DNA of 36,256 nucleotides from Solibacillus palustris (GTDB lineage: Bacteria; Bacillota; Bacilli; Bacillales_A; Planococcaceae). Position 1 is the first letter of the stretch. The number at the start of each line of letters is the position of its first letter. Below are positions 1 to 36,256 of this stretch, piece by piece. The notes beneath the pieces are model-generated. The model was not told the DNA's origin and made no database searches. It was given only the letters and a program-made list of their open reading frames with translations. The translations under genes and the position numbers were made by a program. The stretch spans positions 1-36,256 of the forward strand of contig NZ_JAKZFC010000013.1 in assembly GCF_022549215.1 (NCBI RefSeq), read 5' to 3'.

Positions 1-184
1 ATATTTTAAAGAAATTAATGATTAATCTATTTGATTTATCTGAATTGCAAATAGTTTAAAAAATTCCGCAAAAATTTGTAGAGAATTTACTATAAAAGTA
101 AGCTTTATCTACTAATTTATAAATGATTAAGATTTATTTGAGAAAAAACGAATTAAAAAAGAAAAAAGTTTATTAATAAAGTAG

Positions 185-213
185 TTGTTATAAAAGATAA
201 TATCTGATAAAAT
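185..213 (+). promoter_or_regulatory. Probable sigma-A promoter of tRNA-Asp
   Basis: A TTGTTA (-35, 185-190) is separated by exactly 17 bases from TAAAAT (-10, 208-213), and the tRNA begins about 33 bases further on. The surrounding 1-246 is very AT-rich and shows no gene, so such matches can arise by chance. Confidence 0.45.
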
Positions 214-246
214 AAATATTGTCCGAGAGAGTTAATAAAAAAAAAT

Positions 247-322
247 GGTCCCGTGGTGTAGCGGTTAACATGCCTGCCTGTCACGCAGGAGATCGCCGGT
301 TCGATCCCGGTCGGGACCGCCA
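247..322 (+). tRNA. tRNA-Asp (GTC)
   Basis: The 7-bp acceptor arms GGTCCCG and CGGGACC close a complete cloverleaf. The anticodon stem CCTGC/GCAGG (273-277/285-289) carries the loop CTGTCAC with anticodon GTC at 280-282, which reads aspartate codons. The T-arm GCCGG-TTCGATC-CCGGT is canonical. The discriminator is G319 and the CCA end (320-322) is encoded in the DNA. It stands alone here with its own promoter and a downstream hairpin. Confidence 0.97.
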
Positions 323-338
323 TATACATTGACTATCC

Positions 339-368
339 AAGTAATTCGCAAAGCGGATTACTTTATTT
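339..368 (+). terminator. Probable terminator after tRNA-Asp
   Basis: An 11-bp stem (339-349 with 353-363, AAGTAATTCGC against GCGGATTACTT, one G-T pair) with an AAA loop is followed by a short T-rich run (TTTATTT). It fits termination of the tRNA transcript, although the T-tract is interrupted. Confidence 0.6.
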
Positions 369-441
369 GGTTTGTAAAGCATATGTTTTGAACACTACCC
401 TTGCGGGAAAAAATTCCCTAAGCTGTTAAGGAGGAGTGTTG

Positions 442-780
442 ATGAATAAAAACGGTTTATTAGTGTGCCTGGCCATTTGTCTCATCTTCTTGCTAATTTT
501 GAGTACTAAGGCTTGTAAAGATGAAATTTTAGAAATTGAAGAAAGTAATGCACATAGATGGCAAAAATATATGAACGAACAAGAATATGAGCAAGTAAAA
601 ATCGGCATGCCTTACATGGAGGTTGTAAAAATTGCCGGTGGGGCAGGGAAAGAAATTAAAAAAAATGTATATGAGTGGAATGATGAGTTACTATTGACGC
701 AAGGCTTCAGACTAACTTTTAAAGACGATAAAGTTACGAAGAAAGAAATTGTTGAACGTCGAGGAAATTCTTCACGATAA
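442..780 (+). CDS. Small exported or lipoprotein-like protein (DUF3862/SmpA-like)
   Basis: The product is 112 residues. The N-terminus is a basic MNKNG followed by about 18 hydrophobic residues and a cysteine (STKAC). This resembles a lipoprotein signal, but Lys at -2 makes the lipobox poor, so a plain signal anchor is also possible. After a charged spacer, the IGMPYMEVVKIAGG segment and the later YEW resemble the GMtyeeVkkilGG pattern of small DUF3862/BLIP-SmpA-fold proteins (recalled from memory). ATG 442 was chosen because AAGGAGG (428-434) lies 7 bases upstream; GTG 436 and TTG 439 are in frame but too close to it. It is monocistronic, between two hairpin terminators. Function is not known. 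Confidence 0.75.
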   Translation: MNKNGLLVCLAICLIFLLILSTKACKDEILEIEESNAHRWQKYMNEQEYEQVKIGMPYMEVVKIAGGAGKEIKKNVYEWNDELLLTQGFRLTFKDDKVTKKEIVERRGNSSR

Positions 781-784
781 ATGA

Positions 785-818
785 AAGTCTTATTGGCGAT
801 TTGCTAATAAGGCTTTTT
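785..818 (+). terminator. Rho-independent terminator
   Basis: AAGTCTTATT (785-794) pairs with AATAAGGCTT (806-815) through one G-T pair and an 11-base loop, then runs into T residues. It begins 5 bases after the stop of the small exported protein. Confidence 0.8.
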
Positions 819-844
819 GTTATGCATGAAATAAGTGATACATT

Positions 845-873
845 TTGAACAATTGAGCTACTTCAAGTAAACT
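845..873 (+). promoter_or_regulatory. Candidate promoter of the tsaEB-rimI-tsaD operon
   Basis: TTGAAC (845-850) and TAAACT (868-873) are spaced by 17 bases, 37 bases before tsaE. The -10 is imperfect. Confidence 0.4.
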
Positions 874-909
874 AGAAGTAGAGGATTTTTTTGTGGAAGG
901 AAGCACAAT

Positions 910-1362
910 ATGATATTTGAAAAACAAGTATATACATTAGAAGAAACACAAGCACTTGCTTTAACGTTGGCTACATTAGTTGAGCCACAATATACGATTA
1001 CGTTAGAAGGCGACTTAGGTGCCGGTAAGACGACATTTACGCAAAGCTTTGCAAAGGGATTAGGCATCAAACGTACGGTGAATAGCCCCACATTTACGAT
1101 TATGAAGCAGTATGAGGGACGTATTGCCTTAAACCATTTAGATGTCTATCGTTTAGAGGATAGTGATGAGGATTTAGGTTGGGATGAAATCTTTTATGGC
1201 GATGCGGTAACAGTTGTTGAATGGGCACATTTAATAGAAGATGAGCTACCAAAAGAACGTTTGGCAATAGAAATTACACGTATTGATGATACAAGTCGAA
1301 AATTTGTATTAAAACCAGTAGGTGAGAAATACATGCGCCTTTGTAAGGAGTTAATAAAATGA
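910..1362 (+). CDS. tsaE: tRNA t6A biosynthesis ATPase TsaE
   Basis: TsaE (YdiB in Bacillus) is the small ATPase that works with TsaB and TsaD to make N6-threonylcarbamoyl-adenosine at position 37 of ANN-decoding tRNAs. The 150-residue product has the P-loop GDLGAGKTT (residues 34-42), the SPTF motif after it, the HLDVYRL segment and a VVEWA motif, all in the usual order and at normal length. A GGAAGG ribosome binding site precedes ATG 910. It is the first gene of a tightly packed four-gene operon: its stop overlaps the next start as ATGA. The neighbours tsaB, rimI and tsaD make the identification secure. Confidence 0.97.
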   Translation: MIFEKQVYTLEETQALALTLATLVEPQYTITLEGDLGAGKTTFTQSFAKGLGIKRTVNSPTFTIMKQYEGRIALNHLDVYRLEDSDEDLGWDEIFYGDAVTVVEWAHLIEDELPKERLAIEITRIDDTSRKFVLKPVGEKYMRLCKELIK

Positions 1363-2063
1363 TTTGGTTAGGGATAGAAACAGCAAATGCCCCGCTTTCT
1401 ATTGCAATAGTTAAAGATGGTAAAGTGGTAGCAGAAGTTGTACAAAATATTAAATTAACGCATTCAGTAGGTGCAATGCCTGCTATTGAAGAAGTAATAA
1501 ACAAAGCAGGAATTACATCAGCTGAAATCGATGCGATAGCGGTATCAGAAGGGCCAGGTTCGTACACGGGTGTGCGTATTGGAGTTACATTAGCAAAAAC
1601 ATTAGCCTGGTCATTGCAAAAGCCTTTAGTAGGTGTATCAAGTTTAAAGGTATTAGCCGCGAATGTACGTGTATCTAACTATACGGTATGTGCGTTGTTT
1701 GATGCACGTCGTCAAAACGTTTATGCTGGAGTTTACGAAGGAATTACGCAAACGCCAATTATCGAGGACCATCATGATCATATTGATGGATTATTAACTA
1801 ATCTAGATGCATTAAAGCGTCCTGTATTATTTGTAGGTACAGATGTTGAGGTTTATTTTGAAAAAATTCAGGAAGTATTAGGTGAACGTGCTGTCCGTGT
1901 GCCCTATACTCTAGACTTACCACGTGCGTCAGAGCTAATTGCAGTAGCAGAGGTACAAGAGCTGCCTTCAGTGGATGCGGTTCATGCGTTTGTACCACAG
2001 TATCGTCGTATTGCTGAGGCTGAAGCGAACTGGATTAAGGAACAGAAAAAGGAGCAACAATAA
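1359..2063 (+). CDS. tsaB: tRNA t6A biosynthesis protein TsaB
   Basis: TsaB (YdiC) is an ASKHA-fold paralogue of TsaD that lacks catalytic metal ligands and forms the scaffold of the TsaB-TsaD-TsaE complex. The 234-residue product opens with the family's beta-strand GIETANAPLSIAIV and contains AVSEGPGSYTGVRIGVTLAKTLA, the characteristic GPGS(Y/F)TG(V/L)R(I/V)G block. Its start overlaps the tsaE stop by four bases (ATGA) and its stop overlaps the rimI start (TAATG), so translation of the operon is probably coupled. Confidence 0.96.
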   Translation: MIWLGIETANAPLSIAIVKDGKVVAEVVQNIKLTHSVGAMPAIEEVINKAGITSAEIDAIAVSEGPGSYTGVRIGVTLAKTLAWSLQKPLVGVSSLKVLAANVRVSNYTVCALFDARRQNVYAGVYEGITQTPIIEDHHDHIDGLLTNLDALKRPVLFVGTDVEVYFEKIQEVLGERAVRVPYTLDLPRASELIAVAEVQELPSVDAVHAFVPQYRRIAEAEANWIKEQKKEQQ

Positions 2064-2506
2064 TGGTACAGTATCGTAAAATGACGCTTGAAGATGTTCC
2101 AACAGTTCATGCGATTGAGGTTGCGACGTTTCCAACACCATGGACGTTAGATTCATTTTACTATGAGTTGAACGAAAATCAGTTTTCGCATTATTTAGTA
2201 GCGGAAAATGAAGCTGGTGAACTCGTTGGATTTTGCGGTCTATGGCTTGTTATTGATACAGCACAAATTACGAATGTGGCGGTTGTTGAATCAGTTCGTG
2301 GACAAGGTATTGGTGAAGCGTTAATGCGTGAAGCAATGCGTGTTGCTAAAGAAGCGAATATGGATGTTATGAGTTTAGAAGTACGCGTAACAAACACCGT
2401 TGCGCAAAATTTATATCGCAAACTTGGCTTCCAAGATGGTGGCATTCGTAAAGGCTACTATACGGATAATCAAGAAAATGCGTTAGTAATGTGGGTGAAT
2501 TTATAA
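2063..2506 (+). CDS. rimI: Ribosomal protein bS18 N-alanine acetyltransferase RimI
   Basis: This is a GNAT-fold acetyltransferase of 147 residues, the usual RimI length. It has the acetyl-CoA P-loop-like segment RGQGIGEAL, the beta-4 strand [13 protein letters not shown], and the C-terminal [14 protein letters not shown] block followed by [16 protein letters not shown], which is typical of RimI (GYY...ED/NALVM). RimI acetylates the N-terminal alanine of bS18 and is commonly encoded with the t6A genes (ydiD in Bacillus). It overlaps both neighbours by TAATG junctions. Confidence 0.93.
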
Positions 2507-3519
2507 TGGATCATTATATATTAGCAATAGAAACAAGCTGCGATGAAACAGCAGCGGCAATTATTAAAAATGGTACTGAAATTATTTCTAATGTCGTATC
2601 ATCTCAAATTGAGAGTCATAAGCGCTTTGGTGGAGTTGTGCCAGAAATTGCGTCACGCCATCATGTAGAGCAAATGACAATTGTGTTAGAAGAAGCGTTG
2701 AAGCAAGCTGAAATGGTACCAAAGGAATTGACAGCAGTAGCTGTAACAGAGGGACCAGGGTTAGTTGGGGCATTATTAATCGGTATTAATGCAGCAAAAG
2801 CATTTGCCTTTGTGAATGGGTTACCGTTAATCGGCACACATCATATTGCGGGACATATTTATGCGAATAATTTAGTACAGCCAATGGAATTTCCGTTGCT
2901 TGCTTTAGTCGTATCTGGCGGTCATACAGAACTTGTATTTATGCGCGAACATGGATCATTTGAAGTGATCGGTGAAACGCGAGACGATGCAGCTGGTGAG
3001 GCTTATGACAAAGTAGCACGTGTGTTAAACATGCCATATCCAGGGGGACCTCATATTGACCGTTTAGCGCATGAGGCAACGGAGGCGGTGAAATTCCCAC
3101 GAGTTTGGTTAGAAGAAGGTTCGTATGATTTTAGCTTTAGTGGGTTAAAATCGGCGGTTATCAACTACAAGCATAATATGGATCAACGTGGTGAGGCAAT
3201 CATTCCAGAGCAAGTCGCAAAAGGCTTCCAAGATAGTGTTGTTGAAGTATTAACGGCTAAAACCGTGCGTGCAGCACGTGAATTTGGTGTGAAGCAAGTG
3301 ATTGCAGCGGGTGGTGTATCGGCGAACAAAGGTTTACGTAGTGCACTTGAAACAGCATTTGAACAAGAAGGTATTCCATTTTTCGTACCACCGTTAAAAT
3401 TATGTACAGATAATGCTGCAATGATTGGTGCAGCTGCTTATCAAATGTATGAAGCAGGTGTGCGCGGGAATTTAGCGATGAATGGACGTCCTGGAATGGA
3501 ACTAACTAGCTGGAAATAA
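2506..3519 (+). CDS. tsaD: tRNA N6-adenosine threonylcarbamoyltransferase TsaD
   Basis: TsaD (Gcp/YdiE) transfers threonylcarbamoyl from its adenylate to A37 of tRNA. The 337-residue product has the ASKHA signature [13 protein letters not shown] at its start, [13 protein letters not shown], the metal-binding H-x3-H (His113 and His117 in THHIAGH), VSGGHTEL, the GEAYDKVAR segment, and the C-terminal [11 protein letters not shown] with the third metal-ligand Asp. ATG 2506 overlaps the rimI stop (TAATG) and gives the family's usual N-terminus; an in-frame GTG at 2491 would add five residues and is less likely. A strong terminator follows at 3529. The next 500 bases hold a DnaA-box cluster. Confidence 0.97.
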
Positions 3520-3528
3520 ACATATAGT

Positions 3529-3575
3529 AAGCATGATGAAATGGAAAGTAATAATCCAATTCATCATGCTTTTTT
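3529..3575 (+). terminator. Rho-independent terminator of the tsa operon
   Basis: A 12-bp perfect stem, AAGCATGATGAA (3529-3540) with TTCATCATGCTT (3560-3571), is closed by a 19-base loop and followed by TTTTT. Confidence 0.88.
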
Positions 3576-3705
3576 CTATGGGATTTTAAGTAAGAGAAAT
3601 GCAAAGATTTTTTAGAATAATATAAAATAGTCGTAACTTGTATTTTATGATATGAAAATGTCTTTTATAACAACTTTTTATTTAATGTACAATTTTTCTG
3701 AAAAA

Positions 3706-3916
3706 TTATCCACAGAAAAAGTGATTAATCCTCAAAAAGGTGTGCGAACATGCGTACTTATACACAAAGTGTGAATAACTTGTGGAAAACTTGTGATTTA
3801 TCTATATGTAGTGGCTATTTTTTCACAAGGTTATGTGAATAAAAATAATTTTAAATGTGGATAATGTGGAAAACACTGTTGATATGTTGATATGACTGGA
3901 TTTATTTTGTGAATAA
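3706..3916. promoter_or_regulatory. Cluster of six consensus DnaA boxes
   Basis: Six perfect matches to the DnaA 9-mer TTATNCACA lie within 211 bases of non-coding DNA. On the plus strand they are at 3706-3714 (TTATCCACA) and 3758-3766 (TTATACACA). On the minus strand they are at 3770-3778, 3834-3842, 3856-3864 (TTATCCACA) and 3908-3916. One-mismatch copies (TGTGGAAAA at 3781-3789 and 3865-3873, TTTTTCACA at 3819-3827) add to the density. No dnaA/dnaN gene is nearby, so this is probably not oriC. It more likely titrates DnaA or regulates an adjacent promoter. I recall that Bacillus subtilis has DnaA-box clusters outside oriC, one near gcp (tsaD). Confidence 0.8.
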
Positions 3917-4080
3917 AATTGTGGGTTATTTTGTCGAAATTCAGCGTATTGACCTATATATATGTCGAATAGTCAACTGGAAATGAATTATTCATTGGTA
4001 TTACACAATAATAATGAAGAGGTAAGGAATTTCTTTAGAAATGGGTATAGTGTAAAAACAGCAGAATAGGGGGTATTTTC

Positions 4081-4467
4081 ATGAATTATTTAAAAGAACG
4101 CAACAAAATGATTGTATTGCTTGTAGTTGGCGTGGTGATTTTAATAGGTGTCCTTTATTTACTGAGTAGTACAGGGAATGGTGTGTTTTTAGCTTCGTAT
4201 AGTGGCATCTTTATAATTTTCGCGTTGGTTTTATATCCGTTAGCGCTTGTATATGGGAGAAGTCAGATGGTCGATATTTTTCATAGTATCCGTATCGGGG
4301 CAAGACAACCGTTTCTAACGAAAAAGGCTAATTCGCCGTGGAAGGTACTAACTGCGGCATTGAATACGGTCATCGCGTTATTGACTATTATTTTCTTTGG
4401 TTGGATTTATGGGGCCTATACGGCATATCAAAAGCTACAAATGTTAAAAAGTTATCATGTGAAATAG
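4081..4467 (+). CDS. Small three-helix membrane protein, unknown function
   Basis: The 128-residue product has three clear hydrophobic segments, at about residues 10-29, 36-58 and 91-112. A positively charged loop between the second and third (RIGARQPFLTKKANSPWK) and a basic C-terminus suggest inside-positive topology. ATG 4081 follows a GGGGG-type ribosome binding site. I recognise no family. It lies between the DnaA-box cluster and a hairpin, with the ABC-F gene facing it, and is transcribed alone. In Bacillus the gene after tsaD is ydiF, so this small gene is an insertion in the conserved order. Confidence 0.75.
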   Translation: MNYLKERNKMIVLLVVGVVILIGVLYLLSSTGNGVFLASYSGIFIIFALVLYPLALVYGRSQMVDIFHSIRIGARQPFLTKKANSPWKVLTAALNTVIALLTIIFFGWIYGAYTAYQKLQMLKSYHVK

Positions 4468-4472
4468 TAAAA

Positions 4473-4518
4473 GGAGAACGCGAGTATTTCTATTACATAC
4501 ATGCGTTCTCCATATTTT
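4473..4518 (+). terminator. Probable terminator after the small membrane protein
   Basis: A perfect 9-bp stem GGAGAACGC/GCGTTCTCC (4473-4481 with 4503-4511) is followed by ATATTTTAT. The loop is long (21 bases) and the T-run imperfect. Confidence 0.55.
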
Positions 4519-4529
4519 ATCCCGCATTA

Positions 4530-4600
4530 AGGGACAGTAAGATGCCTACTTCAAACTGGCACATGAAACGAGAAGGCTAAGTGGGCGATTCACTGTCCCT
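4530..4600. repeat. Imperfect palindrome bounded by AGGGACAGT/ACTGTCCCT
   Basis: The outer 9 bp are perfect inverted repeats (4530-4538 and 4592-4600). The similarity continues inward: GCCTACTT on the left faces the complement of AAGTGGGC on the right, so the arms are about 22 bases long with mismatches. It has the size and shape of a REP/BIME-like or miniature mobile repeat between convergent genes. No second copy was seen in this window. Confidence 0.45.
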
Positions 4601-4625
4601 AATAGCCCGATTGGTGAAAGCTAAT

Positions 4626-4658
4626 GCTCAGTGGCGATGGGGGAAACCCCCACTGAGC
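4626..4658. terminator. GC-rich hairpin between convergent genes
   Basis: GCTCAGTG (4626-4633) pairs with CACTGAGC (4651-4658), and an inner GGGG/CCCC stem surrounds AAA. It sits 12 bases past the ABC-F stop on the minus strand. Neither side has a good T-tract, so termination is inferred from position and stem strength only. Confidence 0.4.
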
Positions 4659-4669
4659 AAAGTTTCTCT

Positions 4670-6610
4670 TTATAGCTGTTCTAGTTCTTCGTTTAGTTCA
4701 AGCCATTCCATTTCAAATGTTTCGTGCTGCTCTTTGGCTTCAGATAGTTCAGTTTGGATGGCTAATGTTTTTTCGTGGTCTGAGAAAACAGCTGGGTCGC
4801 ATAGTTGTTCTTCAAACTGAATAATTTTTTCATCAAGTGTCGCCATATTTTTTTCAATGTCTTCAATAGTGCGTCGAATATGGCGTTCACGCTTTTTGGC
4901 ATCTTTATCAATCATAGTTGTTGATTTGGTTTGTGTAGACGTTTCTTGTGATTTTGCCTCAGTTGCAGCGGCTTTCATCGCTGCTAGTTCTTCAAGCTCT
5001 TGTTTTTTCTCAAGGTAGTAATCGTAATCCCCTAAATACTCAAATGAGCCTGTCCCTGATAATTCCACAACCTTTGTCGCAATACGGTTAATGAAATAAC
5101 GGTCATGCGATACGAATAATAACGTTCCAGGATAATCGATTAATGCGTTTTCTAAAATTTCTTTGCTATCTAAATCTAGGTGGTTTGTAGGTTCATCGAG
5201 CACAAGGAAATTTGATTTTTGCATCATTAATTTTGCCAAAGCTAAGCGTGCCTTTTCGCCACCAGATAATGAATTGACGGTTTTCGAAACGTCATCACCA
5301 CTAAATAGGAAGCGACCTAAAATGCTGCGTATATCCTTTTCATTCATTAATGGCCACTCATCCCAAAGCTCGTTTAGTACAGCTTTGTTTGAATGCAGTT
5401 TTGCTTGCTCTTGGTCGTAGTAGCTGATTTGTACATTTGTACCGTAGCGAATATCGCCAGTTAAAGTGGCTAAATCCTTTACGATTGTTTTTAGTAATGT
5501 GGATTTACCAACACCGTTTGGACCGACTAATGCAATGCGATCTTCACGGAATACACGCATATTAATATTGGACGAGATTTCTTTATCGGGGTATCCAATC
5601 TTTAAGTCATCAATCGATAATACGTCATTCCCACTTTGGCGTTCAATAGTGAAGCCAAAGCTTGCACTTTTTTCATCGCCATCGGGAGAATCCATCCAGT
5701 TTGTTTTTTCTAATACTTTGCGACGTGATTGCGCCATCTTTGTTGTTGAAGCGCGGGCCAAGTTTTTTTGGATAAATGTTTCGAGCTTAGCCTTTTCATC
5801 CATTTGGCGCTCGTACATCTTCATGTCGCGCTCATAGTTTTTTGCTTTTTCATCTAAATAGGCGCTGTAGTTGCCTACATATTTTGATACTTTCGTGCGT
5901 GATACTTCGTAAACAGTTGAAACAACTTGATCTAGGAAGTATCGGTCATGTGAAACGATTAAAATGGCGCCGTCATAGCCTTTTAAATAGCCTTCTAGCC
6001 ATGAAAGTGTTTCGATATCTAAATGGTTTGTCGGTTCGTCAAGGATTAGTAAGTCAGGTTTTGACAGTAACAGTTTCGCAAGTGCAAGGCGGGTACGTTG
6101 ACCACCTGAAAGCGATTGAATCGGTTTGTCATAATCAGCAGGGAAAAATTGCATTCCGTGCAAGATAGAGCGAGTATCTGCTTCGTATTGATAGCCGCCC
6201 GCATCTTTAAAATCATATTGCAATTGATCGTATTCTGCCATAACCCGTCCGTAAATATCACTGTTTTCATAAACAGTTGGATCGGCCATTTGTTGTTCGA
6301 GTTGACGCAGCTTTTGCTCTTGAATACGCAGTGCGTTAAAAATTGTCATCATTTCGTCCCAAATAGACAAGTCCGAATCTATGCCTGCATGCTGCTCTAA
6401 ATAACCAACGCGAATATCTTTTGGAATAATAATTTCACCAGAATCATAGCTCATTTGACCAGCAATAATTTTTAGGAGAGTCGATTTACCTGCACCGTTG
6501 CGTCCCACTAATGCTACGCGGTCACGATGTTGTACCTCAAGTTTGACACCGCTTAAAATTTCATCGGTAATGAAGGATTTATATAATTGATTTACTTGTA
6601 AGACAATCAT
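4670..6610 (-). CDS. ydiF: ABC-F family ATPase, YdiF-like
   Basis: This is a cytosolic ABC-F protein of 646 residues: two ATP-binding cassettes in one chain and no membrane domain. Cassette 1 has Walker A GRNGAGKST, signature LSGGQ and Walker B LLILDEPTNHLD. Cassette 2 has GPNGVGKST, LSGGE and FLVLDEPTNHLD. They are joined by a charged linker (about residues 240-320) that in this family contacts the ribosome. A C-terminal coiled-coil tail follows a Lys/Ala/Thr-rich stretch. ABC-F proteins act on translating ribosomes. The chromosomal position matches ydiF of Bacillus rather than an antibiotic-protection gene of the Vga/Lsa type, but the exact subfamily cannot be settled by eye. GAGGTG precedes the ATG. 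Confidence 0.92.
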   Translation of the reverse strand: MIVLQVNQLYKSFITDEILSGVKLEVQHRDRVALVGRNGAGKSTLLKIIAGQMSYDSGEIIIPKDIRVGYLEQHAGIDSDLSIWDEMMTIFNALRIQEQKLRQLEQQMADPTVYENSDIYGRVMAEYDQLQYDFKDAGGYQYEADTRSILHGMQFFPADYDKPIQSLSGGQRTRLALAKLLLSKPDLLILDEPTNHLDIETLSWLEGYLKGYDGAILIVSHDRYFLDQVVSTVYEVSRTKVSKYVGNYSAYLDEKAKNYERDMKMYERQMDEKAKLETFIQKNLARASTTKMAQSRRKVLEKTNWMDSPDGDEKSASFGFTIERQSGNDVLSIDDLKIGYPDKEISSNINMRVFREDRIALVGPNGVGKSTLLKTIVKDLATLTGDIRYGTNVQISYYDQEQAKLHSNKAVLNELWDEWPLMNEKDIRSILGRFLFSGDDVSKTVNSLSGGEKARLALAKLMMQKSNFLVLDEPTNHLDLDSKEILENALIDYPGTLLFVSHDRYFINRIATKVVELSGTGSFEYLGDYDYYLEKKQELEELAAMKAAATEAKSQETSTQTKSTTMIDKDAKKRERHIRRTIEDIEKNMATLDEKIIQFEEQLCDPAVFSDHEKTLAIQTELSEAKEQHETFEMEWLELNEELEQL

Positions 6611-6819
6611 GTTTACACCTCAGTTTCTTCTATTTAGTTTAAAGGATGGACACACGACGTGCAACGATGGATACTTTACTTGGAGCTAGTAGTTTAGTAA
6701 GATTAACTTGTTTCTGCTAAATTGGGGAACTCAGGCTAAGTGTGTCACATCGTGTGGCAACGTCAATACGCTGAGGGGTAATTGATAACGAATTCCAATA
6801 ATAAGAAGGAGGAGAATGT

Positions 6820-7452
6820 GTGAAACCAGAAGCAAAAATTCCACAAGCAACAACGAAAAGACTCCCTCTGTATTATCGATTTTTAAAAAACTTCGCAAAT
6901 GAAGGTATAAAACGTATTTCATCACAAGAATTAAGTGATGCGATGAAAATAGATTCTGCTACAATTCGTCGAGACTTTTCTTATTTTGGAGCACTTGGTA
7001 AGAAGGGCTATGGCTACGATGTAAACTATTTACTCGAATTTTTCCGCCAAACCTTAGATCAAGATGAAGCGATGAATGTTGCCCTAATTGGGGTAGGGAA
7101 CTTAGGAAATGGTTTATTAAAATACAATTTCCAAAAAAACCACAATACACGTATTGTGGTGGCGTTTGACTCGAAAGCGCCTTATGAGGGAACAATGATT
7201 AGTAATATTCCGGTATTCCATCCAGATCGTTTAGAGGATATGTATGAGGAATTTGGCGCGGAATTAGCGATTTTAACAGTTCCATCACGCTCAGCGCAAA
7301 TGATGACTGACCGCCTTGTGAACATGAATGCAAAAGGAATATTAAATTTCACGCCTGTACGACTTTCTGTGCCAGAGACGTTAAAGGTTATGAACATTGA
7401 TTTATCTGTGGAGTTGCAGGCACTTATCTATTTAGTAAGAAATTCACATTAG
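6820..7452 (+). CDS. rex: Redox-sensing transcriptional repressor Rex
   Basis: Rex is a homodimeric repressor that leaves its operators when the NADH/NAD+ ratio rises, switching on fermentative and respiratory genes. The 210-residue product has the N-terminal winged helix (about 10-75, with [21 protein letters not shown], the recognition-helix region) and a Rossmann domain starting [12 protein letters not shown] (GxGxxG at 91-96). A domain-swapped helix lies at the C-terminus. The start is GTG 6820, 7 bases after AAGGAGG (6806-6812). An ATG at 6816 is out of frame and stops at once. It is divergent from the ABC-F gene and upstream of tatA. No consensus Rex box (TTGTGA-N6-TCACAA) was found upstream. 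Confidence 0.96.
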
Positions 7453-7459
7453 TAACAAA

Positions 7460-7487
7460 TTGTTCACATTACTAAAAATGGTAAAAT
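7460..7487 (+). promoter_or_regulatory. Candidate promoter for tatA-tatC
   Basis: TTGTTC (7460-7465) and TAAAAT (7482-7487) are 16 bases apart, 48 bases before the tatA start. A direct repeat TTCACATTA(G/C)TAA (7443 and 7463) overlaps the -35 and could be an operator. Confidence 0.4.
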
Positions 7488-7535
7488 GTTTTTAATTACT
7501 GTAAAATGTACATAATAATAGAGGAGGTGGCTATA

Positions 7536-7772
7536 GTGGAAGTCGTTGTGCATTTAAGTGCGATTACACCTGTAAGCCTAATTATCATTGGTCTTATTGC
7601 TTTATTAATTTTTGGTCCAAAAAAATTACCATCTTTAGGTCGTGCTATGGGGACAACTTTACGTGAGTTCCGTAGTGCTACAAAAGGACTAACAGATGAT
7701 GACGATGATGATTACAAAACAAAAAAAACTGTCATTGAACATAAAGATAACGAAAAACCTAACGATAAGTAA
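7536..7772 (+). CDS. tatA: Twin-arginine translocase subunit TatA
   Basis: TatA forms the pore-like assembly of the Tat system, which exports folded proteins across the membrane. The 78-residue product has a short outside N-terminus, one membrane helix (about 8-26), the hinge FGPKKLPSLGRAMG and an amphipathic helix. A DDDDDD acidic run then leads into a hydrophilic tail, as in Bacillus TatAy. GTG 7536 was chosen because GGAGG (7523-7527) is 8 bases upstream; longer in-frame starts would run through this ribosome binding site. tatC follows 17 bases later. Confidence 0.95.
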   Translation: MEVVVHLSAITPVSLIIIGLIALLIFGPKKLPSLGRAMGTTLREFRSATKGLTDDDDDDYKTKKTVIEHKDNEKPNDK

Positions 7773-7789
7773 ATTAAGGATGTCTTATT

Positions 7790-8611
7790 ATGAATCCACA
7801 AGAATTAACCTTACTCGAACATATGGAGGAACTTAGGAAACGCTTATTTTTCGTGGCGATTTTCTTTGTTTTAGCGCTTTTTGCAGGCTTCTACACAGCC
7901 AAACCGATTATTAGACATATTCAACGCAGTGATCTTGCTGCTAGTTTTTCGATGAACGCCTTTAGTCCTGCCGATCCATTAACTGTTTATTTACAAATGA
8001 CATTCATAATTGCGGCAGTGATTGTCTCACCGATTTTACTCTATCAGTTATGGGCTTTTATAACACCTGGCTTACATGATAAAGAGCGAAAGGCAACTTT
8101 AAAGTACATACCGTATGCTTTTGTACTAGGTATTGGTGGTATGGCCTTTGCTTACTTTATTTTATTTCCGTTTGTCATGCGATTTATGACGGAATTATCG
8201 AGTGATTTAAACATTACTCAAACGATTGGCATTAATGAATTCTTTTCATTTTTACTAAAGTTAGTCGTCCCATTTGGCATTCTATTTCAGTTGCCTGTTG
8301 TTACGCTATTTGTGGCGCGACTAGGGATTATTAACCCAAAATTAATGATTAAATTCCGCAAGTATGCCTATTTTGTATTAATTGTTATTTCTGTATTACT
8401 AGCACCTCCGGATTTTGTGTCGAATATCATTATTGCGATTCCGCTTTTTATTTTATATGAGGTAAGTATTGTCATTTCTCGTATAGGCTATCGTAAATAT
8501 GAAAAGGCTGAAGCAGTGCGTGTTTTACAAGAAGAAGAGCGTGAACGTGAGTTGCAAGTAGAAGAATTGCTAGAGCAGCAGCGTAAACAAATGGAACAAA
8601 TGAATAGTTAG
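7790..8611 (+). CDS. tatC: Twin-arginine translocase subunit TatC
   Basis: TatC is the membrane receptor for twin-arginine signal peptides. The 273-residue product begins with the family's LLEHMEELRKRL motif and has six predicted membrane helices, including the conserved FITPGLHDKERK loop after helix 2 and a FRKYAYFVLIVISVLLAPPD segment before the last helices. It carries a C-terminal charged coiled-coil extension (about 235-273, rich in Glu/Arg/Gln) that makes it somewhat longer than many TatC proteins. AAGGATG is the ribosome binding site. It forms an operon with tatA and ends at a strong terminator. Confidence 0.96.
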   Translation: MNPQELTLLEHMEELRKRLFFVAIFFVLALFAGFYTAKPIIRHIQRSDLAASFSMNAFSPADPLTVYLQMTFIIAAVIVSPILLYQLWAFITPGLHDKERKATLKYIPYAFVLGIGGMAFAYFILFPFVMRFMTELSSDLNITQTIGINEFFSFLLKLVVPFGILFQLPVVTLFVARLGIINPKLMIKFRKYAYFVLIVISVLLAPPDFVSNIIIAIPLFILYEVSIVISRIGYRKYEKAEAVRVLQEEERERELQVEELLEQQRKQMEQMNS

Positions 8612-8618
8612 CTTAGCA

Positions 8619-8658
8619 AAAAAAGCCATGGGAATTATAAAATTCTCATGGCTTTTTT
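8619..8658. terminator. Bidirectional terminator between tatC and the CPBP gene
   Basis: An 18-bp stem with one G-T pair (AAAAAAGCCATGGGAATT at 8619-8636 with 8641-8658) and a 4-base loop has A-runs at one end and T-runs at the other. It can serve tatC on the plus strand and the convergent protease gene on the minus strand. Confidence 0.9.
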
Positions 8659-8668
8659 ATTCTGACAA

Positions 8669-9394
8669 CTATACCTGGAACTTATCGGCATTCATTTGGA
8701 TAAACGTCACGAAGCCGTTAAGTAAAATATGCGCGATGATGGGTGTAATGAGGCGTTTGGTTTTGTGGTATAAAAACGCGAAAATCAGCCCGCAAATAGT
8801 GTATAAAATAATGTGCGTGAAATCCATGTGAATCGCAGCAAACACAATCGCACTAATAATACTCGCAATCCAGAAGTTGTAGTTTTGAATAATCGAGCCA
8901 AAAATTACACGACGGAAAACAAGCTCTTCTAGTACAGGTCCTAAAAATACCGTTGCAATCATCATGACAGGGGCAACTTTCGTAACGTTCATAATAGCTT
9001 CGGTATTTTCAGACCCCTTATCAATGCCTAATGCAAGCTCAATCGCGGCCCCAATCGTTTGGCCTAAAAATACTAGGAAGAAACCGATGATTCCCCAACC
9101 AATAGCTTTACCTAAAGGCATTTTTTCACCGCTAAACACATTCCAAAAGTTTTTATTACGTGAAATAAATAGGAAAGATACGATAAAGGCAATCGCAAAG
9201 GAAATCGTGCTCCACCAACCAGAAAGCTTGATTAATTGTTCATCTGGTGTACCAGTAAATAGCTCTAGTAAGGTATCTTTTAAACCAGGAGTGAATATAA
9301 GTAAAAATACAGATAATTGACAAATGATATAAGTTAACAACACATAAAATGCGGTCTTTTGTGTTTTAAACTTAGGTGAGGAAACGTTTTTCAC
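8669..9394 (-). CDS. CPBP family intramembrane glutamic endopeptidase (YdiL-like)
   Basis: The product is 241 residues with about six to seven hydrophobic helices. It carries the CPBP (Abi/CAAX protease) motifs in order: EELVFRR (Glu-Glu-x3-Arg), FAAIHMD (Phe-x3-His) and AHILLNG (His-x3-Asn). These form the intramembrane active site described for the Rce1-like family. Substrates are unknown here. The place just before groES corresponds to ydiL in Bacillus. The start is GTG (9392-9394) with a GGAG-type site close upstream. The gene shares a bidirectional terminator with tatC and is divergent from groES, whose CIRCE-promoter region lies about 100 bases away. Confidence 0.88.
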   Translation of the reverse strand: MKNVSSPKFKTQKTAFYVLLTYIICQLSVFLLIFTPGLKDTLLELFTGTPDEQLIKLSGWWSTISFAIAFIVSFLFISRNKNFWNVFSGEKMPLGKAIGWGIIGFFLVFLGQTIGAAIELALGIDKGSENTEAIMNVTKVAPVMMIATVFLGPVLEELVFRRVIFGSIIQNYNFWIASIISAIVFAAIHMDFTHIILYTICGLIFAFLYHKTKRLITPIIAHILLNGFVTFIQMNADKFQV

Positions 9395-9491
9395 AGCTCC
9401 AACCTTCTTTCTATTTTAATAGCGATATTAAGTAATTCTTCTATATTGTAGAGGAATTTCTTGATAAAACAAAATTTTTTAGCGCACATAC

Positions 9492-9520
9492 TTGCAAAAA
9501 AATAGTGAATTTATTAAAAT
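9492..9520 (+). promoter_or_regulatory. Sigma-A promoter of groESL
   Basis: TTGCAA (9492-9497) and TAAAAT (9515-9520) have an optimal 17-base spacing and lie directly upstream of the CIRCE operator, the arrangement expected of an HrcA-controlled promoter. Confidence 0.75.
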
Positions 9521-9530
9521 TATAAATGTG

Positions 9531-9557
9531 TTAGCACTCTAAGGTTCAGAGTGCTAA
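9531..9557. promoter_or_regulatory. CIRCE operator (HrcA binding site)
   Basis: This is a perfect consensus: TTAGCACTC (9531-9539), nine spacer bases, GAGTGCTAA (9549-9557). It overlaps the expected transcription start of groESL. HrcA binding here represses the chaperonin operon until heat or protein-folding stress. Confidence 0.98.
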
Positions 9558-9587
9558 ATAGAACAAATATTTAGGAGGTTGTTTCAA

Positions 9588-9872
9588 TTGTTAAGACCAT
9601 TAGGAGATCGCATTATTATCGAACTTGTAGAAGTAGAGGAAAAAACCGCGTTCGGTATCGTTTTACCTGACTCTGCAAAAGAAAAGCCGCAAACTGGTAA
9701 AGTTGTAGCAGTAGGCACGGGTCGAGTTCTTGACAACGGCACTCGTCTTGAGCTTGATGTAAAAGTAGGCGACGAAATTATCTTCTCAAAATTCTCAGGT
9801 ACCGAAGTGAAGTATGACGGCGTAGAATATTTAATTTTACGCGAAAATGATGTACTAGCTATCGTCGGTTAA
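9588..9872 (+). CDS. groES: Co-chaperonin GroES
   Basis: GroES forms the heptameric lid of the GroEL folding chamber. The 94-residue product has the family opening [14 protein letters not shown], a mobile-loop region with the hydrophobic tripeptide ([13 protein letters not shown]), the VVAVGTGR strand and the C-terminal [13 protein letters not shown]. The start is the TTG at 9588: AGGAGG (9573-9578) is 9 bases upstream and the protein then begins at the usual residue. An earlier in-frame TTG (9579) directly abuts the ribosome binding site. CIRCE and a sigma-A promoter lie upstream and groEL follows. Confidence 0.97.
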
Positions 9873-11621
<1,749 letters not shown>

Positions 11622-11655
11622 TCCTTCTTAACAGTTGAATGACATTTTAACTTTG

Positions 11656-11696
11656 AAACATCTCAAATCATTTATTATGATTTGGGATGTTTTTGT
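11656..11696 (+). terminator. Rho-independent terminator of groESL
   Basis: A 16-bp stem (11656-11671 with 11677-11692, AAACATCTCAAATCAT against ATGATTTGGGATGTTT, one G-T pair) and a 5-base loop are followed by T residues. Confidence 0.9.
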
Positions 11697-11751
11697 AACT
11701 TTTTCCAAACTCTTCGGTCTAATGAATAAAAGGAATGTTGGAGGAATTTAC

Positions 11752-12189
11752 ATGAAAAAAGGGTTATTGTTAAGCGTAATTGTATTTTTCTGGCTATTTT
11801 TCATCCCACAGTTGGTGTTTGCGACGAGTTGGGCATTTCCTTTTGTTGTGTGGAATGATTCAATTTATGTCATTACAGATGAAGTCGTGCCACTGGTAGA
11901 ACAAAAAATAGGGAAGGTAACGAGGTATTCAGATATGGAGCAATTCGGGGGGAATTTCTCGAACTATTATCCAAAGGGCACTACTTACTATGCAATAGAA
12001 GGTATAGCGACAACTGAGGCCATTGCGGTTGAACATGAAAAAGGAAAGTATATTAAGGCAGTCTACGAATCACCATATGAATTTCAAGGTAGTGTAATGA
12101 ATAAGGCGAAAATGGCATTCATTGCGATTGTTATTGCCATTATGAGTTTTATTATTTATTATATTTTACCCAAATTTAGAAACAGTTAA
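11752..12189 (+). CDS. Exported protein with C-terminal membrane anchor, unknown function
   Basis: The 145-residue product begins with a signal peptide (MKKGLLLSV..., hydrophobic to about residue 22, ending LVFATS). An extracellular region of roughly 95 residues follows. A C-terminal membrane helix (about 119-138) and a short basic tail (PKFRNS) come last. The outer part is rich in aromatic and acidic residues and has no motif I recognise. ATG 11752 was chosen because TTGGAGG lies 7 bases upstream; a longer reading frame from 11635 would run through the groEL terminator and this ribosome binding site. It follows groESL but is separated by the terminator. Confidence 0.75.
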   Translation: MKKGLLLSVIVFFWLFFIPQLVFATSWAFPFVVWNDSIYVITDEVVPLVEQKIGKVTRYSDMEQFGGNFSNYYPKGTTYYAIEGIATTEAIAVEHEKGKYIKAVYESPYEFQGSVMNKAKMAFIAIVIAIMSFIIYYILPKFRNS

Positions 12190-12209
12190 AATATATGCTC
12201 TTGTGGAAT

Positions 12210-12266
12210 TTAGAGGAAGTATATTTTTGCTAGACGAAATTTTGCATTAATTGATTTATAACTCAT
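12210..12266 (-). CDS. Possible 18-residue peptide with a perfect ribosome binding site
   Basis: On the minus strand AGGAGG (12275-12280) lies 8 bases before an ATG that opens an 18-codon frame ending TAA. The peptide is basic at its start and hydrophobic at its end (MSYKSIN...KIYFL). It may be a tiny gene, a leader, or the relic of a lost gene. The match between ribosome binding site and start is the only evidence. Confidence 0.2.
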   Translation of the reverse strand: MSYKSINAKFRLAKIYFL

Positions 12267-12336
12267 ATCATCAACCTCCTAATAATTACAGAAATTTAAA
12301 ATTAAATAGTTGGACTTATTTATAAAAAGAAGGGGT

Positions 12337-12444
12337 ATGACTATCTTACCTATTATTATTTTTTTAGTGGCGGTAGTTTGTATATTATGTCTTAGATACG
12401 AATTAAACTTTATCATCTATAAATCATATTTATTAATCCAATAA
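12337..12444 (+). CDS. Possible 35-residue single-helix membrane peptide
   Basis: A 35-codon frame begins MTILPIIIFLVAVV, giving one membrane helix (about 4-19) and a mixed tail with Arg, Glu and Lys. AAGGGG lies just before the ATG but the gap is too short for a good ribosome binding site. It sits in the otherwise gene-free 12190-12524 interval. AT-rich DNA often yields such frames by chance. Confidence 0.2.
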   Translation: MTILPIIIFLVAVVCILCLRYELNFIIYKSYLLIQ

Positions 12445-12464
12445 TTTCTAATTTTAATAATATT

Positions 12465-12493
12465 TTGTTTTTTGTAATTACTTATTTTATAAT
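12465..12493 (+). promoter_or_regulatory. Sigma-A promoter of the SLH/SGNH gene
   Basis: TTGTTT (12465-12470) and a perfect TATAAT (12488-12493) are 17 bases apart, 31 bases before the ATG at 12525. Confidence 0.65.
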
Positions 12494-12524
12494 ATGAACA
12501 AGTCATTTTTCTTGGGGGTTATGA

Positions 12525-13898
12525 ATGAAGAAGTTTAGTATATTTGCAGCATTAATTTTAGTATTACAACTTGTACTACCTGTATCTTTATCAGCATCTG
12601 CTGAAGATTCGAGTGAGGTACTTAATTATTTGGCTTTGGGGGATTCCCTTGCAGCAGGTACGAATGAAAAAGGCGAAATTGGCCTTGGTTATGCAGATTA
12701 TATCGCGCAGAGTTTTAGCATTGGGGAAGAACCTATCAATTATAATAAAGGTTTTGCTTTTCCAGGATATACAACGGTAAATGTACTAAATGATATTGAA
12801 AACAATGTAACAAAGCCAATCTATAATTTAGATGGTCAATCAACAAAAACAGCAACGATTCAACAGGCAATCAAAGAAGCTCATTTGATCACATTAAGTG
12901 TTGGCGCAAATGACATGTTAAAAAATGTAACACGTACTGAAGCAGGCGGTTTTTCATATGATGCTGCAGGTGTGCTTCAAACTATCCAACAAGTTTCAAC
13001 AAACTATAAGAAAATTTTCGATAGTATTTATGCATTGAATCCAGAAGTAGATATTATTGTGATGGGCTTGTATAACCCGTTTCTATATTTACAAGATTCA
13101 ACAGTACAAGAGCAGTTAAATACACTAGTTACAACGATAAACAATTCTATTAAAACAGTAGTAGAAGAAAATGAAGGTATTTTTTCAGATGTGTCATCGT
13201 TAATTGCAGAAAACGCAAAAGCATTTTTATCGAATTCAAACAATATTCATCTAAATGAAGCGGGCTATGATGCAGTCGCAGCATTAATGATTGAGGACTA
13301 TTTTGCAGATATTTTAGGGGATTTAGAAGATGAATTTACGGAAATCGTGATCGAGGAAGCACCGTTTACAGATATTAAAAACCATTGGGGTAAAGACTAT
13401 ATTGATGTAGCTTATTCTTATGGTATTATGAAGGGCAATGAAGATGGTACATTTAAGCCAAATGTTAATGTGACACGTGCGCAAGCAGTATCTGTCATTG
13501 TACGAGCATTTGAATTAGAAGCTACGAATGCAGCACCATTTAAAGATATCAGTCAGTATTCACAAGATACTCAAAATGAAATCGCAGCGGCTTATGAGGC
13601 TGGTTTAATTCGTGAAAACGATGGCTACTTTAATCCAAAAGGGCAAATTACACGAGCACAACTAGCATTAATGTTAATGCGCTTATCGAATAGTTTTGTA
13701 GGTGAAGAGTACATTCCAGAATCAATTGCGCCGTTTAAGGATATTGTCAATTTTGATCGTGAAACGCAAGTAGCGATTACATTTTTATATGATATTGGTG
13801 TAGTAGATGGGACGAGTGCAACAACGTTTTCACCAAAAGATAACTTAACACGAGCACAATTAGCGAAGATTTTAGTGTTAGCAATGTCAGAAGAATAA
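12525..13898 (+). CDS. Cell-surface SGNH/GDSL hydrolase-like protein with three SLH domains
   Basis: The 457-residue product has a signal peptide (1-27, ending SASA). An SGNH-like esterase domain spans about 33-265, with nucleophile motif LALGDSLAAG (Ser41), the GAND block (Asn129) and His242 in NNIHLNEAGYDA. Three S-layer-homology repeats lie at about 280-337, 338-400 and 402-455, each ending in a TRAQ-type motif (VTRAQAV, ITRAQLA, LTRAQLA) that binds secondary cell-wall polymer. Oddity: the usual catalytic Asp three residues before the His is Asn239, so the triad looks incomplete. GGGGG lies 6 bases before the ATG. The last 55 bases of the gene are duplicated at 23071-23125, and its natural terminator seems now to be at 23131. 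Confidence 0.9.
   Translation: MKKFSIFAALILVLQLVLPVSLSASAEDSSEVLNYLALGDSLAAGTNEKGEIGLGYADYIAQSFSIGEEPINYNKGFAFPGYTTVNVLNDIENNVTKPIYNLDGQSTKTATIQQAIKEAHLITLSVGANDMLKNVTRTEAGGFSYDAAGVLQTIQQVSTNYKKIFDSIYALNPEVDIIVMGLYNPFLYLQDSTVQEQLNTLVTTINNSIKTVVEENEGIFSDVSSLIAENAKAFLSNSNNIHLNEAGYDAVAALMIEDYFADILGDLEDEFTEIVIEEAPFTDIKNHWGKDYIDVAYSYGIMKGNEDGTFKPNVNVTRAQAVSVIVRAFELEATNAAPFKDISQYSQDTQNEIAAAYEAGLIRENDGYFNPKGQITRAQLALMLMRLSNSFVGEEYIPESIAPFKDIVNFDRETQVAITFLYDIGVVDGTSATTFSPKDNLTRAQLAKILVLAMSEE
13844..13898. repeat. Left copy of 55-bp perfect direct repeat (attL-like)
   Basis: It encodes the last 17 residues and stop codon of the SLH protein (LTRAQLAKILVLAMSEE) and is identical to 23071-23125. The two copies bound 9.2 kb holding the catabolic gene set. 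The left copy keeps the SLH gene intact. Confidence 0.95.
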
Positions 13899-13908
13899 TT
13901 AAAAACAT

Positions 13909-14324
13909 ACTGACCTAATCGTTGAGACACATATTAAATACCCTTTAGGCTGCTTGGTAACCGTATTCTACGGGCGCTGAGTAGCCTAATTTTTTTGTAT
14001 TCTCTCCTCATAATAATACGTCTTCTCGTCTCTTCATTCGCCAATGAATGATGCTTTACAAGCAGCTGTTCTCAGTCTTTAAATGCGAGCGAAAAGACCC
14101 AATGACCGCACTATCCCAACAGTTTCCTCTACGCGACATTTTTGCCCGACAATTCATTTCCTCACTGTAATATAGATACGTTTAGGTTTTGCTCATTTTA
14201 AATCATCTGCTTGATAACTGACTCTTGTCATAAAAAAACACCTCCAAAATAATTAGGTTTATACACTTTTATATATTCCCATTTTAGAGGTGTTTCATAT
14301 TGTCATATTAAATTAGGTTAGTCC
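13909..14324 (-). mobile_element. Internally deleted IS3-family element
   Basis: The ends share an inverted 11-mer: ACTGACCTAAT at 13909-13919 and the complement of ACTAACCTAAT at 14312-14322. Inside, on the minus strand, are the first codons of an orfA-like frame and the decayed 3' end of an orfB-like transposase, with the middle missing. About 415 bp remain of what is normally 1.2-1.5 kb. A second long inverted pair (AAACACCTCCAAAAT and ATTTTAGAGGTGTTT, about 14236-14300) lies near its promoter end. It begins 11 bases after the SLH stop codon, just inside the left repeat. Confidence 0.65.
13945..14231 (-). pseudogene. Remnant IS3-type transposase (orfA start joined to orfB end)
   Basis: ATG 14231 has a GGAGG site (14241-14245) and opens MTRVSYQADDLK, like the start of an IS3-type OrfA, then stops. 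Further on come fragments of the DDE transposase C-terminus: MSRRGNCWDSAVIGSFRSHLKTE matches the usual MSRKGNCWDNAVMESFF...LKTE pattern, and after frameshifts comes KLGYSAPVEYGYQAA. The catalytic Glu of the NAVMESF motif is Gly here. Several stops and a frame change show it is dead. Confidence 0.7.
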
Positions 14325-14527
14325 AGTTTTTGTTACTAATATTAGTCTGTTACTTTATAAAGAAAAATCTTTCGAAACATAAGCACTGTGCGAATAGTGT
14401 TTACAGTTCGTAAAACCCTGAAATTTGGAAGGAAATAGCTTTCATAAATTATGCCCAGACAGTTACCTTAAATGACTACAGTAAGTAGGTGTGAGGTATT
14501 GTCAGTTGTCAATGATACTAGGTGTTG

Positions 14528-15211
14528 TTATTGGATGATGCCTCTACGCAAAGCTTCGGCTACACCTTGTACTCGATTTAACACCTCGAGTTTTCGAATG
14601 GCGGATTGTACGTAATCCTGAACAGTAAATTCGCTAATACCAAGAGATACAGCCATTATTTTCGTACTTTCACCCCAAGACATTCTTTGCAATACGTCAA
14701 TTTCCCGTTTACTAATTTTTTTGGAGTAGCCAGGGTAGTCATCTTCTCCAAATATTTGCCCTAAATGTTGTCCATACATAGCAAGAGATTCCAGAAGGTT
14801 ATCCTTAACCGTAAAAGAATCCGTACTTCCCATGCAGGCATAGCCAACTACGTGGGAGCTATAGCTAATGGGAACTACTATAAGTTCAGTCGTCACGCCA
14901 TTGGTGAATTTTCCCGGTATTTGGTGAATTGATTGAGAATCGATATGCTTAGGCGTTCTTTCCTTTATCGCAGAATAGATAGGAGGCATATTTCGAACAT
15001 CATCTCTCCACTCTTGTAAGGATGATACCCCCTGTTGATCGATACATAATATCCCTTCGCCGACTTTGCTTAATGTCGAATAGAAATAGAGACTTACACG
15101 TGAAAAGTTAAAAATATCCATAAAACCGCGGACGGCAAGTATTTGTTTTTCATAATGAGAAGAAATGGATGAAATAGATTGGATTTGTTTTTTTATAGCT
15201 GTTTCAAGCAT
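14528..15211 (-). CDS. LuxR-family regulator with N-terminal sensor domain
   Basis: The 227-residue product has an N-terminal region (about 1-155) with the secondary-structure pattern of a GAF-like ligand-binding domain (VSLYFYS..., ELIVVPISYSSHVVGYACMGS). A C-terminal LuxR/GerE helix-turn-helix follows (about 165-227: KKISKREIDVLQRMSWGESTKIMAVSLGISEFTVQDYVQSAIRKL). No phospho-acceptor receiver domain is seen, so direct binding of a small molecule is likely. It is divergent from the iron alcohol dehydrogenase and is the only regulator inside the repeats, so it is the probable activator or repressor of the catabolic genes. AGGGGG precedes the ATG. The ligand is unknown. Confidence 0.82.
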   Translation of the reverse strand: MLETAIKKQIQSISSISSHYEKQILAVRGFMDIFNFSRVSLYFYSTLSKVGEGILCIDQQGVSSLQEWRDDVRNMPPIYSAIKERTPKHIDSQSIHQIPGKFTNGVTTELIVVPISYSSHVVGYACMGSTDSFTVKDNLLESLAMYGQHLGQIFGEDDYPGYSKKISKREIDVLQRMSWGESTKIMAVSLGISEFTVQDYVQSAIRKLEVLNRVQGVAEALRRGIIQ

Positions 15212-15352
15212 AAATTTCCCCCTTTAAAACAGGATTCTATATTCACATTATATCAAAAAATTACGAGATTTCAAATTTGCGAAAAACTAAAAGAAACCCT
15301 GCGAAATAACAAATTTATAGTTTATTGAAGATAAAAATTGAACTTTCTACAG

Positions 15353-15382
15353 AAAATCCCCTTAATTTTAGGGGATTTTTTA
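15353..15382. terminator. Terminator-like hairpin in the regulator-dehydrogenase gap
   Basis: AAAATCCCC (15353-15361) and GGGGATTTT (15371-15379) form a stem with a 9-base loop, then TTT. It would work on both strands. It lies 118 bases before the dehydrogenase start and 142 bases before the regulator start, so it may insulate the two or attenuate a long leader. Confidence 0.6.
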
Positions 15383-15451
15383 ATGCGAAAATTAAAACTA
15401 TTATAGTACTTGTAAGCGATTACACACGAAATATTAATTTTATGGACAAAG

Positions 15452-15471
15452 GTCATTGTTAATGTAATGAC
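15452..15471. promoter_or_regulatory. Candidate operator for the LuxR-type regulator
   Basis: GTCATT (15452-15457) and AATGAC (15466-15471) are perfect inverted repeats 8 bases apart, 29 bases before the dehydrogenase start. The 20-bp dyad length suits a dimeric helix-turn-helix protein. The link to the neighbouring regulator is inferred from position. Confidence 0.4.
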
Positions 15472-15500
15472 TCTTAATTTATAGAAAGCAGGTGCAGACA

Positions 15501-16703
15501 ATGAGTAATTCATTTGCAGAATTTCATTTAAGAACAGCGATAACTAGTGGAGCTGGAGCGAGAAGTTTATTACCACAAATGATTACGGGGTTAGGCGGAA
15601 AGCGAGCAATTTTAATTACGGATAAGGGAATTGTTCAAGCAGGAGTTGCTGCCCAAGTTATCGATTTATTTAAAAATTCACAGGAAACAGTAGAACTTGT
15701 TGGTGTATTTGATGAAATTGAACAAGATGCCAAAGCTGAAAATATTACTAAAGCCGTTCAGGTTGCCAAAGAACTTCAAGCGGATGCGCTAATTGCATTG
15801 GGCGGTGGAAGTGTGCTAGATGCAGTAAAAGGCATTAAATGGATGTTATATAAAGGCTATGAAAATACAGAGGAAGTGTTTCATACGAGTATTAGAGAAT
15901 TTCCTCCAGAAGCTCAGCCAATGGATATTCCACATGTAGCAATTCCTACGACAGCAGGAACGGGTGCAGAAGTGTCGCCAATGGCTGTTATTTATAATGA
16001 AAAACTAGGTGTAAAAGTAGTGGTAAGGACTCCTTATCTGAATGCAGACATAGCAATTTTGGATCCTGAACTAACAGTAGGACTACCTCCGAAAATTACA
16101 GCATTTACAGGAATGGATGCCTTGACACATGCAATAGAAGGTTACTTTTCATCAACAGCTACACCATTTACTGATTCTTATGCGTTGTATTCTGCCAAGT
16201 TGATTGCAGAAAATTTACCAATAGTTGTTAAGGAGGGCTCTAACGTAGAAGCTAGAGGCAATATGTTAATGGCGAGTGCAATGGCAATAACGGCATTTGG
16301 TTTCGGCAATAATGGAGTGCCTGTGCATAATATGGCACATGTATTCGGTGCCAAGTTTAGAATTCCACATGGTCTAGCAAACGCGGTACTGCTTCCAAAT
16401 GTGATGGCGGCTTTGCCTGAATTATATTTACCAAAAATCAAGCATTTTGCTGAGACGTTGGGAATTGAAACATCGTCATCTGATCCACAAGAATGTTTGA
16501 CAAAGGTAATTCAATTCATTCGTGATCTGCGTCAACAAGTCAGTTTATCAGATACATTTTCTGAATTTAATCTAGATTCTACTATTCTTGATTACATCGT
16601 GGAGGAAGTGCAAAGTGATTCGGCATCGGGTAAATTCCTCATTCCAGCGGATATTATTATGAAAGTGACGAAAGAAGTTGCGGGATTTATACAAGTAAAG
16701 TGA
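15501..16703 (+). CDS. Iron-containing alcohol dehydrogenase
   Basis: This is a group III (Fe2+) NAD(P)-dependent alcohol dehydrogenase of 400 residues. The N-terminal dinucleotide domain has ALGGGSVLDAVKG (99-111) and PTTAGTGAE (149-157). The metal ligands expected from the FucO family are all present: Asp206 and His210 (GMDALTHAIEG), His276 (VHNMAH) and His290 (IPHGLANA). ATG 15501 is preferred over an in-frame GTG at 15492 because AGGTG lies 6 bases before it. It is the first of a co-directional series with the hydrolase, Baeyer-Villiger monooxygenase and aldehyde dehydrogenase. In that context it probably oxidises an omega-hydroxy acid or an alcohol substrate; the specificity is not shown by sequence. 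Confidence 0.9.
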   Translation: MSNSFAEFHLRTAITSGAGARSLLPQMITGLGGKRAILITDKGIVQAGVAAQVIDLFKNSQETVELVGVFDEIEQDAKAENITKAVQVAKELQADALIALGGGSVLDAVKGIKWMLYKGYENTEEVFHTSIREFPPEAQPMDIPHVAIPTTAGTGAEVSPMAVIYNEKLGVKVVVRTPYLNADIAILDPELTVGLPPKITAFTGMDALTHAIEGYFSSTATPFTDSYALYSAKLIAENLPIVVKEGSNVEARGNMLMASAMAITAFGFGNNGVPVHNMAHVFGAKFRIPHGLANAVLLPNVMAALPELYLPKIKHFAETLGIETSSSDPQECLTKVIQFIRDLRQQVSLSDTFSEFNLDSTILDYIVEEVQSDSASGKFLIPADIIMKVTKEVAGFIQVK

Positions 16704-16739
16704 ACCTATAACCTATTCGAAGGAGGTATAAATTCAATC

Positions 16740-17666
16740 ATGCTAGATACTCAAGCAAAGAATTTTCTACAAATGATGGAGGGTAAAAAACCAACTTCTT
16801 CTATGACACCTGAAGAAAACCGTAATAATGGGGCAGCACTACAAAAACTGGCGGGACTAGCAGAGTCAGTAGCAAAAGTAGAAGAGCATTCGGTTCCTGT
16901 GAAAGATGGAAAAATCAAGGTGAGGATTTATACCCCTGAAGGTGAAGGAGATTTCCCTATATTTATTTATCTTCATGGAGGCGGATGGGTTTTAGGGGAT
17001 CTTGATACAGTCGATATACCGTGTCGTAGCATTGCAAATCAAGCGGAGTGTATAGTCGTGTCGGTTGATTATCGTAGAGCTCCTGAATACAAGTTTCCAG
17101 TTCCTCTTGAAGATTGTTATGAAGCGGCATTATGGGTAGCTAAAAATGCAGGTGAATGGCAAGGAGATTCGACGAAAATTTCTATAGGTGGGGACAGTGC
17201 GGGTGGAAACTTAGCAACATGTGTCGCATTGAAGGCAAGAGATGAGCAAGGGCCAACTTTCGTGTCCCAAATTTTGATCTATCCAGTAACGGATCTCTCT
17301 TTTAGCACAAATTCGTACAAGGAAAATGGAGAGGGGTATTTCCTTACGCAGGATAGTATGGAATGGTTTGCGCGACATTATATCAACACAGAAGAAGACA
17401 AGTTGAACCCTTATGTCGCACCTCTACTAACGGAAGATCTTAGTAATCTCCCACCAGCTGTAGTTATTACAGCTGGGTATGACCCACTTTGTGATGAAGG
17501 ATTGGCCTATGCGAATCGATTGCAGGAGGCGGGAATTCAGGTGGAATACACTTGCTACGAAGGAATGATTCACGGATTTTTCTGGATGGCGGGAATTATG
17601 GACAAAGGTAAGCAGGCTATTGAGCAAGTATCCCGCCATTTACAAGAGTCCTTTACGAGTAAATAA
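16740..17666 (+). CDS. Alpha/beta hydrolase (hormone-sensitive-lipase type esterase)
   Basis: The 308-residue product has the family's oxyanion motif HGGG (79-82), nucleophile elbow GDSAGG (Ser153), acid Asp248 (GYDPLCDEG) and His278 (MIHGFFW), so it is a complete HSL-type carboxylesterase. No signal peptide is seen, so it acts in the cytosol. AAGGAGGT (16720-16727) lies 12 bases before the ATG, slightly far. It is placed between an alcohol dehydrogenase and a Baeyer-Villiger monooxygenase, whose product is an ester or lactone. The likely job is therefore opening that lactone to a hydroxy acid, the role of ChnC in cyclohexanol degradation. Confidence 0.88.
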   Translation: MLDTQAKNFLQMMEGKKPTSSMTPEENRNNGAALQKLAGLAESVAKVEEHSVPVKDGKIKVRIYTPEGEGDFPIFIYLHGGGWVLGDLDTVDIPCRSIANQAECIVVSVDYRRAPEYKFPVPLEDCYEAALWVAKNAGEWQGDSTKISIGGDSAGGNLATCVALKARDEQGPTFVSQILIYPVTDLSFSTNSYKENGEGYFLTQDSMEWFARHYINTEEDKLNPYVAPLLTEDLSNLPPAVVITAGYDPLCDEGLAYANRLQEAGIQVEYTCYEGMIHGFFWMAGIMDKGKQAIEQVSRHLQESFTSK

Positions 17667-17707
17667 AATTACGATAAATGAAATTATGAATTTAGGGAGG
17701 AATAAAA

Positions 17708-19348
17708 ATGACAAAAAAAGAACAAATCATTAATTTAGATGCAGTTGTTATCGGAGCAGGTTTCTCAGGAATGTATATGCTATATCGCTTACGTGAAGCT
17801 GGATTTTCTGTCCGTGCTTTCGAAGCGGCAGCAGGTGTTGGAGGCGTATGGTACGCGAACCGCTATCCTGGCGCACGCTGTGACTCGGAAAGTATCATTT
17901 ATAACTATACGTTTTCTGATGAGCTTCTACAGGAATGGACATGGACTACTCGATTCCCAGCTCAAGAAGAAATTTTAAGATACCTTAATTTCGCAGCAGA
18001 TAAGCTAGATCTACGCCGTGATATTCAGTTCAATACACGCGTTACATCTGCTCATTATAACGAAATTAGTAAAAAGTGGGATGTTAAATTAGATGATGGT
18101 ACGAACATTACTGCCACATATTTCATCACTGGAGTAGGCTGCCTATCTGCATCAAATATTCCTAACTTTAAAGGATTAAATAGCTTTGAAGGGGAGGCAT
18201 ATCACACAGGTCGCTGGCCACATGAGAAAGTAGATTTCAGTAATAAACGTGTTGGTTTGATTGGTACGGGTTCAAGCGGTGTTCAATCGATTCCAGTTAT
18301 TGCTGAAGAAGCAGGTTATCTGAATGTTTTCCAAAGAACGCCAGCGTATAGTACTCCTGCGAGAAACTATGTATATGACGAAGAATTTATTCGTAAAACA
18401 AAAGAAAATTATGAAGAGATTAAACAACAAATTCGTTGGTCTTCGATGGGTTATCTTCATACGACGGTTAATAATCGATCAGCATTAGATGATACACCCG
18501 AAGAGCGCGAGCAACAATACCAAAAGATTTGGGAGAGAGGCGGTTTAGGGTTTAGTCAAACGTATAGCGACCTAATGGTAAACGAAGAAGCGAATGAAAC
18601 AGCTAGTGAATTTATTCGCGCTAAAATCGATAGCGTTGTTAAAGACCCTGAGGTAGCAAAAAAATTAAAACCAAGCTATTTCTACTCTGCAAAACGACCT
18701 GTTATTGACACGAATTATTATGAGACATTTAACCGTGATAACGTTACTTTAGTAGATGTAAAGGCGACGCCAATTGTTGAAATTACACCTAAAGGAATTA
18801 AAACTTCAGAAGGTGAATATGAGTTGGATGTTATTGTTTTCGCGACAGGCTATGACGCGATGACAGGACCATTATTTAAAATTGATATTCGTGGAAAAGA
18901 CGGTGTGTCACTTAAAGATAAATGGGCTGATGGCACACAAACGAGAACTTACCTTGGTATTGCCAATGCTGGTTTCCCAAACATGTTTATGATCACGGGT
19001 CCAGAAAGTCCTTCAGTATTATCAAATGTGCCTGTATCAATTGAACAGCATGTTGAGTGGATTGGTGATTGTATCGAATATTTACGTGAAAATAAATTGG
19101 ATACAATTGAGGCCAATGGAGAAGCGGAAGAAGCATGGAGTAAAAATTGTTTAGAAATCGCTCAATCTAGCCTTCTTACAAAGGTTGAGTCTTGGTATAC
19201 GGGTGCAAATATTGAAGACAAGCCACGTGGATTCCCTATTTATACTGGTGGCGTTGGGAACTACCGCAAAATCTGTGATGAAGTTACAGCTAAAGGTTAT
19301 GAAGGGTTTACATTAACACCTGCACGCTCTAAAGAGACTATTTCTTAA
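17708..19348 (+). CDS. Baeyer-Villiger monooxygenase, cyclohexanone monooxygenase type
   Basis: This is a type I flavin (FAD, NADPH) monooxygenase of 546 residues, close to the 543 of Acinetobacter cyclohexanone monooxygenase. It has the FAD motif GAGFSG (16-21), the Baeyer-Villiger fingerprint FEGEAYHTGRWP (160-171, FxGxxxHxxxWP) and the NADPH motif GTGSSG (186-191), followed by a conserved ATG-type motif (FATGYDAMTG). From memory, stretches such as QFNT-VTSAHYNE, FNRDNV-L-DVKA-PIVEIT and NPNMFM-GP closely follow that enzyme, which supports a cyclic ketone as substrate. It inserts oxygen next to the carbonyl to give a lactone. GGGAGG lies upstream. A hairpin separates it from the next gene. 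Confidence 0.93.
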   Translation: MTKKEQIINLDAVVIGAGFSGMYMLYRLREAGFSVRAFEAAAGVGGVWYANRYPGARCDSESIIYNYTFSDELLQEWTWTTRFPAQEEILRYLNFAADKLDLRRDIQFNTRVTSAHYNEISKKWDVKLDDGTNITATYFITGVGCLSASNIPNFKGLNSFEGEAYHTGRWPHEKVDFSNKRVGLIGTGSSGVQSIPVIAEEAGYLNVFQRTPAYSTPARNYVYDEEFIRKTKENYEEIKQQIRWSSMGYLHTTVNNRSALDDTPEEREQQYQKIWERGGLGFSQTYSDLMVNEEANETASEFIRAKIDSVVKDPEVAKKLKPSYFYSAKRPVIDTNYYETFNRDNVTLVDVKATPIVEITPKGIKTSEGEYELDVIVFATGYDAMTGPLFKIDIRGKDGVSLKDKWADGTQTRTYLGIANAGFPNMFMITGPESPSVLSNVPVSIEQHVEWIGDCIEYLRENKLDTIEANGEAEEAWSKNCLEIAQSSLLTKVESWYTGANIEDKPRGFPIYTGGVGNYRKICDEVTAKGYEGFTLTPARSKETIS

Positions 19349-19384
19349 AAGACTGTACGTAAGACCAAATAATTTTTATTATTC

Positions 19385-19419
19385 CGGAAAATCCAACGAT
19401 ACTTCGTTTGGATTTTCCG
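19385..19419 (+). other. Intercistronic hairpin
   Basis: CGGAAAATCCAACGA (19385-19399) pairs with TCGTTTGGATTTTCCG (19404-19419) with one bulged base and a 4-base loop. No T-run follows. It could stabilise the upstream mRNA or cause partial termination between the monooxygenase and aldehyde dehydrogenase genes. Confidence 0.55.
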
Positions 19420-19451
19420 CTAGATATAAAACCGTAAAAGGAGCGTTGAAT

Positions 19452-20870
19452 ATGTATATCAATGGAGAATGGTTAAAAACAGATAAAGTATTTGAAGTAA
19501 ATAATCCGGCTACAGGCGAAACAGTGGATACAGTTTACTTTGTCGGCGAAGAAGAGACAAATGCTGCTATTCAAGCTGCAAAGGATGCATTTCCGGAGTG
19601 GTCAGCGCTACCAGCAGAACAGCGAGGTTCATATTTAACGAAAATTGCAGTGAAATTAGGCGAAAAAAAGGAAGAAATGGCTCAAATTATTACGATGGAA
19701 ATGGGGAAAACAATTCATCATGCGCGACAAGAAGTAGGTTCAACGATTGCCTTCTTCCAATGGTATGCCGAAGAAGCACGCAGAATTTACGGAGATGTTA
19801 TTCCTCCATCAATTCCTAACAAGCGTATTCAAGCGATTCGTCAACCTATTGGTGTAGTGGCAGCTATTACTCCTTGGAATTTCCCACTATCTATGGCGGC
19901 TAGAAAATTAGGACCAGCTTTAGCGACAGGATGTACAGTGATTTTAAGACCATCAAGAGAAGCTCCGTTATCTTCTGTTGCATTGTTTAAAATTATTGAT
20001 GAAGTCGGGTTACCTAAAGGTGTAGCGAATCTCGTTATTGGACAATCAGGCCCTATTGTTAACACGATTATGAACAGTAATGTCGTAAAAAAAGTTTCCT
20101 TTACCGGTTCAACAGAAGTTGGAAAAATTCTTATCGAACAATCTGCAAAAACTGTGAAACGAGTGTCAATGGAATTAGGTGGGCATGCACCATTTATCGT
20201 TTTTGATGATGCTGATATCGATTTAGCAGTGAGCGGCTTAATAGTAAGTAAATTTGGCTCTAATGGACAACAATGTATTTGTCCAAACCGAATTTATGTA
20301 CAAGAAAATATATATGAAGAATTTGCCGAGAAGCTGAAAGAAAAAGTTCAGGCAATCAAAGTAGGAAATGGACTGGATGAACAAAATGGAATGGGCCCAT
20401 TAATTTATGGAGAGGCAATCGACAAAGTACAAGAGCAGGTAGATGATGCTGTTCTTTTAGGAGCTTGTGTCTTGAATGGTGGGAAGAGGTTGACAGGAGA
20501 TGCCTACGCGAATGGTCATTTCTATCCTCCAACTGTATTAGCAGATGTTACGGATGAGATGTTAATTACGAGAGAAGAAACATTTGGACCTGTTATTCCA
20601 TTAATTAAGTTCAAGAGCGAAGAAGAAGTGATTGAAAGAGCAAATGCTATTGAATATGGACTTGCCTCTTATTTCTATACAAAAGATCTTTCGCGCAAAT
20701 ACCGTGTTTCTGAACAATTGGAATACGGCATGGTCGGAGTGAATGACGCCATTCCATTTGCAGTACAAGTACCATTTGGTGGTGTGAAAGAGAGCGGTAT
20801 GGGTCGTGAAGGTGGTAAATATGGAATGGATGATTATTTAGACATAAAAATGATTTCGGTACAAATTTAA
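19452..20870 (+). CDS. NAD(P)-dependent aldehyde dehydrogenase
   Basis: The 472-residue product is a standard ALDH-superfamily enzyme of the succinate-semialdehyde dehydrogenase size class. It has ITPWNFP (139-145), FTGSTEVG (217-224), the general base Glu241 in MELGG, and catalytic Cys275 in NGQQCICPNR. Late EETFGPV and FGGVKESGMGREGG motifs follow. Oddities: the usual Lys of the cofactor-binding VxKPxxE motif is Arg166 (ILRPSRE), and ELGGN is ELGGH. ATG 19452 has AAGGAG 8 bases upstream. In this cluster it would oxidise the omega-oxo acid made by the alcohol dehydrogenase to a dicarboxylate (ChnE role), but other aldehydes are possible. Confidence 0.9.
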   Translation: MYINGEWLKTDKVFEVNNPATGETVDTVYFVGEEETNAAIQAAKDAFPEWSALPAEQRGSYLTKIAVKLGEKKEEMAQIITMEMGKTIHHARQEVGSTIAFFQWYAEEARRIYGDVIPPSIPNKRIQAIRQPIGVVAAITPWNFPLSMAARKLGPALATGCTVILRPSREAPLSSVALFKIIDEVGLPKGVANLVIGQSGPIVNTIMNSNVVKKVSFTGSTEVGKILIEQSAKTVKRVSMELGGHAPFIVFDDADIDLAVSGLIVSKFGSNGQQCICPNRIYVQENIYEEFAEKLKEKVQAIKVGNGLDEQNGMGPLIYGEAIDKVQEQVDDAVLLGACVLNGGKRLTGDAYANGHFYPPTVLADVTDEMLITREETFGPVIPLIKFKSEEEVIERANAIEYGLASYFYTKDLSRKYRVSEQLEYGMVGVNDAIPFAVQVPFGGVKESGMGREGGKYGMDDYLDIKMISVQI

Positions 20871-20897
20871 CTTCTTGTAGCAGTTGGTTCATCTAGT

Positions 20898-20929
20898 AAG
20901 GAAGGATGTAGTTTAATCCTTCCTTCTTT
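20898..20929 (+). terminator. Probable terminator after the aldehyde dehydrogenase gene
   Basis: A perfect 10-bp stem AAGGAAGGAT/ATCCTTCCTT (20898-20907 with 20916-20925) and an 8-base loop are followed by CTTTGTA. The short T-run suggests partial read-through into the transporter gene. Confidence 0.55.
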
Positions 20930-20987
20930 GTACCTTCAATATTTAAAAGAAGAAATAGCAATATCCATATTTAAGGGGGGAATATCT

Positions 20988-22265
20988 ATGCGTTGGATTG
21001 TTTTAACCATTCTATTTTTTGGCTTTTTAATTAATTTTGCAGACAAGAGTGTTGTGGGGCTTGCTGTAGGTCCCTTAATGGAAGAATTGAATTTGAGTTA
21101 TGCACAATGGGGACTTATTGGTAGTAGTTTTTTCTGGATATTCCCTGTAGCTGCAGTTTTCATCGGATTTATTACTGATAAAGTTTCACCAAAAAAGATC
21201 ATTGCTTTTATGCTTTTATCATGGTCACTTCTCCAATTTGGGGGCTATATAATCGGTGGTTTTGCAACACTTCTTTTGTACCGTATTTTCCTTGGGTTTG
21301 CTGAAGGTGGTTATGCTCCAGCATCCTTGAGACAATTATTTTCTTATTTCCCCCTGGCTATGCGGGCGCGAGTAACGACTATATTCACTCTTGGTTCAAC
21401 AGTAGGGGCTTATGCAGTTGCGCCGCTAGTTGTACTTTTGCTTCAATTAGTAGGTTGGAGACACTCGTTTGCAATCATGGGGTTATTTAGTTTGGTTCTG
21501 TTAGTTATTTGGGTTGTCGTAATTCCAAGTAAAACGCCAGAGCTTGATGAACTGGAAGTGAAGAATGATTCTGCTCCGAAAAGGAAAGTTCCTTGGTCCG
21601 AATTGTTCTCAGTTTTGCGCTCGCGAACTAGTATATTTACGCTATTTATGACTTTCGGATTCTTTTGTCTATCGAGTTGGATGCAGATTTGGATGCCTTT
21701 ATACTTTTTAGAAGTGACAAAAATATCGCAAATGGAAATGGCATATGCCACATTGACAGTCGGATTAACTTCTATGATTGTATCGCTATCGATGGCCACA
21801 ATTTCTGATCGTGTATTTAAAAAAACACAAAGCTTACGTGAGGGACGTGTGAAGGTAACAGGAATGGGCATGCTTATTGCCGGTTTAGTATTTGGATCAC
21901 TCTATTTTACGAACTCAGTCGTATGGGCTATCTTAGGAATTACATTGGCCTATGGATTTAGTTTCCTAATACTTTCTACATCTCATATCATTATTGGTAG
22001 TCAGCTTCCTGAACGTACATCAACACTTTCTGGAGTGATTGTTGCTTTTTCGAATGTTGCAGCAGCTTTATGCGCAATGGCCGTTGGATTTATTATACAA
22101 AGTGTCGGCGTTGAGAACTCAATTCATGGGTTTAAATATTCATTTCTAATGATTTCTGCGATTATGGTAATCGTTGCAATACTATTTATGAGCTTTGTAT
22201 ATCCAGAAGGAAAAAAACAAAAGGCTGAATTGGTTAATATAGAAAAAGCAACGTCAAGTTCTTAA
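20988..22265 (+). CDS. Major facilitator superfamily transporter
   Basis: The 425-residue product has about 12 membrane helices with a charged central loop (about 185-205, LDELEVKNDSAPKRK). Typical MFS motifs are present: FADKSVVGLAVGPL in helix 1, the GFITDKVSPKK loop between helices 2 and 3, and FAEGGYAPASLR in helix 4. These resemble anion:cation symporter (ACS) family carriers of organic acids. ATG 20988 was chosen because AAGGGGGG is directly upstream (20973-20980), and it starts at the first helix; the longer frame from 20928 would overlap the terminator. Its place between catabolic enzymes suggests uptake of the substrate or export of an acid intermediate. Confidence 0.88.
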   Translation: MRWIVLTILFFGFLINFADKSVVGLAVGPLMEELNLSYAQWGLIGSSFFWIFPVAAVFIGFITDKVSPKKIIAFMLLSWSLLQFGGYIIGGFATLLLYRIFLGFAEGGYAPASLRQLFSYFPLAMRARVTTIFTLGSTVGAYAVAPLVVLLLQLVGWRHSFAIMGLFSLVLLVIWVVVIPSKTPELDELEVKNDSAPKRKVPWSELFSVLRSRTSIFTLFMTFGFFCLSSWMQIWMPLYFLEVTKISQMEMAYATLTVGLTSMIVSLSMATISDRVFKKTQSLREGRVKVTGMGMLIAGLVFGSLYFTNSVVWAILGITLAYGFSFLILSTSHIIIGSQLPERTSTLSGVIVAFSNVAAALCAMAVGFIIQSVGVENSIHGFKYSFLMISAIMVIVAILFMSFVYPEGKKQKAELVNIEKATSSS

Positions 22266-22313
22266 TATAGTATGGATTTGATAAAAGTAGAAGTCAATGA
22301 GGAGGAAGAAAAA

Positions 22314-23075
22314 ATGGATTTTGAAGGAAAAGTTGTATTAATCACAGGGGCAGCAGGAGGAATTGGTAAAGAAACGGCTCGTTTATTTGCCGAACAAGGA
22401 GCGAAACTGTCATTAGTCGATATGGATGCCCAAGCATTAGAATCGCTTGTCAATGAATTAGACCTAAAGGATTATTTGCTACAAACTGCTGATGTGACAA
22501 GTGAAGAACAAGTGCAGAATTTCGTTTTGCAAACGAAGGAGAAGTACGGAAAAATTGATGTATTCTTTAATAATGCGGGAATAGAAGGAAAGATTGCTTC
22601 TATAGTAGAAACGACAGAGGAGAATTTAGATAAGGTTTTAAGCGTTAATATTAAAGGTGTCTTCTTTGGTTTAAAGCATGTGATGGCTACTATGATGAAG
22701 CAAAAATTTGGAAGTATCATTAATACTTCATCTATTACGGGGTTAAAAGGTTCTCTAGGTTTAGCTCCTTACTCGGCTTCTAAACATGCCGTGCTTGGTT
22801 TGACTAAAACAGCTGCCCTAGAATCAGCGGGAATGGGTATTCGAGTAAACGCAATTTGCCCTGGGTATGTCGAAACTCGAATGATGCAATCCATTGAGCA
22901 AGGTAGAGGACCAGAGTATGCGAATCAAATGAGAGAAAGAGCATTATCGAAAGTACCTATGAATCGATATGCGCAATCACATGAAATTGCGGAATTGGTA
23001 TTATTTTTAGCCTCAGATAAAGCTACTTTTATTACAGGTAGTCACTATCTTATTGATGGAGGGAATCTAGCTTAA
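22314..23075 (+). CDS. Short-chain dehydrogenase/reductase (cyclic alcohol dehydrogenase candidate)
   Basis: This is a classical SDR of 253 residues: cofactor motif TGAAGGIG (11-18), NNAG (86-89), Asn112, Ser140, Tyr153-x3-Lys157 (YSASK), PGYVET and a C-terminal GSHYLIDGG. Asp36 after the second beta strand (LVDMD) points to NAD(H) preference. ATG 22314 has GAGGAGG just upstream; the ATG at 22272 is possible but has no ribosome binding site. In this cluster it is a good candidate for oxidising a cyclic alcohol to the ketone used by the monooxygenase (ChnA role). Its TAA stop (23073-23075) lies inside the right-hand 55-bp repeat, so the gene was joined to host DNA exactly at its end. Confidence 0.9.
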   Translation: MDFEGKVVLITGAAGGIGKETARLFAEQGAKLSLVDMDAQALESLVNELDLKDYLLQTADVTSEEQVQNFVLQTKEKYGKIDVFFNNAGIEGKIASIVETTEENLDKVLSVNIKGVFFGLKHVMATMMKQKFGSIINTSSITGLKGSLGLAPYSASKHAVLGLTKTAALESAGMGIRVNAICPGYVETRMMQSIEQGRGPEYANQMRERALSKVPMNRYAQSHEIAELVLFLASDKATFITGSHYLIDGGNLA

Positions 23076-23125
23076 CACGAGCACAATTAGCGAAGATTTT
23101 AGTGTTAGCAATGTCAGAAGAATAA
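23071..23125. repeat. Right copy of 55-bp perfect direct repeat (attR-like)
   Basis: It is identical to 13844-13898, the 3' end of the SLH gene, but here it has no start codon or upstream gene body. The base before it differs from the left copy (G against A), as does the base after it (A against T), so identity is exactly 55 bp. It supplies the stop codon of the SDR gene and is followed at once by a strong terminator. Confidence 0.95.
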
Positions 23126-23130
23126 AAAAT

Positions 23131-23170
23131 GAGCGGTAAGTGGACGGGGATCCATTTACCGCTCGTTTTA
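23131..23170 (+). terminator. Rho-independent terminator, probably the original SLH-gene terminator
   Basis: GAGCGGTAAgTGGA (23131-23144) pairs with TCCAtTTACCGCTC (23151-23164) apart from one mismatch, with a GTTTTAT tail. It starts 5 bases after the right repeat copy, the spacing expected of a terminator for the SLH gene before the island entered. Confidence 0.85.
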
Positions 23171-23175
23171 TATCA

Positions 23176-23199
23176 TTGCAAAAACGGGGATTTTTGCAA
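23176..23199 (-). terminator. Probable terminator of the carboxylesterase gene
   Basis: TTGCAAAAA (23176-23184) and TTTTTGCAA (23191-23199) form a perfect 9-bp stem with a 6-base loop, 23 bases past the esterase stop. No separate T-run is seen, so confidence is moderate. Confidence 0.5.
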
Positions 23200-23222
23200 G
23201 GGGACACAACAATAGTATTACC

Positions 23223-23969
23223 TTAATTTTTCCACTTTAAGCCTTCAAAGAAACGATAAATTTCTTCAAAAACTAATTCACGCTCTTTACCTAATGTTAA
23301 AATATGACCAGAGTTAATGAAAGTTTTGACAGACTTGATGCGAGATTTAACTGAACTATAAATTAAGTCAGCACTTTCGCAGTAATATTCATCGTCTTCA
23401 AGTCCACGTAAAATGTGAACAGGTGTTTGAATGACATTTAATTTTTCGCTTGTTTCGTTAATCATGCTTTGCAAATAATTTAACGAAGGCATTTTCATTA
23501 ACTCAGCAATTTTTGTACGGCTATCGATAGCTTCGTCGTACGTACCAGATAATTTTTTATAGTTAATTGCATAATCGACGATCCGATTTTGTAAGCTATC
23601 TGTAGATTTTGACGTAGCAGGAGCAGACATCGTAACAATCGCTTGTGTTGGACGTTCTTCACCAAGTTTTAATGAGAAAATACCACCAAGAGAAACACCG
23701 GCTACAGCAATTTCATCGTAGCCACGATTTTTTAACTCATCGTAGCCTTCAATTACACTATTCCACCATTCAATTGGGTTTGATTGAATTAATAGATCAG
23801 GACCAGCACCATGGCCTTTATATAAAGGGGCATGCACCGTATAGTTACGATCAGCTAAATATTTTCCTAAACGTTTTACATCATTTGTATTACCGGTAAA
23901 ACCGTGTAATAAAAGAACAGCCCGATTTCCCGCTTCAATTGTAAAAGGTTTCGGCGCGATGAGTTTCAT
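23223..23969 (-). CDS. Carboxylesterase (Est30/YvaK type)
   Basis: The 248-residue product is an alpha/beta hydrolase with LLHGFTGN (oxyanion region), nucleophile motif GVSLGG, acid Asp in GLEDDEYY and the C-terminal SGHILT histidine. Length and motifs fit the monoacylglycerol-lipase-like carboxylesterases of Bacillales (Est30), cytosolic enzymes that hydrolyse short-chain esters. It lies just outside the right repeat and is convergent with the catabolic genes, so it is probably part of the ancestral chromosome and not of the island. It is divergent from the LysR gene (194-base gap), which may regulate it. Confidence 0.88.
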   Translation of the reverse strand: MKLIAPKPFTIEAGNRAVLLLHGFTGNTNDVKRLGKYLADRNYTVHAPLYKGHGAGPDLLIQSNPIEWWNSVIEGYDELKNRGYDEIAVAGVSLGGIFSLKLGEERPTQAIVTMSAPATSKSTDSLQNRIVDYAINYKKLSGTYDEAIDSRTKIAELMKMPSLNYLQSMINETSEKLNVIQTPVHILRGLEDDEYYCESADLIYSSVKSRIKSVKTFINSGHILTLGKERELVFEEIYRFFEGLKWKN

Positions 23970-24163
23970 TGTCTTTCGGCTCCTTCGTGAAGTGAATTAT
24001 GTCTATTTTGTGATTTTTTTAAAAAAACTATTGAAAAATAAAATAAATTTTGATATGAAAACTATTTGCTAACGATTATTATATAGCTAATAAACCATAA
24101 GTACAATTTATTATTCTTATTATATTGATTCAAAAAAGTTATTGATGATGTGAGGTATAAAAA

Positions 24164-25051
24164 ATGGAGATTGAACAGCTTCAATATTTCAAAACCGTTG
24201 CTACAATGGAACATATGACGCGAGCTGCTGAAGTTTTAGCCATTTCCCAACCGGCGTTAAGTAAGTCTATTGCGAGCATCGAGCAACAGCTAGGTGTTCC
24301 GTTATTTAATCGTGAAGGCCGCTCAATATATTTAAACCGTTTTGGTGAGCTTTTTTTACAAAGTGTAGAAATTATTTTAGAAGAATATGAACGTATTCGA
24401 GAGGAATTTGAGGATATTATAAAGCCAGGATCGGGTGAAGTATCATTTGGTTTTATTCATACTTTAGGCATGGAAATTGTGCCAGAGCTCATTGCAGCAA
24501 CGACAAAGCAATTTCCGAACATGCAATTTTCTTTAACACAGGCAACCTCTCTCAATTTATTGAAGCGTTTGGAGGAAGGGGCGATTGATTTATGCCTTTC
24601 ACAAAAAATTGAATCAAAAGTTATTGATATTGAAACAGAGGAACTATTCGTTGAAGAGCTGTTTGTGATTGTCCCAACAACTCATCCATTATCAATGCGT
24701 ACAGAAGTGAAAATAGAAGATATTCAAAACGAAACATTCATTGCCATTAAAAAAGGAAACTCACTGCGTCAATTAGTTGATGAATTATTTTTAGATGCAG
24801 GGATCGAATTGAAAACCGCTTTTGCGGCAGAGGAAATGCACACTGTAGCTGGCTTTGTTGGCGCGGGTATGGGCATTTCACTTATTCCCAATATTAAGGG
24901 GCTAGATCATTACAAAGTGAAGCGACTTAAATTAGATCCACCTTGTTATCGTTCTGTAGGTGTTTCATGGGCAAAAAATCGTTATTTACCACCAGCAGCT
25001 ACGGAGTTCAAGCAATATTTAGTCGATTATTTTAAGCATAGAGATGGGTGA
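24164..25051 (+). CDS. LysR-family transcriptional regulator
   Basis: The 295-residue product has the N-terminal LysR helix-turn-helix (1-60: LQYFKTVATMEHMTRAAEVLAISQPALSKSIASIEQQLGVPLFNR) and a periplasmic-binding-like effector domain (about 90-290). The GAGMGISLIP segment typical of the family is in the second half. GAGGT lies before the ATG. It is divergent from the carboxylesterase gene and joined to the Sel1-repeat gene downstream by four bases. The effector and targets cannot be read from sequence. Confidence 0.92.
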   Translation: MEIEQLQYFKTVATMEHMTRAAEVLAISQPALSKSIASIEQQLGVPLFNREGRSIYLNRFGELFLQSVEIILEEYERIREEFEDIIKPGSGEVSFGFIHTLGMEIVPELIAATTKQFPNMQFSLTQATSLNLLKRLEEGAIDLCLSQKIESKVIDIETEELFVEELFVIVPTTHPLSMRTEVKIEDIQNETFIAIKKGNSLRQLVDELFLDAGIELKTAFAAEEMHTVAGFVGAGMGISLIPNIKGLDHYKVKRLKLDPPCYRSVGVSWAKNRYLPPAATEFKQYLVDYFKHRDG

Positions 25052-25055
25052 TGTT

Positions 25056-25874
25056 ATGCAAACAGAGCAGCAATTTAATGAGTGGCTTTATCAACAGAAT
25101 TTGGATAAAGAGTATTGGCTAGAGCACTATGAACTGTCGAAAGAAGGTGCCTTACAATCTATTGTTGCTATTGCGTTATTATACAAAGCGCACAAACATT
25201 TTGAACATGCAAGCTTATGGTTACAAAAAGCTGTGGCACTTGGCCATGTTGAGGCGATGTATGAGCTAGGTAATGTTTATTTTGAAATGGAAGAAGAAGA
25301 ACATGCATTTATGATGTATGCACGGGCAGCACAGCTAGGGCATCCAGATGCGATGAACAATTTAGCTGATATGTATTTAAACGGTGAAGGAACAGTGATC
25401 AATGAACAAATGGCTTTACAGTGGTTTGTAAAGGCAGCTGAAAATGGTGTTGTAGAAGCGATGTTTACACTGGGGATGATGTATGAGCAAGGTATAGGGT
25501 CAGGGATAGATGAACAAACGGCGATTCATTATTATGTATTATCGGCTAATGGTGGTGATGTAGAAGGTTTGTACCGGATGGGGATGATCTATTTCGAAGG
25601 TGAGCTTGGGCAGCAACCAAATTTACCGCGAGCGATTCAATATTTTGAACAAGCAGCCGAGCAGCTTCATATCGATGCGTTATTCAACCTAGGTTATATA
25701 TATGAGCTTGAATGGGGCATGGGCACTAAAGCAATTCATTATTATAAACAGGCCAGTTTTGCTGGGGACTTAGGGGCGACAAAAAAATTAGTCGATTTTT
25801 TCGAACGTACGAATGATGAACAACTTCACAAATGGCAGCAAAAATTAACGCAGCTCCAACATGAAAGAAAGTGA
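25056..25874 (+). CDS. Sel1-like repeat (SLR) protein
   Basis: The 272-residue product contains five to six Sel1-type repeats of about 36 residues from residue 60 on (for example AMNNLADMYLNGEGTVINEQMALQWFVKAAENG and AMFTLGMMYEQGIGSGIDEQ...). These fold as a helical solenoid and mediate protein contacts. No signal peptide or catalytic domain is seen. ATG 25056 follows GGGTGA, the end of the LysR gene; ATG 25044 would overlap LysR by 8 bases and is an alternative. Tight coupling suggests co-transcription with the regulator. The partner is unknown. Confidence 0.82.
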   Translation: MQTEQQFNEWLYQQNLDKEYWLEHYELSKEGALQSIVAIALLYKAHKHFEHASLWLQKAVALGHVEAMYELGNVYFEMEEEEHAFMMYARAAQLGHPDAMNNLADMYLNGEGTVINEQMALQWFVKAAENGVVEAMFTLGMMYEQGIGSGIDEQTAIHYYVLSANGGDVEGLYRMGMIYFEGELGQQPNLPRAIQYFEQAAEQLHIDALFNLGYIYELEWGMGTKAIHYYKQASFAGDLGATKKLVDFFERTNDEQLHKWQQKLTQLQHERK

Positions 25875-26005
25875 AATTATATCAATATATTCATAAATGA
25901 AACCGTTTCCGTTAAACAGAATAAAAGTGAAGAATTTTAGGTTTAATATGGAAAAAATCTAGGAACTATATAAGTGAAAGAAAGTAGTCTGGGAGGGAAA
26001 TTTTT

Positions 26006-26488
26006 ATGTTTATGTTTTCAATTCAACACGCCAATTCTAATCAAGATGAGAGTACTATTCGAAGTTTAAATCAAGTGTTAGCTGAGCAACGAGAAAATTT
26101 AACAACATTATGTACAATTGTGGAATACTTAAAAGGATATGGCCAAACAGGATTAGAAAGTAAAGATGTCATTAAGTACAACCAAAAAATTCAAATTATG
26201 AATGATAAACAAATGAATCGTTACAATAAAATTGATGAATTAATTAATACAAATATTTTTCAGATAAAAAAGGGTAAGACGACAGATAACACGGCAATCG
26301 TTTATGGGAAAGAGGTCCGCAAGATTGAATCAGGCATCCGTACGTTAAAATTATTTGTAAGTGATGCAATTAATATGTTAGATCCAGAACAACATTTAAA
26401 TAATCGAAGTGAAGAACGTATTCAATATTTTGAAAAACGTTCTGCTGCTATTGAGGCAGAAATGATTACATTAGCAAAAATTCTTTAA
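26006..26488 (+). CDS. Helical protein of unknown function
   Basis: The 160-residue product is hydrophilic and looks almost wholly alpha-helical. Likely coiled-coil stretches lie at about 14-45 and 105-158, and an Asn/Lys/Gln-rich middle at about 60-95. There is no signal peptide, membrane helix or cysteine pair beyond one Cys. GGAGG (25992-25996) is 9 bases before the ATG. It is monocistronic with its own terminator. I do not recognise the family; the pattern could suit a cytosolic structural or signalling helper. Confidence 0.75.
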   Translation: MFMFSIQHANSNQDESTIRSLNQVLAEQRENLTTLCTIVEYLKGYGQTGLESKDVIKYNQKIQIMNDKQMNRYNKIDELINTNIFQIKKGKTTDNTAIVYGKEVRKIESGIRTLKLFVSDAINMLDPEQHLNNRSEERIQYFEKRSAAIEAEMITLAKIL

Positions 26489-26502
26489 TAGTTTGATGAG
26501 AG

Positions 26503-26537
26503 GCTTGTCACATGTTTTGTGATGGGCTTTTTATTTT
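26503..26537 (+). terminator. Terminator after the 160-residue protein gene
   Basis: GCTTGTCAC (26503-26511) and GTGATGGGC (26519-26527) form a stem with G-T pairs, then TTTTTATTTTT. The rest of 26538-26944 is AT-rich with no supported gene; a TATAAT at 26787-26792 lacks a convincing -35. Confidence 0.7.
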
Positions 26538-26944
26538 TAGTATTTTAAATGATACACATTTACATATTTTAACATGCGTTAGCATATATCCTTCTATTAG
26601 TGGGTGATGAATCCCAAATATGAACTTAATTCAGTGAGGCTTTCGATTTAAAATTTTGAAAGAACTCCTTGTAATACTTTTATTATAATAATCGGAAATA
26701 ACTAGTCTTGTGTTAAATTTCTAGTGCGAAAGCATAGATTGCTAGATAAAAGAAGAGTTAGTATTTTAAAGGTTCTAACGCTTAATTATAATAGAATGAT
26801 TGTATAGAGAAAAATTTTATAGGATTTAGTTAATGACATAAAAGCATTCTAGATGAATGCGTAAAGGTGTTAAGTCTTATTTTGAATTAATGTTCCTAAA
26901 AATAAATACCCCTATGTTACAAAAAGAAAAAGGCGAGGTCACGG

Positions 26945-28240
26945 ATGTTTTTTTATAAAAAAAATTACGAAGTACAAGCAGTGGATTTGAGGAAAGTAAC
27001 TGTAAAGTTAGAGGTTAAAGGGAATACAGATGTAAAAAAGCAATTACAAATGTTAAATTTAACTGAAGAGGATTTAAAATATCTAAAAGTATTTAAACCG
27101 CATGTGGATGAAAATATCGATCAAATTGTGGATACGTTTTACACAAATTTAGGACTGGAACAGAGTTTGGTAGATATTATTAATGACTATAGCTCAGTTA
27201 ACCGCTTGAAAGTAACGTTACAGCGTCATATATGTGAAATGTTTAGTGGTGTCATCGACTTGGAATATTTGGAGAAACGAAAAAAAATTGCACGCGTCCA
27301 TGTTCATATTGGTCTAAAAACGAAATGGTACATCGGTGCGTTCCAAAGTATACTCACTGATTTTATTCGTTTAGTACAACTGAATATCAAGCATGAGAGC
27401 CAATGCTATCATACGATTACAGCTATTTCAAAAATGTTAAACTTTGAGCAACAAGTTGTTCTTGAGGAATATGAGTTTGTTATTGAAGCGATGAAGGAAA
27501 AATTAGAGCAAGAGAAACGTCAAGTTAGCAATGCTATCATAGGGTCATCAGCTAACTTGGCAGCTATTTCAGAACAAACAAATGCTTCTTTTCAAATGTT
27601 GACTGAACAATCAGAAGTGATGGTTGCTTATGTGAAAAAAGCCATCGATTATTCAGAAAAGACAACGGAGCAAGCGCATCAAGGGAAAGTTCAAATCCAA
27701 CAGCAAGCGGTAAGTATGAATGCGATTCAACATTCAGTGGCGATGATTTCGGAGGAAATGGACAAGCTAACGGAAATTTCAAAAGAAATGGAATCCACAA
27801 TGGGCATCGTTACAAACATAGCAAACCAAACTAATTTACTTGCATTAAATGCGGCCATTGAAGCGGCGCGTGCTGGAGAAGCGGGTAAAGGCTTTGGTGT
27901 AGTATCTGGAGAGGTGCGTAAGCTTTCAGAGCAAACAAAAGAATCGGCAATTAATGTAGAAGCATTATTACAAAATACAAATATTCGTACAACTAAGCTT
28001 CAAAAGTCTCTGGAGGAAATTAAATTAGCGGTAATTGTTGGTGAAGAAAGTATGCACAATACAGAAATACAATTTAATGCAATTGTGGAATCAATGGATG
28101 CGACAAAAACGCAAAATAATTTAGTAGAACACGAAGTAAAACAAATTGGCGATGTTATTTTAGAACTAGGTAGTGCCTTTGATGAAGTAACTTACGCAGC
28201 GGATGCGTTAGCAAATGTTTCGCAATCATTAGAAAAATAA
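26945..28240 (+). CDS. hemAT: Globin-coupled methyl-accepting sensor (HemAT-like aerotaxis transducer)
   Basis: The 431-residue product has no membrane helix. An N-terminal globin-coupled sensor domain (about 35-185) holds the family pattern [17 protein letters not shown], with His119 the expected heme-binding proximal histidine and Tyr66 a possible distal ligand. A chemoreceptor signalling domain follows, with the conserved hairpin tip [30 protein letters not shown] at about 290-320. In Bacillus, HemAT binds O2 on its heme and controls CheA for aerotaxis. GAGGT lies 6 bases before the ATG. The gene is alone, ahead of hemY and a terminator. Length matches HemAT (about 430). Confidence 0.9.
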
Positions 28241-28246
28241 AAATTA

Positions 28247-28282
28247 GCGCATGTTAAAGCAACTCTTTAGCATGCGTTTTTT
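28247..28282 (+). terminator. Rho-independent terminator of hemAT
   Basis: GCGCATGTTAAAG (28247-28259) pairs with CTTTAGCATGCG (28265-28276) with one bulge, followed by TTTTTT. Confidence 0.82.
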
Positions 28283-28389
28283 CTGATTGATTTATATACA
28301 AATTTGTAATATCCGTCAGTCCAATTTTTCGCTAAAAGAGCTTATACTGAAATAAGAACAAGAGCGCGAATTAATAGGAGAGAATGAAA

Positions 28390-29775
28390 ATGAAAACAGT
28401 AGTAGTGGTAGGTGGCGGAATCACAGGATTAACGACGTTGCATTATTTGAAAAAACAGCTTGCTGATAAAAATGCAAGAGCGCGTTTAGTATTAGTTGAA
28501 AAAAATCCGTATTTAGGTGGGAAAATACATTCGGAGCACGAAGGTGGCTTCATTATGGAAACGGGTGCTGATTCCATTGTGGCACGTCATCCGGGAGTAT
28601 TAGAGCTTGTACAGGAACTAGAATTTGAACAGGAGCTTGTGTACAACGAAACAGGAATTTCATACATTCATACGAATAACGAGCTACACGCGATTCCAGC
28701 CGGTTCGACATTTGGCATTCCCATGAGTGTGGAGTCATTAATGGCAAGCACGCTCATTTCAGAAGAAGGAAAGCAACGGTCGCTTGAGGATTTACAGTTG
28801 CCGAACACAAATTTCACAAAAGAAAGCTCAATAGGTGAATTTTTAGAATACTTTTTAGGTAAAGAAATAGTGCACAATCAAATTGCCCCAGTGTTAGCCG
28901 GTGTTTATTCGGGAGATTTATATCAACTTAGCTTGAATTCAACATTGCCATACTTAGTCGATTACAAAAACAAATATGGTTCGATTATTAAAGGTTTTGA
29001 AGCGAATAAAGAGCAATTTGACAAAGCTGCAAATAAAAAATTTATTTCTTTTAAATCAGGTTTATCGGCGATAATTGATCGTTTAGAACAAACGCTGACA
29101 AAAGTAGAATTCAAGAAAAATACAGCCATTCAAGCAATCCATAAGCGCGGGGAACAATATGATGTAGTGCTAGATAACGAAACAATTTTAGCTGATTTCG
29201 TTGTTCTAGCGACACCGAATGAAACGGTTCGAGCTGTTTTACAAGACGCTGTGATTAACCAACAACTTGAAAAATTCACGAATGCTTCTGCACTAACGAT
29301 GTATGTAGGCTTTGATGTTGCAGATAGTGTACTCCCGACAGATGGTACGGGTTTTATCGTTTCGCATCATTCCGATTTAATATGTAATGCCTCAACATGG
29401 ACAAGTCGTAAATGGAAGCACACATCGGCACAAGGAAATTTACTTGTTCGTCTCTTTTATAAGAACATTAACCCGCGCTACGAAGAATTAGCGGTGATGA
29501 CTGATGAAGAGCTGACACAAGTTGCGCTAGAGGACATTAAGCTAAGTCTTGGTATTGAAGCTGAGCCGACAGTTGTGAATGTGACAAAATGGATCGACAA
29601 AATGCCACGTTATGATTTAGCGCATAACGAAGCACTCAGTGTTGTTGTGAAAGAATTAGCACTTCGTTATCCAAATGTGTTACTAGCAGGATGCTCGTAT
29701 TTTGGTGTGGGCATTGGCGCATGTATCCAAAACGGTAAAAAAACAGCCGAACAAATTAGTTCGCAGATTGTATAA
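28390..29775 (+). CDS. hemY: Coproporphyrinogen/protoporphyrinogen oxidase HemY (CgoX)
   Basis: This is an FAD-dependent heme-pathway oxidase of 461 residues. It begins with the dinucleotide motif VVVVGGGITGL and has the family segments EKNPYLGGKIHSEHEGGFIMETGADSI near the N-terminus and GIGACIQNGKKTAEQI at the C-terminus. In Firmicutes this enzyme oxidises coproporphyrinogen III to coproporphyrin III (CgoX) in the coproporphyrin route to heme. ATG 28390 was preferred over ATG 28384 because AGGAG (28376-28380) is then 9 bases away instead of 3. It stands alone, without the hemE-hemH genes that precede it in Bacillus. Confidence 0.93.
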   Translation: MKTVVVVGGGITGLTTLHYLKKQLADKNARARLVLVEKNPYLGGKIHSEHEGGFIMETGADSIVARHPGVLELVQELEFEQELVYNETGISYIHTNNELHAIPAGSTFGIPMSVESLMASTLISEEGKQRSLEDLQLPNTNFTKESSIGEFLEYFLGKEIVHNQIAPVLAGVYSGDLYQLSLNSTLPYLVDYKNKYGSIIKGFEANKEQFDKAANKKFISFKSGLSAIIDRLEQTLTKVEFKKNTAIQAIHKRGEQYDVVLDNETILADFVVLATPNETVRAVLQDAVINQQLEKFTNASALTMYVGFDVADSVLPTDGTGFIVSHHSDLICNASTWTSRKWKHTSAQGNLLVRLFYKNINPRYEELAVMTDEELTQVALEDIKLSLGIEAEPTVVNVTKWIDKMPRYDLAHNEALSVVVKELALRYPNVLLAGCSYFGVGIGACIQNGKKTAEQISSQIV

Positions 29776-29869
29776 ATAATCACATCCTGTTAAAAAGTGA
29801 TTAATATCCCGGTTCTTTACAAAGAAAACGTTTGCAAAGTAGGAAGTTTTACTTTATTTGCATAAAGGG

Positions 29870-29898
29870 TTGACGTTCGTGTGTGATAACGGTATGAT
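29870..29898 (+). promoter_or_regulatory. Sigma-A promoter of the methionine operon
   Basis: TTGACG (29870-29875) and TATGAT (29893-29898) are 17 bases apart and lie about 30 bases before the S-box aptamer. Confidence 0.75.
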
Positions 29899-29927
29899 TC
29901 ACTTAATTATCTGAAAAATTCATAAAA

Positions 29928-30087
29928 TTCTTATCAAGAGAAGTAGAGGGAACTGGCCCGATGAAGCTTCAGCAACCAACGAAAGTCAGGTGCTAAATCC
30001 AGTTGGCAAATGCCAGAAGATGAGAAGGGAACTAAGTTCGTCATGATTGAAGCCTTCTTTTTTATTTAAAAAAGAAGGCTTTTTTGT
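29928..30087 (+). promoter_or_regulatory. SAM-I (S-box) riboswitch with terminator
   Basis: The aptamer spans about 29928-30026. P1 is TTCTTATC with GATGAGAA, followed by the S-box core AAGAG...GAGGGAACTGGCCCGATGAAGC, then CAGCAACC...GGTGCTAAATCC and GGCAAATGCC. The expression platform is a long terminator, AAGCCTTCTTTTTT (30050-30063) with AAAAAAGAAGGCTT (30068-30081) and a T-tail. When S-adenosylmethionine binds, the aptamer persists and transcription should stop before the methionine genes. The start codon of the first gene is 45 bases beyond the T-run. Confidence 0.97.
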
Positions 30088-30131
30088 ATCACTAAAATAC
30101 TGAAAATACTGTGAATAATGGAGTGAAAGCA

Positions 30132-31976
30132 ATGGGTTTACTTGAAGATTTAAAAATAAAGGTGCTAACAGCAGACGGTGCGATTGGCACATTATTATAT
30201 TCATATGGATTAGATTACTGTCATGAAGAAATGAATATTGCACGTCCTGAAATTATCGAAAAAATTCATAGTGAATACATAGCGGCTGGCGCAGACATTA
30301 TTCAAACAAATACTTATGGTGCCAATGCTATTAAACTAGCGCGTTACGGCTATGAGGGGCGTGTTAAAGAATTTAATGAAGCTGCACTAGCAATTGCCAA
30401 GCGCGCGGCAGCACCGGGTGGACAGTATGTGCTCGCAACAATTGGTGGAATTCGTGGGATTCGTAAAAGCGATGCTACCTTGGAAGAAATTTTAGTAACG
30501 TTTAAAGAACAGGCTGAGGTGCTATTAGCTGGTGAACCAGACGGCTTTTTACTAGAAACGTATTATGACTTTGAAGAATTATCGCTTTGTGTACATGCAC
30601 TGCGTGAGCTAACAGACCTTCCGATTATTGCGCAAGTAACAATGCAAGAAGCGGGCGTATTGCAAAATGGTATGTCATTCAATGAGGCGCTACATGATTT
30701 AGAAAGATTTGGTGCAGATATTGTTGGAAGCAACTGTCGTCTTGGTCCATTCCATACAATTCAAGCATTTGAGCAAGTAAGTCTACCAAAGAATGCTTAT
30801 TTGTCCGCTTATCCGAATGCTTCACTTTTAGATGTAGAAGATGGGCGTGTTGTCTATGAATCGGAAACGGATTATTTTGCGCGTGCCGCTGAAGAATTAG
30901 TGAATCAAGGTGTCCGTTTAATCGGCGGTTGCTGTGGAACAACACCAAAGCATATTGCGGCTGCGAAAAAGCGTTTAGCGAATCTAAGTCCGATTGAAGA
31001 AAAGGCGGAGACAAAGGGGCGTACAGAATTTGTCCGTGTAGCAGAGCCTCGCAAGCATGAGCCACTACATGAAAAAGCAAAGCGAGAGCGTTCAGTAATT
31101 GTAGAGTTAGACACGCCACGTCATTTAGAAATTGAATGCTTTGTTGAAGGTGCAAAAAAGCTATCGGAGGCAGGCGCAGATGTTGTGATGATGGCCGATA
31201 ATTCGCTCGCATCACCACGAATTAGTAATATTGCAATGGCAGCGATTTTAAAGGAACACGGTGTTCGTTCTTTACCACATTTAACATGTCGTGACCGTAA
31301 CTTAATTGGTCTCCAGTCACATTTAATGGGACTCGATGCGTTAGAGTTACATGACATTTTAGTTGTAACAGGTGATCCAACAAAGGTAGGGGACTTCCCA
31401 GGGGCAACAAGCGTGTACGATGTGTCGTCAATGGAGCTCATTTCACTAATTAAGCAACTAAATGAAGGTGGATCATTTACCGGGAAATCTTTACGAAAAC
31501 AAGCGAATTTTTCTGTAGCAGCGGCATTTAATCCAAATGTCCGTGTGTTAGATCGTGCAGTTCAGCGCTTAGAGAAAAAAATTGAGCATGGTGCAGATTA
31601 TTTCATTTCGCAGCCGGTCTATACGAAAGAAAAAATTATCGAAATCTCTGAGGCAACAAAGCATTTAGAAACACCAATTTATATTGGGATTATGCCCCTG
31701 ACATCATCCCGGAGTGCAGAATTTTTACATCATGAAGTGCCTGGAATTAAGCTATCAGAAGAAGTATTAGCACGGATGGCGGCATGTGGTGATGATAAAG
31801 AAGCAGCATCAAAAGAGGGTTTAGCAATCGCAAAAGAATTATTAGATACAGCGTGTCAGTATTTCAATGGGATTTATTTAATAACACCGTTTTTACGTTA
31901 TGATATGACGTTGGAGTTAATGGAGTATGTAAAACAGTATGACGCGAAACATAAAGGAGAAAAATCACATGTCTAA
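30132..31976 (+). CDS. Bifunctional homocysteine S-methyltransferase / methylenetetrahydrofolate reductase (YitJ-like)
   Basis: The 614-residue product is a fusion. Residues 1-300 form a betaine-homocysteine-methyltransferase-like barrel (LTADGAIGTLLYSYGL at the start) with zinc ligands Cys202 (GSNCRLG) and Cys267-Cys268 (GGCCGTT). Residues 320-610 form a MTHFR domain (FVEGAKKLSEAGADVVMMADN, LTCRDRN, LVVTGDPTKVGDFPGA, FISQPVYT). The reductase half makes 5-methyl-THF and the first half can methylate homocysteine; the family is yitJ in Bacillus. ATG 30132 has GGAG about 8 bases upstream; in-frame GTGs at 30111 and 30123 are less well placed. It is directly controlled by the S-box and overlaps metH by 8 bases. 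Confidence 0.93.
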   Translation: MGLLEDLKIKVLTADGAIGTLLYSYGLDYCHEEMNIARPEIIEKIHSEYIAAGADIIQTNTYGANAIKLARYGYEGRVKEFNEAALAIAKRAAAPGGQYVLATIGGIRGIRKSDATLEEILVTFKEQAEVLLAGEPDGFLLETYYDFEELSLCVHALRELTDLPIIAQVTMQEAGVLQNGMSFNEALHDLERFGADIVGSNCRLGPFHTIQAFEQVSLPKNAYLSAYPNASLLDVEDGRVVYESETDYFARAAEELVNQGVRLIGGCCGTTPKHIAAAKKRLANLSPIEEKAETKGRTEFVRVAEPRKHEPLHEKAKRERSVIVELDTPRHLEIECFVEGAKKLSEAGADVVMMADNSLASPRISNIAMAAILKEHGVRSLPHLTCRDRNLIGLQSHLMGLDALELHDILVVTGDPTKVGDFPGATSVYDVSSMELISLIKQLNEGGSFTGKSLRKQANFSVAAAFNPNVRVLDRAVQRLEKKIEHGADYFISQPVYTKEKIIEISEATKHLETPIYIGIMPLTSSRSAEFLHHEVPGIKLSEEVLARMAACGDDKEAASKEGLAIAKELLDTACQYFNGIYLITPFLRYDMTLELMEYVKQYDAKHKGEKSHV

Positions 31977-34900
31977 ACATCCAATTCATGAGCAATTACA
32001 AAAAAGAATATTAATCATCGATGGTGCCATGGGGACGATGCTACAGGCTGAAAACTTAACATATGAAGATTTCGGTGGCGAGGAATTAGATGGTTGTAAC
32101 GAAAACTTAGTCATCACACGCCCAGATGTATTAAAAAAGGTGCACCGTGCTTATTTAGAAGCTGGGGCAGATATTATTTGTACGAATACATTTGGTGGTA
32201 CACCCCTTGTACTAAATGAATATGATTTAGGACACAAAGCCGTTGAAATTAATACACACGCCGTGGAACTTGCATTAGAGGCAGCGCGTGAATTTTCGAC
32301 ACCGGAATGGCCGCGTTTTGTTGCAGGTGCAATCGGACCAACAACAAAAACGCTGTCAGTAACAGGCGGTATTACATTTGATGAATTGGAAGAAAACTTC
32401 TATGTACAAGCAAAAACATTAATTGAAGCAGGTTCAGATTTATTACTACTTGAAACATCACAAGATATGTTAAACGTAAAGGCTGGAACAATTGCCATTC
32501 ATCGTGCGTTTACCGAATTAGGGAAAGAGCTTCCGGTTATGATTTCGGGAACAATTGAGCCGATGGGAACAACATTGGCCGGTCAATCCATTGAAGCATT
32601 TTATATTTCAATTGAACATATTAAGCCGTTATCGGTAGGCTTAAACTGTGCGACAGGTCCAGAATTTATGACGGATCATATTCGTTCATTAGCAGAGCTT
32701 TCAAATGGCTATATTAGCTGTTATCCGAATGCTGGACTTCCTGATGAAGAAGGCTGCTACCACGAAACACCAGATTCTTTATCGAAAAAGCTACAAGGCT
32801 TTGCGGAAAAAGGTTGGTTAAATATTGTAGGGGGCTGCTGTGGGACAACACCAGCACATATTGCCGCAATTCGAGATGCGGTAGCGAATTATGCACCACG
32901 TAAGCCACAAGAGTCGCCACATGGTCATGTCGTTTCAGGCATTGAGCCACTGCAATACGAAGAGTCGATGCGTCCATTATTTATCGGCGAACGCTCAAAT
33001 GTAATTGGTTCACGTAAATTTAAAAACTTAATTATTGATGGTAAATTTGAAGAAGCGGCTGAAATTGCCCGTGCACAAGTGAAAAATGGTGCGCATGTTA
33101 TTGATATTTGTTTAGCCAACCCAGACCGCGATGAAGTAGAGGATATGAAAAACTTCATGCAAGAAGTTGTGAAAAAAGTAAAAGTGCCGCTCGTAATTGA
33201 CTCAACGGACGAGAAAGTAATGGAAGAGGCACTGAAGTTTTCACAGGGGAAAGCAATTATTAACTCCATAAACTTAGAAGACGGAGAAGAACGCTTTGAT
33301 GCGGTTATGCCGCTTGTAAAAAAATATGGCGCAGCGCTTGTTGTTGGAACAATCGATGAAATTGGGATGGCGGTTACACGCGAGAAAAAACTTGAAGTTG
33401 CACAGCGTTCCTATAAATTGTTAACGGAAAAATGGGGCATGTCACCAGAGGATATTATTTTCGATCCACTGATGTTCCCAGTAGGTACAGGGGATGAGCA
33501 GTATATAGGTGCGGCAGAAGAAACAATCGAAGGCATTCGTCTTATTAAAGAAAATTTACCGGGCTGTTTAACGGTCCTTGGTGTAAGTAATGTATCATTC
33601 GGTTTACCACCAGTTGGCCGTGAAGTGTTAAATGCAGTGTATTTGTATCACTGTACACAAGCAGGTTTAGATTATGCGATTGTTAATACAGAAAAATTAG
33701 AGCGTTATGCATCCATTCCAGAAGAGGAAATTAAATTAGCAAACGATTTAATTTTCAATACAAATGATGAAACATTAGCAGTATTTACCGACTTTTATCG
33801 TGATAAAAAGAAAGACGCGGTCGTGAAAGAATTACCGGCAACGGTTGAAGAACGTCTCGCATACTACATTTTAGAAGGTACAAAAGAAGGGCTGATTGAA
33901 GATTTAGATGCTGCACGTCAAACATTTGATTCACCTCTTGATATTATTAACGGTCCCCTAATGGCAGGAATGGCCGAAGTTGGACGGTTGTTTAATGCCA
34001 ACCAATTAATCGTTGCGGAAGTACTCCAAAGTGCAGGCGTAATGAAAGCAGCTGTAGCTCACTTAGAACAGTTTATGGAAAAAGGTGACACGAGCGCGAG
34101 TAAAGGGACAATGGTATTAGCAACGGTAAAAGGTGATGTGCATGACATCGGCAAAAACTTAGTTGATATTATTTTAAGTAACAATGGTTACCGTGTTGTG
34201 GACTTAGGAATTAAAGTGACACCAGCGCAATTGATTGAGGCAATTCGTAAAGAAAAGCCAGACTTTGTTGGGTTATCAGGCTTACTAGTGAAATCGGCAC
34301 AGCAAATGGTGATTACCGCACAAGATTTTAAAGAAGCAGGGATTGATGTTCCGATTTTAGTAGGTGGCGCTGCATTATCGCGTCGTTTTACTGAAACTAA
34401 AATTGCTGAGCAATATGATGGACCGGTGATTTATTCAAAAGATGCTATGCAGGGGCTGGAGCAGGCCAATCGTTTAATGAACGAAAATGAACGACAAGAG
34501 TTAATTTCGGAAATAAAAGCAGCGCGTGAACAGCGAATAGGGGCGGATGCGAAACGCGCGGCACGTCCAGCGGTAGCGGTTGCCGAAAAGCCAGTTCGTA
34601 CGGTAGGAGATGCGCCAGTATTTACACCAAAAGATTTAGTTCCACATATTAAACGTAATTATTCAGTCGCACACTTACAGCCTTATGTGAATTTGCGTAC
34701 ATTAATTGGGCATCATTTAGGCTTAAAAGGGAATTTAGAGCAGCTAATGGCGGAACAAGATGACCGCGCAATCCTGTTAAATGATTTAGTGCAAGGCTAT
34801 TTAAATAGTGGTGCATTAAAGGCTTCGGGCATGTATCAATTTTACCCAGCGCAATCAGATGGGGATGATGTAGTTATCTACAGCCCAGAGGATGCGAAAA

Positions 34901-35400
34901 CAGAAATTCAACGTTTCACATTCCCACGTCAGCAAACTGCTCCATTTTTATGCTTAGCTGATTATTTAAAACCAGTTACTAGCGGAGAAATGGATTATAT
35001 TGCGCTAATGGTTGTTACAGCGGGGAAAGATGTAAGTAGTAAAGCGAATGAATTAAAAGAAGCAGGTCGATTTTTAGAAAGTCATGCTTTGCAAGCGACA
35101 GCGTTAGAGCTTGCAGAAGGATTTGCCGAACGAATTCATCAAGAAATCCGCGACCAGTGGGGCTTCCCTGATGCAACGGACTTCTCGATGCGCGACCGTT
35201 TTGCAGCGAAATACCAAGGGCAACGCTTTAGTTTCGGCTACCCAGCATGTCCAAATTTAGAAGACCAAGAAAAATTATTTACTGTCCTTAAACCAGAGCA
35301 AATTGGTGTTCAATTAACTGAAGGTTTTATGATGGAACCAGAAGCAAGTGTATCGGCGATTGTGTTTGCACATCCAGATGCGCGTTACTTTAACGTATAA
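31969..35400 (+). CDS. metH: Cobalamin-dependent methionine synthase MetH
   Basis: The 1143-residue product has all four MetH modules in order. The homocysteine domain (1-320) has zinc ligands Cys227 (GLNCATG) and Cys290-Cys291 (GGCCGTT). The methyl-THF (pterin) domain is at about 345-610 (IGERSNVIGSRKF, LVIDSTDEKVMEEAL). The B12 cap and B12 domains are at about 640-870, with DVHDIGKN, where His725 is the lower cobalt ligand. The reactivation domain is at about 910-1143, with the AdoMet-binding GYPACP near 1090. It transfers methyl from 5-methyl-THF to homocysteine. ATG 31969 has AAAGGAGA upstream and overlaps the YitJ-like gene, so both share the S-box. It needs the 5-methyl-THF that the upstream gene product makes. 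Confidence 0.97.
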   Translation: MSKHPIHEQLQKRILIIDGAMGTMLQAENLTYEDFGGEELDGCNENLVITRPDVLKKVHRAYLEAGADIICTNTFGGTPLVLNEYDLGHKAVEINTHAVELALEAAREFSTPEWPRFVAGAIGPTTKTLSVTGGITFDELEENFYVQAKTLIEAGSDLLLLETSQDMLNVKAGTIAIHRAFTELGKELPVMISGTIEPMGTTLAGQSIEAFYISIEHIKPLSVGLNCATGPEFMTDHIRSLAELSNGYISCYPNAGLPDEEGCYHETPDSLSKKLQGFAEKGWLNIVGGCCGTTPAHIAAIRDAVANYAPRKPQESPHGHVVSGIEPLQYEESMRPLFIGERSNVIGSRKFKNLIIDGKFEEAAEIARAQVKNGAHVIDICLANPDRDEVEDMKNFMQEVVKKVKVPLVIDSTDEKVMEEALKFSQGKAIINSINLEDGEERFDAVMPLVKKYGAALVVGTIDEIGMAVTREKKLEVAQRSYKLLTEKWGMSPEDIIFDPLMFPVGTGDEQYIGAAEETIEGIRLIKENLPGCLTVLGVSNVSFGLPPVGREVLNAVYLYHCTQAGLDYAIVNTEKLERYASIPEEEIKLANDLIFNTNDETLAVFTDFYRDKKKDAVVKELPATVEERLAYYILEGTKEGLIEDLDAARQTFDSPLDIINGPLMAGMAEVGRLFNANQLIVAEVLQSAGVMKAAVAHLEQFMEKGDTSASKGTMVLATVKGDVHDIGKNLVDIILSNNGYRVVDLGIKVTPAQLIEAIRKEKPDFVGLSGLLVKSAQQMVITAQDFKEAGIDVPILVGGAALSRRFTETKIAEQYDGPVIYSKDAMQGLEQANRLMNENERQELISEIKAAREQRIGADAKRAARPAVAVAEKPVRTVGDAPVFTPKDLVPHIKRNYSVAHLQPYVNLRTLIGHHLGLKGNLEQLMAEQDDRAILLNDLVQGYLNSGALKASGMYQFYPAQSDGDDVVIYSPEDAKTEIQRFTFPRQQTAPFLCLADYLKPVTSGEMDYIALMVVTAGKDVSSKANELKEAGRFLESHALQATALELAEGFAERIHQEIRDQWGFPDATDFSMRDRFAAKYQGQRFSFGYPACPNLEDQEKLFTVLKPEQIGVQLTEGFMMEPEASVSAIVFAHPDARYFNV

Positions 35401-35404
35401 ATTA

Positions 35405-35523
35405 TTAACGGGTGTTCAAATGCCCGCTGAAAGAAGTTAAGCCCGTGCGGATGTCATGAATTCGGTAAGGAGTTCTTTGTGTGTGCGAAAAGCCGAATCC
35501 AGATGCAATTACACCGGGCTTAA
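35405..35523. repeat. Large foldable element after metH
   Basis: About 120 bases of non-coding DNA contain nested inverted repeats. A short hairpin, CGGG with CCCG, lies at 35409-35426. A long outer stem pairs TTAAGCCCG (35437-35445) with CGGGCTTAA (35515-35523), extended by TG/CA across one bulge. An inner stem pairs ATTCGG (35460-35465) with CCGAAT (35493-35498). It is more GC-rich than other gaps here. It does not match a riboswitch class I know. It resembles dispersed long palindromic repeats of Bacillaceae in general form; a non-coding RNA is the alternative. Confidence 0.5.
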
Positions 35524-35533
35524 TTGATTAACG

Positions 35534-35563
35534 AGCCGTCCTAATTTGAATAGGACGGTTTTC
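35534..35563 (+). terminator. Rho-independent terminator of the yitJ-metH operon
   Basis: A perfect stem CCGTCCTA/TAGGACGG (35536-35543 with 35551-35558) with a 7-base loop is followed by TTTTCT. It ends about 22 bases before the acetyltransferase start. Confidence 0.85.
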
Positions 35564-35584
35564 TAAATTTAAGGGGGGTTACCA

Positions 35585-36097
35585 ATGATTCGACAAGCGA
35601 CAAAAGAGGATATACCAACAATTTTAGAAATTTTTAATGATAATATTTTACATTCAACAGCAATTTATATGTATAAAGAACAAACACTTGAGCAACGAAT
35701 GCAGTGGTTTGAGCAAAAGCAACAAAACGGAGAACCGCTTATGGTGTTTGATATTGATGGAGAAGTAGCGGGTTATGCGACGTATGGTAGCTTTCGAGCG
35801 TATCCAGCGTATCATTATACAGTGGAACATTCCGTATATGTACACAAAGGTCATTACAAAAAAGGCATCGCGACAAAATTAATGCATGGACTAATAGATT
35901 ACGCAACGAAGCATGAAGTAAAAACGATGGTTGCAGGGATTGATAAAGAAAACGAAGCAAGTATTGTCATTCATGAAAAACTAGGCTTTACGTATAGTGG
36001 AACAATCCGCAATGCGGGCTATAAATTTAATCGTTGGTTAGACTTAGTATTTTATCAACTTGATTTACATGGACCAGAAAACCCTCAAGAAAATTAA
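35585..36097 (+). CDS. GNAT family N-acetyltransferase (phosphinothricin/methionine-sulfoximine acetyltransferase-like)
   Basis: The 170-residue product starts MIRQATKEDIPTILEIFNDNI. It has the family's GEVAGYATYGSFRAYPAY segment, the acetyl-CoA loop HKGHYKKGIATKLM and a C-terminal EKLGFTYSGTIRNAGYKFNRWLDLVFYQLDL. This arrangement (S-F-R...Y...H-S-V-Y, then R-N-x-G-x-K-x-x-x-W-x-D) is typical of the PAT/MnaT/YwnH group that acetylates methionine sulfoximine or phosphinothricin-like amines. Substrate is uncertain. AAGGGGGG is 7 bases before the ATG. The gene follows the metH terminator and may be transcribed by read-through or by a promoter I could not identify. Confidence 0.88.
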   Translation: MIRQATKEDIPTILEIFNDNILHSTAIYMYKEQTLEQRMQWFEQKQQNGEPLMVFDIDGEVAGYATYGSFRAYPAYHYTVEHSVYVHKGHYKKGIATKLMHGLIDYATKHEVKTMVAGIDKENEASIVIHEKLGFTYSGTIRNAGYKFNRWLDLVFYQLDLHGPENPQEN

Positions 36098-36132
36098 AGT
36101 AATTATAGCTAACTATTACGGCTTCTCTTTCG

Positions 36133-36184
36133 AATCACAATTTGTGGAAGGATGCTTGAACTAGGCTATCAAATCCTTGTGATT
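36133..36184. other. Bulged inverted repeat after the acetyltransferase gene
   Basis: AATCACAA (36133-36140) and AAGGAT (36148-36153) together match the complement of the continuous ATCCTTGTGATT (36173-36184), apart from a 7-base insertion. No T-run follows. Nothing else is recognisable from 36098 to the end. Confidence 0.3.
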
Positions 36185-36256
36185 ATGCGCATTTAGTGGA
36201 ATTGCAAAAAAGTTATATAAACAATCTATCTTACAAAATGCCGCGAAATGCTGTTT

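Follow-up and report, generated by a model that had tools for sequence, protein, structure and literature searches.

In a survey of variable segments in three species, 10–18% of the segments were flanked by direct repeats, and the authors ascribe much of such variation to illegitimate or homologous recombination (PMC2884548). As in the case described here, DNA that varies from strain to strain is bracketed by direct repeats while the rest of the locus is conserved. The segments are small, however, and 66–94% of their repeats are shorter than 30 bp, against a cargo of 9.2 kb and a repeat of 55 bp in the present case. In the events described in an Escherichia coli study, foreign DNA was likewise joined by an illegitimate end, or part of the target was duplicated around the insert (PMC3240628). 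That study reports duplications of 109–950 bp in 14 sequenced clones and 0–1 nt of homology at four illegitimate joints, as against about 50 bp and CTTAA here. The microcin H47 island is also small, lies between direct repeats and lacks an integrase of its own; its repeats (148 and 144 bp) are 76% identical, its excision was shown experimentally, and its right edge apparently does not fall at a cargo stop codon, unlike that of the island here (PMC3191183). What is unusual at the present locus is the length of repeat and cargo, together with the concerted change of the repeat copies. No paper on this island was found in the literature.

An insertion behind the SLH gene

The window, i.e. the whole stretch of 36,256 nucleotides analysed, belongs to genome G000 of Solibacillus palustris, of which it makes up all of contig C5. 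It was compared within a set of 16 genus genomes: G000 itself, the same-species genome G001, and 14 others that served as relatives and outgroups. The features discussed below are as follows.

12525..13898, +: SLH/SGNH (GDSL-lipase) gene, complete, the insertion target (Pfam SLH and Lipase_GDSL_2; full-length orthologue in 16/16 genus genomes)
13844..13898, +: left repeat copy (last 17 codons and stop of the SLH gene)
13899..13905, no strand: TTAAAAA between SLH stop and IS relic (comparison with the G012 empty site)
13906..14325, −: remnant of an IS3-type insertion sequence, 420 of ~1290 bp remaining (family matches, G012 copies)
14326..14527, no strand: ~200 bp of unassigned sequence separating the relic from the regulator gene (neither L076 nor L077 is homologous left of 14521)
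14528..15211, −: LuxR-type (GerE domain) regulator, divergent (Pfam, orthologous cassettes)
15492..16703, +: iron-containing alcohol dehydrogenase (domain models, orthologous cassettes)
16740..17666, +: LipP1-type esterase, hormone-sensitive lipase family (NF058653, 415.5 bits, cut-off 350)
17708..19348, +: type I Baeyer-Villiger monooxygenase (phenylacetone monooxygenase as closest relative of solved structure; type I motif FEGEAYHTGRWP)
19446..20870, +: aldehyde dehydrogenase, nearest to the succinate-semialdehyde type but below that model's cut-off (domain models)
20928..22265, +: MFS transporter (domain models)
22272..23075, +: SDR dehydrogenase, stop codon (23073-23075) inside the right repeat copy (Pfam, orthologue alignment)
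23071..23075, +: CTTAA, common to SDR end and SLH tail, junction microhomology (comparison with L076 and L077)
23071..23125, +: right repeat copy, without gene body
23124..23168, +: hairpin found after the SLH gene in relatives, probable terminator, now behind the cassette (−26.9 kcal/mol, z −7.7)
23223..23969, −: alpha/beta hydrolase (esterase), right-hand neighbour in every genus genome searched (Pfam, orthologue search)

A first-pass annotation of this DNA had proposed that a perfect 55-bp direct repeat brackets 9.2 kb and that only the left copy belongs to a full gene. Both points were confirmed: the copies lie at 13844-13898 and 23071-23125 with a spacing of 9227, and the SLH/SGNH gene body continues from the left one only. 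When extended to 13841-13898 and 23068-23125, the two segments are identical at 57 of 58 bases. An exact match over 55 bp is not chance. With up to three mismatches allowed, the 41-bp core of the 55-mer occurs twice in G000, twice in G001 and in none of the 14 other genus genomes, which rules out the possibility, raised in the annotation, that it is a repeat common across SLH genes. On contig C40 of G000, a further stretch that matches over 33 bp at 94% appears by eye to be an SLH-type motif of another gene. An assembly artefact was ruled out, as the one-contig genome G001 has the identical structure. We also followed a proposal to look for other elements ending in the same 55-mer, and the 14 relatives, viral contigs and plasmids yielded none: a 29-bp part of the repeat had no exact match in viral contigs, the repeat region had no match among plasmids, and against phages it gave just two 29-bp matches at E 0.6, which is chance level.

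Orthologues of the SLH gene (full-length, at least 61% identity) and of the esterase (at least 86%) were present in all 16 genus genomes searched; the best database match of the SLH protein, at 97%, is from Solibacillus daqui. The gap between the two protein matches is 101–209 bases in the 14 other genomes, 9214 in G001 and 9330 in G000. Since SLH gene, terminator hairpin and esterase adjoin in 14/14 other genus genomes, with G001 carrying the island, the island is a real insertion with an empty site. Such an uninterrupted junction had been predicted for island-free relatives, and the arrangement obtained by collapsing the repeats, an intact SLH gene and terminator by the esterase, equals their layout. 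No other insert was seen at the SLH–esterase site in these 14 genomes. The direct repeat at the 3′ end of the SLH gene leaves that gene complete.

The right repeat copy runs into the hairpin at 23124-23168, and none of 200 shuffles folded as well. Counterparts behind the SLH stop fold in 14/14 relatives (−21.2 to −31.5 kcal/mol over 70 bases), in agreement with the initial description of a strong terminator after the right copy that resembles the SLH gene's own. A simple terminator scan gave 6 sites against 7.0 expected, with neither this hairpin nor that of the IS relic (see below) among them.

In order to gauge the age of the insertion, G000 and G001 were aligned. Identity was 96.4% over 14204-27796, which covers most of the island, and 97.2% over 9676-14086. 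Synonymous divergence was 0.06–0.18 in the seven cassette genes and 0.05–0.17 in six flanking genes, one of which is cut by the end of the stretch. In age the island looks to match the divergence of the two strains; the cassette genes, with dN/dS of ~0.08–0.28, look maintained. Because the IS relic is common to both strains and synonymous divergence is similar inside and outside the island, the data point to one old insertion event; two independent insertions are ruled out on the same grounds.

The two junctions and the repeat copies

The left end is made up of the SLH gene, TTAAAAA and then the IS3-type relic (13906-14325), which starts 7 bp after the SLH stop and was absent from the first-pass description. 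TTAAAAA resembles the empty-site spacer of G012, TTAAAA, and is perhaps native, A-rich spacers being weak evidence. The ends of the relic were set from matches in several family genomes and from three ~1.29 kb copies in G012, and its relatives are insertion sequences of Planococcaceae. Whereas the three G012 copies have 3-bp target duplications (GGT, TTT and TTT, by eye), none surrounds the relic, which has AAA on the left and GTT on the right. The relic holds no intact transposase, with 420 of ~1290 bp left and longest ORFs of 30–40 aa, and a search of G000 for another copy gave none among the 3 of 19 candidates that were scored. Near the end of the relic a hairpin at 13945-13995, followed by seven T, is present in G001 as well; the fold of 13899-14010 reaches −31.0 kcal/mol (z −4.4). 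This hairpin has perhaps been retained as a replacement SLH terminator.

At the right end, the nucleotide sequence is homologous to the related cassettes of Neobacillus rhizophilus (L076) and Cytobacillus citreus (L077) up to 23075 and no further; the SDR stop codon ends with this base. In Neobacillus the SDR gene ends in GGCTTAA with unrelated DNA behind it, in the window AGCTTAA leads into the SLH tail, and the intact SLH gene has AACTTAA at the corresponding place. Because the Neobacillus SDR end already reads CTTAA, 5 of the 55 bp would be microhomology and ~50 duplicated host sequence; the five do not have to derive from the target. Not every orthologue has the overlap, as the Cytobacillus SDR gene ends in GGCATAATAA, which lacks CTTAA. 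At least 5 bp are shared at 0.7% of random junctions in the window (100,000 trials). With CTTAA at the SDR stop, the right joint looks like one made without a recombinase site, since such joints often fall on a short shared stretch.

The 55-mer differs between G000 and G001 at positions 10 and 48, and in each genome the two copies are identical. The chance of independent evolution giving the same two places and letters is ~7e-5. The outgroup letters vary at position 10. Position 48 is A in 13 of 14 outgroups and G in both G001 copies, so the G in G001 is derived; the fourteenth outgroup, G010, is out of register as its gene stops earlier, and the tails in G007 and G011 carry indels. Since each strain has the same letters in both copies while the strains differ at 2 of 55 positions, the pattern seems to need recombination between the copies after insertion, a reading based on two sites in two genomes. 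Such homologous exchange should be rare, because the repeat has 55 bp and the requirement cited for Bacillus subtilis is ~70 bp of homology (PMC4381049).

Routes of arrival

At a probability of roughly 0.6, we favour the view that a foreign catabolic cassette, with an IS3-type insertion sequence at its front, was captured behind the SLH gene in a single event of illegitimate, microhomology-assisted recombination without an integrase. The capture would have taken place in the ancestor of the species holding G000 and G001. The DNA may have been joined by template switching, by homology-facilitated illegitimate recombination, or by one crossover of a circle that had closed illegitimately; each of the three would duplicate ~50 bp of the SLH tail and leave the same footprint. 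Circle integration by homology, another mechanism listed in the first-pass annotation, is one possible variant of such a capture. Thereafter the cassette operon appears to have ended on the former SLH terminator, the SLH transcript may be terminated by the replacement hairpin from the IS relic, and rare homologous exchange, either gene conversion or sister-chromosome crossover, would have kept the repeat copies alike. The empty site, both junctions, the CTTAA overlap, the flank-like divergence of the two strains and the paired repeat changes all agree with capture. Against it stand a joint that also suits other routes, the Cytobacillus SDR end without CTTAA, the failure to find a donor locus, the unassigned 200 bp on the left, and a repeat shorter than the ~70 bp cited for later exchange. 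Microhomology is no hallmark of the homology-facilitated route, as three of four such joints in the E. coli study shared no base at all and the fourth shared 1 nt (PMC3240628).

The first-pass annotation had read the structure as an att-like insertion. An insertion that leaves the SLH gene complete is supported by the 14/14 empty sites; an attachment site is not supported, since the right edge is the SDR stop joined over 5 bp, no recombinase was found among the scanned ORFs and the site is otherwise empty in 14/14 relatives. Pfam searches of the seven cassette genes and of two antisense ORFs of at least 90 aa detected no recombinase, and to this extent the earlier statement that no integrase lies inside is upheld. 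We thus regard it as unlikely that the repeats represent attL and attR, bracketing a genomic island that has lost its integrase or is served by one in trans, as reported for microcin H47, even though a perfect repeat and insertion at a gene's 3′ end with the gene kept complete are what such integration would give, and excision of an integrase-less island in recA-deficient cells is on record (PMC3191183). In the 55-mer no 8–13 bp arms at 5–9 bp spacing with more than two-thirds complementarity were seen (the arm test gave no positive score, which leaves its shuffle control uninformative). A 29-bp part of the repeat had no exact match in viral contigs, and the repeat region had none in plasmids and just the two chance-level hits in phages. 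Furthermore, both copies would not become alike through conservative att recombination alone. That feature would follow if the repeats were in use, with the island leaving and returning by recombination between them via RecA or a trans-acting recombinase. We consider this improbable; if true, the island would act as a mobile, integrase-free cargo unit, and the footprint it leaves would be copies that change in concert within each strain.

The same structure would result if a circle or plasmid with a longer SLH piece had entered by one crossover and a later deletion between CTTAA sites had trimmed the right copy to its last 55 bp. A PCR product for the duplication in 56 of 60 E. coli clones, read by the authors as single crossovers of a circle (PMC3240628), gives this course some precedent. 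It requires two events, no further SLH remnant lies left of the right copy, and foreign SDR homology runs to 23075, so we give it little chance. If the IS3-type element itself had transposed the cassette, in one-ended or composite fashion, the relic at 13906-14325 would be what is left of the active element. This is suggested by a relic end 7 bp behind the SLH stop and by the relic's kinship with Planococcaceae insertion sequences. We hold it to be very unlikely: there is a single relic, on the left side only, the 3-bp target duplication of the G012 copies is missing, and IS transposition does not create a 55-bp duplication.

None of the findings indicates a mobile element of a new kind; if capture is the right reading, this is a known kind of event that is unusually well documented. 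As a natural example it is clean: a whole catabolic operon was captured with no mobility gene in sight, and the empty site, donor-type cassettes and both junctions are all at hand. As the island looks att-bracketed, it warns against taking every perfect gene-end repeat as an attachment site. The paired changes may also provide a natural gauge of exchange between repeats of 55 bp that lie 9 kb from each other and fall below the ~70 bp cited for B. subtilis (PMC4381049).

Cassette content, donor search and neighbouring loci

N. rhizophilus and C. citreus have the same seven genes in the same order, with 61–85% protein identity; an acyl-CoA synthetase-like gene adjoins the Neobacillus cassette. 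The gene set fits conversion of an alcohol to a ketone, oxygen insertion to give an ester or lactone, hydrolysis, and then oxidation to an acid. The cassette is probably a borrowed catabolic set for ketone breakdown. Clusters of the chn type (cyclohexanol/cyclohexanone) similarly unite a Baeyer-Villiger monooxygenase, an esterase, alcohol and aldehyde dehydrogenases, an SDR and a regulator, but their gene order and regulator type differ from those of the cassette.

Searches at class, order and family level and among plasmids, phages and viral contigs found no donor locus. Among the named relatives of the monooxygenase, one from Peribacillus butanolivorans is nearest (94%). At class level, 7 of 398 genomes matched at E 1e-100, namely G000 and six at 69–71%. 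Three orders gave 0/39, 0/15 and 0/396 genomes, in searches run without a positive control and, for the last, with few candidates scored per genome. In the family, 65 of 261 genomes had an SDR match at E 1e-70, G001 alone being close (97%) and the next at 68%. Partial matches at 60–80% occurred in 126 plasmid records, none covering 80% of the query; phages gave none, and the 8 pattern matches in viral contigs included no relative.

Other Solibacillus genomes contain fragments of Baeyer-Villiger monooxygenase genes, one of 89 residues with one stop (L070, G007:C1:2325102-2325368) and one of 56 residues (L072, G014:C1:3482861-3483028). Full-length relatives of the enzyme (55–62%) are found in Solibacillus genomes G004, G006, G011 and G014. 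Four proteins of 867–868 aa (P0078, P0106, P0109 and P0111) have Pfam domains that suggest a natural fusion of esterase and Baeyer-Villiger monooxygenase.

An Rfam scan of 11600-24500 returned no element at the gathering score. Two hairpins behind the SLH gene, within 23142-23205, have the identical loop CGGGGA: GGACGGGGATCC, which is the terminator, and GCAAAAACGGGGATTTTTGC. In the genus alignment both loops and the second hairpin are conserved far better than spacer DNA, and a regulatory role for the pair is possible. Elsewhere in the window, 26945-28240 encodes a protoglobin joined to a methyl-accepting chemotaxis signalling domain, and neighbouring genes at 1359-2063 and 2491-3519 have TsaD-type domains and lie beside a TsaE gene, an arrangement that is usual for tRNA threonylcarbamoylation.
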